From: Oscillatoriaceae cyanobacterium M7585_C2015_266
GTDB lineage: Bacteria; Cyanobacteriota; Cyanobacteriia; Cyanobacteriales; Oscillatoriaceae
DNA length: 64,000 nt
Assembly: GCA_015295835.1 (NCBI GenBank)
Contig: DVEG01000004.1
Coordinates: 1-64,000, forward strand
Direction: 5' to 3'
The notes under the pieces: generated by a model
Told to the model about the DNA's origin: nothing
Databases searched by the model: none
What the model saw: the letters and a program-made list of their open reading frames with translations, nothing else
Program-made: the position numbers and the translations under genes
In this document: one piece after another, positions 1 through 64,000 of the stretch
Layout: each line of letters begins with the position of its first letter
Numbering within the stretch: the first letter of the stretch is position 1

Positions 1-605
<605 letters not shown>

Positions 606-662
606 TCAATAATAAGGACTACTTGTTTTCTGCTCTGTTCGCGAACTTTTCGCTCTCTTTAT

Positions 663-974
663 CTAGGCAATGATCGCTAGAATATCTTTTTCTGAGAGTA
701 AGACGTATTCTTCAGTTCCTAACTTGATGTCGGTGCCGGCATATTTGGAGTAGAGAACTTTGTCACCTACTTTGACTTCCATTTCTTGACGAGAACCATC
801 TTCGTTGCGCTTGCCGGGACCTACTTGTACGACTTCTCCTACTTGGGGCTTTTCTTTGGCAGTATCCGGCAGTAGAATTCCGCCAGCGGTTTTTTCTTCA
901 GATTGACTTACTTTTACGAATACGCGCTCGCCTAGTGGCTTGACTGTGGAAACACTTAGAGATATTGCTGCCAT
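663..974 (-). CDS. groS: Co-chaperonin GroES
   Basis: This 103-residue protein is the 10-kDa lid of the GroEL chamber. It contains the family core [20 protein letters not shown], the mobile-loop region [19 protein letters not shown], and the C-terminal sequence [13 protein letters not shown]. The length is normal for the family. It is the first gene of a groES-groEL operon. The 130 bases in front of its start carry a sigma-70-like promoter and a perfect CIRCE operator, and a K-box lies further upstream, so heat and light control is expected. Confidence 0.98.
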
Positions 975-1078
975 ATTAATAATTCTCCCTCCTACAGGTT
1001 AAATTTAATTAAATGGGCGCGGCATCTACCGCTGTTTTTCTTCCTGGAGCGACAGTTTTATTCCTGTCTGGGCCATCC

Positions 1079-1105
1079 TTAGCACTCTCAACTCCTGAGT
1101 GCTAA
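1079..1105. promoter_or_regulatory. CIRCE operator (HrcA binding site) of groESL
   Basis: A perfect inverted repeat, TTAGCACTC and GAGTGCTAA, is separated by exactly nine bases. This is the exact CIRCE consensus, bound by the repressor HrcA. It lies about 105 bases upstream of the groES start and overlaps or immediately follows the predicted -10 element, where it would block transcription initiation. Confidence 0.97.
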
Positions 1106-1133
1106 TTTTCCCAAGTCGTCTGCGCAAGTGCAA
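1105..1133 (-). promoter_or_regulatory. Predicted sigma-70-type promoter of groESL
   Basis: On the minus strand a -35-like TTGCAC (1128-1133) and a -10-like GAAAAT (1105-1110) are separated by 17 bases. The -10 matches TATAAT at four of six positions. The CIRCE operator begins at its downstream edge, which is the usual arrangement for HrcA-repressed groE promoters. The start site is inferred, not seen. Confidence 0.6.
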
Positions 1134-1144
1134 CTTATTTTTTT

Positions 1145-1160
1145 GTACGGTTTACCGAAC
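1145..1160 (-). promoter_or_regulatory. K-box upstream of groESL
   Basis: The minus strand reads GTTCGGTAAACCGTAC, which fits the published cyanobacterial K-box pattern GTTCGG-NNAN-CCNNAC at every defined position. That element is known as a positive, light- and heat-responsive site in front of cyanobacterial groE genes. Here it ends 12 bases upstream of the predicted -35 element. The consensus is quoted from memory. Confidence 0.7.
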
Positions 1161-1221
1161 TTTAACCGCTCCCTTACCGTCTGAGTAATAATACTTATAT
1201 TGATTTTTGTAAAAAACAGCT

Positions 1222-1686
1222 ATGACAGAGCAAACAGCGGCTCCTGCTATTTCTGAAGTGCCCTCATCTTGTGAGGCGGCAACCCCAGATGCCTTAACTG
1301 CTTGCGTAGAAAGCCTGGGGATGAGGCACATTCAAAGACATGTTTTCCTCTGTGCCGAGCCAACCGTACCCAAGTGCTGTTCTTTAGAAGCTGGGATAGA
1401 ATCCTGGGAGTATCTTAAGAAGCGTCTGAAAGAGTTACAACTGGAGCGAGTAACGGAGGAGCGCCCAAGTTGTATCTTTCGTACTAAGGCGAATTGCCTA
1501 CGGGTTTGCAACGATGGACCAATTATGGTAGTTTATCCTGATGGCGTCTGGTATCGTCATGCCACTCCTGAGGTGATTGAGCGGATAATACAAGAGCATT
1601 TAATAGGCGATCGCATTGTTGAAGAATACGTCTTTTTGACGCATCCTTTGCCTGCAAAAACTTGTAAAGATACCAACTCTACCTAG
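1222..1686 (+). CDS. Thioredoxin-like [2Fe-2S] ferredoxin-domain protein
   Basis: This 154-residue protein has a central thioredoxin-fold ferredoxin domain. The four expected cluster ligands are visible: the [10 protein letters not shown] region near residues 44-53 and the pair in [10 protein letters not shown] near residues 92-101. The sequence [18 protein letters not shown] after the second pair is typical of the family. Residues 1-30 are a low-complexity leader. Such proteins carry electrons or serve as structural cluster proteins. The partner is not indicated by the neighbours: groES diverges on one side and a response regulator lies 460 bases downstream. Confidence 0.85.
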
Positions 1687-2146
1687 TGTTTCCATCCTTA
1701 TTTTCAACGTCTTATAAGCGAGCGCTAAAAAAAGCGAATTTTGTTAATTTTTTTTTACAGCTTAGGCTACTGCTACAGTCGACCCAGAAAAAGCCAAAAT
1801 ATGCGACTGTAGCAGAATTGCTATAACAGGCTAGGAAGGATAAAAGTGCTTCCTAAAACCTAGCAACGCGTATATAGAATTACACTCGCAGCCTGGAAAT
1901 TGATTTTGACTGCAAGTAAATAGGGGTAGTCAAAACCTGGCCACCGTATTATAATAGCATAATAGAAAAGAGAAAAAAGACAGTAACCCTACTGTGACTC
2001 TCGCAGCAAGCGGCGTTAATCTCCAAAAAAGGCAATCATGCCGAAAACTTATGCTGCTAAGAGAAACAGCAATTAAAGCAGGGGAACAATAAAAACAAGC
2101 TAAAGCAGGCGAGAAAAAAGTCACAGTAATAATAAAACCAAAGAAG
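1687..2146. other. 460-base gene-free stretch with an inverted repeat
   Basis: No credible reading frame is present. The stretch contains the 12-base inverted repeat at 1770-1815 and then an A-rich leader with several AAAGCAGG-like units before the response regulator gene. I see no clear promoter. Confidence 0.6.
1770..1815. repeat. Perfect 12-base inverted repeat with 22-base spacer
   Basis: CTGCTACAGTCG at 1770-1781 is exactly complementary to CGACTGTAGCAG at 1804-1815. It lies between the ferredoxin-like gene and the response regulator gene. No U-run follows, so it is not a classical terminator. It could form an RNA stem in a transcript leaving the ferredoxin gene, or act as a protein-binding site. 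Confidence 0.75.
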
Positions 2147-2836
2147 ATGGTGGCAAAGGCAAAGGCAAAGACAAAGGCAAAGGCAAAAATGAAAGACACC
2201 AATGTAAAAGAACAAAAACGACTATTACTAATTGACGACGATCCCAACCTGATATTGTTGGTCAAAGATTATCTGGAGTTTAGGGGATACGAAGTCATTA
2301 CCGCGGAGAATGGCCGAGAAGCGCTGGAGATCTTGGAAAAAGAAAATCCAGACATGATCATCTGTGACGTGATGATGCCAGAAATGGACGGCTATTCTTT
2401 CGTCAAGCACGTAAGAGAGAACCCGCGAACAAACTGGATTCCCGTGTTATTCCTGTCCGCGAAAGGTCAAAGCCAAGATCGGATAAAAGGATTAAACACG
2501 GGGGCAGATGTGTATATGGTTAAGCCATTCGAGCCGGAAGAACTGGTTGCACAAGTAGAATCTTCACTCAGACAGTCAGAGCGCCTACGGCAGCATCAAG
2601 CAAAAACGACGGAGCACGGGCCAAAAATTCAAGTGCCATTGAACGTAGAGCTGACGCCAACAGAGCTGAAAGTCGTCCAGTTGGTGGCCAGGGGAATGGC
2701 CAATCGCGAGATTGCAGAAATTATGAATGTAAGCCAGCGGACAATCGAAAGTCACGTTTCTAATATGCTGGGCAAAACTAGCCTGCACAACCGCACAGAG
2801 CTGGCCCGCTGGGCGATCGAGAGCAATATGGCTTAG
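2147..2836 (+). CDS. NarL/FixJ-type response regulator
   Basis: This 229-residue protein has an N-terminal receiver domain (about 25-145) with acidic pocket DDD at 30-32, phospho-acceptor Asp74 in ICDVMMPEMDG, and Lys126 in VKPFEPEEL. The linker is followed by a LuxR-type helix-turn-helix (about 165-225) with LTPTELKVVQLVARGMANRE and QRTIESHVSNML. The architecture matches the conserved cyanobacterial/plastid Ycf29-like regulators. No kinase gene is adjacent, so it is an orphan regulator. The first 14 residues are an Ala-Lys repeat coded by tandem GGCAAA units. ATG 2189 is an equally possible start, and neither start has a good Shine-Dalgarno sequence. Confidence 0.9.
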   Translation: MVAKAKAKTKAKAKMKDTNVKEQKRLLLIDDDPNLILLVKDYLEFRGYEVITAENGREALEILEKENPDMIICDVMMPEMDGYSFVKHVRENPRTNWIPVLFLSAKGQSQDRIKGLNTGADVYMVKPFEPEELVAQVESSLRQSERLRQHQAKTTEHGPKIQVPLNVELTPTELKVVQLVARGMANREIAEIMNVSQRTIESHVSNMLGKTSLHNRTELARWAIESNMA

Positions 2837-3357
2837 GGGCGGCAAGCGATTCGACAGCGATGTCCCGCCTATAGGGAGGGGCGTCGCGTCCCTCGCAGAA
2901 AAATCACAGTTGGAGCAATACAAATTCCACAATTAGGGGTAAAGTTGAAAGATAAGAGCTCGTTTGTGGGACCAGGAATTGCAGCCGCGTGCCCATAGCC
3001 GGTAGCGGACACCAGGCCAACCTATAACGAGGAAAATTCTATCTTATATATAAAATAATATTAATTATGTTATGCACAATTATGCAGTAAAACAAAAGGT
3101 TAAGCTAGTTTAACATAGCAGTTGAAAAAACCACCAGTGGAGAATCTTTGACAAGCTGAATTTATCTCGGTTCAGCTTGGGGGGTAGTGTTTTCAGTTGA
3201 GAACAGACTGGAAAGCACAAAAAAATAAAGTAATTGCCGTCTAGAAGGCAAAGAATTGAAAAAAATATCAAATATTAGGGGAATTAAAGGCAAAAACTTG
3301 CTAAAAATAAATTATTGACGTTAAATTATTTCATGCAAATTATAGAGATAAGTTTCT
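2837..3357. other. 521-base gene-free stretch
   Basis: No credible reading frame is present. A short hairpin at about 2876-2894 (GAGGG with CCCTC arms) may end the response regulator transcript, but no T-run follows. A perfect 9-base stem-loop lies at 3152-3179. The rest is AT-rich leader for the NYN gene. Confidence 0.6.
3152..3179. repeat. Perfect 9-base stem-loop upstream of NYN gene
   Basis: CAAGCTGAA at 3152-3160 pairs exactly with TTCAGCTTG at 3171-3179 around a 10-base loop. It lies about 180 bases before the NYN gene. No T-run follows directly, so its role is open: a weak terminator, a leader structure or a protein site. Confidence 0.7.
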
Positions 3358-3876
3358 ATGAGTAATTCAAAGAACCGTCTGTCAATTTTTGTAGACGGGA
3401 ACAATATGTTCTACGCTCAGCAAAAAAATGGTTGGTTTTTCGATCCGAAAAGAGTACTAGAATACTTCACCAAAGATAAAGATGTGATGCTGATCAATGC
3501 TTTCTGGTACACAGGACTAAAAGATCCGCAAGATCAGCGGGGATTCCGAGATGCGTTGATCAGTCTAGGCTACACCGTGCGCACAAAAATCCTTAAGGAA
3601 TATTACGATGACGCCTCCGGTCGCTATTCGCAAAAAGCTAATTTAGATATTGAAATTGTCGTAGACATGTTCAATACAGTGGAGCAGTATGATAGCGTAG
3701 TGCTGTTCAGCGGCGATGGGGATTTCGAGCGGGCGATAGAACTACTGCGCTCTAAAAATACTCACATCACGGTGGTTTCGACGGAAGGGATGATTGCAAG
3801 AGAACTACGAAACGCAACTGATCGCTACATCGATTTGAATGATATACGTGAATACATAGAGAAAATTGATTCTTAA
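3358..3876 (+). CDS. LabA-like NYN-domain protein (predicted RNase fold)
   Basis: This 172-residue protein is a complete single NYN (PIN-like) domain. Conserved acidic residues are visible: FVDGNNMFYA (Asp13), DLEIVVDMF, and FSGDGDFERAIELL. NYN domains are metal-dependent nucleases or RNA-binding relatives. The closest named cyanobacterial relative is LabA, which affects circadian output in Synechococcus. The gene has its own leader and precedes leuA by 86 bases on the same strand, so the two may be cotranscribed. Family membership is clear, but orthology to LabA itself is not shown by the sequence alone. Confidence 0.88.
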   Translation: MSNSKNRLSIFVDGNNMFYAQQKNGWFFDPKRVLEYFTKDKDVMLINAFWYTGLKDPQDQRGFRDALISLGYTVRTKILKEYYDDASGRYSQKANLDIEIVVDMFNTVEQYDSVVLFSGDGDFERAIELLRSKNTHITVVSTEGMIARELRNATDRYIDLNDIREYIEKIDS

Positions 3877-3962
3877 CGGTTAGCGTTTAAAAAGTCAGTA
3901 CTTTTCCGGAAAGAGCATAATCGGTAGTAGTTAAAAGTATTTCCCTAGTCAAGAGGTTTGAA

Positions 3963-5573
3963 ATGAAAATCAATCCAGATAGAATAATAATTTTCGATAC
4001 GACGCTTCGGGATGGCGAACAGTCTCCAGGAGCAACGCTGAATGTAGAGGAAAAACTAACGATCGCCCGCCAGTTAGCAAAACTGGGAGTAGACGTAATC
4101 GAAGCCGGCTTTCCCTACGCCAGTGCAGGAGATTTTGAAGCCGTAAACAAAATAGCTGAGCAAGTGGGGGTCGAAGGTGGGCCAATTATTTGCGCGCTAG
4201 CAAGAGCTACCTATCACGATATCGAAGCGGCAGCACAAGCTCTTAAACCAGCAGCCCATCCCCGCATTCACACGTTTATCGCTACATCTGATATTCACTT
4301 GGAATACAAACTGAAAAAAACTAGAGCAGAGGTGTTGGCGATTACAGAGGAAATGGTATCCTATGCCAAATCCTTTGTAGACGATGTGGAATTCTCCCCT
4401 GAAGACGCAGTACGCACTGAACCAGCATTCCTCTACGAAGTATTGGAAAAAGCGATCGCAGCTGGTGCCACCACAGTTAACATCCCCGACACCGTAGGCT
4501 ACACCACTCCCTCCGAATTTGGAGCCCTGATTCGTAGCATCAAAGAAAATGTCCGCAACATCGACCAAGCCATTATTTCCGTTCATGGGCACAACGATTT
4601 AGGCTTAGCCGTGGCCAACTTTTTAGAAGCTATAAAAAATGGCGCTCGTCAGTTAGAATGCACTATTAACGGTATCGGCGAACGCGCCGGAAATGCGGCT
4701 TTGGAAGAATTGGTGATGGCTTTGCACGTCCGACGTCAGTATTTTAATCCATTTTTAGGACGTCCCCCAGAGTCGGAAGAACCCTTAACTAATATTGACA
4801 CGCGCCAGATTTACAAAACTTCCCGCTTGGTATCCAATTTGACGGGCATATTGGTGCAGCCAAATAAGGCGATCGTCGGGGCAAATGCTTTCGCTCACGA
4901 GTCGGGCATTCATCAAGATGGCGTGCTCAAAAATAGGCTGACTTATGAAATTATGGATGCCCAGTCTATCGGTTTGACGGAGAATAAAATCGTCCTGGGC
5001 AAACATTCAGGTCGTCATGCGTTCCAAACACGTCTGAAAGAATTGGGTTTTGAACTGTCGGAAAATGAGTTAAATAAAGCTTTTGTCAAGTTTAAGGCGG
5101 TTGCCGATAAAAAGAAAGAAATTACTGATTGGGATTTGGAGTCGATTGTTAACGACGAAATCCAACAACCGCCAGAATTGTTCCGGTTGGAATTGGTGCA
5201 AGTTTCTTGCGGTAATCACTCCCGCCCGACGGCAACAGTGACGCTGCGAACGCCCTCAGGAGAAGAATTGACAGATGCGGCGATTGGCACTGGGCCAGTA
5301 GATGCAGTTTATCGGGCAATTAATCGGGTTGTCAATGTACCAAATGAACTGATAGAATTTTCAGTACAGTCGGTGACGGCTGGAATTGATGCTATCGGAG
5401 AGGTAACTATTCGCTTGCGACACGGCGAGCGCATTTTCTCCGGACATGCGGCAAATACAGATATTATTGTAGCATCTGCGCACGCTTATGTTAATGCTCT
5501 GAATCGGCTTTATGCTGCTCTACAGAAGCAGGAAGCTGATAAGAAACCAACAACTGCAGCGGTTGCTCAGTAA
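3963..5573 (+). CDS. leuA: 2-isopropylmalate synthase
   Basis: This enzyme condenses acetyl-CoA with 2-oxoisovalerate, the first committed step of leucine synthesis. The 536 residues show the HMGL-like TIM barrel start [14 protein letters not shown] (12-25), the metal ligands in HGHNDLG (about 208-214), the motif HESGIHQDG (about 312), GKHSGRHAF, and a C-terminal regulatory LeuA dimer domain (about 395-520), the site of leucine feedback. The length is normal. A strong terminator hairpin follows at 5600, so it ends its transcription unit. No other leu genes are adjacent. Confidence 0.97.
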
Positions 5574-5599
5574 AAAGTTTTATCCCTGTTTGTTAAAGA

Positions 5600-5625
5600 A
5601 GCGCGAGCGCTCGCGCTCTTTTTTT
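5600..5625 (+). terminator. Rho-independent terminator after leuA
   Basis: An 18-base perfect palindrome (5600-5617, built on GCGCGAGCGCTCGCGC) is followed one base later by seven T. It begins 27 bases after the leuA stop codon. Confidence 0.85.
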
Positions 5626-5738
5626 GCGTTTTTCCATTTAACCACAAATATTCACCTACTGCCTTTAGCTTTTGCTTCAAAAATTTTTTGATTTTATCTG
5701 TTTTAAAATGCGCTCGCCGCTGTTTTCAATTCCTTCTA

Positions 5739-7376
5739 TTACGGTAGCGAATTTAATAGCCTTTGACTCTTTTTCACCAAATCGATAAATTCTGATCGCT
5801 TTCCATCCAAGTCTGCCCCCTTAGACTGAGTTGCCAGTTGTAAAACTGATTCTAAATTCGCATTTTTCTTATTTTCATCATCTCTTAAAATTAAGCCAAA
5901 TTCTGCCACTGCTGCCGAAAACTTAAAATCATCGGAAGCATTCTTTAACGTCAGCCCTGTGTCAAGCACCGGCTCCTCAATTAGCTCTGTTTCTTCTTGC
6001 CCAAATGGCTGATACTGCACTCTCAGTCGCAGCAACTCGTTGGGGCGGTAAAAACTTGTTTCATCAGGTTCAATTCGTGTTTTTTCTGTCTGTAAATTCG
6101 GCAAGTTAACATCAATCGCTACCCCTACTGGTATGATTTCGTAAAATACCGTAACTGTCTCTCCCGCACCTAAGTCTTCTCCTTGAGTGTTATTATAACT
6201 AAACGAGGAAAATTCCGATTTATAGAGCGGTGTTTGCTGTCGGTTGTGATTGTATCCTATCAGGCGATAAGCAATTACTTTTTTGTAATTAAATTCTACC
6301 TGAATTTTTAGATTCTTTGCAATGGGATAAGGTGTGCCTTTTATCTCATTCGCCAGTGCTATTTTTGCATCTTCCAGTTTTTCCAGATAAGCATAGTTTC
6401 CTTTTGCTCGCTCGGCTAACTCTTCTAGACGAGAAGGCTTTATTTTTTTTCTACCTATTGCCAAAAAACTGATAAATATACGTCTCTTGCGAGACTCATC
6501 TATAATACGTTCGATTTCCTTATTTTTAAGTGCATTATATTCATAAATAACCCAAATTATCCGATTATTACCATGGTTTATAAAGTTTCTTTTTGCTACT
6601 TCATAAGCCAGACGAATGCCTTTAATTACACAGCAGTATTTTTTTTCTTCTAATTCCTCAATTGCTGCTAATATTTTTTCTTTTTGACTGCCTTTTGTCG
6701 TAGGCAAAAATAAACCGCGTGGAGGATAAAAAACAATTGTTATTATATCTTTTTCTGTTAAATTTTTTATAAAACTTTGTAAAGCCTGTTCAAAAATATT
6801 CTCTTTTTCTCTATAACTATCTATTAAAAGTACAAAGTTATTTTTTTTATTTAATCTTTCTTTTTCAAACCGTTTTGCCTGCAAACCAATGCGAATGAGC
6901 AGGTGATTTTTATTCCAGGGCGCTTCAGCAACTTCTGTTACAGCAGATAGCAAATGATTCCCTTCTGTTTGGGGATAATTATAATTAAAATAATTCAGCA
7001 ATTCCTCAATTTTAACCACTTCTTTTGGCGGCCTTTTCCCCTGTCTAATAAAACTCTGAATTTCTTGATAAGCATGGGGGTATACTTGCATAGGAAAAGT
7101 TGAAATTCGACGAGCGATCGCATCTTGAAATTCACCCCCATTTATCTCCCCATTCAAATATTCAGAAATATTTATCGTAGGTGGCACTTGATTTTCTTCC
7201 GCTTCAACATTATAAATAGACTTTACATGCTTAATAGCTACCAAAAAAATCACCGCCAATGTTATAATAACCATTCCCAACAAGAGAATTACAATCTCCC
7301 AGCGCGCCCATCCCCTTTCATATCTTCTCTTTGCTTCTTCCCTCTCCCTTCTACTGAATTTTACCCTATAGTTCAT
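5739..7376 (-). CDS. Membrane-anchored YfbK-type VWA protein with degenerate MIDAS
   Basis: This 545-residue protein has a basic N-terminus and one membrane helix (about 27-48). It is followed by the VWA N-terminal region containing the typical EELLNYFNYNYPQ, a VWA domain (about 180-355), and the C-terminal domain of the YfbK family (NLKIQVEFNYKKVIAYRLIG). The overall match to YfbK-like proteins is good. However, the metal site is destroyed: canonical DxSGS is DSYRE at 186-190, the motif that normally carries the Thr reads KKYCCVIKGI, and the usual TDG-D position reads YEYNAL. Metal-dependent ligand binding is therefore unlikely. Function is unknown, and a scaffold or pseudo-receptor is possible. 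It lies convergent with leuA and stands alone. Confidence 0.82.
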   Translation of the reverse strand: MNYRVKFSRREREEAKRRYERGWARWEIVILLLGMVIITLAVIFLVAIKHVKSIYNVEAEENQVPPTINISEYLNGEINGGEFQDAIARRISTFPMQVYPHAYQEIQSFIRQGKRPPKEVVKIEELLNYFNYNYPQTEGNHLLSAVTEVAEAPWNKNHLLIRIGLQAKRFEKERLNKKNNFVLLIDSYREKENIFEQALQSFIKNLTEKDIITIVFYPPRGLFLPTTKGSQKEKILAAIEELEEKKYCCVIKGIRLAYEVAKRNFINHGNNRIIWVIYEYNALKNKEIERIIDESRKRRIFISFLAIGRKKIKPSRLEELAERAKGNYAYLEKLEDAKIALANEIKGTPYPIAKNLKIQVEFNYKKVIAYRLIGYNHNRQQTPLYKSEFSSFSYNNTQGEDLGAGETVTVFYEIIPVGVAIDVNLPNLQTEKTRIEPDETSFYRPNELLRLRVQYQPFGQEETELIEEPVLDTGLTLKNASDDFKFSAAVAEFGLILRDDENKKNANLESVLQLATQSKGADLDGKRSEFIDLVKKSQRLLNSLP

Positions 7377-7404
7377 AAATTTTAACTTTACCTAAATCCA
7401 AATC

Positions 7405-8142
7405 TCAAATACCGATAAGAGAATTTGTTATAATCCGCCATACTCCCATGCTTGCTAACTGCCTAGCTTCTTCTAAATTATCAACTGTCCATGCTACAAT
7501 GTCAACCCCCTGACTCTTACTAATCTCAATAAAAGATGGATTTTCCAGCAACAGCTTGTACAGACTAATCATAACACTGTTTCCTGTAGCTGATGCTTTT
7601 TCTAATTGAGATTGATATGCCTCGGCGCTGGCTACAATATATCCGAATGTAAATTCTGGTGCTATCCTACGAACCCTTTCGACAAATTCCTCATTAAATG
7701 ATGAAATTACGCAGCGATTTTCCCACTTTCCGTTTCGCAAAATGTTGACAAATAAATCAACTACAGCATCATTCCAATCGCAGTGGGGCTTGACATCAAA
7801 ATAGATATATTTTTTAATTGTTTTAGCGGCTGCCAACGCTTCTTCTAAAGTGGGAATTCGCTCGCCAGAAAATTGCATATCAAACCATGAACCTACATCC
7901 AGTGTTTTTAGCTCTTTTAAAGTTTTTTCTTTCACCAAACCAGGAGTGCCACAAATTCTATCTAGTGTGACATCATGAATAACAATCGGCACACCGTCGC
8001 TACTGAGTTGTATATCAAATTCGAGGGAATCTGCCCCCCACTTGATGGCGGCGGCAAAAGCTGCTAAAGTATTCTCAGGCGCGAGCGCAGAAAATCCCCG
8101 ATGGGCGACGATTTCCAATTTTTTTTCTGGGGGACTAGACAT
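7405..8142 (-). CDS. Glycerophosphodiester phosphodiesterase
   Basis: This cytosolic GDPD-family enzyme hydrolyses glycerophosphodiesters to glycerol-3-phosphate and an alcohol. Hallmarks are IVAHRGFSALAPENTLAAF with the catalytic His-Arg and Glu, LEFDIQLSSDGVPIVIHD with metal-binding Glu/Asp and catalytic His, and the C-terminal VDIVAWTVDNLEEA. From ATG 8142 the protein has 245 residues, a normal size. An upstream ATG at 8241 would add 33 residues that match nothing in the family, so I prefer 8142. No signal peptide follows the chosen start. It is divergent from recQ. Confidence 0.92.
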   Translation of the reverse strand: MSSPPEKKLEIVAHRGFSALAPENTLAAFAAAIKWGADSLEFDIQLSSDGVPIVIHDVTLDRICGTPGLVKEKTLKELKTLDVGSWFDMQFSGERIPTLEEALAAAKTIKKYIYFDVKPHCDWNDAVVDLFVNILRNGKWENRCVISSFNEEFVERVRRIAPEFTFGYIVASAEAYQSQLEKASATGNSVMISLYKLLLENPSFIEISKSQGVDIVAWTVDNLEEARQLASMGVWRIITNSLIGI

Positions 8143-8259
8143 TTTATCCGCTTGCTTGTATACTCTTATTATTATAATGGGATAGCGGCTGCACATATTT
8201 CCATTATAAGATAAGTATAAACAAAAAACGCCGAATGTCAAATAGTAGTTTAAAAGATT

Positions 8260-9732
8260 ATGGAAAAAGAAGAAACAGTAGCTTGGGAAGCTGTTAGAGC
8301 AGCATTAAAAAAAATCTGGGGATATGAAGATTTTAGAGCGCCGCAAGGGGAAATAATACGCAGCCTTTTACAGAAGAGAGACGCTTTGATAGTGCTGCCC
8401 ACAGGGGGAGGAAAGTCGATTTGTTTTCAACTGCCGGCTTTGTTACAAAAGGGATTAACATTAGTAGTATCGCCGCTAATAGCACTAATGGAAAATCAAG
8501 TGCAAGAATTGCGCGATCGCAACTTACCGGCAGGGCTATTACACGCAGAAATACCATCAAATCAGCGCAAGAAAATCCTGCAAGATATAAAGAATAATAG
8601 ATTGCGCTTGCTATACTTATCGCCAGAAACCCTACTGAGTCAAAAAGTATGGGCGATAATAACTCAGCCACAAGTAGAAATAAACGGAATAATTTTAGAC
8701 GAAGCGCATTGTTTAGTACAATGGGGAGAAACATTTAGAGCAGCATACCGACGCTTAGGGGCAGTACGTTTGGCGTTATTGCAATCCAAACCACCAGGCA
8801 CAAAAATAGCGCTTGCTGCTTTTACCGCCACCGCCGACACAGAAACACAACAAATCATTAAAAACGTTTTACAGTTACAGTGCCCAGAAATTTTTCTTAA
8901 TAATCCCTATCGCCCAAACTTATACCTAAATGTTAAAATTACTTGCACACCAGCCGGAAGAAAGCGACAATTATTAAAATTTATCAAAGCCAGAGAAAAT
9001 CAAGCCGGATTAGTCTATGCCCGCACCCGCCACGACAGCGAAAATCTTGCGGAATGGCTGCGGCAAAATAGCCTAGCAACAGCAGCTTATCATGCCGGAT
9101 TAAGTGCCGCTTGCCGAAGAGAGATTGAAACAAATTGGTTGAGCGGTAAACTAAAATTTGTAGTCTGCACCTCGGCATTTGGGATGGGAATAAATAAACC
9201 AGATGCCCGCTGGGTATTACACTTTCAAGCACCAGCGCTACTGTCAGAATACATTCAAGAAGTCGGAAGGGCAGGGCGAGATGGCAAACCAGCAGAAGCT
9301 TTAACATTAATCAGTGAACCCACCGGTTTGCTCAATCCAGAAGATAAGCAGCGACTTCGATTTTTTGAAGAAAAATTACGCTCCCTCTACCGCCGTGCCG
9401 GGGAATTAGCAAAAAAAATACCCCCTTCTGGCGAAGTGGAAGCAATCGCCCGTCAGTATAAAGATGGTGCGCTCGCTTTATCACTATTACACTCCGCTGG
9501 CAAGTTGACTTGGCGCGATCCCTTTCACTATCAGATTAAAAAATCTGCAGTCGGTACCCTTTCTTTCCAACCCAACAAACTCAGCCAAGACATGATAAAC
9601 TACCTGAAGACACGTCGCTGTCGCTGGCAATTTTTATTAGAAGCGTTTGGCTTTGCTAAAGAAGCACCTGCCAAGGGTTGCGGGCACTGCGACAATTGTA
9701 AACGCGGCATTTCTGTTAAATTTTACATTTAA
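8260..9732 (+). CDS. recQ: RecQ-family ATP-dependent DNA helicase
   Basis: This 490-residue protein is a superfamily 2, 3'-5' DNA helicase. Visible motifs are motif I LPTGGGKSICFQLPA, motif II LDEAHCLVQWG, motif III AFTATAD, and motif VI QEVGRAGRDGK. The C-terminus carries the RecQ zinc-binding cysteines CRWQFLLEAFG...CGHCDNC. It is shorter than E. coli RecQ because the winged-helix and HRDC domains are missing after the zinc site, which is common in cyanobacterial short RecQ proteins. RecQ helicases unwind stalled forks and recombination intermediates. It is divergent from the phosphodiesterase gene. Confidence 0.93.
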   Translation: MEKEETVAWEAVRAALKKIWGYEDFRAPQGEIIRSLLQKRDALIVLPTGGGKSICFQLPALLQKGLTLVVSPLIALMENQVQELRDRNLPAGLLHAEIPSNQRKKILQDIKNNRLRLLYLSPETLLSQKVWAIITQPQVEINGIILDEAHCLVQWGETFRAAYRRLGAVRLALLQSKPPGTKIALAAFTATADTETQQIIKNVLQLQCPEIFLNNPYRPNLYLNVKITCTPAGRKRQLLKFIKARENQAGLVYARTRHDSENLAEWLRQNSLATAAYHAGLSAACRREIETNWLSGKLKFVVCTSAFGMGINKPDARWVLHFQAPALLSEYIQEVGRAGRDGKPAEALTLISEPTGLLNPEDKQRLRFFEEKLRSLYRRAGELAKKIPPSGEVEAIARQYKDGALALSLLHSAGKLTWRDPFHYQIKKSAVGTLSFQPNKLSQDMINYLKTRRCRWQFLLEAFGFAKEAPAKGCGHCDNCKRGISVKFYI

Positions 9733-9958
9733 ACGCATTTATACTTGCTGTAAAGTTGACAGTAACTCTGTTACTTTCATAAATTTTTATTAAAAATTAT
9801 CCCAGGTTCTTACAGAAACAGCGGTTTCTCAAACCCGTTCAATTCGGAGTGTTTAATTCTGCATAATTGGCTACCAAAATGTAGAGCACTAGCAATCTAA
9901 TATATAACGGTAGGTTAAAGATTGATTATTTTTTAGAAAAAAAATTAGTAGCGTAGAA

Positions 9959-12900
9959 ATGTCCCACATAAAAATAGCGGGGCAAGATGTTGGCCAATAC
10001 GAGAGGGAAAGTGGATCTCGTTGCCAGTATACCTCCGCCTTATGGAATACCTTACAATACTCGTCAGACGGATTTTTTATTGTAGAAGTGGAGTTAAGCG
10101 AGTCAGCGGCACCACACAAAGAAGCCACTTCAGTAACGCCTCCCAATTTTAGACTGGTAAAAGTAAATCCGGCGTGTCGCTCTATACTGTCGATGAGCAG
10201 GGATTGTCAAATAGGAAATCACCTCAATGAATGTCTGCCAGAAGCGCTCGCTAATGAAATAGTATCCAACCTGTGCCGCTGCTTTTACCAGCGTCAGGAG
10301 ATTATCTGGAAGACATCTTTTTCTTATCCCCAGCAAATACTTTTGAGACTAACGCCAGAGTTTAGCAGTGACGGCAACATCCGCCAAATTGTCGGATTGT
10401 GCCAAAACCTTACCAAGCAACAACCAGCCAAAACCGAAATCTACCTCTTGCAAAGCATTACCCAAGCTTGCGCTGTGGCTGAAGATTTCGAAAGCGCTCT
10501 CAGTGTCGTCTTGCGCCACTGCTGCGAAGCAACCGGCTGGGATTATGGGGAAGCTTGGATTCAAAATAACAACGGCGAAATAGAATGCTCTAAGGCGTGG
10601 TATGGTAGCCCCCACTGCCTCAGCAGCTTGCAAAAAATTAGTCAGGAATTGAATTTTCCTCTTGGCATACATATCCCTGAGCGGGTGTGGCTGACAAAAC
10701 AGCCAGAGTTCTATCGACATGTTTCTAGTGAGATAGAGACAAGCTTTTTGCGTTTCGGATTTCGCTGCGCTTTGGCAATTCCTATTCTCGCTAATGACAC
10801 TGTTGTCGCCACTCTTGTCTTTTTTATGTTTGAAGTTGGCAAAGAAGAAAGACAAATGGTAGAATTGGTTTCTACCGCTGTCGCCCAATTGGGAAATTTA
10901 ATACAGCGCAAACAAGTCGAAGCAGCACTAAAAGAAAGTCAACGAAAACTTGCTCATCTGATTGATTCCCTGCCAGGAATTGCTTTCGCATGTGCTAAAG
11001 AGCCAGAATGGACAATGATTTATATTAGTGAAGGGTGTTATAATTTAACGGGGTATAAAAGTGAAGAGTTGATAGGTTATAGTCGGAATGTTTTCTATAA
11101 TTTTCTTACGCATTCTGAAGATTTGCCTCATGTTATTGCAGCCATTGAGAAAGCGATCGCTCTCAAACAGTCTTATGTGGTAGAATATCGTATACACACC
11201 AAAGACGGAAAAGAAAAATGGCTATGGGAAAAAGGCATTTTTGTAACCAACAAAAAAGGAGAAATCTTGGGGATTGAAGGATTTATTATTGATATAAGTG
11301 AACGCAAAATCACAGAAGAATTTTTAAAGTATCGCAGTGAATTCGAGAAAACAATTGCTACAATATCCACCCAATTTATAAACTTAAAGTCAGAGGAAGT
11401 AGAGGAAGGGATAAAACAAGCATTGCAGCGGATAGGAAGCTTCTATAAAGTGGAGAGAAGTTATCTGAGCTTGTCAAAAGAAGAGCAGATAATAATGTAC
11501 GAATGGAGAGCGCCAGAAATAGAAGCGCAGAAATATGATATAGGGGAAATGAAATCGAAAATAGCAGTGCCAGTAATTTACCAAGAATCGCTGGTAGGAT
11601 ATATTGGAATAGAGTCAGTGCAAGCAGATAAAAAGTTGCCAGAGGAAGCGATTGCCCTATTAAAAATAATCGGGGAAATCTGCGTAAGTACCCTAGAACG
11701 CAAGCGAAACGAAGAAGAATTAAAACAAGCAAAAGAAAAATATCAAAGCATTTTTGAAAATGCAGTAGAAGGAATTTTTCAAACCACACCAGACGGGCAC
11801 TACCTGACAGCTAATCCTATGTTAGCGCGCATATACGGTTACGACTCACCCGCAGAATTAATCAACTCGATTACTGATATACAGAAACAACTATACGTTG
11901 ATCCCCAACGTCGTAGTCAATTCATGCAAATACTACAACAACAAGATGCCGTCTGGGATTTCGAGTCAGAAATTTATCGTAAAGACGGCAGCAAAATCTG
12001 GATTTCAGAAAATGCCCGTGCCATTCGCAACAAAGAAGGAAAACTGTTAGGGTATGAAGGAACAGTCGTAGATATTACCAAACGCAAAAAAGCCGAATCA
12101 GATTTGCAGAAACGCGACAACCTGCTGCAAGGGGTAGCGCGGGCGATGAATCACCTGCTCACAAATCCTAATCAGCGCGCCGCCGTCATCGAAGCCCTAG
12201 CAACACTGGGGGCAGCAACTGGAGTTGATCGCATCTGTATTTATGAGAATGATTATCATACAGGAAATAGTAAAATGACTGAAAATTTACAGATTGAGTG
12301 GGTGAGAGAGGGGATTGCCCCAACCAAAGAACCGCAGCGCTGGCACGATTTGGCAAGCGGAAAAGCAGGAATGAAAAAATGGTATGACATTTTAGCAAGT
12401 GGTCAAACCGTGGGGGGAATGACGCCAGAATTTCCCAACGAGATACGGCAATTACTAGAAGCAGAAGGAATTGTATCGATTTTAACAGTGCCAATACTGG
12501 TGAATAATCAATTTAAGGGATATATAGGTTTTGAAGACTGCCGCAATCCGAGAAAATGGCAGGAGAGTGAAGAATCGATTTTAATGGCAATGGCGGCGAG
12601 TATTGGCGGGGCGCTACAGCGCTATCAGCAAGAAGAATTAATTAGGTACCAAGCTTTGCATGATCGGCTCACGGGGCTGCCTAATCGCCAGTTACTCGAT
12701 GAGCGTTTGCCCAAAGCGATCGCAGGATGCCGGCGTCGGGGCAATCAATTAGCTATCGCTTTTCTCGATTTGGATCATTTTAAGATTATTAATGATACAC
12801 TAGGGCATGTCGTCGGCGATCGCTTACTACAAATTGCCGCCCAACGTCTGAGAAGCTGCCTGCGCGAAGACGATACTATAGTTCGCTGGGGCGGTGACGA

Positions 12901-13159
12901 ATTCATCCTCCTACTGCCACACCTAAATAGTGCTGAAGACGCCGCCCACATTGCCCAACGGATTTTAGACGTACTCCAACCCGCCTTCGAAATTGACGGG
13001 CATCGGCTATACGTTACTAGCAGTATTGGCATTGCCCTCTACCCCCGCGACGGAACCGATGCTGAAACCTTAATGAAAAATGCTGATATGGCTTTGTATC
13101 GTGCTAAAGAAAGAGGGCGAAATAATTATCAGCTATATTCTTCCATAGTTCCTATATAG
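9959..13159 (+). CDS. Multi-sensor PAS/GAF diguanylate cyclase
   Basis: This 1066-residue soluble sensor has, in order, a PAS-like region (about 20-140), GAF (about 160-310), PAS (about 325-445), GAF (about 455-590), PAS (about 595-710), GAF (about 715-880) and a C-terminal GGDEF domain (about 890-1060). The cyclase signature WGGDEFILLLP is intact, and the inhibitory I-site RxxD (REDD) sits five residues before it, so an active, feedback-inhibited c-di-GMP synthase is predicted. There is no EAL domain and no membrane segment. The GAF domains lack a bilin cysteine context, so the signal is not obviously light. It is monocistronic and convergent with the kinase gene. Confidence 0.93.
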   Translation: MSHIKIAGQDVGQYERESGSRCQYTSALWNTLQYSSDGFFIVEVELSESAAPHKEATSVTPPNFRLVKVNPACRSILSMSRDCQIGNHLNECLPEALANEIVSNLCRCFYQRQEIIWKTSFSYPQQILLRLTPEFSSDGNIRQIVGLCQNLTKQQPAKTEIYLLQSITQACAVAEDFESALSVVLRHCCEATGWDYGEAWIQNNNGEIECSKAWYGSPHCLSSLQKISQELNFPLGIHIPERVWLTKQPEFYRHVSSEIETSFLRFGFRCALAIPILANDTVVATLVFFMFEVGKEERQMVELVSTAVAQLGNLIQRKQVEAALKESQRKLAHLIDSLPGIAFACAKEPEWTMIYISEGCYNLTGYKSEELIGYSRNVFYNFLTHSEDLPHVIAAIEKAIALKQSYVVEYRIHTKDGKEKWLWEKGIFVTNKKGEILGIEGFIIDISERKITEEFLKYRSEFEKTIATISTQFINLKSEEVEEGIKQALQRIGSFYKVERSYLSLSKEEQIIMYEWRAPEIEAQKYDIGEMKSKIAVPVIYQESLVGYIGIESVQADKKLPEEAIALLKIIGEICVSTLERKRNEEELKQAKEKYQSIFENAVEGIFQTTPDGHYLTANPMLARIYGYDSPAELINSITDIQKQLYVDPQRRSQFMQILQQQDAVWDFESEIYRKDGSKIWISENARAIRNKEGKLLGYEGTVVDITKRKKAESDLQKRDNLLQGVARAMNHLLTNPNQRAAVIEALATLGAATGVDRICIYENDYHTGNSKMTENLQIEWVREGIAPTKEPQRWHDLASGKAGMKKWYDILASGQTVGGMTPEFPNEIRQLLEAEGIVSILTVPILVNNQFKGYIGFEDCRNPRKWQESEESILMAMAASIGGALQRYQQEELIRYQALHDRLTGLPNRQLLDERLPKAIAGCRRRGNQLAIAFLDLDHFKIINDTLGHVVGDRLLQIAAQRLRSCLREDDTIVRWGGDEFILLLPHLNSAEDAAHIAQRILDVLQPAFEIDGHRLYVTSSIGIALYPRDGTDAETLMKNADMALYRAKERGRNNYQLYSSIVPI

Positions 13160-13169
13160 TTTCTTCCCC

Positions 13170-15254
13170 TCACGGCACCCGCCAAATTTTAACACTGCCA
13201 TCAAGACTGCCGCTGAGCAGGGTTTTATTGTCAGTGGAGAATACTAAAGAACTAATCGGCTGAGAATGTCCGATCAGAGTTTCGATTTTTTTGCCAGTTT
13301 TGAGATCCCAAAGCTTAATCGTGTCGCCCCCAGTCGCCAGTAGCTTACCATCCGGGCTGAACGCCAATGCCCGCACCGGGCTATAATGTCCCGTAAGTAT
13401 ACTCTGCTGCTTACCAGTTGTGAACTGCCACAAAAAGATAGTGCTATCGCTGCTGCCGGAAGCGAGAGTTTTGCCATCCGGGCTAATAGCAACAGACAGC
13501 ACCCCTGCCTTATGCCCGGAGAGTGTACGCACTAGCCTGCCAGTGTTTAGATCCCAAATTTTGATCGTTTTGTCACTACTGCCGCTAACTAACCGCTGAT
13601 TATCTGGGCTGATAATCAGTGTATTCACCGCACCGGCATGTCCTGCGATCGTCAGTAGCCGCTGTCCTCTTGGTAATAGCCATAGCCTGATCGTTTTGTC
13701 TGAGCTACCAGAGGCGAGAATTTCCCCATTCCGGCTAATAGCTAGTGCGTTTACCGCACCGGCGTGGGCAGCTATAGTAAGAAAGCGATTGCGTTTTTCT
13801 AGATTCCAAATGCGAATGTTTTTGTCTGAGCTGCCAGAAAACAGGCGCTTGCCATCAGCGCTGACAACAAGGGCGCGAATCGGTAGGGTGTGCGCTTTGT
13901 CAAATTCATATAGCATTCTGTAAGCGCGAGGATTCCATAATTGGATGGTGGAACCTGTTGCAATAGCAAAATTTAAGTCTTCCCCCAGCTTGGCGCCCTT
14001 GGCAATAGGAAGAAGAGCGATCGCATTTACCGATTTCTCCTTTCCCCTAATATTTTTTTCTAGAAATCGACTACTAGGCAAACTGACTAGCACATGCAGG
14101 GGATTCGCCGGGAAATCTCCGTAACGCCAAAAACCAAAAACCTGAGTGATAACTAAGCCTGCTAGTAATAAGCTACCCCCCGTCTTCAGTAATTTTTTTA
14201 ATTTGCGACGGCGAGATGCTCGTTTGATCTTCTCCACCGTAGCATTTTGTCTCGCCCAGTCTTTATTTAGAGAATTGCCAGTGTTTCCCGACGAACTCCC
14301 AATCCCCCCACTATGGCGGCGTTTGGTAAATCCCGATTGTGGTTTTACTGGCGTGTTAGGATCGATTTCCGCCAGACACTGCAAAATCATTTGCGCGTTT
14401 TGGGGGCGATTGCCGGGAAAAGGTGCCATCATGTAATCTATTATGTCTGCTAATTCCGGCGATATCTGTGGGGCGTGTTCTCGCCAAACCAACTTGCCCG
14501 TGCGCGGATTTTCTGGAAACGCTGTCGGTGGCTTTCCAGTTACTAAAAAAACCAAAGTGCGCCCCAAGGCATAAAAATCCGATTGCGGCACTGCTTTGCC
14601 ATTCACTTGCTCTGGTGGCGTGTAGCCTGGGGAGACAATCCCGGTGATGTTTTGCCCTTGTCCAACTTTTGCTAGATATGTTCCGGTGACTTCTCGCGCT
14701 GCTCCAAAGTCAATCAGTACTAATTGTCCGTTTGGGCGGCGCATTATGTTTAGTGGTTTGATATCGCGGTGAAAAAATTGTTGCTGGTGAACTTTATCTA
14801 AAATTTCTACCAGTTGTTTAAAGCATTCGAGTACTTCTTCTTCTGAGAGGGCTTTGTTGTTTCGTTCTTTTAACCAATCTTCTAAATTTAAGCCGTTGAT
14901 TTTTTCCATTATTAGACAGTGAAGCGGCTCTTTGAAAGTTCTTGGCTGGAAAGTGAAATAGCCGTCTTCTTCAACTTTGGGAATACCGGGGTGTTGTAGG
15001 CGGCTAAGAACTATGGCTTCTTGCTTAAATAGCTCGATCGCTTTAGGATGGTTTTTGTAAAGAACTTTCAGAACTTTTGGCGTGCCTTGCTCGCTCACTT
15101 CAAAGGTTTTGCCAAAGCCGCCGCCACCGAGAGGGCGAATAATTCTATATCGCCCTTTTATTACTAACTCTGTGCCGCAATGGCGACAAATTTCTCTCTG
15201 ACTGTTTGATGAGTCAGCAGGGTTTGGACACTTGGGATTGAGGCAATAACTCAC
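13170..15254 (-). CDS. Ser/Thr protein kinase with C-terminal WD40 propeller
   Basis: This 694-residue protein opens with a zinc-ribbon (Cys4, Cys9, Cys23, Cys26) typical of cyanobacterial kinases. An active Hanks-type kinase domain follows (about 34-300), with GGGGFGK, HRDIKPLN (162-169), the DFGAARE motif and SPGYTPPEQ. A membrane helix lies at about 352-372. The C-terminal region has seven WD40 repeats, for example SGSSDKTIRLW and SGSSDKTIKIWDLNTG. The kinase is thus cytosolic and the propeller lies on the other side of the membrane. The start is GTG, and no ATG gives the intact zinc ribbon. Substrate is unknown. Confidence 0.93.
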   Translation of the reverse strand: MSYCLNPKCPNPADSSNSQREICRHCGTELVIKGRYRIIRPLGGGGFGKTFEVSEQGTPKVLKVLYKNHPKAIELFKQEAIVLSRLQHPGIPKVEEDGYFTFQPRTFKEPLHCLIMEKINGLNLEDWLKERNNKALSEEEVLECFKQLVEILDKVHQQQFFHRDIKPLNIMRRPNGQLVLIDFGAAREVTGTYLAKVGQGQNITGIVSPGYTPPEQVNGKAVPQSDFYALGRTLVFLVTGKPPTAFPENPRTGKLVWREHAPQISPELADIIDYMMAPFPGNRPQNAQMILQCLAEIDPNTPVKPQSGFTKRRHSGGIGSSSGNTGNSLNKDWARQNATVEKIKRASRRRKLKKLLKTGGSLLLAGLVITQVFGFWRYGDFPANPLHVLVSLPSSRFLEKNIRGKEKSVNAIALLPIAKGAKLGEDLNFAIATGSTIQLWNPRAYRMLYEFDKAHTLPIRALVVSADGKRLFSGSSDKNIRIWNLEKRNRFLTIAAHAGAVNALAISRNGEILASGSSDKTIRLWLLPRGQRLLTIAGHAGAVNTLIISPDNQRLVSGSSDKTIKIWDLNTGRLVRTLSGHKAGVLSVAISPDGKTLASGSSDSTIFLWQFTTGKQQSILTGHYSPVRALAFSPDGKLLATGGDTIKLWDLKTGKKIETLIGHSQPISSLVFSTDNKTLLSGSLDGSVKIWRVP

Positions 15255-15387
15255 GGAATTTGACTCACCCGGTTTCAGACGACAGGCTTATGACCACTAT
15301 ATCTTGGATTGCTTGGCACTCACCGTAGGGTGACGCCACGCAATTACGTGCTTTACCGTGTACAAGCGTTTGTTGCTTGTTGGCTCT

Positions 15388-15434
15388 GGGGCTTTCTCGG
15401 ATACAGGTGCACTCCTACTCCAACCAAAAGCCCC
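15388..15434. repeat. 8-base stem with 31-base loop
   Basis: GGGGCTTT at 15388-15395 is exactly complementary to AAAGCCCC at 15427-15434. The loop contains the palindrome GTGCAC. It is the strongest stem in an otherwise unexplained interval. Confidence 0.6.
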
Positions 15435-15700
15435 TGCTGCGAGTCAAAGTAGGCTTCTCCCGGTTTTACAGCAGCTATGTATGGTACGGATGCAACCCCT
15501 CTTTCCGATTTGCCTCTATGATAGAATGCCCGCCCTCGCACTTTCATTATCCCATCATTTGTTTTTTTGAATTCCCTATATTTCCCTAGTCGCTCTCTCC
15601 CCTGTCATTGTTTTTTAAATTTCTTTATCAACACAAAAAAACAAAAAATGTAAGCTAAAAAAGGAGGCGATCGCTTTTATTAAAAAAGAATAGATATATT

Positions 15701-15716
15701 AAAAAGCGATCGCTTT
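15701..15716 (-). terminator. Possible terminator of the antiporter gene (HIP1 palindrome)
   Basis: On the minus strand the palindrome AAAGCGATCGCTTT is followed by further T residues, 22 bases after the antiporter stop. The core is a HIP1 octamer, so the terminator role is only a suggestion. Confidence 0.35.
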
Positions 15717-15737
15717 GAATTATGATTTCTTGCTGGC

Positions 15738-16847
15738 TTAGCCGATTACTTCTATCACAGGATGGAAAAAGAAAGCTAACCCAAGAATCATATAAGTAGC
15801 CAATAACAGGATCCCTTCCAACCAATCAGAGCGCCCATCAGAACTAACAGAATTAGCAATCAGCACCGCCACCGCTACCGCCACCAATTCAAAAGGATTA
15901 AAATCCAAATCCATAGGCTGGTGGAAAATTAAGCCCGCCAATACCAAAACTGGCACGACAAACAAGGCGATTTGTAAACTAGAGCCGACTGCCACAGAAA
16001 CAGACAAATCCATCTTATTTTTCATTGCCACCGTTATTGCTGTAGCATGTTCGGCGGCGTTGCCAATAATGGGCACGAGGATAACTCCAGTAAACAAAGC
16101 TGTAAGCCCCAGACTGGAGGTAGCCGCTTCCAGACTATCGACGAGTAATTCCGACTCGACTGCAACCATAAGAGTGCAAGCCAATAATACAACAATCCAG
16201 AACTTGACATTGGTGGGTTGGGTATGTTCATCCGTTGCCATTGGTGCCAACTCTTCGGGTTCCATTTCCGCCAAGCCTACATCATATAGATATCTGTGAG
16301 TTTTCATTGAAAATAGTAGCGTCAGCCCGTACACTAGGATTAATACCACGGCGACAGCAGAGGAAAGTGTCTGCATAGTGGTTTGAGAAATTCCTTGGGA
16401 GGTGATGTCTACTGCTGTGGGTAGTAGGATAGAAATGACAGCCAGATTCATGGCGGAAGCATTGCTTCTGGCGACAATCGGCTGAAAGGTTTGTTCTTTG
16501 TAGCGCAAGCCGCCCATGAACATAGACAAACCCAAAACTAATAGTAAGTTGCCGATGATTGAGCCGACTAAACTGGCTTTGACCACATCCACTAACCCAG
16601 CTTTGAGGGCCACTAGCCCGATAATCAATTCTGTGGCATTGCCAAAGGTGGCATTTAACAAACCGCCTAGGTTGGGACCAAGAACGACGGCGATTTCTTC
16701 CGTAGCCGTGCCCATCCAGGCAGCAAGGGGGACGATCGCTAGCCCAGAGAAAATGAAGCTCGGTAGCGATCCCCATTGCAAAAAGTGAGCAGCAATGGAA
16801 ATCGGAACGAAAAGAAGAAGAATTAAGAAAATTTTGTTAGCAGACAT
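15738..16847 (-). CDS. Ca2+/H+ antiporter (CaCA/CAX family)
   Basis: This 369-residue inner-membrane protein has about ten or eleven hydrophobic helices in two homologous halves. The two CAX signature motifs are visible: GNATELIIGLVALKAG in the first half and GNAAEHATAITVAMKNK in the second, supplying the acidic and polar residues that bind Ca2+. Between the halves is an acidic loop (MEPEELAPMATDEHTQ). Such proteins export Ca2+ in exchange for protons and have been linked to salt tolerance at alkaline pH in cyanobacteria. It is a single gene divergent from the GH57-type gene. Confidence 0.94.
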   Translation of the reverse strand: MSANKIFLILLLFVPISIAAHFLQWGSLPSFIFSGLAIVPLAAWMGTATEEIAVVLGPNLGGLLNATFGNATELIIGLVALKAGLVDVVKASLVGSIIGNLLLVLGLSMFMGGLRYKEQTFQPIVARSNASAMNLAVISILLPTAVDITSQGISQTTMQTLSSAVAVVLILVYGLTLLFSMKTHRYLYDVGLAEMEPEELAPMATDEHTQPTNVKFWIVVLLACTLMVAVESELLVDSLEAATSSLGLTALFTGVILVPIIGNAAEHATAITVAMKNKMDLSVSVAVGSSLQIALFVVPVLVLAGLIFHQPMDLDFNPFELVAVAVAVLIANSVSSDGRSDWLEGILLLATYMILGLAFFFHPVIEVIG

Positions 16848-17199
16848 TCAGGTTTTTACGTTAAGTGAAAGATTTATTTTACTTGAGTGAGTAAAATTTG
16901 GCTCAAGTGATATTTAAAGATAAAATTAAATTGCTTGGGGGTGGGGTTGAAATTTGAGAAAAGCGAGCGTTTGTTTTTTCCAATACTAAAGACGACGGCG
17001 GAAAGTATTTAAATTTTTGTAAAAAATATAAGTATTAATGAGTAGTAAGACGCGCCAGAATGGCTGTTCGAATTTGAAAAATTTTAGCTTTTCCTGACAA
17101 AAGCTTTCTAAGCCAAGATTGATTCCGCACGGCAGAGTTGTCTGGCTGGTTTTTAAATTTTTGAGAGAGAGTTTATCGTATCGTCTTGGATTTGGCAAC
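16848..17199. other. 352-base divergent intergenic region
   Basis: This interval separates the antiporter and the GH57-type gene, which are transcribed away from each other, so it must hold both promoters. It is AT-rich, and I could not identify -10/-35 pairs with confidence. An antisense frame at 16986-17264 overlaps the true start of the next gene and looks spurious. Confidence 0.5.
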
Positions 17200-19800
17200 A
17201 TGAGCAGAGCTTCAAACACCATGTCTGCAGGAGCTGCAACTGATGCTGTTTTAGAAAAACTCAACGGGGCACCAGTCGGAGAGCCCCTAAAAGTAGCGAC
17301 AGGTGTTTACATTACCGTCCATGGTCATTTCTATCAACCACCGCGAGAAAATCCTTACTTGGATGCGATCGAGCGTCAGCCGGGAGCAGCTCCTTTCCAC
17401 GATTGGAATGAACGCATTCATTACGAATGCTATCGCCCGAATGCGTTTGCTCGCATCTTAAATGAGCAGGGAGAATTGGTAGGGATCGTAAATAACTATG
17501 AGTACATGAGTTTTAATATAGGGCCGACGCTAATGTCATGGCTGGAGCGCCACGATGTGGAAGTGTATCAACGGATTTTAGAAGCAGATCGCAAAAGCTG
17601 CGAGCGCCTAAATGGTCACGGCAACGCGCTGGCCCAAGTATACAACCACATAATCATGCCTCTAGCCAACGAACGGGACAAGTACACCCAAGTCCGCTGG
17701 GGTAAAGCAGACTTCCGCTCACGTTTTGGCCGCGAACCCGAAGGGATCTGGCTGGCAGAAACAGCTGTAGATATGGCCACCCTAAAGGTGCTAATTGACG
17801 AAGGAATAAAATTTACCATCCTAGCTCCCTCACAAGCAGAACGCTGCCGCCCCTTACCCACAGAAGAAGAACCAGAACCAGAATGGCATGAAGTAGGGGG
17901 CGGACAAATTGATCCCAGCCGTCCCTATCGTTGTTTCCTGCCCGGAGGTAACCGCGATCGCGACTATATCGATATCTTTTTCTATGATGGCCCGATTTCG
18001 CGGGATATGGGCTTTAACGACGTCCTCTCAAGTGCTCAACACTTCGCAGGAAGACTGGGGCAAGCTATTCACGGCGAGCACCGCCCCAGTCAGCTAATAG
18101 CTGTAGCCACAGATGGGGAAACCTTCGGACATCATAAAAAGTTCACGGAAAAATGCCTCGCCTACTGCTTCGCTCACGAATTTCCCCGCCGAGGTTGGAC
18201 GGTGACAAACTTTGCCCACTATTTGAGCATCCATCCCCCCACTTGGGAAGTAGAAATCAAACCAGTAACGGCTTGGAGTTGCTTTCACGGAGTCGCTCGC
18301 TGGCAAGATGACTGCGGCTGTGGCAGCAGCAACGGCTGGCACCAAAAATGGCGCGCTCCTTTGCGCAATGCTCTCAATTGGCTACGCGATCGCCTAATCG
18401 AAATTTACGAACAAATAGGAGGAGAGCTTTTCCGCGATCCCTGGCTAGCACGAGACGAATACATCTCGGTAATTCTCGATCGCAGCCCTGAAAATGTCAA
18501 ACAATTCCTCAGCTGCCATTGCGAGCGCCCCCTGACGCACTCAGAACAAGTAAAAGCCCTGCGCCTATTGGAAATGCAGCGCCACGCCCTGCTCATGTAC
18601 ACAAGCTGCGGCTGGTTTTTTGAGGAAATCTCACGAGTAGAAGGAGTGCAGATTCTACGCTACGCAGCACGGGCGATCGAACTCGCCGCTGATGTCGCTA
18701 ACGTACAATTGGAAAACCAATTTATCGAATTGCTCGCCCTGGCACCAAGTAATGTCGAGTTTTACAAAGATGGCGCAGGAGTTTACCGTCACCTAGTCAA
18801 AACTGCCCAGATATCCTTCGAGCAAGTCGCAGCGCACTATGCTATCAGCGGGCTATTCACTACCTATCCCCCTCACGAACGACTCTACTGCTATGAAGCT
18901 CACCAATTAGATTATCATTTGCAACGCATGGGACCAATGACTATGGCCGTGGGCCAAGTAAAACTGGTGTCGGAAATTACCTGGGAAAATGCCCACTATG
19001 TCTTTGCTGTACTCCACCTTGGCGGCTGGGATTTCCACTGCTGCATTCAACCGTTTGATTCTAATCACGCCTATCAGGAAATAAAAAACCAACTTTTCGC
19101 AGCACTGCACGAGGGAAGTGCGGCAGCGGGAATTTTAAGCATGGTGAAGCTATTTGGCGAGCGCTTCTTTAGTTTGCGTGACTTGTTTACAGAAGAACGC
19201 AATCGCATCATGCGTCTGCTCAGTCAAGAAACTCTCTTGCGCCTCGATCAGCTCTACAGCCAAGTTTATCGAGAAAATTACGGTATAATTATAGGTTTCC
19301 AACGCGATGAATTACCAGTACCACAAGAGTTACAAGTAGCAGCAGAAATTGCCCTCGGGTATCGCTTTCTTAATGTTGTTAAGGCACTGGAGCAGGAAAT
19401 GAGTAATTTATCCAACGGTGAACCACTATTAGGGCTTAACAAATTGACAGAATTAGAAGCGATCGCTATGGAGGTGCTGCACCTGCACTGCAAGTTAAAT
19501 ATACCAGAGGTAAAGCAAATTTTGGAGCGGCTAATTTTACAGTTGCTCTTGAATTTGCTCGCCAGTGGCGCTTCTACTACCCTAGAAATAGACGTAATGC
19601 GAATCGAACGGCTAATTACACTAGGCAAAGCTCTCAAACTCGGCTTGTCTCTGGAGCAAGCTCAGGAAGTGTTTTTCTACTGGATGCAAAACCAAATCGC
19701 CAGCGGCAGTTTTCAAGCTAAGTTACAACCTCTGCTGCAACTAGGTCAAAAACTTGCTGTGGATGTTTCGCCCTGTATGAAATTGCTGTCGCCTAGCTGA
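17200..19800 (+). CDS. Glycoside hydrolase family 57 / DUF3536-type protein
   Basis: This 866-residue protein (from ATG 17200) begins with a GH57-like catalytic barrel: VHGHFYQPPRENP near the start, HNHIIMPL-like YNHIIMPLA, GIWLAETAVD with the expected nucleophile Glu, and VATDGETFGHH. The second half is the DUF3536 region found in large cyanobacterial GH57 relatives. The family acts on alpha-glucans, so a role in glycogen metabolism is likely, but the exact reaction is unknown. A longer frame from 17119 exists, but its extra 27 residues match nothing; ATG 17221 is also possible. A terminator follows at 19826. Confidence 0.85.
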   Translation: MSRASNTMSAGAATDAVLEKLNGAPVGEPLKVATGVYITVHGHFYQPPRENPYLDAIERQPGAAPFHDWNERIHYECYRPNAFARILNEQGELVGIVNNYEYMSFNIGPTLMSWLERHDVEVYQRILEADRKSCERLNGHGNALAQVYNHIIMPLANERDKYTQVRWGKADFRSRFGREPEGIWLAETAVDMATLKVLIDEGIKFTILAPSQAERCRPLPTEEEPEPEWHEVGGGQIDPSRPYRCFLPGGNRDRDYIDIFFYDGPISRDMGFNDVLSSAQHFAGRLGQAIHGEHRPSQLIAVATDGETFGHHKKFTEKCLAYCFAHEFPRRGWTVTNFAHYLSIHPPTWEVEIKPVTAWSCFHGVARWQDDCGCGSSNGWHQKWRAPLRNALNWLRDRLIEIYEQIGGELFRDPWLARDEYISVILDRSPENVKQFLSCHCERPLTHSEQVKALRLLEMQRHALLMYTSCGWFFEEISRVEGVQILRYAARAIELAADVANVQLENQFIELLALAPSNVEFYKDGAGVYRHLVKTAQISFEQVAAHYAISGLFTTYPPHERLYCYEAHQLDYHLQRMGPMTMAVGQVKLVSEITWENAHYVFAVLHLGGWDFHCCIQPFDSNHAYQEIKNQLFAALHEGSAAAGILSMVKLFGERFFSLRDLFTEERNRIMRLLSQETLLRLDQLYSQVYRENYGIIIGFQRDELPVPQELQVAAEIALGYRFLNVVKALEQEMSNLSNGEPLLGLNKLTELEAIAMEVLHLHCKLNIPEVKQILERLILQLLLNLLASGASTTLEIDVMRIERLITLGKALKLGLSLEQAQEVFFYWMQNQIASGSFQAKLQPLLQLGQKLAVDVSPCMKLLSPS

Positions 19801-19825
19801 AAATTCAGTTTTAAAAAACTGTACA

Positions 19826-19855
19826 AACCCGGTTTCTTCAAGAAATCGGGTTTCT
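19826..19855 (+). terminator. Rho-independent terminator after GH57-type gene
   Basis: AACCCGGTTTCTT pairs with AAGAAATCGGGTT, with a single G-U pair, and is followed by TTCTT. It lies 25 bases after the stop codon. The same AACCCGGTTTCT hairpin type is frequent as a dispersed element in filamentous cyanobacteria. Confidence 0.7.
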
Positions 19856-19912
19856 TAGTATACGCCCAATTAATTAGAATTAGCAGCAATATCTTGCCAT
19901 TCTATACCGGCA

Positions 19913-20134
19913 ATGGTATTTCTAGCTGAATCGCAAATTAATATTCGCGAGCGCACCCTTTTTAACTCGTTTAAACAATACTACCTGCCAGGAATTACCC
20001 CTTCACGCCCTGTCGAGATGGTACTAAAGGGCGCTTCTTCTATCCTGCGGATAAAAGCTGTAGCAGGTAGAGAAATCGCCCAGAAACTCATCGAAATTAA
20101 CAAAACTACTGCACTGATTACACTCCAAGAATAA
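19913..20134 (+). CDS. Doubtful 73-residue hypothetical protein
   Basis: An ATG-started frame encodes 73 residues with no recognised domain, signal peptide or membrane helix. Sample sequence: GITPSRPVEMVLKG and IAQKLIEINKTTALITLQ. No Shine-Dalgarno sequence precedes it. The opposite strand also has a long frame from about 20150 down to the stop at 19870. That frame is broken by a single TAG near 19973 and contains a hydrophobic stretch (VVLLISMSFWAISLPA), so the real coding strand is uncertain and either may be the relic of a lost gene. I do not assign a function. Confidence 0.25.
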   Translation: MVFLAESQINIRERTLFNSFKQYYLPGITPSRPVEMVLKGASSILRIKAVAGREIAQKLIEINKTTALITLQE

Positions 20135-20187
20135 TAACAAAACTGATAGCGATCGCCTGCCCTCGATACATTTTGTTACATTTTTAA

Positions 20188-21138
20188 TTAAATCAAAGTA
20201 AAACCGGGGCGCTCTAAAAATTCTTGTGGCATTTGATTTATTTGCCCTTCTGCGGTATTCTTGAATAAACAGGTAAAAGCCCCGGCACCTAGGCGATTTT
20301 GTGGCCATATTCTGTAGCAAGGTAATGTCGATAATTGCGACTTATAGGCGCTTAAGTGTGGTATTTCTATCGCCTGAAACTGGGGAAATTTTTCTAAAAA
20401 CCACTCGCAAACCTGCTCGTTTTCTTCCAGCGAATAAGTGCAAGTCATATAAACTAAATAACCTTGTGGTGCCACGATTTGAGCAGAATTGGCAATAATC
20501 CTTTTTTGACGATTGGCATTTTTATTGATATTAACGGGATGAAAACATCCCGGAGCTTTTCCACCTTTTGCTAGCAATGATTGCCCAGAGCAAGGAGCAT
20601 CAACTATTACAACTTGTGCTGATTGTGGGATTATTTTTGCTAGCACTTGTGAATCTAAGCTGAGCACGATAGAGGGGCTGACTTGGCAACGTTTTAAGTT
20701 AGAAATCAGCATGCCAGTGCGTTTGCCGATAACTTCATTAGCAAGCAATAATTCTGGCTGTAGGGCTTTCCAAGCAAATAGGCTTTTTCCGCCAGGGGCT
20801 GCACACATGTCGAAGATTAAATTAATGGGCGGGGCAATTGTTAGGAGAGCAGAAACGGCAAAGACTGAAGAAAAATCTAAGCAGTAAAAATATCCTTTTT
20901 CGTGCAGGGGGTGTAGCCCAGGTTTTGAACCTAGTGACAAACGTTCGACGAAATTCGGCTGCCACGGCAAGGGCGGCTCAGTTTTAAAGGGTGATATCGG
21001 CGGTTTTTCTCTTCTCCAGATTATGCACGGGTGAAAGGGTTGAGGATTGGCTAGCGCATCTACAAATCGCGCTCGCTCTTCTTCTTCAACAAATAATTTT
21101 CTGCTCAGTTTCAATAGTAAATTCGATGGTTTTCCCAT
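20188..21138 (-). CDS. RsmB/NOP2-family RNA cytosine-C5 methyltransferase
   Basis: This 316-residue S-adenosylmethionine-dependent enzyme makes 5-methylcytosine in rRNA or tRNA. The SAM site FDMCAAPGGKSLFAW is complete, and the two family cysteines are present: VDAPCSGQSLL (Cys that releases product) and MTCTYSLEENEQVC (catalytic Cys). The N-terminal RNA-binding NusB domain of long RsmB proteins is absent, so this is the short form. It is the last gene of a minus-strand run with a 24-base gap after the hybrid kinase. Confidence 0.92.
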   Translation of the reverse strand: MGKPSNLLLKLSRKLFVEEEERARFVDALANPQPFHPCIIWRREKPPISPFKTEPPLPWQPNFVERLSLGSKPGLHPLHEKGYFYCLDFSSVFAVSALLTIAPPINLIFDMCAAPGGKSLFAWKALQPELLLANEVIGKRTGMLISNLKRCQVSPSIVLSLDSQVLAKIIPQSAQVVIVDAPCSGQSLLAKGGKAPGCFHPVNINKNANRQKRIIANSAQIVAPQGYLVYMTCTYSLEENEQVCEWFLEKFPQFQAIEIPHLSAYKSQLSTLPCYRIWPQNRLGAGAFTCLFKNTAEGQINQMPQEFLERPGFTLI

Positions 21139-21162
21139 TCTTACACTAACAAGATCACTATT

Positions 21163-22965
21163 TTACGAATATTGCTCGCTTAAATAACGTCTTAGCAATC
21201 TGTCTAATTGCTCAAAATTAATCGGCTTACTCAAATATTCGTTTGCGCCAGCTGCTATACACTTTTCGTAATCGCCGGCTAATGCCATTGCTGTTATCAC
21301 TGCTACCGGCACGTCTCGCATTGATGCACGCCCTCGCATTTCCTTTAGTAAGTCTATACCATTTACCCCCCCTGGCAATCTTATGTCTAGTAAAATTAAA
21401 TCCGGGGCAAAGGTTTCTACTTCTTGTAAAAAATTTGTTCCTTCAGAAAGATATTTTACCTGGCAGCCTAATGTCTGTAAATAATCTTGTAATAAAACCG
21501 CTGAAATGCGATCATCGTCTACAATTAAAATTTTTTTACTGCCCCCGTAGGCAAAATGCGCTCGCTCCTCAAGCGACTTCTCTTCCTCCGGCGGCGCATA
21601 CCCCGTCGGCAAATCCGGTAAATAAATTGTAAACCGACTACCTTCTCCCAGGGATGACTCCACTGTCACTTCCCCACCATGTAGTCTAGCTAAATCTCGT
21701 GTCAGCGCTAATCCTAATCCCGTACCTTTATTCTGTTTCTGTAAATCATTTTCTAACTGGCGAAATGGCTCAAATATTATTTCTAAGTTTTCTGGTGCAA
21801 TTCCAATTCCCGTATCCGCCACTGTAAATGTAATCCCTTGCGGCTGCTTGCAAACACTTAGTGATACTTTACCACTGGGCGTAAATTTAATCGCATTAGA
21901 AAGTAAATTCAAAAGCATCTGCTTGAGTCGGCGCTCGTCTGCAATGCAAACCTCAGCTCTGGAATCAATTTCGCTCGTCAGTTGCAATTGTTTTTCATGA
22001 GCTCTTTCTTGCACGATTTTCAGGCAGTAACGGCACACCGCAGCTACATCTACTTTAGTATAATTTAGCTTTTCTTTTCCTGCTTCTACTTTCGTAAAAT
22101 CTAAAATATCATTAATCAGTTCTAGTAAGTAATCGCCGCTACTTTTTATAATATTAACATATTCTTTTTGTTTGGGGTTTAAGCTGCCGTAAATTTCCCT
22201 TTGCAGCATTCCAGACATTCCTAAAATGGCATTCAGCGGTGTGCGAAACTCGTGACTCATGTGGGCGAGAAATTCCGTTTTCGCCTGACTTCTCGCTTCT
22301 GCTATATCTCTTGCTCGGCAAAGAATTTCGGCTTGTTTAGCATCGGTAATATCTGTAACCGATATGACTACTGCCTCAATATTTCCTGCTGCATCCCGCA
22401 AAGGTGCCGCATTTACAGATAAAATAATTTGCTTGCCGTCGGCTCTTGCGATCGCATGTTCTATTCCGTATACTGCTTTACCGGTTTGCATCACTCGCAC
22501 GAAGGGTAACTCGCTTTCTGGAAATGGCTTGCCATCTACTCCGCTTATCTTTAAAATAGAAGAATTATTGTAACTTAATCCAATAATATCGTTTTGAGTA
22601 ACTCCGAGATTTTTTTGTGCGGCTGCATTCATTAAAACAATGCGCCCTTCTCGATCTAAAACTATTATGCCATTTGTACTAGTTTCTATAATCGCTGCCA
22701 ACCACTCCTCGTTTTTTTTCAATTCTCTTTGAGAAGCTTGAAGGGCTTGAGCATAACGATGAATTAACTGATGCAGCAATATGGCTGTTATTATAACATA
22801 AATCCAGCCTTTAATTGTTTGCAGTTGCGCAAATTCTTGAATTTCTGGTGTCTGAAATAGTAATGACAGCAGTTTGTCAGAACTTGTAATCCATAAAGCG
22901 CCCACGAAAGCATAAATTGCTACAATCAAATTGGGAGTGAGTTTGCTTTTTATCTGCCAGCTCAT
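21163..22965 (-). CDS. Hybrid histidine kinase with PAS and receiver domains
   Basis: This 600-residue protein has two N-terminal membrane helices (about 13-36 and 50-66) and a PAS domain (about 85-210). The HisKA box is FLAHMSHEFRTPLNAILG, and the ATPase region includes NLLSNAIKFTP, DTGIGI and GTGLGLAL. A C-terminal receiver domain (about 475-595) has acceptor Asp in LILLDIRLPGG and Lys in SKPINFEQL. All catalytic motifs are intact. The short loop between the membrane helices leaves little room for an outside sensor, so the PAS domain probably senses inside the cell. It sits between the methyltransferase and the exporter gene, with no obvious cognate regulator nearby. Confidence 0.94.
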   Translation of the reverse strand: MSWQIKSKLTPNLIVAIYAFVGALWITSSDKLLSLLFQTPEIQEFAQLQTIKGWIYVIITAILLHQLIHRYAQALQASQRELKKNEEWLAAIIETSTNGIIVLDREGRIVLMNAAAQKNLGVTQNDIIGLSYNNSSILKISGVDGKPFPESELPFVRVMQTGKAVYGIEHAIARADGKQIILSVNAAPLRDAAGNIEAVVISVTDITDAKQAEILCRARDIAEARSQAKTEFLAHMSHEFRTPLNAILGMSGMLQREIYGSLNPKQKEYVNIIKSSGDYLLELINDILDFTKVEAGKEKLNYTKVDVAAVCRYCLKIVQERAHEKQLQLTSEIDSRAEVCIADERRLKQMLLNLLSNAIKFTPSGKVSLSVCKQPQGITFTVADTGIGIAPENLEIIFEPFRQLENDLQKQNKGTGLGLALTRDLARLHGGEVTVESSLGEGSRFTIYLPDLPTGYAPPEEEKSLEERAHFAYGGSKKILIVDDDRISAVLLQDYLQTLGCQVKYLSEGTNFLQEVETFAPDLILLDIRLPGGVNGIDLLKEMRGRASMRDVPVAVITAMALAGDYEKCIAAGANEYLSKPINFEQLDRLLRRYLSEQYS

Positions 22966-22994
22966 ATTTTTTATTTACCTTTGCTGTTTATAAA

Positions 22995-24101
22995 TCAGTT
23001 GATGGTTTGGGAAGCGGCATAGCCTTCGGGGCACTCTTTTCTCAGACTATCTCTTCTTTCTGCTCTTATTTTTGGTTTCAAATATAGATTTTCCACTAAA
23101 ACTGACACCCCTGCAAACCACGGCGGTACAATTAATGCTCCAATAATTCCTAATACTTGTACGCCTCCAAGTACCGCTAAAAGCTGATATAATGGATGAA
23201 CTCCTACAGATGAACCTACTAGCAAGGGATCGAGAACGTAAGTTTCTACGTTTTGGAGAATTACAAATAATATTAATACCCAGAGGAATAACCATCCTCC
23301 TTTTGAGATGGCAACTATAAGAGCAGGTACTGTTCCTAAAATTGGTCCTAAAAAGGGAATTAAATTTGTTACGCCAGCGATCGCTCCCAATCCGAAAGCA
23401 AATTCTCCCAATCCTAAAATACTCAACCCAATTGTAGTTGCTAAGCTCAAAATCGCCGAAACTAGCAACCTCCCTCGAATGTAACCGCCCATGCGCTCGC
23501 TCACCGGTTCTACTTGTGCCTGTAAACGCTCATCCCAAGGTTGGGGAAACAGTCGCACTAAACTTTTAATTAATGTCCGACTGTCTGCTACCATGTATCC
23601 TGATAATAATATTGCTAAAATTAGGGTAAAAAAGCTGCCTACAATTCCTTTTGTAATACCATAAGAACGTAGCAGTAATTGTTGTGTTGAGCGAATTACC
23701 CAAGTAGTGAGTGCTTGCGTATTAAAAAATTGACTTACTAGCTCTGGGCTGTTGCTTAATCGCGCTGCTAAGGATTCAATCAGGGCGCGCAAAATTTCTA
23801 CGTAAATTGGTAGTTGCCGAATTAGACGATCAATTTGCTCGATGACTGTAGGACCAATTAAAAGTGCAAAGCCGATTAAGGTGGCTATTAATAATAGGTA
23901 AGTTGCGATCGCTGCTACCCAGCGAGGAATCCGATATCTTTCTGCCCAGTTTACTACTGGTACAATTGAAGCCGCTAGCACCACGGCAATCATTAGAGTT
24001 ACTATCAGACTCCTTAACTGCCACAATAGCACTAGCAGCAAACCAGTCGCCACAATCAGCAGCAAATTTGATATAGGAATATTAATGCGCTGCTCAGTCA
24101 T
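22995..24101 (-). CDS. AI-2E family membrane transporter
   Basis: This 368-residue polytopic membrane protein has about seven or eight helices and the long central amphipathic region of the AI-2E/PerM family (RLIRQLPIYVEILRALIESL). Conserved blocks are VSERMGGYIRGRLLVSAILS, NLIPFLGPILGTVPALIVA and LVGSSVGVHPLYQLLAVLGG. Family members export small molecules or ions; one exports autoinducer 2 and others are Na+/H+ antiporters. The substrate here cannot be read from the sequence. The stop of this gene lies 29 bases before the hybrid kinase start, so they may be cotranscribed. Confidence 0.92.
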   Translation of the reverse strand: MTEQRINIPISNLLLIVATGLLLVLLWQLRSLIVTLMIAVVLAASIVPVVNWAERYRIPRWVAAIATYLLLIATLIGFALLIGPTVIEQIDRLIRQLPIYVEILRALIESLAARLSNSPELVSQFFNTQALTTWVIRSTQQLLLRSYGITKGIVGSFFTLILAILLSGYMVADSRTLIKSLVRLFPQPWDERLQAQVEPVSERMGGYIRGRLLVSAILSLATTIGLSILGLGEFAFGLGAIAGVTNLIPFLGPILGTVPALIVAISKGGWLFLWVLILFVILQNVETYVLDPLLVGSSVGVHPLYQLLAVLGGVQVLGIIGALIVPPWFAGVSVLVENLYLKPKIRAERRDSLRKECPEGYAASQTIN

Positions 24102-24219
24102 GCTTACTCATGGGTATTCGGTAATAGATAATGGGCAATTGCATATTGGGAATTGGATAAGTGGTGAAAATAATCTTGTTTATTACCAATTACCAATTAG
24201 TAATTACCCTTCCTAGCGC

Positions 24220-25674
24220 CTAATCTCTATACCAATGCGTCACGCCGCCCGGTTTGTCGATGAGGGTGATGCCTTGAGCTTTTAATTCGGCGCGGATGCG
24301 ATCGCTCTGTACAAAGTCTTTTGCTTTGCGGGCTTCGAGTCGCTTTTGAATCAGCGCCTCTATTTCCGCATCGCTCAATCCGCCTGTTGCTATTTTTTTC
24401 TCGGCTTTGGCTTCCAAGCCCAAAACCTGCGCCAGCGCTACAAGGGTACGCCATGTAGATTCACTCTCTTGCGGCGATGTGTCGGTTTTGCCTTCGTGAA
24501 TGAGCAGATTGCGCTCGCGCTGTAGTTTTTTAGCCAGTTCAAACAGTACCGCTAAAGCGCTCGGCGTATTAAAATCATCATCCATCGCCGCCTCGAACCG
24601 CTGCACTGCCTTAGAGTCTAGCGAAACCGAGCCATTTTCCACCCATCCTAGTTTTTTACCATATTCTTGCTGGAAAAGCAATCCTTCTTTGAGAGTATTC
24701 CAGCCATTTTGAGCAGCAGCGAGCGCTTCATTTGTAAAATCGAGGGGCTTGCGGTAGTGAGCAGTGAGGACAAACAAACGCACTGCCATCGGAGCAGGGC
24801 CATTGGGCGCGGACAAGAGTTCCCGGATGGTAGTGAAATTGCCCAGAGACTTAGACATTTTTTCACCCCCAACATTTACCATACCATTGTGCAGCCAGTA
24901 GCGGGCGAGGGGGCGGTTGTGTGCCGCTTCCGACTGGGCGATTTCATTTTCATGGTGAGGGAAAATCAAATCACTACCACCGACATGAATATCGATCGTT
25001 TCACCGAGGCAAGCGCGCACCATCGCCGAACACTCGATGTGCCAGCCAGGGCGCCCAGCTCCCCAAGGCGACTCCCAAAACGGCTCTCCCTCTTTTGCTG
25101 CCTTCCACAGAGCAAAATCGAACGGATCTTTTTTCTTAGCTGCCTCCGGCTCTTCCACATCCACCCTGCCGCTGCCACCAGAGATCATATCCTCTAGTTT
25201 CCGCCCCGAAAGCTTACCATATTCAGGAAACTTGCGCACATGATAATAAACATCCCCATCAGCAGCATAAGCGTAACCTTTATTTTCCAACTCGTGGATT
25301 AGCCGCTTAATACCATCGATAGTGTGAGTAGCGCGAGGATACTCGTCTGCCTCCAGCACGTTAAGCTGTGCCATATCCTCAAAATAAGCCTGGATATAGC
25401 GCTCAGCCACCTCCTGCATAGAAGTGCCCTCTTGCCGAGCCCGGTTGAGAATCTTGTCGTCAATATCAGTAAAATTTTGAACATAGCGCACATCAAAGCC
25501 CCGCCATTTCAGATACCGCCGTACGGTATCCCATACAATATAAGAACGCGCATGGCCCAAATGGCAGTAGTCATACACCGTCACCCCACAGCAATACATC
25601 CGCACCTTACCAGGTTCTAGCGGTTCAAATAATTCCATGCGACGGGTTAGGGTGTTGTAAAGTCTAAGGGCCAT
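24220..25674 (-). CDS. cysS: Cysteinyl-tRNA synthetase
   Basis: This class I aminoacyl-tRNA synthetase charges tRNA-Cys. The 484 residues include the HIGH-type motif in [13 protein letters not shown], a zinc site beginning at Cys28 in [16 protein letters not shown], the KMSKS loop in [14 protein letters not shown], and a C-terminal anticodon-binding region ending [16 protein letters not shown]. The length is normal. It is divergent from the CobW gene. AT-rich repeats of TTACCAATTACC type at about 24181-24203 follow its stop. Confidence 0.97.
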
Positions 25675-25813
25675 AAAGAACCAGAATCAAAACAACCTTT
25701 TAGTAAATCAGCAATAATGGGGATAGCTGAAATATCAGCCGCATCTGCACAGCAGATGTCTCTCACACTGTAACCCTATATTTGCATTTTCTAACATTTT
25801 TGACAGCGAAGCT

Positions 25814-26905
25814 ATGCAAGCAGCAAGTACCCAGTCTGCCCCCTCCCAAACAATGGATGCCCCTAAATACGGGATGCCAGTAACGATCATTACAGGCTTT
25901 CTCGGCAGTGGCAAAACCACTCTCCTAAACCATATCCTAAGTAATCAGCAAGGAATAAAGACAGCAGTTCTGGTTAATGAATTTGGCGAAATTGGCATAG
26001 ACAATGAACTGATCATCTCCACTGGCGAAGATATGGTGGAGTTGAGCAACGGTTGTATCTGCTGCACCATTAATGAAGATTTGGTGAAAGCAGTCTATAA
26101 GGTTTTAGAACGGGAAGATAAGGTGGACTACATGGTAGTAGAAACCACGGGCTTGGCAGATCCCTTGCCAATAGCGCTTACCTTCCTGGGGACTGAGCTG
26201 CGAGACATGACCCGTTTGGACTCGATTATTACAGTGGTAGACTCGGAAAATTTCAGCCTCGACTTGTTTAATAGTCAAGCCGCTTATAATCAGATTGCTT
26301 ACGGAGATATTATTCTACTGAATAAGGCGGATTTGGTGGATGAGGCGGATTTAGATTTGCTCGAAGTCAAGATTCGCGATATAAAAGCAGGTGCACGGAT
26401 TCTCCGCTGTACCCGTGGGCAGGTCCCACTGCCGTTGATACTGAGTGTGGGACTTTTTGAATCGGATAAGTATTTCGGTGCAGAAAAACCAGAACATGAC
26501 GAGCACGATCATTCCCAGTGCGATCATGAACACGGTGAATGTGTACACGAGCATCACGGGCACCATCATCATTCCAATCATCTAGAAAATGACGGATTCA
26601 CCTCGCTGTCATTCGAGAGCGATCGCCCTCTGAATATTCGCAAGTTTCAATATTTCTTAGATAATCAACTACCGACAAATGTATTCCGCGCTAAAGGGAT
26701 TCTCTGGTTCGACGAGAGCCAGAAACGTCACATTTTCCACCTCTGCGGCAAACGCTTCTCCCTCGATGACGATGAGTGGAAAGGCACACCCAAAAACCAA
26801 CTGGTGCTAATAGGTCAGAATTTGGATAAGGAAACTCTGCGAGCGCAACTGGAAAACTGCCTCTGTTTGCCGTCTAACAACCGTGGCCAAGGATTGGGAA
26901 AATAA
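25814..26905 (+). CDS. CobW/COG0523-family GTP-dependent metallochaperone
   Basis: This 363-residue GTPase delivers a metal, probably zinc, to client proteins. It shows Walker A GFLGSGKTTLLNH (28-40), the metal-binding CxCC motif in NGCICCTINEDL (79-90), the GTPase motif LLNKADLVDE, and a His-rich segment (about 225-255, DHEHGECVHEHHGHHHHS) before the C-terminal CobW domain. The His-rich loop points to zinc or a similar metal. I saw no Zur box upstream. The dtd gene starts 6 bases after its stop, so the two form an operon. Confidence 0.94.
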   Translation: MQAASTQSAPSQTMDAPKYGMPVTIITGFLGSGKTTLLNHILSNQQGIKTAVLVNEFGEIGIDNELIISTGEDMVELSNGCICCTINEDLVKAVYKVLEREDKVDYMVVETTGLADPLPIALTFLGTELRDMTRLDSIITVVDSENFSLDLFNSQAAYNQIAYGDIILLNKADLVDEADLDLLEVKIRDIKAGARILRCTRGQVPLPLILSVGLFESDKYFGAEKPEHDEHDHSQCDHEHGECVHEHHGHHHHSNHLENDGFTSLSFESDRPLNIRKFQYFLDNQLPTNVFRAKGILWFDESQKRHIFHLCGKRFSLDDDEWKGTPKNQLVLIGQNLDKETLRAQLENCLCLPSNNRGQGLGK

Positions 26906-26911
26906 TCGCAA

Positions 26912-27373
26912 GTGAGAGTCGTCATTCAGCGCGTTAAATCCTCACAAGTGAGAGTAGCAGGTAAAGTCGTCGGCAAAATCGCTCGGGGGCTAAACCTGCT
27001 AGTAGGCATTGCTGAAAGTGATACCGAGGCAGAACTGGAGTGGATGGCGCGCAAGTGTCTGGAATTGCGAATATTCCCTGATAATGAGAATAGCAGTGGG
27101 GGCGAGCGCTGGCAGAAATCCGTCCTAGATATTGGCGGCGAATTACTCGTCGTCAGCCAATTCACTCTCTATGGCGACTGCCGCAAGGGGCGTCGCCCCT
27201 CTTTTGACCGCTCCGCACCCCCGGAAAAAGCCCGTAATCTTTATGAGCAATTCGTTGCTAAATTACGGCAAAGTGGCTTACGAGTAGAAACAGGCTGCTT
27301 TGGTGCAATGATGGAAGTTATTATCGAGAATGACGGTCCCGTGACTCTAATTTTAGAACGAGAAGCAAGTTAA
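26912..27373 (+). CDS. dtd: D-aminoacyl-tRNA deacylase
   Basis: This 153-residue protein removes D-amino acids (and glycine mischarged on tRNA-Ala) from tRNA. Diagnostic motifs are [20 protein letters not shown] and the NxGPxT element in [11 protein letters not shown]. The start is GTG, six bases after the CobW stop codon; an ATG start would remove the conserved beginning [13 protein letters not shown]. It is complete and appears translationally coupled to the preceding metallochaperone gene. Confidence 0.96.
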
Positions 27374-27402
27374 CAGTTAATATAAAAAAGTGCGAGCGCG
27401 CC

Positions 27403-27990
27403 TCAAGAAGCACTGTTGGCCCTTAAACGCTCCCAACAAACATTCAGCGGAAAATACACCACCGGTGCCCAAAGACTACTTAGAATTGCAGAAGAGAGAG
27501 CAATCAACTGGTGATAAGTCCAAATTTCTTCTAAAGTACTGCGACCAATAATACTAAACTGAATTGCCGTCACTGTCTCAGCTAAGATTGCCATACCAAA
27601 CACGATCAAAGCCACCGAAATAAAATCTTCCTGAATATAACGCTGCTTTTGCAGACGAGCAGTCAAAATACCAACCAAAGCCAGACTGAGGGCATGAGTA
27701 GGAATCGGATTAGTCATCCCATCTTGAATCAGCCCCAAAACCACCCCAGCAACCGCACCTTGAAACACCGTGCGCTTCACACTCCAAGCAACCACCCAGA
27801 TCAAAAGCCAATTAGGACCAATCCCCAACAAAACCATTCCTGGCAAGCGCGTAGGCAAAATCAGCAAACACAACAGTACCGATGCTACCGTCACCAACAC
27901 ATTCAGCAGTTGACGAGTCTGGGGATTCCAGCGAGACACCTTGTAAAAAAAATCATTTCTCATACCCAGTTTCAGTGTTATTGCCCACAC
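27403..27990 (-). CDS. mreD: Rod shape-determining membrane protein MreD
   Basis: This hydrophobic protein of up to 195 residues has five or six membrane helices and follows mreC directly, the standard place of mreD. Family-like sequence includes RLPGMVLLGIGPNWLLIWVV and GLIQDGMTNPIPTHALSLAL. It acts with MreB and MreC in the elongasome that directs lateral peptidoglycan synthesis. The frame overlaps the end of mreC by 13 bases; the second Met (27963) gives MRNDFFYKVSR and a short gap instead, and is equally plausible. Confidence 0.9.
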   Translation of the reverse strand: MWAITLKLGMRNDFFYKVSRWNPQTRQLLNVLVTVASVLLCLLILPTRLPGMVLLGIGPNWLLIWVVAWSVKRTVFQGAVAGVVLGLIQDGMTNPIPTHALSLALVGILTARLQKQRYIQEDFISVALIVFGMAILAETVTAIQFSIIGRSTLEEIWTYHQLIALSSAILSSLWAPVVYFPLNVCWERLRANSAS

Positions 27991-28757
27991 TGCCCTTGTG
28001 AACTTTCTTGAGCTGGATTTTGCTTATTGGCAGACACAACCACAAATTCAAGTGCATTAATCGGAGCAGAAAGCTCTATAATTGCTTCAGGAGCGGGACT
28101 CTTACTGAGATTCACTGATTCCACCCTCCCGATCACTATCCCAGGGGGAAACAGTTCGCTCACCGGTGCAGTAGCAACCACATCTCCCTGACGCACATCT
28201 GGCACCTTGTCAAAAAACTCCATCACCGCTCGATTCGCCCCCTGTCCCCGCATGAACCCCATAAAGCGACTACGGCTAATCGTGACACCAACCCGAGAAC
28301 TGGGATCGCTAATCAGCAAGACGCGGCTGGTGTGGGGAGTTGTGGCAATAATTTTACCAACTAAACCCCCCGGGCTGGTGACGACATAACCCACCTTGAT
28401 TCCGTCTTTGCTGCCTCGCCCCAAAATCACCTGCTGCCACCAGTGATCGGCAGAGCGTCCCACAACTGGCGCGATGATGCTTTTCTCTTTGTTGGAAGAA
28501 ACGGAGCCTAAAATCTCTTTGAGCTTTTTATTTTGGTTCTCCAGTTCAAACAAACGATTTTCCAGTTCCTCAATACGTGCATTGATGAGCTGTTGTTGCC
28601 GCGTAGGATTTGTCTGAAAAGGACGAGTTACCGTTTGGTAGACCTCAAAAATAATTGAACCCTGGGTTTGCCGCACCGCCCACGCAGCACCAATGGCAAT
28701 AACCACCAGTGCTACTTGTAAAGCGTGCCGCTCCCACCAGCGACGCAATATATACAT
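27978..28757 (-). CDS. mreC: Rod shape-determining protein MreC
   Basis: This 259-residue periplasmic protein is anchored by one N-terminal helix (about 13-29). A coiled coil follows (about 52-85, INARIEELENRLFELENQNK) and then the MreC beta-barrel domain with APVVGRSADHWWQQVILGRG and VTSPGGLVGKI. It links MreB to the cell-wall synthases. Second gene of the mreBCD operon, 111 bases after mreB. Confidence 0.96.
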   Translation of the reverse strand: MYILRRWWERHALQVALVVIAIGAAWAVRQTQGSIIFEVYQTVTRPFQTNPTRQQQLINARIEELENRLFELENQNKKLKEILGSVSSNKEKSIIAPVVGRSADHWWQQVILGRGSKDGIKVGYVVTSPGGLVGKIIATTPHTSRVLLISDPSSRVGVTISRSRFMGFMRGQGANRAVMEFFDKVPDVRQGDVVATAPVSELFPPGIVIGRVESVNLSKSPAPEAIIELSAPINALEFVVVSANKQNPAQESSQGQCGQ

Positions 28758-28868
28758 TTAGATATCAGCCTTTTGTCAGTTATCTATTTTTAGTTTTAGT
28801 TATTAATTGCCAAGCGTTGCTCTGAGTCAGGAAATATTCTGACAAGCAACCGCATACTTTGTTACCTG

Positions 28869-29912
28869 CTACATATTACGAGAACGACCGCTGAAGACTC
28901 TCTCAAGTTGTTTAAAATTCTCCAAAACGCGACCTGTTCCCAGAACAACGCAACAGAGTGGATCAGCGGCTACGTGAGTGACAATGCCGGTTTCGTGACT
29001 GATCAAGGTATCAATACCGCGCAATAAAGCCCCGCCTCCGGCAAGCATGATGCCGCGATCAATAATATCGGCAGCGAGTTCAGGAGGAGTTCTTTCGAGA
29101 GTGCGCTTCACCGCATCCACAATCACCCCCAGCGGTTCGGCCATGCTCTCGCGGATTTCCGGTCCTTTAATTGTCACCGTTCGTGGTAGCCCTGAGAGCA
29201 GGTGCAAACCGCGCACATCCATAATCGCATCCTCGTCTTCCGGAGTGGGATAAGCCGAACCAATCTGAATTTTGATTTCTTCAGCGGTTCGTTCCCCGAT
29301 GACGAGGTTGTGGACTTTTTTCATGTACTGTATGATCGACTCATTGAGCTCGTCGCCAGCGATGCGGACGGACTCGCTCAGTACCGTTCCTTGTAAGCTC
29401 AAGACTGCGACTTCCGTGGTGCCGCCGCCTATATCAATAATCATGTTACCAGTCGGTTCGGCTACGGGTAAGCCCGCCCCAATCGCCGCCGCTACTGGCT
29501 CGTCGATCAGGTAAACATCTCTAGCCCCCGCCTGCGCAGCCGCTTCCATCACTGCTCTGCGCTCTACCCCTGTCACTCCTGAGGGGATGCCAATCACAAT
29601 CCGGGGAGAAACGAGGGTGCGCCCTTCGTGGACTCGCCGGATAAATGACTTGAGCATTAGTTCAGCAGTGTCAAAATCGGCAATGACGCCATCGCGCAGG
29701 GGGCGTAGAGCAACAACGTTTCCGGGGGTCCGACCTAACATTTTTTTAGCCTCTTCTCCCACTGCCAGTGGTACTTTTTCGTTTTGGTCAATGGCCACTA
29801 CAGAGGGTTCTTGGAGGACAATACCTTTACCGGAGACATACACTAAGGTGTTGGCGGTACCGAGGTCGATACCCATGTCACGGGATAAGGAAAAGCGATT
29901 GAAAAGACCCAC
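28869..29912 (-). CDS. mreB: Actin-like cell shape protein MreB
   Basis: This 347-residue bacterial actin polymerises on the inner membrane and positions cell-wall synthesis. Visible motifs are the phosphate loop [37 protein letters not shown], the second phosphate site [17 protein letters not shown], and the adenosine motif [14 protein letters not shown]. It is first in mreBCD. A long leader with two palindromes separates it from the divergent ssb gene. Confidence 0.98.
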
Positions 29913-30577
29913 TGGTTTCTACGCCCCTAAATTTAATACTGTGTAACTACTAGATTGACACTCCCGCGGACATTAGTCGCAGGATTTTTACCTAACTGGT
30001 TACCCTGTAGGTAAAGGCGATGCCAAGTCGCCCGTGTTCTGAAAGCTAGTTTTCCTTGCATGCAGCCTACTTTTTTCTGTTTACTGTGCGAGTTTTTCAC
30101 CGCTGTTGAGTATGTGCCCTTATGATATACCACTAAAGTGGTTTTCGGGCTTTTCCTCTCCGCAATTAATTGCGGAGCTTCTAAGCTAATTCGTGGTGTA
30201 GCCGTGCTGGATTCTATTATGTTTTTTTCCCGGCGTCTAGTAAGTGTGGAAAATTTTTTGTTTCTAAATGAATCAGCAGATATAACCTATAATTCAGACG
30301 TTGCTAGACAAGATCCGGGTAAAGTTTGTATATTTGTGAATGTGTTATGCTAGTGCGATTTGAGAAGCGCTCGCCCTCACGCTGGCTAAATTTCTCTACT
30401 TTTCTGATTGCCTAGCCATAATATTTTCTTTTTCCCTTTTCCCCCACCCCCCTCCCGCTTCCAGATATCTTGCTTGCGGCAAAGGCAAAAAGGAAGTAGA
30501 AGAGTGGAATTCCGGCTGTTGATGTGAATGTACTCGGTTAGGATCTGGGTATTAGCACCCAATTGCTTGTGACGATT
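29913..30577. other. 665-base divergent region between mreB and ssb
   Basis: No convincing gene is present; the 71-codon frame at 30138-30353 has no domain and no ribosome site. The interval holds two palindromes, CCACTAAAGTGG at 30131-30142 followed by TTTT, and a perfect 20-base palindrome at 30158-30177. Near ssb there is a pyrimidine-rich tract (about 30430-30462). Promoters for both genes must lie here, but I could not place them reliably. Confidence 0.55.
30158..30177. repeat. Perfect 20-base palindrome
   Basis: CTCCGCAATTAATTGCGGAG reads the same on both strands. A smaller hairpin CCACTAAAGTGG lies 15 bases to its left, followed by TTTT. The pair may terminate an unseen transcript or bind a dimeric regulator. 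Confidence 0.7.
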
Positions 30578-30955
30578 ATGAGTCTTAATATCGTAAACTT
30601 AGTAGGCCGCGCGGGCAGAAACCCGGATGTGAGATATTTCGACTCCGGTAGTGTTAAGTGTACCCTGACTTTAGCAGTAAACCGTCCCTCTCGCAATACT
30701 GACGAACCTGACTGGTTTGAGTTGGAACTCTGGGGTAAAACAGCAGAGGTAGCTTCCAACTACGTCCGCAAAGGGAGTTTGATTGGGGTGCAAGGTGCTT
30801 TGAAGTTTGAATATTGGCTGGATCGCAACACGGGGGCTAAACGCTCCAAACCAGTAATTAAGGTTGAGCGCCTAGAACTGTTGGGTTCTAAGCAAGACAC
30901 TGCTGCCGCCGCAGACAATTATGGCACAGAGGGTGACGACGGCGGCGAGTTCTAG
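30578..30955 (+). CDS. ssb: Single-stranded DNA-binding protein
   Basis: This 125-residue protein has a single OB fold: MSLNIVNLVGRAGRNPDVRY, CTLTLAVNR, WFELELWGKTAEVASNYV and KGSLIGVQGALK. It coats single-stranded DNA in replication and repair. ATG 30578 is chosen because the family begins with exactly this sequence; a TTG five codons earlier adds nothing. The C-terminal tail is acidic but ends EGDDGGEF instead of the usual DDDIPF-type peptide that recruits partner proteins. A small TGGGT/ACCCA hairpin (30545-30560) lies in the leader. Confidence 0.94.
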   Translation: MSLNIVNLVGRAGRNPDVRYFDSGSVKCTLTLAVNRPSRNTDEPDWFELELWGKTAEVASNYVRKGSLIGVQGALKFEYWLDRNTGAKRSKPVIKVERLELLGSKQDTAAAADNYGTEGDDGGEF

Positions 30956-30999
30956 TGAGTGGCTAGTGGCTGAAAGTCTGCTAAAGCTTGCGCGCTCGC

Positions 31000-31743
31000 T
31001 CAATAGCGAATTTGCAAGGTAACTGTTGCTTCTACCTGCTGTTGGCCACCAATTACAGGGGTTGAAGGTGCTTTATCAGCGGCTCTCTCATTTACAACGG
31101 AAAATAAAATCGGGGGGGCGTAAGCACCGCTAATTTGAATGCCGATTATCTCTTGCTTGGTTAGATTTAGGGCGCTCAAAACTGCTGCGGCTTGTTTTTG
31201 GGCCTCTTCCGTAGCTTCGCGCAGAGCTTGTTGTTGGGCTTGTGCGATCGCGGTTTCAGCGGCAACAAAGCTAATACCGTCAATCCGCGTCGCCCCTGCT
31301 TTCACGGCTTCGTCTAGCAATGAGCCAGTTTTTTCAGCCTCTTGGCGAAAGCTGACGGTGTTGGTAGCAATATAGCCGCTGAGGCGCTGCATGTTATTCT
31401 CATAACTATAAACCGGATTAAGACTGATACCGCTGGTTTGTAATTTTTCTACTCCTCGCGAGCGCAATAATTTCACCACCGCATCCACTCGGCGCGCCGC
31501 TTCCTGCTGAACTTCAGCCGCCGTTTTTCCCTGAACCTCTACCCCTAAACGCACTTGCGCAATTGTTGCCGGTATTTCCTCCACGCCCCTACCGGTGACG
31601 GTGAGTATTCGCATGGGCACCTCTCGTATCATTGCCCCTTGCTGTTGCGCCCAAACCGGAGCAGCAAGCATCAGGCTCACTAAGCTCGCGGCTATCCCAG
31701 CCTTGACTGTGGAAAAATATTTAAGATAGCTACTCACAGACAT
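31000..31743 (-). CDS. SIMPL-domain (DUF541) periplasmic protein
   Basis: This 247-residue protein has an N-terminal signal peptide with hydrophobic core AGIAASLVSLMLAAPVWA and a likely cut before QQQ, so it is exported. The rest is one SIMPL domain: ILTVTGRGVEEIPATIAQVR, VEVQGKTAAEVQQEAARR, GVEKLQTSGISLNPVYSYEN and AGATRIDGISFV. Bacterial homologues form periplasmic oligomers and some protect against oxidative stress; the role here is unknown. Convergent with ssb. Confidence 0.92.
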   Translation of the reverse strand: MSVSSYLKYFSTVKAGIAASLVSLMLAAPVWAQQQGAMIREVPMRILTVTGRGVEEIPATIAQVRLGVEVQGKTAAEVQQEAARRVDAVVKLLRSRGVEKLQTSGISLNPVYSYENNMQRLSGYIATNTVSFRQEAEKTGSLLDEAVKAGATRIDGISFVAAETAIAQAQQQALREATEEAQKQAAAVLSALNLTKQEIIGIQISGAYAPPILFSVVNERAADKAPSTPVIGGQQQVEATVTLQIRY

Positions 31744-31958
31744 TTACTCCTCATTTTTATATAGCGCTGTTAAGTTCTAGCGCCTTTTCTCCTGTATTTC
31801 AACTCTGCCATTGCTCTATCCAGAAATTCGAATCGGTTTCAAATTTGGAAACTTACCTACAGCGGGCAGGGATTTCCGACATGGATTTGCTGACATCGCA
31901 GTGCTTTTTACTGCTGTAAAATTATCTTAATCTGGTTGAAAAAAAGAGAGAATTATTA

Positions 31959-32171
31959 GTGGCTTATTGGCTTTTCAAAAGTGAGCCGGAAGAATATTCC
32001 TGGGCTGATTTAGAGCGAGAAGGAGACGGGATTTGGGATGGGGTGAAAAATCCCCTTGCCCTCAAGCACTTGCGGGCAATCGCGCTCGCTGACTTAGTCT
32101 TGACATATCATACCGGCAAAGAACTTACATCTATCCGGAGAGTGAAAACTCACTCCAGCCCTCAATCGTAA
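31959..32171 (+). pseudogene. Truncated EVE-domain gene
   Basis: The first about 50 residues are a typical EVE domain start: MAYWLFKSEPEEYSWADLE, IWDGVKNPLALKHLRAI and LVLTYHTGKE. EVE domains are PUA-like readers of modified bases and are normally about 150 residues long. Here homology stops after HTGKE, and the frame ends 15 unrelated residues later, so about two thirds of the domain are missing. No continuation is visible in the other frames. The next gene begins within 50 bases without a normal start codon, which suggests one deletion removed the end of this gene and the start of its neighbour. Confidence 0.8.
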
Positions 32172-32209
32172 ATTTTCCTATAGCCTTTAAAATATTTTAT
32201 TCCCTAAAG

Positions 32210-33001
32210 ATTAATCATATATCAGCAACTAAGCTGCAAACCTATCAGCGGTGCCCTAAAGCCTATTATTTCCGCTACGAGCGCCAAATCAAAAACCCCA
32301 GTTTCTTCGGCTCAAATGCACTGGGAATTGCTCTCCACAAAACTCTTGCTCATATTTACGGCTACTGGCACTATCTAGAGCCGCTTCCCAGTAGAGATTG
32401 GATCGAGCACTGCTGGAGCTTGTACCACACTAAGCTAAATCCTTCTCAAATTGAAGAAGGCAGAGAAATTCTTAGAAAATATTACGACTCTTTTATCGCC
32501 ACTCTAACAGCTCTACACCAGCCGCTTACAGTTGAGGGGAGAATTCAAACCCGCCTGGCTATTGAAAATATAGAATTCAATCTCACTGGGCGGTTCGATC
32601 GCCTCGATTGGCTGGATGACGGTTTAGAATTAATTGATTACAAATCCGGCAAAGAAAGGAAAGAACTTGACTCTGCAGAAATTGATTTACAAATAGGTTT
32701 GTACTATCTGGCGTTAGAGGAAAAATATAAAAAAAGTCTCAAGCGGCTGAGTTTACTCTACTTGAGAACAGGCGAAAAAGTCAGTTTTGATACTACTGAC
32801 GCTCACAAACAACTGGTAAAAGCAACTATCGGTAAAATAGCTTTACAACTGCGATATGACTGCCAGTGGGAGCCTGCTCCCGGAGCAAAATGCCAAACTT
32901 GCTCCTATTCTTGCTATTGTTCAGCTGTGACAGAAAATCCCCTACCCCTGCCAGATTATGCCAAGCCAGAATGCGAGTTGCAATTGGTACTGGGCTTTTA
33001 A
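32210..33001 (+). CDS. RecB/Cas4-like PD-(D/E)XK nuclease, start codon missing
   Basis: The frame reads from about 32210 to 33001 and gives some 263 residues with a complete-looking nuclease domain. It contains ISATKLQTYQRCPKAYYFRY at the start, ALGIALHKTLAHIY, the catalytic Asp in GRFDRLDW and ELIDYKSGK (D...E/D-x-K). At the end is the cysteine cluster CQTCSYSCYC which, with the early Cys, matches the iron-sulfur site of Cas4/AddB-like nucleases. No ATG, GTG or TTG precedes the conserved N-terminus in frame, only ATT at 32210; the first TTG (32420) would cut off the N-terminal third. The gene is either started at ATT or is inactivated at its 5' end. Confidence 0.75.
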   Translation: MNHISATKLQTYQRCPKAYYFRYERQIKNPSFFGSNALGIALHKTLAHIYGYWHYLEPLPSRDWIEHCWSLYHTKLNPSQIEEGREILRKYYDSFIATLTALHQPLTVEGRIQTRLAIENIEFNLTGRFDRLDWLDDGLELIDYKSGKERKELDSAEIDLQIGLYYLALEEKYKKSLKRLSLLYLRTGEKVSFDTTDAHKQLVKATIGKIALQLRYDCQWEPAPGAKCQTCSYSCYCSAVTENPLPLPDYAKPECELQLVLGF

Positions 33002-33983
33002 CTTCTGGTAATAATGAAATCCCTACTTTTTGAGGAATTGGAATTTTATTGGATTGTGAGGTTTGAGGCATTGGGGGTTGAGTACCTCAGGGAAGGCTAG
33101 CGGGTAAATGCTATTATTCTAATGTTCCAAGGGTAAGCACGCGATCGCAACTATCAGCGTTTTTTCTTAACCTGAAAAAGCGATCGCGCTTTCTAAATTC
33201 CTTTTTAAGTGACGGCTATCAGTAAATCCCTTGTGATTTTAAGGGCTGCAAAATTTAGTCACAACTTTTTTGGGCACTTGCTAAACCATTCATACGTCTA
33301 AGCCCGATTGGCAGTTATACTTGGGAGCTTACTTTTTGGCTGTTTCTGGGGAGAAGAAGCTACTCCTGCTTGACTGCTTGACTGAAAAAACTAGATTATG
33401 GTAGAGACTGCTTGTTAGGAGAGCTGGAAATGGTGAGGGCTGACAAAAAAGATTGTAGTAGATGTGCATTTCAACAGTGCAGGGAAAATTCACTATAATC
33501 CAAAAAAACTTTTTCATAGTTTACCTTGCCAGGTTTAGCACAAATTATTCACATAAGGAGAGAAAAAATGCTACCGAAACAGAATTTACTCAACCGTCTT
33601 TAACGAGACACTCGACACTTCATACTCTACAAAACATGGTTAGATATATGATTTGATTTACGCCACTCTTGCATAAATGCAGAGCAATTATCTACTTTAG
33701 CCGCTCTCCTCTGTTAGTTGTGCTTCTCGAACTAGGGTAATAGTCACTTTTCCATAAAATGGCCAAACTCAGGCATTAAAACAAATTTTTAAAAAATAGC
33801 TTAAAAGTACCCGGTTTTGTTGCTGATTTCACTGTATAGAATACACGACCTATGCTCTGGAGACGTCTGGCAACCATGATGGCCACAAACCAGTCTTAAA
33901 TCAGTAGAAAAAATTGTAACTTTCTACAAGCCTAAATACTCACCCCAGTCTTATGTTTCTGTCAGGAGAAGGAGATTAATCAA
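33002..33983. other. 982-base gene-free stretch
   Basis: No credible gene is seen. Two HIP1 octamers (33141-33148 and 33180-33187) bracket a weak hairpin with T- and A-rich arms, which may end the nuclease transcript. At 33568 an ATG behind a good AAGGAG site opens only an 11-codon frame. If the stop at 33601 is ignored it continues RDTRHFILYKTWLDI, so it could be a leader peptide or a gene relic. The last 140 bases form the leader of the secreted peptide gene. Confidence 0.5.
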
Positions 33984-34211
33984 ATGAAAACCCAACTTTT
34001 AAGCACGATAATGGTAGTGCCGATTCTGCTAGTGCTATTTATCAGTCAGAGTTTCGCTAGTAGTAATCTGGAAATCGGAAATATCCAACTTGGCTTATCC
34101 AATGGGCTAAATACCAGTACGGAGCGATATCAGGCAGAAACGGATCTGTCTGCTCCTGTAGCCAAAGGGAGGCGAACTAGAGAATGTCGCATTTTGAGGA
34201 TTTGCGACTAG
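33984..34211 (+). CDS. Small secreted peptide precursor with two cysteines
   Basis: This 75-residue protein is preceded by a strong ribosome site (AGGAGAAGGAG, ending about 8 bases before ATG), which supports real translation. Residues 1-25 form a classical Sec signal peptide with core MVVPILLVLFISQSFA and a likely cut at SFA-SS. The mature part of about 50 residues is polar and ends in a basic segment KGRRTRECRILRICD holding the only two cysteines, five residues apart. The dibasic GRR before it could be a processing site. I recognise no family. The position 300 bases upstream of the AAA/STAND gene pair may be chance. Confidence 0.6.
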   Translation: MKTQLLSTIMVVPILLVLFISQSFASSNLEIGNIQLGLSNGLNTSTERYQAETDLSAPVAKGRRTRECRILRICD

Positions 34212-34334
34212 CTTCATTTTTCTCTCAATTAGTAACCGAACCGTGCAGAATAATTTACACAGCCTTGCCAGGGTAATTTTTACTGCTAGCAAAGGATAAT
34301 GTGTACTTTATTGTGCGCGCTTAATTAAAAAATG

Positions 34335-34369
34335 TCTCACTTGTCAATCATGTGATGTGGGAAGTGAGA
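34335..34369 (+). repeat. 8-base stem-loop after the secreted peptide gene
   Basis: TCTCACTT (34335-34342) pairs exactly with AAGTGAGA (34362-34369). The loop contains the smaller hairpin ATCATGTGAT. A run of eight T follows at 34386-34393, 16 bases later, so it is a poor but possible terminator of the peptide transcript. Confidence 0.5.
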
Positions 34370-34508
34370 ATTTCGGGGCTGTGGCTTTTTTTTGCATGTT
34401 CAGTGATTACGTAAAGCTAATTTTTAAGCTAATTTACAGGCTGAAAAATCAAAATATGCATAGTATTTTAGGATTAGGGAAAGAAATTACAACCAGGATA
34501 ATTAATGA

Positions 34509-35885
34509 ATGAAAACGATGAAATTAGATTTACCGAAATTTTTTAGAGCCTGTAATCCCAGCAGAACTTTAAATTTTGGAAATGACGAGGAGCGCAAGTA
34601 CTATATCGATTTTTCCAGTGTCAGGGGAAGCAACATTATTCGAGAAGTAGAAAGAACTATTACGCTTTTAGCCGGCGACGCACCGAGTTGCCAACTATTT
34701 ACTGGGCATATCGGCTGTGGAAAATCGACAGAATTGCTACGTCTGAAAGCAGAATTGGAAGTGCAGGGTTTTCATGTTGTTTACTTTGAGTCTAGTCAAG
34801 ACTTAGACATGGGAGACGTAGATATTACTGATATTTTACTAGCGATCGCTCGTCAAGTTAGCGAAAGCATAGAAAAACTAAAAATCAAATTGCAACCACA
34901 AGGTTTCAAAGCGATTCTAAAGGGAGCAGCTGAACTTTTGCAAACAGAACTTGATGTAAGTGCTGGATTTTGCGTGCCCGGAATAGCTGAAATAAAAGGC
35001 AACAATCAAGGGCAAATTTCTCTATCTGCAGGTATTGGTTATATCACCTTGAAAACCAAGGATTCTCCTAAACTACGCGGCAAATTGCGTCAGTATTTAG
35101 AACCGCGCGCTAATAGTATTTTAGAAGCAATCAATGATGACTTGCTGGTTCCGGCTACAGAACAATTAAAACGTTTTGGTAAAAAAGGACTGGTAGTAAT
35201 CGTCGATAATCTTGACAGAATAGACAGCTCGCTAAAACCATCGGGTCAACCTCAACCAGAATATCTTTTTGTCGAACGCGGCGAACAGTTAAATAAACTT
35301 AAGTGTCACGTTGTTTATACTATTCCTCTCGTCTTGATTTTCTCAAATGACTTGGGAAGACTGACGAATCGCTTTGGCGTCAACCCTAAAGTTTTACCAA
35401 TGGTGCCAGTAAAATTGCGGAATGGTTCCCCTTGTGCGGAAGGGATGGCACTACTACGGCAGATGGTGCTAGCAAGAGCATTTCCAGAAATTCCTGAAAA
35501 ACAGCGCCTTAGTCTGATAAACGAATTATTTGATAGCCCCCAAACCCTCGATCGCCTCTGCTGTGTCAGTGGGGGTCACATGCGAAACCTGTTAGTTTTG
35601 CTATATGGGTGCTTGCAAAAACAAGATCCTCCTATTTCTAGAGAATGTTTGGAAACTACTATTAAGCAACGCTGTAATGAACTAAACCTGGCGATTACTC
35701 CAGATGAGTGGGAGGTGCTGCTCAAGGTGGCTAAACAAAAAGATGTTCGGAGTGAAATCGGATATCAAACTATGTTGCGCAGTCTGTTCGTGTTTGAATA
35801 TCGCGATCGCGACGGTTCCTGGTTTGACATCAATCCAATTTTGAAAGAAGCTAAAAACTTTCAGAAGCTATTAGAATTAAATTAA
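34509..35885 (+). CDS. AAA/STAND-like P-loop ATPase
   Basis: This 458-residue soluble protein has Walker A GHIGCGKST (66-74) and Walker B LVVIVDNLDRID (about 230-241). The C-terminal half reads like a helical lid and winged-helix (SGGHMRNLLVLL, ITPDEWEVLLKVA, MLRSLFVFEYRDRDGSWFDI). The last motif, ending in a short Asp-Ile segment, is common to predicted regulatory NTPases. It lies 98 bases upstream of the giant WD40 protein on the same strand, so I predict a two-gene operon with one ATPase serving the other. No enzymatic effector domain is visible. ATG 34518 is an alternative start. Confidence 0.78.
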   Translation: MKTMKLDLPKFFRACNPSRTLNFGNDEERKYYIDFSSVRGSNIIREVERTITLLAGDAPSCQLFTGHIGCGKSTELLRLKAELEVQGFHVVYFESSQDLDMGDVDITDILLAIARQVSESIEKLKIKLQPQGFKAILKGAAELLQTELDVSAGFCVPGIAEIKGNNQGQISLSAGIGYITLKTKDSPKLRGKLRQYLEPRANSILEAINDDLLVPATEQLKRFGKKGLVVIVDNLDRIDSSLKPSGQPQPEYLFVERGEQLNKLKCHVVYTIPLVLIFSNDLGRLTNRFGVNPKVLPMVPVKLRNGSPCAEGMALLRQMVLARAFPEIPEKQRLSLINELFDSPQTLDRLCCVSGGHMRNLLVLLYGCLQKQDPPISRECLETTIKQRCNELNLAITPDEWEVLLKVAKQKDVRSEIGYQTMLRSLFVFEYRDRDGSWFDINPILKEAKNFQKLLELN

Positions 35886-35983
35886 CACAGGTATTAATCA
35901 GTAAACAAATGACAGGCAGAGGTGAGTCCAATCTTTCTTTTCTTTAATTCCAATCTCCACACTTCACACACTTTTAAGATAGT

Positions 35984-38900
35984 ATGGATGAACCTCTAGC
36001 ACAACCAGATGTAGCTGCACAAAACCAGGCAGCATTACAGAGTCTCTCTAGAATGATCGCGCTTTGTCAGGGGACATTTTCTATAACTTTGCTGCGTTGC
36101 AACTATTTAAGCTTGCGCTCTCTTTCAGCACAGCAGCTGCGCGATATGTGCGATTTTCCGATTCGCGAACTCTTCCTCCCGCCTGATGTCAAGAGCTTGT
36201 ATAATTTTATCGAAAAAGAAATTGCTACCTCTGAAACGCCGGCATTGATGGTGTTTGGTTTGGAGTCGGTGCAAGGAATTGAGAAAGTTCTCACCTCAAT
36301 GAATGCAGAACGGGAATTGTTTCGTAATAATTTTCACTTCCCGTTACTATTGTGGGTTACAGATGAGATTTTGCGAACCCTGATTCGCACAGCTCCGGAT
36401 TTCTACAGTTGGGCTTCTACTTGTCAATTGCTTTTGGGGACTTCCGAGCTAATTGATTTCATCCGTGAAAGTAACGAGCGCGTATTTTCTGCGGTTTTGC
36501 AAGCTTTTACTGAAACGTTTCGACCTAATTCTACTATCCTGGGTCCTTTGGGCTATTCGGAACTTGAATCAGCGCGTCGCGACTTGCTGGCTCTCGGTGT
36601 GCAATTAGCTCCAGAGCTGGAAGCGGGTTTGCAATTTATCCGGGGAAGGGATGATTACATTAATGATCGCATCGATGCAGCTATAGAGAATTACCGCCAG
36701 AGTTTAGCTTTTTGGCAGCAGGGGAAAGATGATAATAAACAGATTTCTCATTCTCGACTCTCTACTCCAAATAACACTTTTTTAGAGCGGCAAGGTATCG
36801 TACTTTGCCGTATTGGGCTGTGCTATTCCCGCAAGGCGGAATTGCAGCCGGCACAAAGTCAGAAGCATTGGCAGCAAGCTAGGGATTGTTTGTTACAGGG
36901 GGTGGAAGCTTTTAAACAAGCTGGGCGCGAGGATTTAGTCGCTAAGTTCAAAACCGAACTTATGGAGGTACTGCGGCACCTAAAAGCCTGGGAAGATTTA
37001 CAAGAATTAGCGGCAGAAGCTCTGCGGTTACATCAAGTTTATAACCAGCAAGTGCAGCTTTCTCAAGATTACGGGTTTCTCGCGGAAGTTGCTTTGGAAC
37101 AGTGTAACTGGACAGTAGCCAAGCACCGGGCCAAACAAGCATTGGCCATTCTCGCGCTGGCGGCACGGCAAAAACAAGCGAATGCTTCGACGCTGTCACA
37201 GCATCAGGGCTTGTATTTGTTGCTGCTGGCGCGGGCACAGCAGAAATTGGGGCAGTATTCGCAAGCTATTCGCCAACTGGAAGCCGCTCGCAAGGAGAGT
37301 GATCCCCAATACGCCCCCCGTTTGTATTTGGAGATATTGGAGGAGTTGCGCAAACTCTATTTCCAGCAACATCGCTATTTAGAAGCGTTTGAACTTAAAC
37401 AAGAACAGCGGGCGCTGGCAGCACAATATGGCTTAAGCGCTTTTATCGGGGCGGGATGCCTGCAGCCACAATTACAAGTGCGCAACCCAGCGGTGGAATC
37501 TATTGCACCGAGTGTCACTCTGCCTCCAGAGATTACGGTTTCTCGCCGACAGCAGGATGTGAATAATTTACTGAATCGGATTAGCAGTACCCAGCATAAG
37601 CTGACGGTTATTCATGGGCAGTCTGGTGTGGGCAAAAGTTCGATTGTGCGAGCGGGTTTGGTGCCGGCGCTGAAACAAACTGTGACTATTGCCCGCGATG
37701 TTTTGCCTGTGGTGCTTTCTGGGTATACTGATTGGGTTGTGCATTTGGGGCAATTGCTTGCTGAGGGGCTTCAAGAAATGAGGAGCCTCTATTTGTCTGC
37801 CCCCCTAGATTCGACGACGGCGATTGTTGAGCAGTTGCGTTTGAATGGCGAGCGCAATCTGTTGACTGTTTTGATTTTTGATCAGTTTGAAGAATTTTTT
37901 TTCCTAGCTAAAAATCAAGCCACTAAACAGGTTTTTTTTGAATTTTTGCGCGATTGCTTGGACGTTCCTTTTGTTAAGGTCATCCTTTCTATGCGTTCGG
38001 ATTTCCTGCATTATTTGTTAGAAGGGATCCGCCTCACTAATTTGGATGCTATTAATAACGATATTCTCAGCAAAACCATTCTCTACTATTTGGGTAATTT
38101 ATCTCCTGAAGATGCCAAAGCCGTTATTCAAAGTTTAACGGAACGTTCTCAGTTTTATTTAGAACCGGAGTTAACGGAGCGGTTAGTACAGGATTTGGCC
38201 AGTGAAATGGGAGAAGTTCGTCCCATTGAGTTGCAGGTAGTTGGATCCCAACTGCAAACTAATAATATTAGAACTTTAGAACAATACGAAAAACACGGTC
38301 CTAAAACTAAATTAGTTGAGCAATTTTTAGAAGAAGTTGTTAAAGATTGCGGCCCAGAAAATGAACGTTCTGCTCGTCTTATTTTGTATTTTTTAACAGA
38401 TAAAAATGATCCGAGGCCGTTAAGAACAAAGGATGAATTAGCGGCAAAATTATCGGAATTAGAGCCGGGTCAAAAAATAGATTTAGATTTAGTTTTAAAG
38501 ATTTTAGTGAAATCAGGATTGGTTTTTTTAGTTGGGGAATTTCCCACGCCTTTTTATCAGCTCGTACACGATTACCTGGCTGCTTTTATTCGGCAGCAAA
38601 ACGAACCCGATTTGTCAGAAATAGAAAACCTACGGAAACGTGAAAAAATGAGTAAAGCTGAGATTGAGCAACTGCGCAAGGAAAAAGAAATGGTAGACCA
38701 ACTTAAAGAAACTAAAGCGAGGCTGAATTTATTGTTAAGGGTGACGATCACAGGAGCTGCGATCGCTGCACTGGTGTTGGTCTCGCTGATTTGGCTGGCC
38801 ATTGCTCAAACGCAAGAAGCGATTTCACAAAGAAAAGAAGCTGAAAAAGCCCGCACCGACGCGCTAAAGGCGGCATCTTCAGCACTGGTGATCTCAAATG

Positions 38901-40870
38901 AAAACGATCAACTGGGGATATTGTTAACCAGCGTCAAAATAGGAATAGAATCTCAAAATGCGAAAGCCAGACTGGAAGACAAAAATCAAATCGCCGAACG
39001 TCTCAGACAAGCCGTCTCCAGAGTACAGGAAATCAACCGCTTTCAAGGACACAACAAGAGTGTTTTGAGTGTCAGCTTTTCTCCAGGGGAAGAGGCGATC
39101 GCTTCTGCTGGCGACGACAACACCATCAAACTTTGGCGAGTTGACGGCTATTTACTGAAAACCCTAACCGGGCATAAAGATGCCGTCACAAATATCTGCT
39201 TTAGCAGCGATGGCAAACTCCTCGCCTCCGCCAGCGCTGATCGCACAATCAAGCTCTGGAATGTTGAAGACGGCAGGGAACTGCAAACCTTTAGAGGCCA
39301 CTCGGAAACGGTGACCAGCGTCAGCTTTTCCCCAGACGGGCGAATACTCGCTTCCGCCAGTGCCGACAAAACTATCAAACTCTGGAACACTTCTAACGGT
39401 AAGCTGATCAAAACCATCAACGCCCATAATAAATGGGTTCTGAGCGTCAGCTTCAGCCCTGACGCTCGCTACCTTGCTTCTGCCTCCGAGGATAAAACCG
39501 TCAAACTCTGGAAAAGCGACGGTCAGCCTTTGAAAACCCTCTTGGGTCACAATGATATAGTTTACAACGTCAGTTTCAGCCCTGATGGCAAGACTCTGGC
39601 TTCGGCTTCGGCAGACACCACTGTCAAACTTTGGAATTTAGACGACGGCAAAGAACTAAAAACTTTCAAAGGCCACAGTGATGAAGTCTTGGGGGTGAGT
39701 TTCAGCCGCGATGGTAAAATGCTGGCTTCGGCTTCGGCAGACACCACTGTCAAACTCTGGAGCGTAGAGGGAACGCTGCTCAATACTCTCAAAGGGCACC
39801 AGGATGATGTCATGGGGGTGAGTTTCAGCAGTGATGGCAAAAAAATTGCCTCTGCTAGTGTCGATAAAACCGTGAGGCTTTGGCGTATCGATAGCACTCC
39901 TTTGCGCCAAACTCTAACCGGACACAGTGACTGGGTTTATCGCGCTAGTTTTAGCCCTGACGGGGATTTGATTGCCTCTGCTAGTTACGATAAAACTGTT
40001 AGACTTTGGCTGCTCGATAGTACGGCTCTAAGACCCCTGGAAGGTCACAAAGATTGGGTGAGCTGGGTGAGTTTTAGCCCTGATGGCCAAACGATTGCTT
40101 CTGCTAGTTATGATAAAACTGTGATTCTCTGGAGCCGCGACGGCACTTTGCTCAATACTATTAAGGGACACAGCGGGGCGATTTTTAGCGTTAGTTTTAA
40201 CTCTGAGGGGGACAAACTTATTACCGCTAGTCAAGATAAGACGGCGAAAATTTGGCGTCGTAGCGATGGGGCACTTCTGGCTTCTCTACAACATGAGGAT
40301 AATGTCACAAGTGCTATCTTTAGCCCTGACGGAGAGGCGATCGCTACTTCTTCTGATGATTCGACGGTCAAACTCTGGCGCAAAGACGGTACTTTGCTCA
40401 AAACCTTGCGACACGGCGATAAGGTAACAAGTGTCAGTTTCAGCCCCGATGCTCAGATGCTCGCTTCCTCTAGTGCTGACAAAACGGTCAAACTCTGGCG
40501 CAAGGATGGAAGATTAGTTGAGATTTTGTACCACAAGGATCGTGTCAATAGCGTCAGTTTCAGCCCCAAGGGCGACTTGATTGCTTCGGCTTCTGAGGAT
40601 AAAACTGTAACTCTCTGGCGTAAGGATGGAACACGCATCGCCACTCTCGACAATACGGAAATTGTTAATAGCCTTAGTTTTAGCCCGGATGGCAAAATTT
40701 TGGCTTTGGCGACTAAGGATAAAACCGTGATTCTCTGGCGAGTTAATAATTTGAATTTGGAAAATCTGATCGCTAGCGGTTGCGATTGGCTACAGGACTA
40801 TCTCAAGAATAATCCTTATGTGCTAGAGGAAGATCGCCGTCTGTGTGAGGGTATTTATTCTTCGCTCTGA
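35984..40870 (+). CDS. STAND ATPase with TPR-like region and 14 WD40 repeats
   Basis: This 1628-residue protein begins with a conserved cyanobacterial region (about 1-180; ALMVFGLESVQGIEKVL, APDFYSWAS). A helical TPR-like part follows (about 215-490). Next is an nSTAND-type ATPase with Walker A GQSGVGKSSIVRAGL (about 544-558) and Walker B VLIFDQFEEFF (about 628). After a coiled coil there is one membrane helix (about 918-940, ITGAAIAALVLVSLIWLAIA). The C-terminus has 14 WD40 units (about 1021-1592), enough for two seven-bladed propellers. STAND proteins with repeat sensors act as ligand-triggered switches, some in phage defence. No effector domain is fused here. Second gene of the pair with the preceding ATPase. 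Confidence 0.88.
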   Translation: MDEPLAQPDVAAQNQAALQSLSRMIALCQGTFSITLLRCNYLSLRSLSAQQLRDMCDFPIRELFLPPDVKSLYNFIEKEIATSETPALMVFGLESVQGIEKVLTSMNAERELFRNNFHFPLLLWVTDEILRTLIRTAPDFYSWASTCQLLLGTSELIDFIRESNERVFSAVLQAFTETFRPNSTILGPLGYSELESARRDLLALGVQLAPELEAGLQFIRGRDDYINDRIDAAIENYRQSLAFWQQGKDDNKQISHSRLSTPNNTFLERQGIVLCRIGLCYSRKAELQPAQSQKHWQQARDCLLQGVEAFKQAGREDLVAKFKTELMEVLRHLKAWEDLQELAAEALRLHQVYNQQVQLSQDYGFLAEVALEQCNWTVAKHRAKQALAILALAARQKQANASTLSQHQGLYLLLLARAQQKLGQYSQAIRQLEAARKESDPQYAPRLYLEILEELRKLYFQQHRYLEAFELKQEQRALAAQYGLSAFIGAGCLQPQLQVRNPAVESIAPSVTLPPEITVSRRQQDVNNLLNRISSTQHKLTVIHGQSGVGKSSIVRAGLVPALKQTVTIARDVLPVVLSGYTDWVVHLGQLLAEGLQEMRSLYLSAPLDSTTAIVEQLRLNGERNLLTVLIFDQFEEFFFLAKNQATKQVFFEFLRDCLDVPFVKVILSMRSDFLHYLLEGIRLTNLDAINNDILSKTILYYLGNLSPEDAKAVIQSLTERSQFYLEPELTERLVQDLASEMGEVRPIELQVVGSQLQTNNIRTLEQYEKHGPKTKLVEQFLEEVVKDCGPENERSARLILYFLTDKNDPRPLRTKDELAAKLSELEPGQKIDLDLVLKILVKSGLVFLVGEFPTPFYQLVHDYLAAFIRQQNEPDLSEIENLRKREKMSKAEIEQLRKEKEMVDQLKETKARLNLLLRVTITGAAIAALVLVSLIWLAIAQTQEAISQRKEAEKARTDALKAASSALVISNENDQLGILLTSVKIGIESQNAKARLEDKNQIAERLRQAVSRVQEINRFQGHNKSVLSVSFSPGEEAIASAGDDNTIKLWRVDGYLLKTLTGHKDAVTNICFSSDGKLLASASADRTIKLWNVEDGRELQTFRGHSETVTSVSFSPDGRILASASADKTIKLWNTSNGKLIKTINAHNKWVLSVSFSPDARYLASASEDKTVKLWKSDGQPLKTLLGHNDIVYNVSFSPDGKTLASASADTTVKLWNLDDGKELKTFKGHSDEVLGVSFSRDGKMLASASADTTVKLWSVEGTLLNTLKGHQDDVMGVSFSSDGKKIASASVDKTVRLWRIDSTPLRQTLTGHSDWVYRASFSPDGDLIASASYDKTVRLWLLDSTALRPLEGHKDWVSWVSFSPDGQTIASASYDKTVILWSRDGTLLNTIKGHSGAIFSVSFNSEGDKLITASQDKTAKIWRRSDGALLASLQHEDNVTSAIFSPDGEAIATSSDDSTVKLWRKDGTLLKTLRHGDKVTSVSFSPDAQMLASSSADKTVKLWRKDGRLVEILYHKDRVNSVSFSPKGDLIASASEDKTVTLWRKDGTRIATLDNTEIVNSLSFSPDGKILALATKDKTVILWRVNNLNLENLIASGCDWLQDYLKNNPYVLEEDRRLCEGIYSSL
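39043..40755 (+). repeat. Coding tandem repeat: 14 WD40 units
   Basis: Units of about 120 bases repeat 14 times and are visible at DNA level, for example GCTTCGGCTTCGGCAGACACCAC-like blocks near 39600 and 39724 that are nearly identical. Each encodes a pattern such as GH..V..VSFSPDG..LASASADKTVKLW. The last four units have lost the GH pair (QHEDNV, RHGDKV, YHKDRV, DNTEIV). Confidence 0.9.
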
Positions 40871-41053
40871 CTTTAGTCGCGAGTTTTGTCCTCACTTTTT
40901 TATTCTTAAAATAAAATAGTTGTTTGGGGGCTTGTCCTCCGCTGGGTTTTTATTATCTTTTTCTTGCATATATACATATATACGTTATTTAATAAAAATT
41001 AATCCCTCTTCGTTAATAAAATTAACCCAGGGGCTACTCTATATAAATATGTT

Positions 41054-41322
41054 CTAAGCGCACGAGAATGCGAGCCAGGGAATGCGCTGAACTGCAAAAC
41101 CGTATTTTTGCGTTTTAAGGAGAATAATTGCGCTTCCCAGCAAGAGTGAGCCTTGAAACTTGGTATTCCAAAAAGCCGCCAACGTATAGATAAGGAGAGT
41201 TTGAGCGATGCCGATGCTACTGTGAGCAAAGAAAATCCCCGGTAAGAAGTGCTGCGTCGCCTCCGCAACAATTCAATCATAATGCGTTGTGCTATTGCTA
41301 TTGTTTCCCGTAAATATTTCAT
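41054..41322 (-). pseudogene. Decayed ABC-2 type permease gene
   Basis: On the minus strand from ATG 41322 the frame reads MKYLRETIAIAQRIMIELLR and RRRRSTSY, the typical start of a cyanobacterial ABC-2 export permease. The sequence then shifts frame, and the +1-related frame continues with a coherent hydrophobic segment, GIFFAHSSIGIAQTLLIYTL followed by AAFWNTKFQGSLLLGSAII, until a stop at 41054. Intact permeases have about 120 more residues between RRRRS and TSY plus further helices afterwards. The gene therefore has an internal deletion, a frameshift and a truncated end. Its 5' end is divergent from the desaturase gene, 26 bases away. Confidence 0.65.
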
Positions 41323-41348
41323 CTAGTGAGAAGTTGATTGAGTATTTT

Positions 41349-43292
41349 ATGAGTGACTTATCGAAGTACGCGCAATCGCTACCCCTATCCCGACGTGCCC
41401 TATTAAAGATGTTTGGTGTTAGTGCTGTGGCGGGAGTTATAGGATACTCCCGATTTGTAAAGCCTCAGCCAACGGTTTTTCAAAAGGATACTTTAGATTT
41501 GCCGTTTTTTACGAGCCGCCCGTTAAAGGTTGTGGTGATTGGAGGGGGATTGGCAGGGCTAGCTTGTGCTTACGAACTCAGTCAACGGGGTTTTAAAGTA
41601 ACGCTGTTAGAACGCTCGCCCCAATTGGGGGGAAAAATAGCTAGTTGGCAGATTGAAGTAGGCGGTGAAACTTTTATGATGGAACATGGTTTCCACGGCT
41701 TTTTCCCCCAATATTATAATCTTAAAAGTATTGTTGCTGAGTTGGGCATTACGAAAAATTTTGTGGATTTAAAGTTCTACTCTCTGCTTTTCCGCGATAA
41801 CAAATATCAGCCAGAAGTATTTCGCCCCAGTCATTCGGCGTTTCCCTGGAATATCGTAGATTTAGCGCTCGCTTCTTCCAATCGTCTACGCTGGGGAATC
41901 AACCTTACCAACCCCGCCCACTGGCAAGTTTTCCGAGCCATTACCGGTTTTCACCCCCAAAAAACTTACCTGCGTCTCGATCATTTATCGGTTGCTGAAT
42001 GGGCGGCACAAGATTTTCCTCAAGGGCTATACGATTTATATTTCTTACCCTTTGCTAAATCCACTTTGAATGCCCCCGATATGCTTAGTGCTGGTGAATT
42101 AATGCAATTTTTCCATTTTTACTTTTTTGGTAATCCAGAGGGGCTGGCTTTTAATGGTACCCGGCAAGATATGGGTACGTCGTTGGTGCAGCCCATCGCT
42201 GAAGCAATAAAACGGGCGGGTGGCACCATTGTTACTGAGGCGGTTGTTAGTAATATTCACTGGCAAGATGGGCAAATTGATTCTCTCAGTTACTATCAGG
42301 GTGATGCGGGCAATTCGGTTCCTTTTTGGGTGAAGCGTAATTCCTTACTTTCTAAAGCGGGAGAAAAAGAATATTTCGGAGCAGGCGATTGCGTTTTTGT
42401 CGCTACATCTGGTGGCAAAGAAGCAATTTCTCTGACTTGCACCCACCAAAGTTGCACTCTTCAGCCGCAAACAAACGGCGAATTTCACTGCCCCTGTCAC
42501 GGTGCAATTTTTAACGCTGATGGTAAAGTTATAAAAGGACCTGCTAAACGGGATTTGCCTCGTTTCAAAGTGCTACAACGGAAGAAAGAAGAGCTGCAAT
42601 TGGTGGCGTCTGTTAAGCTACCGAAAGCAAAAAATATTCTCAAAGCAGATTACTATGTGATTGCTACCGATGTACCGGGAGTGCAACATCTTTTTACTTT
42701 GATGACGGGGGAAGTAAATAATCAAGTAAAAGAGGGAGTGGAAAAATTAGCGATCGCTGATCCCTTTGCCGTCGCTCGCTTCTGGTTTGATCGCGATTTT
42801 GAGTGGCAACATAGTTGGTTTACCTCTCTTTCTGGTTACAAACTTACTGACAGCATCACCCTTTACCACCGTATCCAAGAACAATTTATCGAGTGGAATC
42901 GAAAAACCGGCGGTAGTGTTGTCGAATTACACGCTTACTGCTATAAAGAAAAAGACTTCCCCACCCAGCAAGCTTTACTAGCTACTTTCGAGCAGGAATT
43001 GTACGAAATTGTGCCTGCACTCAAAGGCGCAAAGATGTTGCACCGGGAATTAGTCAATCAAAAGAATTTCTCAGGCTATCCCCCAGGTAGTTATGCCGAG
43101 CGCCCGGAAACTTGTTGTGGTGTTCCTAATTTAATTTTTGCCGGAGATTGGGTAAAAATGCCTTTTCCTTGCGGTTTAATGGAGCGCGCTGTCAGTAGTG
43201 GATTGCTGGCTGCAAATGCAATTCTACACCGGGAAGGATTACAGCGGAGAGTTCTTTTTTCTGTAAATCCACAAGGTTGGCTACAAATTTAA
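41349..43292 (+). CDS. cruE: FAD-dependent carotenoid desaturase with Rieske domain (CruE-like)
   Basis: This 647-residue protein starts with a twin-arginine signal (SRRALLKMFGVSAVAGVIGY from residue 14). The FAD-binding motif VVVIGGGLAGLACAYE of phytoene-desaturase-type amine oxidases follows. In the middle a Rieske [2Fe-2S] domain is inserted, with CTHQSC and CPCHGA ligands, and the C-terminal FAD motif is FAGDWVKMPFPCGLMERAV. This combination matches the CruE/CrtU beta-carotene desaturase/methyltransferase family that makes aromatic end rings. The adjacent Rieske oxygenase supports a role in synechoxanthin-type carotenoid synthesis. An upstream frame from 41289 adds 20 residues before the Tat motif and is not preferred. 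Confidence 0.7.
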   Translation: MSDLSKYAQSLPLSRRALLKMFGVSAVAGVIGYSRFVKPQPTVFQKDTLDLPFFTSRPLKVVVIGGGLAGLACAYELSQRGFKVTLLERSPQLGGKIASWQIEVGGETFMMEHGFHGFFPQYYNLKSIVAELGITKNFVDLKFYSLLFRDNKYQPEVFRPSHSAFPWNIVDLALASSNRLRWGINLTNPAHWQVFRAITGFHPQKTYLRLDHLSVAEWAAQDFPQGLYDLYFLPFAKSTLNAPDMLSAGELMQFFHFYFFGNPEGLAFNGTRQDMGTSLVQPIAEAIKRAGGTIVTEAVVSNIHWQDGQIDSLSYYQGDAGNSVPFWVKRNSLLSKAGEKEYFGAGDCVFVATSGGKEAISLTCTHQSCTLQPQTNGEFHCPCHGAIFNADGKVIKGPAKRDLPRFKVLQRKKEELQLVASVKLPKAKNILKADYYVIATDVPGVQHLFTLMTGEVNNQVKEGVEKLAIADPFAVARFWFDRDFEWQHSWFTSLSGYKLTDSITLYHRIQEQFIEWNRKTGGSVVELHAYCYKEKDFPTQQALLATFEQELYEIVPALKGAKMLHRELVNQKNFSGYPPGSYAERPETCCGVPNLIFAGDWVKMPFPCGLMERAVSSGLLAANAILHREGLQRRVLFSVNPQGWLQI

Positions 43293-43300
43293 TCCTGTTA

Positions 43301-43326
43301 AGAGATGCGAGCGAGCGCATCTCTTT
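43301..43326 (+). terminator. Terminator-like hairpin after the desaturase gene
   Basis: AGAGATGCG (43301-43309) pairs exactly with CGCATCTCT (43316-43324) around a 6-base loop, nine bases after the stop codon, followed by only two or three T. It may reduce but not abolish read-through to the Rieske oxygenase gene 113 bases downstream. Confidence 0.65.
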
Positions 43327-43438
43327 ACCCTGGAATTATATAAATATTATGAAACTGTTGTCGGCACTGCTCAGAAAAGTGCTTACCCGAAACATTCTGT
43401 TTCCTACATTCTCTACTTAAAGAAATCTAAATAATATC

Positions 43439-44512
43439 ATGGAATCGGCATCTTTAAAAAATTCGCAGCCCCACATCCGCAAGTTAGGCATCAATCGTAA
43501 TCACTGGTATGTGGTGGCACGCAGCACCGAAGTGAAAAACCAACCCGTAGGCGTTATTCTTTGGAATCAAGCGATCGTTTTATTCCGTGATAGTAGCGGC
43601 ACTGTTTGTGCATTAGAAAATCGCTGCCCTCACCGTCAGGTAAAACTTAGTCATGGTTGCGTTATTGGGGATATTATACAATGTCAATATCATGGCTGGC
43701 AATTTAAGTCAAGTGGCGAGTGTGTAGGAGTGCCTTATTTAGGGAAAAACCAGAAATTGCCCACCTGTAAAATCCGCTCATATCCAGTAAAAGAATTAGA
43801 CGGTTTTATCTGGCTATTTCCGGGGAAACAAGCGCTCGCAGATACGAACCCTCCCCTAGGAGTTCCCGAATGGGATCACCTCAATTACATCGCTACCGTT
43901 TCCACTATCAACTGCAACGCCCACTATTCCTATTTAATCGAAAATCTTATGGATATGTACCACGGGCACTTACATCAAAATTGGCAAGCGTGGGCTAATC
44001 CAGAGCTGCAAGATATTAACGAAAATAACAATCGGGTAGACGCTCACTATCAAGCGCAGAGCTATTACCGAATTGACAAAATATGGTCAATTTCGCAACT
44101 ATTTTTCCCAGCACTGCGTCGCCTCCACCCTGAGCCATTAGACGTCAGCTATATTTACCCGCATTGGGTGTCTACTTTAGGCAAAGATTTTAAAATTTAC
44201 TGTCTACTTTGTCCAGTGAGCGAAACTGCTACCCGTGCCTATCTAGTTCATTTTACCTCATTAAATGCCTTTTGGCGTTTACATAAATTGCCTGTGTGGT
44301 TCCGCAAATTTATTAAAAATAGTTTATTTGGTTCTGCACAAAAATTGCTCGACGGTTTAGTTCGTCAAGATGTGCTTATGATTGAGGAAGAACAGCAGGC
44401 ATATTTACACAATCCAGAGCTGCGCAATTATGAATTAAATCGGGCATTGGTGAGTGTACAGCGGTTAATGAGGAGACAGGCTGAGCTAGATAAGGCGATA
44501 AAAAATAACTAA
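43439..44512 (+). CDS. Rieske [2Fe-2S] oxygenase (PaO/CruH-like)
   Basis: This 357-residue protein has an N-terminal Rieske domain with ligands Cys63, His65, Cys82 and His85 in NRCPHR and CQYHGW. The catalytic domain follows with the mononuclear iron motif in ENLMDMYHGHLHQNW (conserved Asn/Asp and His residues). The overall form is that of pheophorbide a oxygenase-like proteins. Its position directly after the CruE-like gene suggests oxidation of an aromatic carotenoid methyl group, as proposed for CruH in synechoxanthin synthesis. Chlorophyll breakdown enzymes of the same family are the alternative. No membrane helix is obvious at the C-terminus. Confidence 0.72.
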   Translation: MESASLKNSQPHIRKLGINRNHWYVVARSTEVKNQPVGVILWNQAIVLFRDSSGTVCALENRCPHRQVKLSHGCVIGDIIQCQYHGWQFKSSGECVGVPYLGKNQKLPTCKIRSYPVKELDGFIWLFPGKQALADTNPPLGVPEWDHLNYIATVSTINCNAHYSYLIENLMDMYHGHLHQNWQAWANPELQDINENNNRVDAHYQAQSYYRIDKIWSISQLFFPALRRLHPEPLDVSYIYPHWVSTLGKDFKIYCLLCPVSETATRAYLVHFTSLNAFWRLHKLPVWFRKFIKNSLFGSAQKLLDGLVRQDVLMIEEEQQAYLHNPELRNYELNRALVSVQRLMRRQAELDKAIKNN

Positions 44513-44528
44513 GTTGTTACAAAAATAT

Positions 44529-44547
44529 CCCCGGGGTTTACCCCGGG
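44529..44547 (-). terminator. Terminator between convergent genes
   Basis: CCCGGGG (44530-44536) pairs with CCCCGGG (44541-44547) around TTTA. On the minus strand the stem is followed by GATATTTTTG, so it mainly ends the linker-domain transcript, and it lies between convergent stop codons. Confidence 0.75.
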
Positions 44548-44558
44548 TTAAACAAATA

Positions 44559-45149
44559 TTAAGAACGTACCCGTCTAGAAGGCAACCAAGCAGGGCGGCA
44601 AATTCCACCGCTACAGTCGAGGTGTAGCTCGTGCCAGTAGAGAGTAGGAATTGCCCAGCCCCTTTGCCCCGCATATTCTTTTTCTAAAAAACTACTTTCT
44701 AGATAATCATTAGCTGATTCGTAGTGACGTTTACGCCAATAGGGAACCGTAAAACAACCAAATGCCTTGCGGTATTCTTCTGAGTCTATCATTTCTGAAA
44801 CCATTGCCCCGACTCCTCGACGCACCAGCAAATTATCATAAAAGCGAATTTCTGCTTCGTCGTGGGGGGCGCGCCCTAAAAAATGTTTTATCGCATTCTC
44901 GATAAATTTGACATTGGAGCTGCGCTCGTAAAATGATTGCAGATATAATGGAGTGACTGCTAGTCTTTTTAGAAAGTGTCGGATGCCGATTTTCCCTTTA
45001 ATAAATTCATTTTCTAAATTTGCTATCTGGCGACGTTCCGCTATATAGGGTACCCGCTCCAACACTTGACGGTAAATTTGCAGCAGGATTTGCTTGCGTT
45101 CTTCAGGTGAGGCATTATGATGAGTAGTAATGGGTTCTTTTAATAGCAT
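44559..45149 (-). CDS. Orphan phycobilisome linker-domain protein
   Basis: This 196-residue protein carries one phycobilisome linker (PBS_linker_poly) domain at about 20-150: QIYRQVLERVPYIAERRQ, NEFIKGKIGIRHFLKRLAVT, HFLGRAPHDEAEIRFYDN and GVGAMVSEMIDSEEYRKAFG, ending with the usual VPYWR. Ordinary rod-core linkers are longer, about 250 residues. After the domain is an unusual Cys-containing tail (HELHLDCSGGICRPAWLPSR). No cpc or apc genes are near. It follows a phycobiliprotein-like gene by 45 bases, so the two products may interact with each other rather than with the normal antenna. Confidence 0.82.
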   Translation of the reverse strand: MLLKEPITTHHNASPEERKQILLQIYRQVLERVPYIAERRQIANLENEFIKGKIGIRHFLKRLAVTPLYLQSFYERSSNVKFIENAIKHFLGRAPHDEAEIRFYDNLLVRRGVGAMVSEMIDSEEYRKAFGCFTVPYWRKRHYESANDYLESSFLEKEYAGQRGWAIPTLYWHELHLDCSGGICRPAWLPSRRVRS

Positions 45150-45194
45150 AGTTTTAGTCTTATTGGCGTTTCTAGCTGGTGGCTATAATATTTT

Positions 45195-45704
45195 CTAGTT
45201 ACTACTTGCTTTTTGAACGCTTGCCATCAATTTAGGTGGCAAGTCTAGGGTTTGCAAAATTATCTCGATATAGGGTTCTATCAACTGATAGGCAGGAGCT
45301 GGCAGGTTTTCGCTTAGAACTTCCTGCAAGCAGCGATATGCGGTTAAGCAAGTATTATTCTGGCGATAAGCGGTGAGAATATTTGCCTGCCAGAAAAATA
45401 AATTTTCTTTGAAAAATTTTTCGTCGTCTCTGAGTACTGATAGGGCAATGTAGCGTAGCACTTGCGCCATGTCATACTGGCATCTTTTGCCGTGCTTTTG
45501 CATTATTTCTGGTTCGAGAACTAAAAATTTTTTCAGCGCCAGCTGCACTAGCTTATCTGCTCTATCTCTTAGCAGGTTGTAGGTTTGCAGGCGATTCGAG
45601 AAGCTTTTTAAATATCGCTGCACTGGCTGCAGCTCTGTTGCGGTGAGATACCGCCCTTCGCTCTGATTGGCTAGCTCTTCCAATAGGGAATTAATACTAC
45701 GCAT
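45195..45704 (-). CDS. Phycobiliprotein-fold protein without bilin cysteine (1 of 3)
   Basis: This 169-residue protein matches the phycobilisome globin family: the N-terminal helix motif EGRYLTATELQPVQRYLKSF corresponds to ARYLSPGEL in allophycocyanin. At the bilin site, where phycobiliproteins have CLRD, this protein has VLRY (Val82-Tyr85), so neither the thioether Cys nor the bilin-contacting Asp is present. It should not carry a chromophore in the usual way. It lies upstream of the linker-domain gene and downstream of the GvpL/F-like gene. It resembles the phycobilisome-like members of the Synechocystis Pap cluster. Confidence 0.8.
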   Translation of the reverse strand: MRSINSLLEELANQSEGRYLTATELQPVQRYLKSFSNRLQTYNLLRDRADKLVQLALKKFLVLEPEIMQKHGKRCQYDMAQVLRYIALSVLRDDEKFFKENLFFWQANILTAYRQNNTCLTAYRCLQEVLSENLPAPAYQLIEPYIEIILQTLDLPPKLMASVQKASSN

Positions 45705-45887
45705 CTTAGCTAGTTTTAATTAACTCTATTCTCAGTTTGAGCGAAAAATTTTTCTTCTGCAAGGATTTGATGCAATTTGTAACATTCAGGTTTAAAGATG
45801 TTAAAATTTATAAAATAAGATGACTTAATCCGTAAAAATACTGTTAGTTGTGCAGGCAGGGCAAGCTGTTTTTTCTCAGAAATTGGT

Positions 45888-46601
45888 TTAAGAATTAATA
45901 GTTTGTGTAACAAAATGATAAGGAGGTAGGGGTTCTCCTAGGTAAAATTCCCAATGGGAACAGGTTTGCTGCCAATTTTGTACTTGCTGGGAAAGGAAGG
46001 GATCTTCTGGGCGTGAAGGGATGCGAGCGCGTATAAAGTTACCCAAAATATAAATTTTCTGAGTATTTCCCTGCGGAGTAATAAGGGCATTAGGATAATA
46101 CTGGGCAAGTTTTTGCTGTACAAAAAGCCACTGTTGTGCTTGCTCAGCTTGAAAATCCTGCTGAGTTTGGTAGCGCTGTTTCTTAGCGAGAAAATACTCT
46201 CTGCCTTTTGCAGAGGATGGAATGGTAGGTGTCGGTGCTTCCCTGGGTACACACTTTATACAATATTCAGCTTTATCGGTTAAACAGGCGAGTTGTTGTA
46301 AGTATTCTTCCTGGTGCTGTAGTAGGTGATTTTCTAGTGCTTCTGGTGATATGAAGCAGGTGCCGAAGCGTAAGGGTAATAGTGTTTGTTGTTTGAATGT
46401 TTCACAGATAATTCTATCATGGGATAAAACTGCTTGGATGAGGGCTTTTTCTTCTAGTTTTTCGAGTGCGGCTATGGTGAGTAGTGGCTCGACTAGCGCT
46501 AATAGGTTACCAACTGCGATCGCTTTTAATTCAAAAGCAATCCCATTGGCTGGCAATTCTAATTTTGTCTCTGTTTTTCTCATTATAGCATAGATGTACA
46601 T
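45888..46601 (-). CDS. GvpL/GvpF-family protein
   Basis: This 237-residue protein has the family beginning MYIYAIM, the central block VLSHDRIICETF followed by LLPLRFGTCF, the segment HLLQHQEEYLQQLACLTDKAEYC, and an ending PPYHFVT. GvpF and GvpL are accessory proteins of gas vesicles that help nucleate or chaperone the shell protein GvpA. No gvpA, gvpC or gvpN gene exists in the window, and the surrounding genes are phycobilisome-like and kinase genes. It may have been recruited to another assembly process. It is 58 bases downstream of the MazG-like gene. Confidence 0.8.
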   Translation of the reverse strand: MYIYAIMRKTETKLELPANGIAFELKAIAVGNLLALVEPLLTIAALEKLEEKALIQAVLSHDRIICETFKQQTLLPLRFGTCFISPEALENHLLQHQEEYLQQLACLTDKAEYCIKCVPREAPTPTIPSSAKGREYFLAKKQRYQTQQDFQAEQAQQWLFVQQKLAQYYPNALITPQGNTQKIYILGNFIRARIPSRPEDPFLSQQVQNWQQTCSHWEFYLGEPLPPYHFVTQTINS

Positions 46602-46659
46602 TTTTCTTTCTTGTTTTTTCTTATATTCTCAAAAAATCATAACTATTTTTATTATATAT

Positions 46660-48042
46660 TCAAGGAATAAACTCAAGAGCGAGTCTGAGTTGAATCGAGG
46701 CGGGCTGCCAATCTCCCTCGCAAGTAAGCCACTCTATATTGGTACCTTTGATAAAATGTTCTATTTCTGGTATTATTGATATAATCTGTCGTTTCAGCTT
46801 TTTCAAGAGGGTGTGGGCTGGTATTGCTTCTTGTAATAGGCGAATTGATGAGGATTGCACGATCGCAGTCGGAGCAATTATCTCAATATTTTTAGACATA
46901 TTTTTATATACTTTTTCTCCGCTGCTTAAATCCCAATTTAAATTTAATTCTTTTGCTTCTAATCTGAGAATATTTTTACAGCGCAGGGTGCCGATTTTCC
47001 AATTTTGTTGCTGTTGTAAAACCTTTGCTTCTACGCCGCCGGTTAGTTGCATTATTTCATATGAACTGCTGACAATCTGCCACAACATTCTCTGCATTAT
47101 TTCTTGCCATTGCCATTGTTTTTTTTGCTGTTCGGCCTGTATGTCTGCTAGACTGCACGCTGCTGCTATTATTTGGTTAATTTTCTTATTGGCAGCATTT
47201 TTTGTAACTATTAATTTTTCATAAACTAAACTTTGATAGTTTTTTTCTAAAAATTCTGAATCATTAAATATGATGTAAGTTTTTTCTTGAAATTCTGTAT
47301 TTGCAACTGGGCTAATTTTATTATTTTTTATATCTATAAATTCAAAAGCAAGTGTTATTTTTACGGAGGCCTTTTTCCAATTGCTACATGGTTTAAGTAT
47401 TTCTACGTATGTGGTTTCTAGAAAGATGCTAATTTCTGGGCTGGCGGCGAGAATTTGTTCGCGCAACTGCTGTATATACTGTTTAGCTGTGATTGGTTCA
47501 AATTTCGAAAATATCTGAATAGTTGCTTCTTCTGGCAAGGGTTTTTTTAAAGGCTGTAGGGTGGCAATATCAATTGATAAGCGCTCGTCTCCTGTATCAA
47601 TTTCTAAAATAACTGCTAGCCGTAGTGTGCCGCTTTTTGCTTCTGTTTGCGGCAGACAGCATCGGGCTTTTACTCCTGTGAGCAGTTGCATGATTTCTTG
47701 AGAGCTTTTGACTAAATACCAGAGCAGTTTTGGAATTAAATCTTCGATTAATATATATTGAGATTTTTTGATTTTTTTTGTGCTGTTTATTTCTATATTA
47801 TCGTTTTGCCAAGCATCTAAAACTTCGCAGGCTTCTTCGGCAACATAAGGGGCTAAATTTTCTGGAGTTGGTGGTAAATGTTGGTGCCATCCCCCATGCG
47901 GCGAGCGTATTTCTGTGATAATTGCTATCAACCGCTGCATAGCTTCTATAGTGCGTTTGCTTACTGAAAATTGGGTAGTTGTGATGGGGTTGATTATTGC
48001 TGGCTGATTCAGTCTAAGGATAGTTTTACTGATGACATTCAT
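46660..48042 (-). CDS. Protein with MazG-like N-terminus and duplicated C-terminal halves
   Basis: This 460-residue protein has an N-terminal segment (about 35-80) resembling MazG nucleotide pyrophosphohydrolases: IAIITEIRSPHGGWHQHLPP then YVAEEACEVLDAW, which keeps the EExxE...D metal pattern. The conserved CPWD of MazG is replaced by GWHQH. The rest consists of two homologous halves (about 98-240 and 312-460), aligned by LLWYLVKSSQEIMQLLTGVK and MLWQIVSSSYEIMQLTGGVE. No other domain is recognised. It overlaps the 3' end of the kinase gene by 17 bases, so the two are translationally linked. Confidence 0.7.
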   Translation of the reverse strand: MNVISKTILRLNQPAIINPITTTQFSVSKRTIEAMQRLIAIITEIRSPHGGWHQHLPPTPENLAPYVAEEACEVLDAWQNDNIEINSTKKIKKSQYILIEDLIPKLLWYLVKSSQEIMQLLTGVKARCCLPQTEAKSGTLRLAVILEIDTGDERLSIDIATLQPLKKPLPEEATIQIFSKFEPITAKQYIQQLREQILAASPEISIFLETTYVEILKPCSNWKKASVKITLAFEFIDIKNNKISPVANTEFQEKTYIIFNDSEFLEKNYQSLVYEKLIVTKNAANKKINQIIAAACSLADIQAEQQKKQWQWQEIMQRMLWQIVSSSYEIMQLTGGVEAKVLQQQQNWKIGTLRCKNILRLEAKELNLNWDLSSGEKVYKNMSKNIEIIAPTAIVQSSSIRLLQEAIPAHTLLKKLKRQIISIIPEIEHFIKGTNIEWLTCEGDWQPASIQLRLALEFIP

Positions 48043-49852
48043 TCTCTTTTTCTGTTTTTAATTTTATGCAGTATAAATAGCTCTGCTCGTTTTGACAAGT
48101 AGCGATCGCTATATTATTTTTTTTCCACCCAGTAACTGCCAGGATATTTTTTGGCACTTTTAGTATTTGCGCTCGCCCTTGGTTGTCATAAAAAATTATC
48201 TTACCTTGCCGTGAAGCAACAAAGTACTCATCTCCAAAAACCCCCCAGCACTCTGGCTCTATTTCTAAAGGAATCCGTGTAATTTGCCAAGGTTTTAACT
48301 GTATGCGCAAAGCCGCAGTTGAATCAGAGTTAATCCCGAATAGAGTATAATCTTCATTACTTAACACTAAAAAGCGATGATTCTTGTCATGCCGGAATTG
48401 CACTGGCAAATGGGAGACAATTATTTCTTGCCCCCGGCGTGTATATATTTTAAAACGGCTTTCATGGTTTGTGGGTATATTCCAAATAGCCAGTAAGTGG
48501 CGCTCGTCTAGGAAAATCAATTCTGGAAGCGTCGCTTCTGAAAAGCGACAATGATATACACGGGGTGCGGCTGTAGTATTTTGTAATCCTGACAAGGAAT
48601 AGAAATAGAGATTTCCTATACTAGCGACGGCTAACCACTTACTTTGTGGAGAGACGGTAGCAGTAAATGGTTGCGAGATATGCAAAAGCTTATGTATCTG
48701 ATACCGACTAATTCCTATCCAGTAAATTTGCTCCTGCGTCAATACCAGACAACCCTGTGGGCGCGCCTGTAAGGTTAGTACTTTTTCTGATTTTTCTAAT
48801 AATCTTACTCTGCCAAGACATTTGTGAGGCGCTTTCCAGACTATTATTTGATTTTCTGCTACTCCGTAAAGTGTCTCCTCACAGGAGGCAAGCTGATTTA
48901 AGGGATATGGTACTATTTTGCGGTAGGATTCAGGTAAGGGCTTGAGACGAATTGGCTTAGCAGATGGTTTCCAAGGTAGACGGCGCTTGCTATATTGTTT
49001 CACTAAGGGAGCTTCTGCTGCCTGTCTGATAGCAGCTGCCATTTCTGCAGCACTGCCAAATCGCCGCGCTGGCAGTTTTTCCAGAGACTTTTGCCCTATT
49101 GCTCGTAGTGGCTCTGGTATGTCTTCTGGCAGTAGTTTCCGCTCATTCATGTGCGCCCACATTAATTTGCTGGGAATTCCTTTAAAGGGGCGCTCGCCTA
49201 CTATCATTTCGTATAAAATAATTCCTACTGCATATATGTCAGAGGCTGGGGAATATAGCCCATAAAATTGCTCGGGAGCCATGTATCCCGGCGAACCCAT
49301 TATTGTATCTGCTTTGGAGCTTGAAGTTTTTTTGCTTTGTAGAAATTCTAGAGCAATTCCAAAGTCAGACAGTCGGGGTATCCAGCCGTCACTCCCTAAT
49401 GTCAGGAGGATATTTTCTGGTTTGATATCGCAGTGAACTATTCCTCTCTGGTGTAAAGATTCCAAACCTGCTAAAATACCTATGATTAATTTTAAGGCTT
49501 CTGCTAGTCTTAAGGAACCGTTTTGCTCTAACAGGTTACGCAGGGTTCCGCCTTCGCAGTAGTCCATTACTAGGTACCGACTGGTGTCGGTATGTTCTAA
49601 AGTATAACAGGTAACGATGTTGGGGTGCTCTTGGATAATTGCTGAGCCGAGTTCTCGCAGAAATTTTTTTGTGGGTGCTTTGTCGTGACTAAGTTCTTTG
49701 AGAGCGACGATTTCGCCTGTTTGGCGATTGACTGCGCAAAAAACTCTGCCAAATTGGCCAATGCCAATTAGGGCTAAAATCCGGTATTTGGACTTTGGCG
49801 CGGTGCTCTGACGCGATCGCAAGAGATATTTCTCTGATTCTTTTTGGTTCAT
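48026..49852 (-). CDS. SpkG-like Ser/Thr protein kinase
   Basis: This 608-residue protein has an N-terminal Hanks-type kinase (about 22-285). All catalytic elements are present: GIGQFGRVF, the Lys in IVALKELS, HCDIKPENIL, SDFGIALEF and GSPGYMAPEQ. The C-terminal about 300 residues form a beta-rich, propeller-like region without WD40 signatures and without a membrane helix. Its neighbourhood with V4R, ferredoxin and phycobilisome-like genes is that of SpkG (Slr0152) in the Synechocystis slr0144-slr0152 cluster, so it is probably the SpkG counterpart. It leads a minus-strand operon and is divergent from the ferredoxin gene. Confidence 0.88.
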   Translation of the reverse strand: MNQKESEKYLLRSRQSTAPKSKYRILALIGIGQFGRVFCAVNRQTGEIVALKELSHDKAPTKKFLRELGSAIIQEHPNIVTCYTLEHTDTSRYLVMDYCEGGTLRNLLEQNGSLRLAEALKLIIGILAGLESLHQRGIVHCDIKPENILLTLGSDGWIPRLSDFGIALEFLQSKKTSSSKADTIMGSPGYMAPEQFYGLYSPASDIYAVGIILYEMIVGERPFKGIPSKLMWAHMNERKLLPEDIPEPLRAIGQKSLEKLPARRFGSAAEMAAAIRQAAEAPLVKQYSKRRLPWKPSAKPIRLKPLPESYRKIVPYPLNQLASCEETLYGVAENQIIVWKAPHKCLGRVRLLEKSEKVLTLQARPQGCLVLTQEQIYWIGISRYQIHKLLHISQPFTATVSPQSKWLAVASIGNLYFYSLSGLQNTTAAPRVYHCRFSEATLPELIFLDERHLLAIWNIPTNHESRFKIYTRRGQEIIVSHLPVQFRHDKNHRFLVLSNEDYTLFGINSDSTAALRIQLKPWQITRIPLEIEPECWGVFGDEYFVASRQGKIIFYDNQGRAQILKVPKNILAVTGWKKNNIAIATCQNEQSYLYCIKLKTEKENECHQ

Positions 49853-50114
49853 ATTTTTTATAAGAGGATAAGTGTCTCACTTTGGTTATATATAAAAGTA
49901 GCGATCGCCAGCCTTCCGCCCGCTTTTTCTCTACCTAAATTATCAAGATTCTTGTTTTCTTTGTGTCGTTAATTTTTTTAAAATCTATTAATAGCGACCA
50001 GCAGGCTATTAACCACCAGTGACTTTATCTAGCGAGAAACAAATACCTGATATAAATATAAAGTACACAGGTTACCTGTTAGAATAAGATTGTCAACAGA
50101 GCAATAACAAAAAA

Positions 50115-50597
50115 ATGGTTAAAATCATTAGACTAGACCCTATTGCCTGGGAGGCAGCAGTTAAAACCAATACTAATATCCTATCTGCCCTAATCGCCAA
50201 TGAACTGCATGTCTTAAAAGAATGCGGGGGTAGGGGTATGTGTGCTACCTGTCACGTTTATATCAAACAGGGCATGAATGCTCTCTCTCCAATTAGTCGG
50301 CGAGAGGAAAGAACTTTAGCTGTGATTACTACTGCCAAGTCTAATTCTCGCTTAGCATGTCAGGCGAGGGTGCTGGATGAAGGGGTGGTGGTAGAGCTGC
50401 CGGCAGGGATGTACATTAACGCTATTCAAGATATAGAAGCGCTAATAGGTCGTCGTGCGGAACAAGATTTACTGCATCCAATTACTGGCCAAGTTGTGGT
50501 AGAAGCTGGAAAGTTGATTACTCGCTCTGTGATTAAGCAGCTTGAAGAAACTCGCTTTCAAGTCGGACAGTATCTGGCTCAAACTACAGATGCTTGA
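50115..50597 (+). CDS. [2Fe-2S] ferredoxin
   Basis: This 160-residue protein has an N-terminal plant/bacterial-type ferredoxin domain. The cluster ligands are visible as ECGGRGMCATCH (C-x5-C-x2-C) and the fourth Cys in RLACQARV. The C-terminal 55 residues are an extension (LEQ-like region ending FQVGQYLAQTTDA) with no known fold. It is divergent from the SpkG-like gene and 59 bases upstream of a phycobiliprotein-fold gene on the same strand. The Pap cluster of Synechocystis also contains ferredoxin genes, so a redox role in photosystem assembly is likely. Confidence 0.88.
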   Translation: MVKIIRLDPIAWEAAVKTNTNILSALIANELHVLKECGGRGMCATCHVYIKQGMNALSPISRREERTLAVITTAKSNSRLACQARVLDEGVVVELPAGMYINAIQDIEALIGRRAEQDLLHPITGQVVVEAGKLITRSVIKQLEETRFQVGQYLAQTTDA

Positions 50598-50656
50598 GGC
50601 GGATAAGCTATACAATTTCTTTTAATAACTTCAATTTATAATCAAAAGTTAAGTAA

Positions 50657-51139
50657 ATGTTAAGTCAACTAGCCCACCTGAGCGCCAAAGCTGATGGTCG
50701 CTATGCCACGGCTTACGAGCTGCAATTTTTAAAAAACTATTTTAAGTCTTTTAATTTACGTTTAAGTGCTTACGAAAAAATTAAAGCGTCTGAAGCGGAA
50801 ATTATCCGGAAAGTACAAGCTAAAATTCTATCAATTAATCCTAATTTATTTTGTAATGGTTCTGAAGACGCTACTTTAAAATGGCGGTTGGATACGGTGA
50901 GAGTTTTGCGGCAAACAGCGGCTGCTTTGCTCATCGATGATGCTGAGCGATTGCGCAACCGATTTATTGTCTGGTTTAAAACAGTATTGCGGGCGTTAAA
51001 TGTGGAAGAAAGCGCCGACATTACCTATAAATTAATGCTAGAAACTGTATCAGAGTATTTGACACCTGAGGAAGCGGCGCTATTTCGTCCGCTTTGGGAA
51101 CTCAACCGCCTTGATATTGAAAAAAATAATTCAAATTAA
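50657..51139 (+). CDS. Phycobiliprotein-fold protein without bilin cysteine (2 of 3)
   Basis: This 160-residue protein shows the phycobilisome globin pattern ADGRYATAYELQFLKNYFKS and TPEEAALFRPLWE near the end. The bilin site reads VLRQ (Val83-Gln86) in place of CLRD. It shares a plus-strand operon with the ferredoxin. Its stop codon is directly adjacent to the stop of the convergent V4R gene, with no base between, so the two operons are packed end to end. Confidence 0.78.
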   Translation: MLSQLAHLSAKADGRYATAYELQFLKNYFKSFNLRLSAYEKIKASEAEIIRKVQAKILSINPNLFCNGSEDATLKWRLDTVRVLRQTAAALLIDDAERLRNRFIVWFKTVLRALNVEESADITYKLMLETVSEYLTPEEAALFRPLWELNRLDIEKNNSN

Positions 51140-51805
51140 CTATTTACTACATAATTTTTCCATAATACTCTGATGGTCTTGTTTTTCGGCAACCCATGAT
51201 TCTACAGGTTTGAGGCGCTCATTCAATCCGATTATAAACCGATTGCAATCAGCTCCTAAAGATTCACAGGTAGTTTGTACACAGCCGAGCTCTCGCCCTG
51301 TGAGCTGGCTGAAAAAAGCACTCAATATTCCGGCTTCTAAAAAGCATGAGGGGCACTTACCTTTTGGAGCTTTGGCGGCGAAGGGAGAATTAGTGATTTT
51401 TATTTCTAAAAAACCATGCTGGTAATAAGTATGATCTAGTTCAAAGATCCCCCATCCTAGACATTTCCAGCACTGTTGTAAACATTGGATAAATTCTATC
51501 ATCTCCATTTCGGCTACAGGCTGGCCATAGTATTCGCTCACTTCTTCGCAAAAACGGATGTAGAAATTTTTTCCCCACCAGCGACCGCAGTTAAATAATA
51601 CTAAGCCTGCAGCTGAGCCGGTTTCTTGTTCAAGTCCGGTATAAATTGCTTCAATTAAAGTATCTGGCAAAGCCAGAAAGCGATCGCCCCGGCGATTTTC
51701 TAACAAACCGAGTTCTAAATCTCCTCGAATATAAGAACCAGGGGCAAAGTAATTACCGGGTAGGCGTTTAGAATCTAGCAGTTCGGCAATTGAAATCTTG
51801 CTCAT
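51140..51805 (-). CDS. V4R-domain protein (first)
   Basis: This 221-residue protein ends in a V4R (4-vinyl reductase) domain, recognised by GILSAFFSQLTGRELGCVQ and the cysteine pattern CVQTTCESLGADC followed by RFIIG. V4R domains bind small hydrophobic ligands and occur in the bacteriochlorophyll protein BchJ and in Slr0144/Slr0147 of the Synechocystis Pap operon, needed for efficient photosystem II assembly. A tetrapyrrole ligand is a reasonable guess. It is the last gene of the four-gene minus-strand operon 51140-53324, 17 bases after the preceding stop. Confidence 0.85.
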   Translation of the reverse strand: MSKISIAELLDSKRLPGNYFAPGSYIRGDLELGLLENRRGDRFLALPDTLIEAIYTGLEQETGSAAGLVLFNCGRWWGKNFYIRFCEEVSEYYGQPVAEMEMIEFIQCLQQCWKCLGWGIFELDHTYYQHGFLEIKITNSPFAAKAPKGKCPSCFLEAGILSAFFSQLTGRELGCVQTTCESLGADCNRFIIGLNERLKPVESWVAEKQDHQSIMEKLCSK

Positions 51806-51822
51806 TTTTCCCTATCAATTTT

Positions 51823-52290
51823 TTAACTATTTGCTTCCAAGAGAGTAGAGCGTGCTTGTTCTAAAAAAGGTTGCAATAGTGCTAAAGCCTGCGGAGAGAG
51901 TAATTCTTTTAGGCGCTCCTGTAGGAATTCGTAAACTTTCGCCTCAATTTCTGTAGTTTGGTGCGTTTGCACCAGTCCTTTTAGCCAGTCTAGTAGGTGT
52001 CGTTGTAAGTATTCTCGGTCATTTAATAGCATAGCCATTGCGCAGTAGCGTAATACCATCAACCAGTGTTTTAATACTTTTTCTAATATTTCCTTTTCAG
52101 TTTGGGGAAAAGCTATTACTAGCTTATCTGCTACGGGTTGAAAAATTTCTATTTCTTTATCGCGCAAAGATTCGTATACTTTTAAGCTTTGGGCGATTAA
52201 TATAGCGTACTGCTTGAAAGATTCTATTTCTTCTGGTTTCAAGTAGCGGTTTTCTGCCTCTTCTATTAAGGCTTCTATTTTGGGATGCAT
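51823..52290 (-). CDS. Phycobiliprotein-fold protein without bilin cysteine (3 of 3)
   Basis: This 155-residue protein has the family start EAENRYLKPEEIESFKQYA. The bilin position reads VLRY (Val79-Tyr82), as in the protein at 45195. A Cys follows Tyr directly (RYCAMAM), but this is not the canonical attachment residue. The protein sits between the two V4R genes of the operon, with gaps of 33 and 17 bases. Confidence 0.78.
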   Translation of the reverse strand: MHPKIEALIEEAENRYLKPEEIESFKQYAILIAQSLKVYESLRDKEIEIFQPVADKLVIAFPQTEKEILEKVLKHWLMVLRYCAMAMLLNDREYLQRHLLDWLKGLVQTHQTTEIEAKVYEFLQERLKELLSPQALALLQPFLEQARSTLLEANS

Positions 52291-52323
52291 AATTATCAGT
52301 TTTTAATTTTCCATTTACTATTT

Positions 52324-52596
52324 TTAAAATAAATCCATAAAATCTGCTAGGGTTGTTTCTTTCGGTTCTTGGAGTGCCTCCAATGGTGGGGTGGAGGGTG
52401 GTTTGGGTAGAGAGCCTACGGTGGGTTTTCCTTCCCAAGGAAGCGCCTGAAAGAATTTTGCTACTGATACAGTTAAAGGTATAGGTTGACTGGAGGCGGG
52501 TAGCCAGTCGGGGAGTGTCAGAGTTTGACCAAACCAGTTGCACTGGTTGAAAAATTCTGCAACGGAGAGTTTTAACCAAGAAGTATCGGTGTTCAT
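52324..52596 (-). CDS. 90-residue protein with repeated SVAEFF-W-G motif
   Basis: This small soluble protein contains two copies of a short motif: WLKLSVAEFFNQCNWFGQ near the start and LTVSVAKFFQALPWEGK in the middle. A third, partial copy at the end reads TLADFMDLF. The linker regions are Pro-rich. Its start codon overlaps the stop of the preceding V4R gene (ATGA), so it is translationally coupled. The repeated short motifs suggest a flexible adaptor that binds several copies of one partner, for example the V4R or phycobiliprotein-fold proteins. It takes the place of slr0145-type small genes in the Pap cluster; homology is not proven. Confidence 0.78.
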   Translation of the reverse strand: MNTDTSWLKLSVAEFFNQCNWFGQTLTLPDWLPASSQPIPLTVSVAKFFQALPWEGKPTVGSLPKPPSTPPLEALQEPKETTLADFMDLF

Positions 52597-53324
52597 TTTA
52601 GTCGCTCCCCATCTTGCAGACGTTTTTGGATATCGCGGGCTGTGGCACCTTCATTGAGCCAGAAGGCGGCGGCATCGATGCGATCTTTGTTTCCCAGTAG
52701 AAATTTGCAGTAGGTTTCTCCCATTGAATAGCATTGGATTTCGATGCAGCTGAGAGGTTTTTTGACTAGAGATGTGAAGAAGCCAGAAAATAATCCAGCA
52801 TAAAGGAAACAGACTGGTTTGCCGACGTCGCCTAGGGTGCGAGCTACGGCGGAATCGAAGAGATTGATAAAGATAAATCCTTGCTTGCGATCGCTCATAT
52901 CTACTTCCCAGCGTCCCCATCCTTGAGCTGTAAATGGCCACCACCAAGTTTCTAATAGAAACATTAAATTAGAATTGTATATATCGCGTTCAAATTCTTT
53001 TTCAAACCATTCTCTAAAAATGATCGCGTCTTTGCTTCCCCATTGACAGCCGATTGTGTACATTATCACTGCTGAAGCGTTGCCTACTTCTTCTTCTAAT
53101 CCTTCTTGCAGCCCGATGATAAAATCTTCGGCAGCGAATATATTACGGTTCTCGTTCCAGTCGGAAATTGTACCAATTTCTGGTTGAAACTGAAAAAAAT
53201 CTTCAAATCGATAGTGGTTGTGTTTTTTAGGGTGCTTTTTTTTCAGTAAGTGGGTTTGGCCTGCTTTCTGGTTTGCAGGTGCAGCAGTTGTGATAGCTGA
53301 TTCCCTGTTGCTTGCGATCGCCAT
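52593..53324 (-). CDS. V4R-domain protein (second)
   Basis: This 243-residue protein has a polar N-terminal 30 residues and a C-terminal V4R domain with AGLFSGFFTSLVKKPLSCIE and the cysteines of CIEIQCYSMGETYCKF. It is related to the V4R protein at 51140 and, by position, to Slr0147/Slr0144. As first gene of the minus-strand operon it is divergent from the caspase-like gene across 238 bases. A strong TCTCC-containing upstream stretch (GGAGAG on the minus strand, about 8 bases before ATG) gives a good ribosome site. Confidence 0.86.
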   Translation of the reverse strand: MAIASNRESAITTAAPANQKAGQTHLLKKKHPKKHNHYRFEDFFQFQPEIGTISDWNENRNIFAAEDFIIGLQEGLEEEVGNASAVIMYTIGCQWGSKDAIIFREWFEKEFERDIYNSNLMFLLETWWWPFTAQGWGRWEVDMSDRKQGFIFINLFDSAVARTLGDVGKPVCFLYAGLFSGFFTSLVKKPLSCIEIQCYSMGETYCKFLLGNKDRIDAAAFWLNEGATARDIQKRLQDGERLK

Positions 53325-53562
53325 TGATTGAACTCTCCTTCCTAGGATAATTGACTCTTTTTGCTGAGAAGTTTGTTATTTCTAGTTTATGCTACTTATA
53401 AGCAGACACGCAAATTACTCTATAATATTTTATTAAAAAATATGAGAGCGAAAATTAAAGAATTATTAAAGCGGTGGCATTGCTCAGAGGGAAACTAGCT
53501 GTCGAGAGTTTCATAAAATATGTTAAATTTTCGACACGAGAGCGACACCGAAGGGGGGAGGT

Positions 53563-55329
53563 ATGGTAGGAAATCAGGCTTGCATCGCTATAGGCATCAA
53601 TCAATATCAGTTTTTCCAACCCCTATCTTATGCCCAACAAGACGCGCAAGCGCTACAAAATTTCCTGGTGGGTGAAGTAGGATTGCCGCCGGAGCGATGC
53701 CTACTGTTAACAGACAGCTCGCCGTCAGTGGGAGGGCACTCAACCTATCCAAATCGGGAAACAATAGAAGAATGGGTAAAGAAATTCTGCCAGAGACTAG
53801 GAGCGGGGGATATACTCTGGCTATTTTGGTGTGGTTATGGGGTAAGGGAAAATGGGGAAGAATACCTGATGCCCCAGGAAGGGAATCCGAAAGATGTAGC
53901 GGCTTCTGGAATAGCGGCGCGCTCGCTACTAAAAATTCTCAAATCTGCGCAAGAGGGGGTTAATCCACCTCTAAAACTACTACTGTTGTTGGACATAAAC
54001 CGTAGCGGGGAAATAGGAACAGAAATAGCAGCGCTCGCTAAAAAACTAAAAATTCCCACCATTCTTTCCTGCCTTCCAGATCAATTTTCAAGAGAAAGCG
54101 GGGTTTTGCGTCACGGCTTATTTACAGCAGCTCTATTAGAATGCCTGCGCTACAGTCGGTGTGTGACTATAAAAGACTTGATTTGCTATTTGAGCCAGCG
54201 CTTGCCACAATTGAGTGAACATCTCTGGCTGCCACCGCAAGAGCCTCTGGTTGCTGTTAACCCTCCGGAAAATATGCAGCAATTGATTTGGCAGCCGAAA
54301 GAAAATGGGGCAATTGTAAATCGCGAGTTATTGGTCCTCAGTAGCACAGGCAGGGCTAATGGTAATGCGGTTTATAATTATGATAACTATAAAAACGGTA
54401 GTAGTAGCAGAGGACAAAAGAATGGCCAACTGATAAAGGGGAAAAATGAAATAAGCAGTCAATCTCTAATCCCGTTATCTGTTGATACGGATAAGGGTAA
54501 AGATTGGCAAACGAAAGCAGCTATAAAACAACAATACTTGTTAATGTGGAGTGGCGTAGCGGTGGTGATGTTTGTGCTGGGGGCGCTCGCTAGTCGCTGG
54601 CTCTTCAGTAGTAACTATTCTCAAGATTTCCAACCAGTAACTCCAGTAACTCCAGAAGTGGCGCAATCATCACCCACTGCCAGAGTTCAGTCAGAATCAG
54701 AAGCAGTGGAAAAGCAGCAGCAGCAGTCTAGTCAATTGCTCCTCGACAAGGCGACTCTGGCAATTCTACCTTTACAAGCGTCTCAGTTTGCTTCTGCGAT
54801 CGCGATTGCTCGTCAAATTTCTGCAAACGATCCTCTCTATCCACAAGCGCAGGAAAATATTGATCGCTGGGGCAGTATAATTCTGGATATTGCTAAGGCT
54901 AGAGCTAAACAGGGGAATTTCGCAGGGGCGCTCGCTGCTGCTCAATTGGTGCCAAAAGATCGGTTGGTTTTGGCAGAGAAAGCTAAACAACTTATTGCAC
55001 AGTGGCAGAAAGAAGCCGCTCTCCAACAAGCTAATCAGAATTTAATACAAGCTGCTTCTCTGTTGGCACGTAGAAAACAGCTCACTTCTTATGTGCAAGC
55101 AATCGCCTCTCTTAGCTCTATTAAACCTGGGCAACCGAAGTATACTGATGCTCAGCAGCTAATTGCCCAGTGGAGCCAGGCTATCCTTGATATTGCTAAG
55201 GCTAGGGCTGCTCGTCGTCAGTTTAATGCGGCGATTGCTGCTGCAGAAATGGTGCCTGCTTTTGCGCCGGTTTATGCAGAGGCTGAGCAACTTATCGCCC
55301 AGTGGCAGCAGCGGCGAAGGCGTTATTGA
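53563..55329 (+). CDS. Pseudo-orthocaspase with membrane helix and helical repeats
   Basis: This 588-residue protein has a strong ribosome site (GGGGGGAGG). Residues 1-215 form a caspase p20-like domain starting ACIAIGINQYQF. The catalytic His of SGHG is Tyr92 (WCGYGVRENGEEYLMP) and the catalytic Cys of DxCxSG is Asn146 (DINRSGE), so the peptidase is inactive by sequence. A membrane helix lies at about 329-348 (GVAVVMFVLGALASRWLF). After it come three TPR-like helical repeats (AIAIARQISANDPLYPQAQ, GALAAAQLVPKDRLVLAEKA, AIAAAEMVPAFAPVYAEAEQ). The position next to the V4R operon suggests a role with that system; published work on bacterial pseudo-orthocaspases has also suggested a link to photosynthesis. 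Confidence 0.88.
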   Translation: MVGNQACIAIGINQYQFFQPLSYAQQDAQALQNFLVGEVGLPPERCLLLTDSSPSVGGHSTYPNRETIEEWVKKFCQRLGAGDILWLFWCGYGVRENGEEYLMPQEGNPKDVAASGIAARSLLKILKSAQEGVNPPLKLLLLLDINRSGEIGTEIAALAKKLKIPTILSCLPDQFSRESGVLRHGLFTAALLECLRYSRCVTIKDLICYLSQRLPQLSEHLWLPPQEPLVAVNPPENMQQLIWQPKENGAIVNRELLVLSSTGRANGNAVYNYDNYKNGSSSRGQKNGQLIKGKNEISSQSLIPLSVDTDKGKDWQTKAAIKQQYLLMWSGVAVVMFVLGALASRWLFSSNYSQDFQPVTPVTPEVAQSSPTARVQSESEAVEKQQQQSSQLLLDKATLAILPLQASQFASAIAIARQISANDPLYPQAQENIDRWGSIILDIAKARAKQGNFAGALAAAQLVPKDRLVLAEKAKQLIAQWQKEAALQQANQNLIQAASLLARRKQLTSYVQAIASLSSIKPGQPKYTDAQQLIAQWSQAILDIAKARAARRQFNAAIAAAEMVPAFAPVYAEAEQLIAQWQQRRRRY

Positions 55330-55338
55330 AGCGAGCGC

Positions 55339-57813
55339 CTATTTTTTCGCTTTCACGGGAATTTCGATCCAAAACTCTGTGCCTTTCCCTGGTTGAGAGA
55401 AGCACTTTAAATTCCCGCCGTGTTTGTCAACGACAATTTGATAGCTTATCGCTAATCCCAACCCTGTTCCTTTGCCTACTGGTTTTGTAGTAAAGAATGG
55501 CTCGAACAGTCGTTTTTGTACTTCTTCTGGAATTCCCGGACCGTTATCGGCGATAATTATGATCACATATTGCTCATTATTTTTTAATTTTCCAGTTCCT
55601 ATCTTAGTGCGAATCAGAATTTGACTGGGTGCTGCAAGAAGTTCTTCTAGCGATCGCTGTTTATCCCTCTCTTCCAAAGCGTCAATCGCATTTGCTAGCA
55701 CATTCATAAACACCTGATTCATTTGCCCCGCAAAACATTCCACCAGCGGCAAATCCCCATATTCTTTGATCAATTGAATACCCGGAGTATCTGATTTTAC
55801 TTTCAGCCGATTGCTTAAAATTAACAGAGTGCTGTCGATGCCTTCGTGAATATTGACTAACTTTTTTTCTGCTTCATCCAGCCGCGCAAAGTTCCGCAGT
55901 GACAGCACCAAATCACGAATCCTATCTACCCCCACCTTCATTGATTTTAGCAGTTTGGGCATATCTTCCAGTAAAAACTCCAGCTCAATATCTTCGATTA
56001 CTTTTTGAATTTCCAACACCGGCTGAGGGTAGTGCTGGGCGTATAGATTTACGAGTTGAATCAAATCTTGACTATATTTATCTGCATAGGATATATTCCC
56101 ATAAATAAAGTTTACCGGATTGTTAATTTCATGAGCTAATCCTGCAACTAATTGACCAAGAGATGACATCTTTTCAGCATGAACCAGTTGAGTTTGAGTT
56201 CGCTTAAGTTCCTGCAATGCTGTTTGCAATTGTGCCGCTCTTTCTCGTTCTCTTTTTTCCGATTCTATCAGTGCCGCATTTAATTTTTCCAGTTCTTCTG
56301 CTTTCCGCAACACTATCTTAATTATTGCGTTTTTCAGTTCTTTTGCCGTCTCAATTTCGCACGTTTTCCACGGCAAAGATTTTCCCCTTACTGTCTCTTT
56401 CCACAATTCAAATGATTTTCTTGGGTTTAGACGTTCTCTCTCTTCTTCACCTTTTATCTCTTTTGGATTTCCCGCCCAATTTACTGTTTTTATTACTTCC
56501 GTGCGAAACCAAATAACGTAATTATTTTGGTTTTTAGAAATACAAATAGCTAATATCCCACTGGCTATTTCTTTATATTCTTCTGCCGGTTTGTATATTT
56601 TTGTTAAACAATCTGTAGAAAATACTTCTTCGTTGCTGCTGTTTAACCATTCTATTAATTTGTTTATTTCTTCTGCCGGTGGTACTTTGCCTATTGTTCT
56701 AATTTTACCTCCTAGTTGGGCGAATGCTCCTGTCGCATTTGCTAAATCTAATACGTTGGGATTGTATTTAAATAATCCTTCAATATAATTTTTCTCATTG
56801 CTCATGTATTCGATTATTTTAGCCAGATTGCTTTTTAATTGTAATTGATACTCATAATCTTCACTTTCTTCTTTTGATGATAGCTCTAGCGACATCACTT
56901 GCCCTAAAAACTCACAGGCTTTGCGAACTTCATAAGCTACATATCTAGGCGAGTAATGATGGCAGGCTATCAGCCCCCACAACTTATCTCCTTTCATTAA
57001 AGAAATAGACATTGAAGCGCTGACGCCCATGTTTTGTAAGTATTCTATATGACAGGGCGAAATACTTCTCAGTACGCTATAGGTTAAATCTATCGGTTCG
57101 TAAGTTATGGGATTAATAGCTGGGATAATTTTTGCTGGTTTATAATTGACGTCGGCAATCAATCTTAGCCAATTTAAACAATACAGTCGTCTTGCTTCTG
57201 GTGGAATATCTGAGGATGGGTAGTGTAATCCTTCATAAGAAGGTAAATTTTCTAATTTATCTTCCGCAATTACACATCCGTGCCCTTGTTCGTCGAATTT
57301 ATAAACCATTACTCTGTCAAATCCGCTAATTTTTCTCACTTCTGAAGCGAGCGCTTGACAGAGGCTTTTAAAATCTGGTGCACTTTGTATTTTGTTGGCT
57401 GCTGTTCTCACCAAATTATAAAAATTTATAAATTCTATTTGTTGTTTCGATGGCTCTAATTCTAAAATTAATCCTCCGTTTGTTCTATGTATTATAGCAT
57501 CAAATTTTATCGTTTTATAAGGCAAGTAAAATGTTAACTTTAATAGTTTCGTATCATCATCATTTAATTTTTGATTGTAGATAACTGCTCTCAATTGTTC
57601 TATTTGATTATTATCGAGCAGCGTAATCAAACTTCTATCGATAAAATAACTACTTGGAATTCCTAATATTTGGGCTGTATTATCGCTCACCTGTAAAATT
57701 TTTAATTCCGGCTCTTTCAATACGAATAACAAACCGTGAGGCTGAATGCAACCAGTTAGGTGTATAGGTTCTTCCTCGTTGTAAGTACTTTCTAGTTCTT
57801 TTTTTGCTACCAT
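55339..57813 (-). CDS. Cph1-type phytochrome histidine kinase
   Basis: This 824-residue protein has the complete photosensory module. The PAS domain contains GCIQPHGLL. The GAF domain contains [15 protein letters not shown] and [13 protein letters not shown]. The bilin Cys254-His in [13 protein letters not shown] is at the GAF position used by Cph1 and plant phytochromes. The PHY domain has the tongue motif [11 protein letters not shown] histidine kinase follows with [23 protein letters not shown] and GTGLGLAI. A second Cys in the PAS motif (TGCIQPHG) is not at the bacteriophytochrome position. A red/far-red photoreceptor is expected. It is convergent with the caspase-like gene and has no receiver gene nearby. 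Confidence 0.94.
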
Positions 57814-58116
57814 TTTTCGTTTTTCTGCTGTATTGGTAAAAAAGGTTCCTGACCTGAGGCACTCCCTTTTCCAAAATATATGCAGTCATGCTTAAAGCGA
57901 CTGCGAGTGCATCTTTTTTCTAAAAATGCACGGAAATCGAGGTTGGTTTTAGACAGCGACTCATTTCCGTACCTGCACAACCATTGACAGACTCCCAAAA
58001 GCTCTTTTTAGGTATTATCCATCAAGAAATGCCTTTTGTGAGTTGATATATAAAAATTTTATTAAATTTTTCTAAAATTTGACAAAAGTTAACTAAAAGG
58101 GAAATAAAAAATCTCG
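57814..58116. other. 303-base gap upstream of the phytochrome gene
   Basis: The gap separates two minus-strand sensor genes and should hold the phytochrome promoter. Short antisense frames are present but overlap the true start and look spurious. I see no terminator with a clear stem and T-run. Confidence 0.5.
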
Positions 58117-60534
58117 CTACCCACTTTTGCCCTCTAGTGCGGGCTGAATGGGGATCTCGATCCGAAATTCTGTGCCCTCACCGGGTTGAGAAAGGCACTG
58201 GATGACGCCGCCGTGCTTTTCGACAATGATTTGATAGCTGATGGATAGCCCCAGCCCAGTACCTTTTCCTACTGGTTTGGTGGTGAAAAATGGATCAAAG
58301 ATGCGATCGCGTATTGCTGTTGGTATTCCTGGACCATTGTCTGCTATACTAATAATAGCACGATTGCCCTGTTGTACTTGTGTGCGAATCCAAATTGTAG
58401 GCTGTGAGGTATTCCCCTCTTCCAGGGCATCGATTGCATTACTTAACAGATTCATAAATACTTGATTCAACTGGGCAGGATAACATTGCACCAGAGGCAG
58501 TTGCCCATATTCTTTAATCACTTCAATGCTCTGCTGCTCTTTTTTTGCTTGCAAGCGGTGCTGCAATATTAATAAAGTGCTATCGATTCCTTGATGAATA
58601 TTAGCTCGTTTGCTCTCGGCTTCGTCGAGACGGGAAAAATTCCGCAAAGAAAGCACCAACTGACGAATTCTCTCTGTGCCTACTTTCATTGAAGAGAGAG
58701 TTTTTGGTAAATCTGTAATTAAAAATTCTAGGTCGAGCGCTTCTATTTTTTCTTTAATAATTGGAGTTGTAGTATACTCTTGCTGGTAAATTTTTACCAA
58801 TTCTATCAAATCTCGGACATAATTACTGACGTGGGTGAGGTTGCCGTGGATGAAATTCACAGGATTGTTTATTTCGTGGGCAATACCTGCTACTAATTGT
58901 CCTAAACTAGCCATTTTTTCGCTCTGAATAAGTTGAGCTTGGGTTTGCTGTAAGTTGCGTAAAGTTGTAGCTAGCTCTTCTGCTTGATGTCTAGTTTGCG
59001 CTAGTAATTCTGCTTGTTGTAAGGCTACTCCCATTTGCACGCTTATCTGTTTCAATAAGTTTATCTCGTCTTTTTCCCAGTGTCGCGAACGCGAGTTTTG
59101 ATATGCTGCCAATAATCCCCATAGTTTTTCTCCTTGCCATATCGGTACTGTAACATAAGCTTTTGCTTGAAATTGCTCTAATAGTTGCAAGTGACATTCG
59201 CTATACCCCGTCTGGTAAATATCGTCAACTGCTAAAATTTCGTTGTTTGCATACCTTCCCCCCTGAGTTGTTTGCAAGTAGGTGTCGCAAATGCAGGGTA
59301 TACTGCCTACTAGAGGTAACCACTCTCTGGCAAATGATTCGGCTACAAAGGCGCCACTGAAATCGGGAAAAAATTTATACACGGCTACGCGATCGCATTC
59401 TAGTAACTGTCTTACTTCTTGCGTTGTCGTGCTGAAAATTTCGTCTATATCTAAAGTTCTCCTAATTTTTTCTATCGTAGCCGAAATTGCTTTTTCTCTT
59501 TCTGCTGCTTTCTTCAGTTGTTCTGACTGTTCTTTTACTTGTTGCAAATATTCGGCATGCTGGATCGCTACTCCTAAATGCTCTGCTATCTGAGCTATAA
59601 ATTCTATTTCTTCTTTTTCCCAGTGGCGAGGATTGCTACACTGATGGATGCATAATAATCCCCACAGGCGATCGCTTACACGTAAAGGCGCTACTAAATT
59701 GGCAAATACCTGAAATTTTGCTAGTATTTCTACATAGCAATCTTTCAAACCCGCCGTGTAGATATTGTCTATGGCTGCTATTCTCCCTTGTTTATAATAA
59801 ATAGCATAGCGCTCGCCAAAACAATGATCATGAACTTTTGTGTGCATTGCCGAAACCCATCCCGGCAGCACATCTTCTGATACTACTTCTCCTTCCCACT
59901 CCCGCTCTGGATAAAATCTAAATACTGCTACGCGATCCGCTGCTATTAATTGGCGTACCTCCGTGGCTGTGGATTTAAATATTGTCTCTAAATCTAGGGA
60001 TTTCCGAATTCTGGCAACTACTTCTGATAAAGCTTTATACTGCTCTGAGCGGAATCTATCCCTCTGTTTTTCTTTCTGTTTTGATGTCTGCCAATTTCTT
60101 GTTTCTTTCACTTCTTTATATATGGCAGCTACCCCGATTACTCTCCCTTTATCTTTTACCGGTTTGTAGGTACTGTGGTATATTTTTAGCCCCTCTAATA
60201 AGGGAATTTTGCAATCTACTTCTATTTTTTCCCCTGTCTGTAGCACTTTTTGCAGCAATTCTTCTATTTCTGCTGCTTTTTGCCCAAATAATTCTTTATT
60301 GCTTTTACCTCTTACCGCTTCTAGGCTTATTCCCCACTGGGCAGCTCCGCTTGGATTAATCCATACGTGTCGCAATTCGCTATCATATACTACAAATATT
60401 TCGTATTCTTCTATAGGGGTATTAGCCGGGATTTGGGGATTGGGGAATGAAAATATGTTTTTCCCCTTCAGCATTTTTAGTGCTGTCTCTTCCTCTCCTC
60501 TCTCCTCCCATATTTTTGAAAATTGAGAATTCAT
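58117..60534 (-). CDS. Tandem-GAF cyanobacteriochrome histidine kinase
   Basis: This 805-residue protein has an N-terminal PAS domain (about 40-150). GAF1 (about 170-325) carries a DXCF motif, Asp-His-Cys238-Phe, and the canonical-position Cys266 in DCYVEIL. GAF2 (about 345-500) has Cys447-His in [17 protein letters not shown] kinase with [15 protein letters not shown] and GTGLGLSI follows. Both GAFs therefore look bilin-binding. The DXCF type usually forms a second thioether and senses blue/violet against green or teal light. In GAF1 the residue after the canonical Cys is Tyr instead of His, which is unusual. Same strand as both neighbouring sensors. Confidence 0.9.
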
Positions 60535-60670
60535 AATTTATGTTCCTGTTAAAAATATAATAATGGCCTAAGCACATTATATCACTTTTGATCAGATAAA
60601 ACAAGCATTAAATTATTAATTTTTTATAAATTTTGCCGTACCAGTTAACGATACGACATTTCCGAAAGCT

Positions 60671-63403
60671 CTACATATTAGATTTAATTGGAGAATGCGC
60701 AGGCAAACTAATGGGAATTTCTATCCAAAATTCAGTGCCTTTGCCTGGCTGGGAAATACATTTAAGAATGCCTCCGTGTTTTTCTTCTACAATTTGGCGG
60801 CTTATAGATAGCCCTATGCCTGTGCCTTTGCCAATTTCTTTTGTGGTGAAAAAGGGTTCAAATATTCGCGATCGCACTTCCTCTGGTATTCCTGGACCAT
60901 TATCTGCTATAATGATTACAACTGAGTCTTTAGTAGTAAAAGTAATGATCTTAATTTGACTAGGTTTGGCTAAAATTTGTGCTGTCGCTCGCTGTTTGTC
61001 TCTCTCTTCTAAAGCGTCGATCGCATTTGCTAAAATATTCATAAATACCTGATTCAACTGCCCGGCATAACACTCTACTAACGGCAATTTCCCATACTGC
61101 CTAATTATCTCAATCCCCGGACGATCTGATTTGGCTTTCAAACGGTGATGTAATATCATTAAAGTACTTTCTATCCCCTCATGAATATCAACCGGTTTCA
61201 TCTCCGATTGATCTAGGCGTGAAAAATTCCGCAAACTCAGTACAAGTTGACGAATTCTATCTGCCCCTACTTTCATCGAAGAGAGCATCTTTGGTAAGTC
61301 TTCAATTATAAAGTCTAGTTCTATATCATTTATTTTTTCTATTATCTCCGCAGCCGGATTGGGGTAGTGTTTCTGATACAATTGTACCAGTTCAAGCAAA
61401 GATTGGGCATATTCGTTTACATGAATTAAATTTCCATAAATAAAGTTGACGGGGTTATTAATTTCATGGGCTACCCCGGCAACAAGTTGTCCAAGTGAGG
61501 ACATTTTTTCTTGTTGCACAAGTTGGGTTTGTGTTTGTTTGAGTTCTTTAATCACTTGTGCTAATTGTTGTGCGTGAGCTTTGGCGTCGGCAGCAGCTAA
61601 TTTGCTTTGTTCGTAAAGTTCAGCTTGTTGAATAGCGAGCGCAGCTTGACTGGCTAGTTGTTGTAATACTTCGATTTCATCTTGGCGCCAAACTCGCGGA
61701 GCATCGCATTGATGTGCAATCAATAACCCCCATAAACCTGATTCTTTAACTATTGGTACAATTACATTCGCTTGAATCTGTAGACTTTGTAAAAATTCGC
61801 GATGGCAAGGAGTTATATTATCTAATAGTACATTATTAATCGTTTTAATTCGCCCCTGAAAATCTAGGCGATAATATTCGTCTGGAAAACATCGATCTGG
61901 AGATTTAACTCCCAGAACTGATAGCCAATTGCCCTTGATTTCTTCTACTGTTACTTCGCCTTCGCCCCTGGTGTTAAATTGATAAATGACAACGCGATCT
62001 GCGTTAAGTAAGGCTCTTACTTCTCTGACTATTGTTTGTAGTATGGTTTGTAAATCTAAAGTGCTACGTATTTGGTCACTGATTTCTTTGACTACTCGTG
62101 TTAGGTGTAATGTTTGCTGGAGCTGTTGTGTGCGTTCTTGAACTTGACGTTCTAAATTGCTATTGAGTGTCTGTATTTCTTGGTATAATATATACTGTTC
62201 GATAGCCATTGAAAAGTGATTGCTAAGAGCTGTAGCTAGGGAAATATCTTCACTCTGCCATTCCCTGGCTTGATTACGTTTGATTTCTCGCCACGCCTGG
62301 AATGATTGTCGGGGCATTACTTGTTTGACGTTGGTGTCGAAATATCCCGCCCACAATTTCTCGGTGTTTATTGGCTCACGAAAAATGGTAAGAGTGCCGA
62401 AAAATTGTTGGCGATAGTGCAGGGGTACAATTAAGACTCCGCGAATTGAGGTTCTCTGGAAAGCAGGAATTAAAATTTGAAAGTTAGGATCTTTGTATAA
62501 GTCAGCGATCGCCCACAAGCTATTATTATTATTACTATGCAGCCATTCTTGCCATAGGGGATGTTCCTCTAGAGGTTTATCTGCTTTTCCGTCTATCTGT
62601 GTAGGTTGTGTGCCATAAGTAAATAGTTTCCTGGTTTTTCCTCCTTGTTGTATCCAGAGTCTGCCGCCACTACCGGCGAGAGCTTCAACTGTGGCTTTGA
62701 GAGCTTCTTCTAGTTGAATAGTTGGCTGAGAATGCAGTAGGGTTGCTACGCGATTTATATTTGTTTCTTGTGCTCGTTGGCAACAAACCGAACTGAGTAA
62801 ATTTGATTGGGCGATTGCGATCGCTACTTGATCTGCAATTTGTTGTACTACTTGCAAATCTTGTTCAAATATAAACTGTGGTTGTGAGTGATGGGAAACC
62901 AGCAATCCCCATAGCTCTTCGCCGTTTAGCAGTGGCACTACTAGGGAAGATTGTACCCCCATTGCTTTTAAATATGCTGCATGACATGGGTTAACTGTTC
63001 GGTAGCGGATTTCTTCTCCTGGCAGTGGTTCACCTGTGTGCGATCGCTTTAGGTATGAGAATCCTATTTGCTCTGATGCCACATCTACTATTGATCTTAC
63101 TCCCATTTGGCGATACATTTCCCGCGCTTCTAAGGGAATATCGTCTGCTGGGAAGTGCAGCCCCAACATCGACGGTAGCCGATTCCCTTGAATTGATTCT
63201 GCAATCACCTCCCCACTGCCATCGGCATCGAACCGATAAACCATGACTCGAGCTGTATTTAAAAATGACCTTACTTCTACCGCCGCTGCTGCCAATATCT
63301 CTTTTAAGTCTAGAGATTGGCGAATTCGGCTAGTCATTCTATGTAGTAACACTTCTTTGTCCAAGATTTGTCTTTGAGTCTGTTTGTCATCAGCTAAATT
63401 CAT
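60671..63403 (-). CDS. Phytochrome-GAF/DXCF-GAF hybrid photoreceptor kinase
   Basis: This 910-residue protein starts directly with a phytochrome-like GAF (about 15-200) with PADDIPLEAREMY and Cys140-His in NPCHAAYLKAMGV; there is no PAS in front, so it is a PAS-less form. A second, Cys-free GAF follows (about 220-400). It includes a PHY-like tongue segment with PRQSFQAWREIKR. The third GAF (about 435-600) has DRCF (Cys505) and PCHREFL (Cys533), the two cysteines of DXCF cyanobacteriochromes. The kinase contains [15 protein letters not shown] and GTGIGLSI. Red/far-red and blue/green signals may thus meet on one kinase. Confidence 0.9.
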   Translation of the reverse strand: MNLADDKQTQRQILDKEVLLHRMTSRIRQSLDLKEILAAAAVEVRSFLNTARVMVYRFDADGSGEVIAESIQGNRLPSMLGLHFPADDIPLEAREMYRQMGVRSIVDVASEQIGFSYLKRSHTGEPLPGEEIRYRTVNPCHAAYLKAMGVQSSLVVPLLNGEELWGLLVSHHSQPQFIFEQDLQVVQQIADQVAIAIAQSNLLSSVCCQRAQETNINRVATLLHSQPTIQLEEALKATVEALAGSGGRLWIQQGGKTRKLFTYGTQPTQIDGKADKPLEEHPLWQEWLHSNNNNSLWAIADLYKDPNFQILIPAFQRTSIRGVLIVPLHYRQQFFGTLTIFREPINTEKLWAGYFDTNVKQVMPRQSFQAWREIKRNQAREWQSEDISLATALSNHFSMAIEQYILYQEIQTLNSNLERQVQERTQQLQQTLHLTRVVKEISDQIRSTLDLQTILQTIVREVRALLNADRVVIYQFNTRGEGEVTVEEIKGNWLSVLGVKSPDRCFPDEYYRLDFQGRIKTINNVLLDNITPCHREFLQSLQIQANVIVPIVKESGLWGLLIAHQCDAPRVWRQDEIEVLQQLASQAALAIQQAELYEQSKLAAADAKAHAQQLAQVIKELKQTQTQLVQQEKMSSLGQLVAGVAHEINNPVNFIYGNLIHVNEYAQSLLELVQLYQKHYPNPAAEIIEKINDIELDFIIEDLPKMLSSMKVGADRIRQLVLSLRNFSRLDQSEMKPVDIHEGIESTLMILHHRLKAKSDRPGIEIIRQYGKLPLVECYAGQLNQVFMNILANAIDALEERDKQRATAQILAKPSQIKIITFTTKDSVVIIIADNGPGIPEEVRSRIFEPFFTTKEIGKGTGIGLSISRQIVEEKHGGILKCISQPGKGTEFWIEIPISLPAHSPIKSNM

Positions 63404-63621
63404 TCCCTTTGTCCAAAAGCTTATATTTTTGTAAATTTTAGAGTATTTTTAAATTCTAGACGCACACCTGAAATCTTTATATCTTATAACTTTCTTTACA
63501 TAACTATAAGAAATTTATAGTGTAACTGGCAAGCTCTTAATATTAATTTTTGTTTAAATTTTAAATCTTTATTTATTTTTTATAAAAAATGCAAAAATAT
63601 AAAATATTTTTTAAACGGAAA

Positions 63622-64000
63622 TTACTTTAAGCCTTGACGTATTTGCCGACGGATGTCCATAAGAATTTTACCGAGGTGATTTTGGCCAGTTCCATCAGCA
63701 CCACAACCCCAAAAGTAATCGGTAGGGGAATTTTCCACAATAATTTCATCTTGGGTAGAGAGGAGAATAGCTTGAATATCTAGGTGAGAGAGAAATTTCA
63801 GAAGCACTGCCGAGCGCATAACTGAAAGTTTGACAGCTTCCCAGTCTGGACGATATTGACGAGTGCGATCGCGTCCTAGAAAAGCTGCTTCCTGAGCCGT
63901 TTTAGCTGCTCGAATTATTGGTATAATAGCGGCATCTGCTGTACCAACAAATTTTTGTGCTTGATAATAATGCTCAACTGTAGGCCAATAATAACCATCC
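63622..64000 (-). CDS. NADAR-family protein, C-terminal part (runs off window)
   Basis: The minus strand is open from the window edge to the stop at 63622 and gives 125 residues: DGYYWPTVEHYYQAQKFVGT, then DWEAVKLSVM, TQDEIIVENSPTDYFWG and GADGTGQNHLGKILMDIR. This is the C-terminal majority of a NADAR (YbiA-like, DUF1768) domain. Family members remove ADP-ribose from guanine-modified nucleic acids or hydrolyse related N-glycosidic bonds. The start lies outside the window; an internal ATG at 63819 is not the real start, since conserved residues continue upstream of it. Confidence 0.88.
   Translation of the reverse strand, partial: DGYYWPTVEHYYQAQKFVGTADAAIIPIIRAAKTAQEAAFLGRDRTRQYRPDWEAVKLSVMRSAVLLKFLSHLDIQAILLSTQDEIIVENSPTDYFWGCGADGTGQNHLGKILMDIRRQIRQGLK

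Follow-up and report, generated by a model that had tools for sequence, protein, structure and literature searches.

The slr0144-slr0152 (Pap) operon of Synechocystis sp. PCC 6803 was reportedly described by Wegener in 2008. The genes slr0144-slr0149 have been implicated in the assembly of photosystem II and photosystem I in Synechocystis (PMC4853703; PMC9145668), and their products physically interact in this organism (PMC9880817). The same genes constitute the cyanobacterial BBAG cluster, which is variable and frequently lost (Rockwell et al. 2023, PMC10151467). Representative BBAG-1 and BBAG-3 proteins bind bilins, and the functions of the BBAG proteins are stated as not yet known (PMC10151467). 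Likewise, the function of V4R proteins in cyanobacteria is described as open (PMC13174344).

A second described system that bears on the present locus is the cyanobacterial gas-vesicle operon, with the gene order gvpA-C-N-J-K-F-G-V-W (PMC7204071). In the literature searched we found no work tying V4R, BBAG or SpkG genes to gas vesicles. Moreover, we know of no molecular explanation for the adjustment of gas-vesicle formation to light and pigment state. Here, we analysed a locus within a 64,000-nucleotide stretch of DNA (in the following called the window) from Oscillatoriaceae cyanobacterium M7585_C2015_266. The core of this locus is already known, and our results suggest that its new part is the conserved link to gvpW, to a gene here termed MZK and to a pair of globin and linker genes (PBSa-LNK).

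Results and Discussion

Gene content and organisation of the locus

The interval from 44559 to 53324 contains eleven genes, which are arranged in blocks of five (minus strand), two (plus strand) and four genes (minus strand), in agreement with the three facing operons described in the first-pass annotation. The first block is transcribed from 49852 down to 44559 in the order SPK, MZK, GVP, PBSa and LNK. SPK (48026-49852, minus strand; PF00069, 2e-52) encodes a SpkG-type Ser/Thr kinase of 608 aa and overlaps with MZK by 17 bp, while the subsequent gaps up to LNK measure 58, 183 and 45 bp. A GC-rich, terminator-like hairpin with a T-rich tail, CCCGGGGTAAACCCCGGG, is found on the minus strand 12 bp past the LNK stop (44530-44547) and likely marks the end of the five-gene unit. 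Given the SPK/MZK overlap, the short gaps and the hairpin, SPK to LNK are thus likely expressed from a single, predicted SPK-MZK-GVP-PBSa-LNK transcript.

The plus-strand block consists of FES (50115-50597; PF00111, 6e-9), which encodes a 2Fe-2S ferredoxin-like protein and takes the slr0148 position, and PBSb (50657-51139; PF00502, 4e-17), a phycobilisome-family globin gene at the slr0149 position. The second minus-strand block is made up of V4RA (52593-53324; V4R protein A, slr0144 position; PF02830, 1e-20), S90 (52324-52596; a small conserved protein of 90 aa without Pfam match, slr0145 position), PBSc (51823-52290; a phycobilisome-family globin without the bilin Cys, slr0146 position; PF00502, 3e-11) and V4RB (51140-51805; V4R protein B, slr0147 position; PF02830, 1.5e-17). 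All components initially listed for the locus, i.e. two V4R genes, a 2Fe-2S ferredoxin, phycobilisome-like genes and a SpkG-like kinase, are therefore present.

Both kinds of V4R protein (A and B) occur once each, accompanied by a 2Fe-2S protein and phycobiliprotein-like globins as in slr0144-slr0149-type clusters, and the SpkG-type kinase is linked to them as in the Pap operon. We identify this core as the established slr0144-slr0149/SpkG (cyanobacterial BBAG) cluster; it has V4R-A, the slr0145-position gene, two globins, V4R-B, the 2Fe-2S protein and the SpkG-type kinase in common with the Pap/BBAG genes of Synechocystis sp. PCC 6803. Unlike those of the single co-directional Pap operon, however, its genes fall into three blocks distributed over the two strands, and neither a PetF-type ferredoxin (slr0150) nor a TPR protein (slr0151) was found between 44559 and 53324. 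Furthermore, four genes have been added here, namely gvpW, MZK, a globin gene with the bilin Cys and the gene of the linker that goes with this globin.

To place the core in a wider context, we considered 386 sampled cyanobacterial genomes, 56 of which possess V4RA. In the neighbourhoods of these 56 genes the arrangement V4RA-S90-PBSc-V4RB, with FES/PBSb close by, is repeated across many orders, and a SpkG-type kinase is linked to the core in most families; S90 is present in 77 of 80 named V4R loci. Across the sampled loci, 106 open reading frames encode homologues of the C-terminal domain of SPK, among them frames in loci with the Synechocystis-like gene order; as the loci overlap, this number does not count genomes. 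Compared with the kinase of one such Synechocystis-like locus (L054), the domain scores 275 bits. Since this domain is common to the V4R-linked kinases of most genomes, SPK is part of the known cluster and not an extra.

GVP is the missing gvpW of the genome

GVP (45888-46601, minus strand; PF06386, 9e-31) encodes a protein of 237 aa belonging to the GvpL/F family. The domains PF06386 and PF00741 occur in exactly the same 55 of the 386 genomes, which are the gas-vesicle genomes of the sample. In a phylogenetic tree, GvpF is separated with a support of 100 from a clade which comprises canonical GvpW and all GVPs of the block. As judged by its domain, its placement in the GvpW clade and the presence of other gas-vesicle genes in the genome, GVP is the gas-vesicle protein GvpW.

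The gvp set of the window genome is located on another contig (C23) and includes gvpA, a gvpC-like gene, gvpN, gvpJ, gvpK, gvpF, gvpG and a gvpV-like gene, whereas no gvpW was found in this operon. The only other PF06386 gene of the genome is the gvpF on that contig, so that GVP represents its sole gvpW. While GVP thereby completes the gvp set, in contrast to the cyanobacterial gvp operon the gene has here moved to the V4R/kinase locus, where it is paired with MZK. A position inside the gvp operon is usual for gvpW, not strictly defining, and gvpW also lies outside the operon in other V4R-positive gas-vesicle genomes. As a separate observation, two Thermostichales-like genomes (L052, L256) have V4RA and gvpA as divergent neighbours, gvpA being followed by gvpN and gvpJ.

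MZK is a duplicated protein with a short MazG-like segment

MZK (46660-48042, minus strand) combines a MazG-like N-terminal segment with a duplicated alpha/beta domain and matches the KGK family weakly (4e-6). The genes singled out beforehand as additions to the cluster, encoding a GvpL/F-like, a duplicated MazG-like and a linker-domain protein, do exist; yet the MazG resemblance of MZK is limited to about 50-55 residues (approximately residues 30-84), and the duplicated part is a distinct domain. A role as MazG enzyme was rejected, as the match stops at the N-terminal helix region and does not extend to a complete domain with both metal-binding motifs. Likewise, MZK is not a GvpV relative: the MZK profile yielded 0 matches in 20 gvp-related loci, and gvpV encodes roughly 105 aa.

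AlphaFold2 (AF2) models of MZK reached a mean pLDDT of 77, both for the whole protein and for the second repeat alone. No relatives of these models were detected in the PDB, the best Z-scores being 4.5 (whole protein) and 2.6 (single domain), which does not prove that the modelled fold is new. Without a structural relative in the PDB, any role ascribed to MZK is a guess. Among the 13 MZK genomes, GVP directly follows MZK in 8, which belong to seven families.

PBSa and LNK resemble phycobilisome components

PBSa (45195-45704, minus strand; PF00502, 2e-19), a third phycobilisome-like gene and thus also an addition to the known set, encodes a BBAG-like bilin-globin of 169 aa with Cys-x-Tyr-Asp at the bilin-attachment site. 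LNK (44559-45149, minus strand; PF00427, 8e-37) encodes a phycobilisome-linker-domain protein of 196 aa and directly follows PBSa in 15 of 16 sampled PBSa genomes. With their domains and the adjacency of globin and linker genes, the two resemble phycobiliproteins and phycobilisome linkers. In contrast to rod and rod-core linkers, LNK forms a clade of its own, apart from the CpcC/CpcG/ApcE linker domains of the same genome (SH-aLRT 98, from a short alignment with long branches), and PBSa scores far below the equivalog cut-offs of the light-harvesting ApcA/B (allophycocyanin) and CpeA/B (phycoerythrin). A separate full phycobilisome set is encoded elsewhere in the window genome.

The bilin-site Cys is invariant, with Cys-x-(Tyr/Arg/Gly)-Asp in all PBSa sequences and Cys-x-Tyr-Asp in PBSa orthologues. 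PBSb, unlike the slr0149-type globin of Synechocystis, carries a Trp in place of this Cys (KWRLD). The same substitution is seen in 15 of 15 scoreable genomes that possess PBSa, whereas the Cys is retained in 29 of 37 genomes without PBSa (phylogeny ignored). Based on this difference, the distribution reads as if the chromophore role had been passed from the slr0149-type globin to PBSa.

Co-occurrence with gas vesicles suggests a coupling to buoyancy

V4R and gas vesicles occur together in 22 of the 386 genomes. MZK was found in 13 genomes and PBSa, counted at a threshold of at least 40% identity, in 16; all 13 and all 16 are positive for both V4R and gas vesicles. Five further V4R-positive gas-vesicle genomes carry neither gene. 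Given V4R, the hypergeometric probabilities of this association are 2.6e-7 for MZK and 1.8e-9 for PBSa at the genome level, 5e-6 each at the genus level, and 4e-4 (MZK) and 1e-4 (PBSa) at the family level, all of which ignore phylogeny. On a tree of V4RA, V4RB and PBSc, 7 independent contrasts in gas vesicles were counted, 4 of which are well supported, and over these MZK, PBSa and LNK change in the same direction or remain unchanged and never change in the opposite one; the contrasts are too few for significance in a sign test.

These data suggest that the extra genes serve buoyancy and not a larger photosystem-assembly machine. We propose, with a probability of roughly 0.5, that a bilin-globin/V4R/kinase module has been extended by SPK-MZK-gvpW-PBSa-LNK and may thus be coupled to gas-vesicle formation. 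The complex of V4R-A, V4R-B, 2Fe-2S protein and globins would sense a tetrapyrrole, redox or light-derived state. PBSa might hold a bilin at its Cys-x-Tyr-Asp motif, i.e. in the role given up by the slr0149-type globin upon exchange of Cys for Trp, and LNK could array PBSa as a phycobilisome linker does phycobiliproteins. The SpkG-type kinase would relay the sensed state, possibly by phosphorylation, to MZK and GvpW, which may cooperate in gas-vesicle assembly. Control would then run from the state of the pigment machinery to gas-vesicle formation and hence to buoyancy. One conserved locus joins a bilin globin, a linker, V4R proteins, a kinase, gvpW and a partner restricted to gas-vesicle genomes, which makes both BBAG/V4R function and buoyancy control accessible to testing in bloom-forming or farmed organisms (Planktothrix, Arthrospira, Oscillatoria).

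In a more specific and, in our estimate, doubtful form of this proposal, PBSa-LNK would act as a miniature phycobilisome-like sensor instead of an antenna, signalling the light or bilin state to MZK/GvpW by way of the V4R complex and SpkG-type kinase and thereby setting buoyancy. If true, V4R-bearing cyanobacteria would have a pathway dedicated to linking light with flotation, and BBAG proteins would be assigned a function.

A serious rival to coupling, if a rather unlikely one, is pure co-expression without contact. Here, gvpW and MZK would merely sit behind a kinase promoter that responds to the same light or nutrient state, and the two sets of proteins would never interact. In line with this explanation, the pairs PBSa-LNK and MZK-GVP lie apart from the V4R core in most families, and the Planktothrix-type genomes possess a second gvpW within or near the gvp operon. 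It does not, however, predict that MZK and PBSa are confined, among the sampled genomes, to those with both V4R and gas vesicles and absent from all 33 gas-vesicle genomes that lack V4R.

Extra genes absent or decayed in a sister genus lacking gas vesicles

Three genomes of one sister genus in the same family, one of them labelled Microcoleus vaginatus WJT46-NPBG5, are free of gas vesicles. All three have kept the V4R core and SPK, whereas neither MZK nor GVP is found in the stretch from SPK to PBSa and only a pseudogene remnant with stops is left of LNK. PBSa is intact, with 76-77% identity. The absence of MZK and GVP and the decay of LNK imply that MZK, GvpW and LNK accompany gas vesicles. 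The intact PBSa, in turn, breaks a strict rule that equates PBSa with gas vesicles, so that PBSa is not strictly tied to them.

This pattern bears directly on the first-pass annotation, which had suggested a larger assembly system than the known operon. According to such an explanation, all genes would aid the assembly or repair of photosystems I and II, with GvpW-like and linker-like proteins recruited as chaperones or scaffolds. While the core does match the slr0144-slr0149 genes implicated in this process in Synechocystis, and various genera have the extra genes next to it, the window genome possesses no gvpW besides GVP, and MZK is confined to gas-vesicle genomes in the sample. Moreover, photosystems are present in all these organisms, yet the extras are missing or decayed where gas vesicles are lacking and the core is intact; the extras hence follow buoyancy and not photosystems. 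We therefore consider an enlarged photosystem-assembly system improbable, and caution against taking every slr0144-type locus to concern photosystem assembly alone.

Conservation of the joined layout

The annotation had also proposed a comparison of gene neighbourhoods as a check, and in this comparison homologues of the extra genes repeatedly adjoin the core, which speaks for a single conserved locus. All eleven genes are found in equal relative order and orientation in Oscillatoria sp. PCC 10802 (L091/L116) and O. princeps RMCB-10 (L092/L117), and the same layout exists in a third genus of the family (L093). Its recurrence in two further genera of this family places the joined layout beyond chance. 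The whole layout is conserved in these genomes although BLAST identity amounts to no more than 27-33% for MZK and 40-47% for GVP. The contig of Prado101 breaks off within MZK.

Outside the family, Arthrospira sp. PCC 9108 and four Planktothrix-type genomes possess the run SPK-MZK-GVP; in Planktothrix, SPK and MZK overlap by a few bp. PBSa-LNK is located away from this run in P. rubescens PCC 7821 and in another genome of the same genus-level group. Apart from V4R-cluster genes, no consistently conserved genes were found flanking PBSa-LNK or MZK-GVP. A single origin of the arrangement by rearrangement within the family, followed by retention through descent, with the co-occurrence reflecting phylogeny, would fit the small number of independent contrasts after phylogenetic correction, but this least probable explanation is already weakened by the recurrence of the SPK-MZK-GVP linkage in another family (Planktothrix, Arthrospira) and by the persistence of both the MZK-GVP and the PBSa-LNK pair across about ten families despite strong rearrangement and low identity.

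Gas-vesicle genes beside the V4R core

In two Thermostichales-like genomes, gvpA adjoins the gene of V4R protein A (V4RA) in divergent orientation (locus L052, 8389-10239; locus L256, 11710-13394), and gvpN and gvpJ lie behind gvpA at both junctions. The adjacency physically connects gas-vesicle genes with the V4R core and counts as an independent link. Planktothrix-type genomes carry two gvpW genes, one within the gvp operon and the other in the block of the SpkG-type kinase gene SPK and the duplicated-protein gene MZK (gvpW at L247, 3543-4253, and L096, 381-1070). In the sister genus without gas vesicles, the gene of the linker-domain protein LNK is a pseudogene with in-frame stops (L252, 16378-17100; L253, 3712-4514; L254, 3713-4515), and the Cys-bearing globin gene PBSa beside it is intact in all three genomes.

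Variant layouts and neighbouring genes

A V4RA cluster occurs a second time in five genomes of family f25 (L040, L041, L047, L051, L053); this second cluster includes two Cys-bearing globins and shows no match to V4R protein B (V4RB). In genome G123, which has large contigs (L007, L196), 1.7 Mb on one contig separate the V4RA-S90-PBSc-V4RB part (S90, 90-aa protein; PBSc and PBSb, phycobilisome-family globins) from the MZK-SPK-FES-PBSb part (FES, 2Fe-2S protein).

The protein encoded at 53563-55329 (+) has an N-terminus that appears caspase-like by eye, a hydrophobic segment and repeats; Pfam returned no match for it. Its homologue adjoins V4RA divergently in 28 of the 80 named loci (Microcoleus, Planktothrix, Oscillatoria and Tychonema).

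Three consecutive histidine kinases occupy 55339-63403 (-), the first being a phytochrome (PAS_2-GAF-PHY) and the third showing a PHY match. In family members and in Laspinema, too, phytochrome-like kinases are found close to the V4R core.

At 35984-40870 (+) lies the gene of a 1628-aa protein in which WD40 repeats number at least 14. The gene at 41289-43292 (+) encodes an amine-oxidase/desaturase-like protein into whose middle a Rieske domain is inserted; after it comes the gene of a VanA-like Rieske oxygenase (43439-44512).
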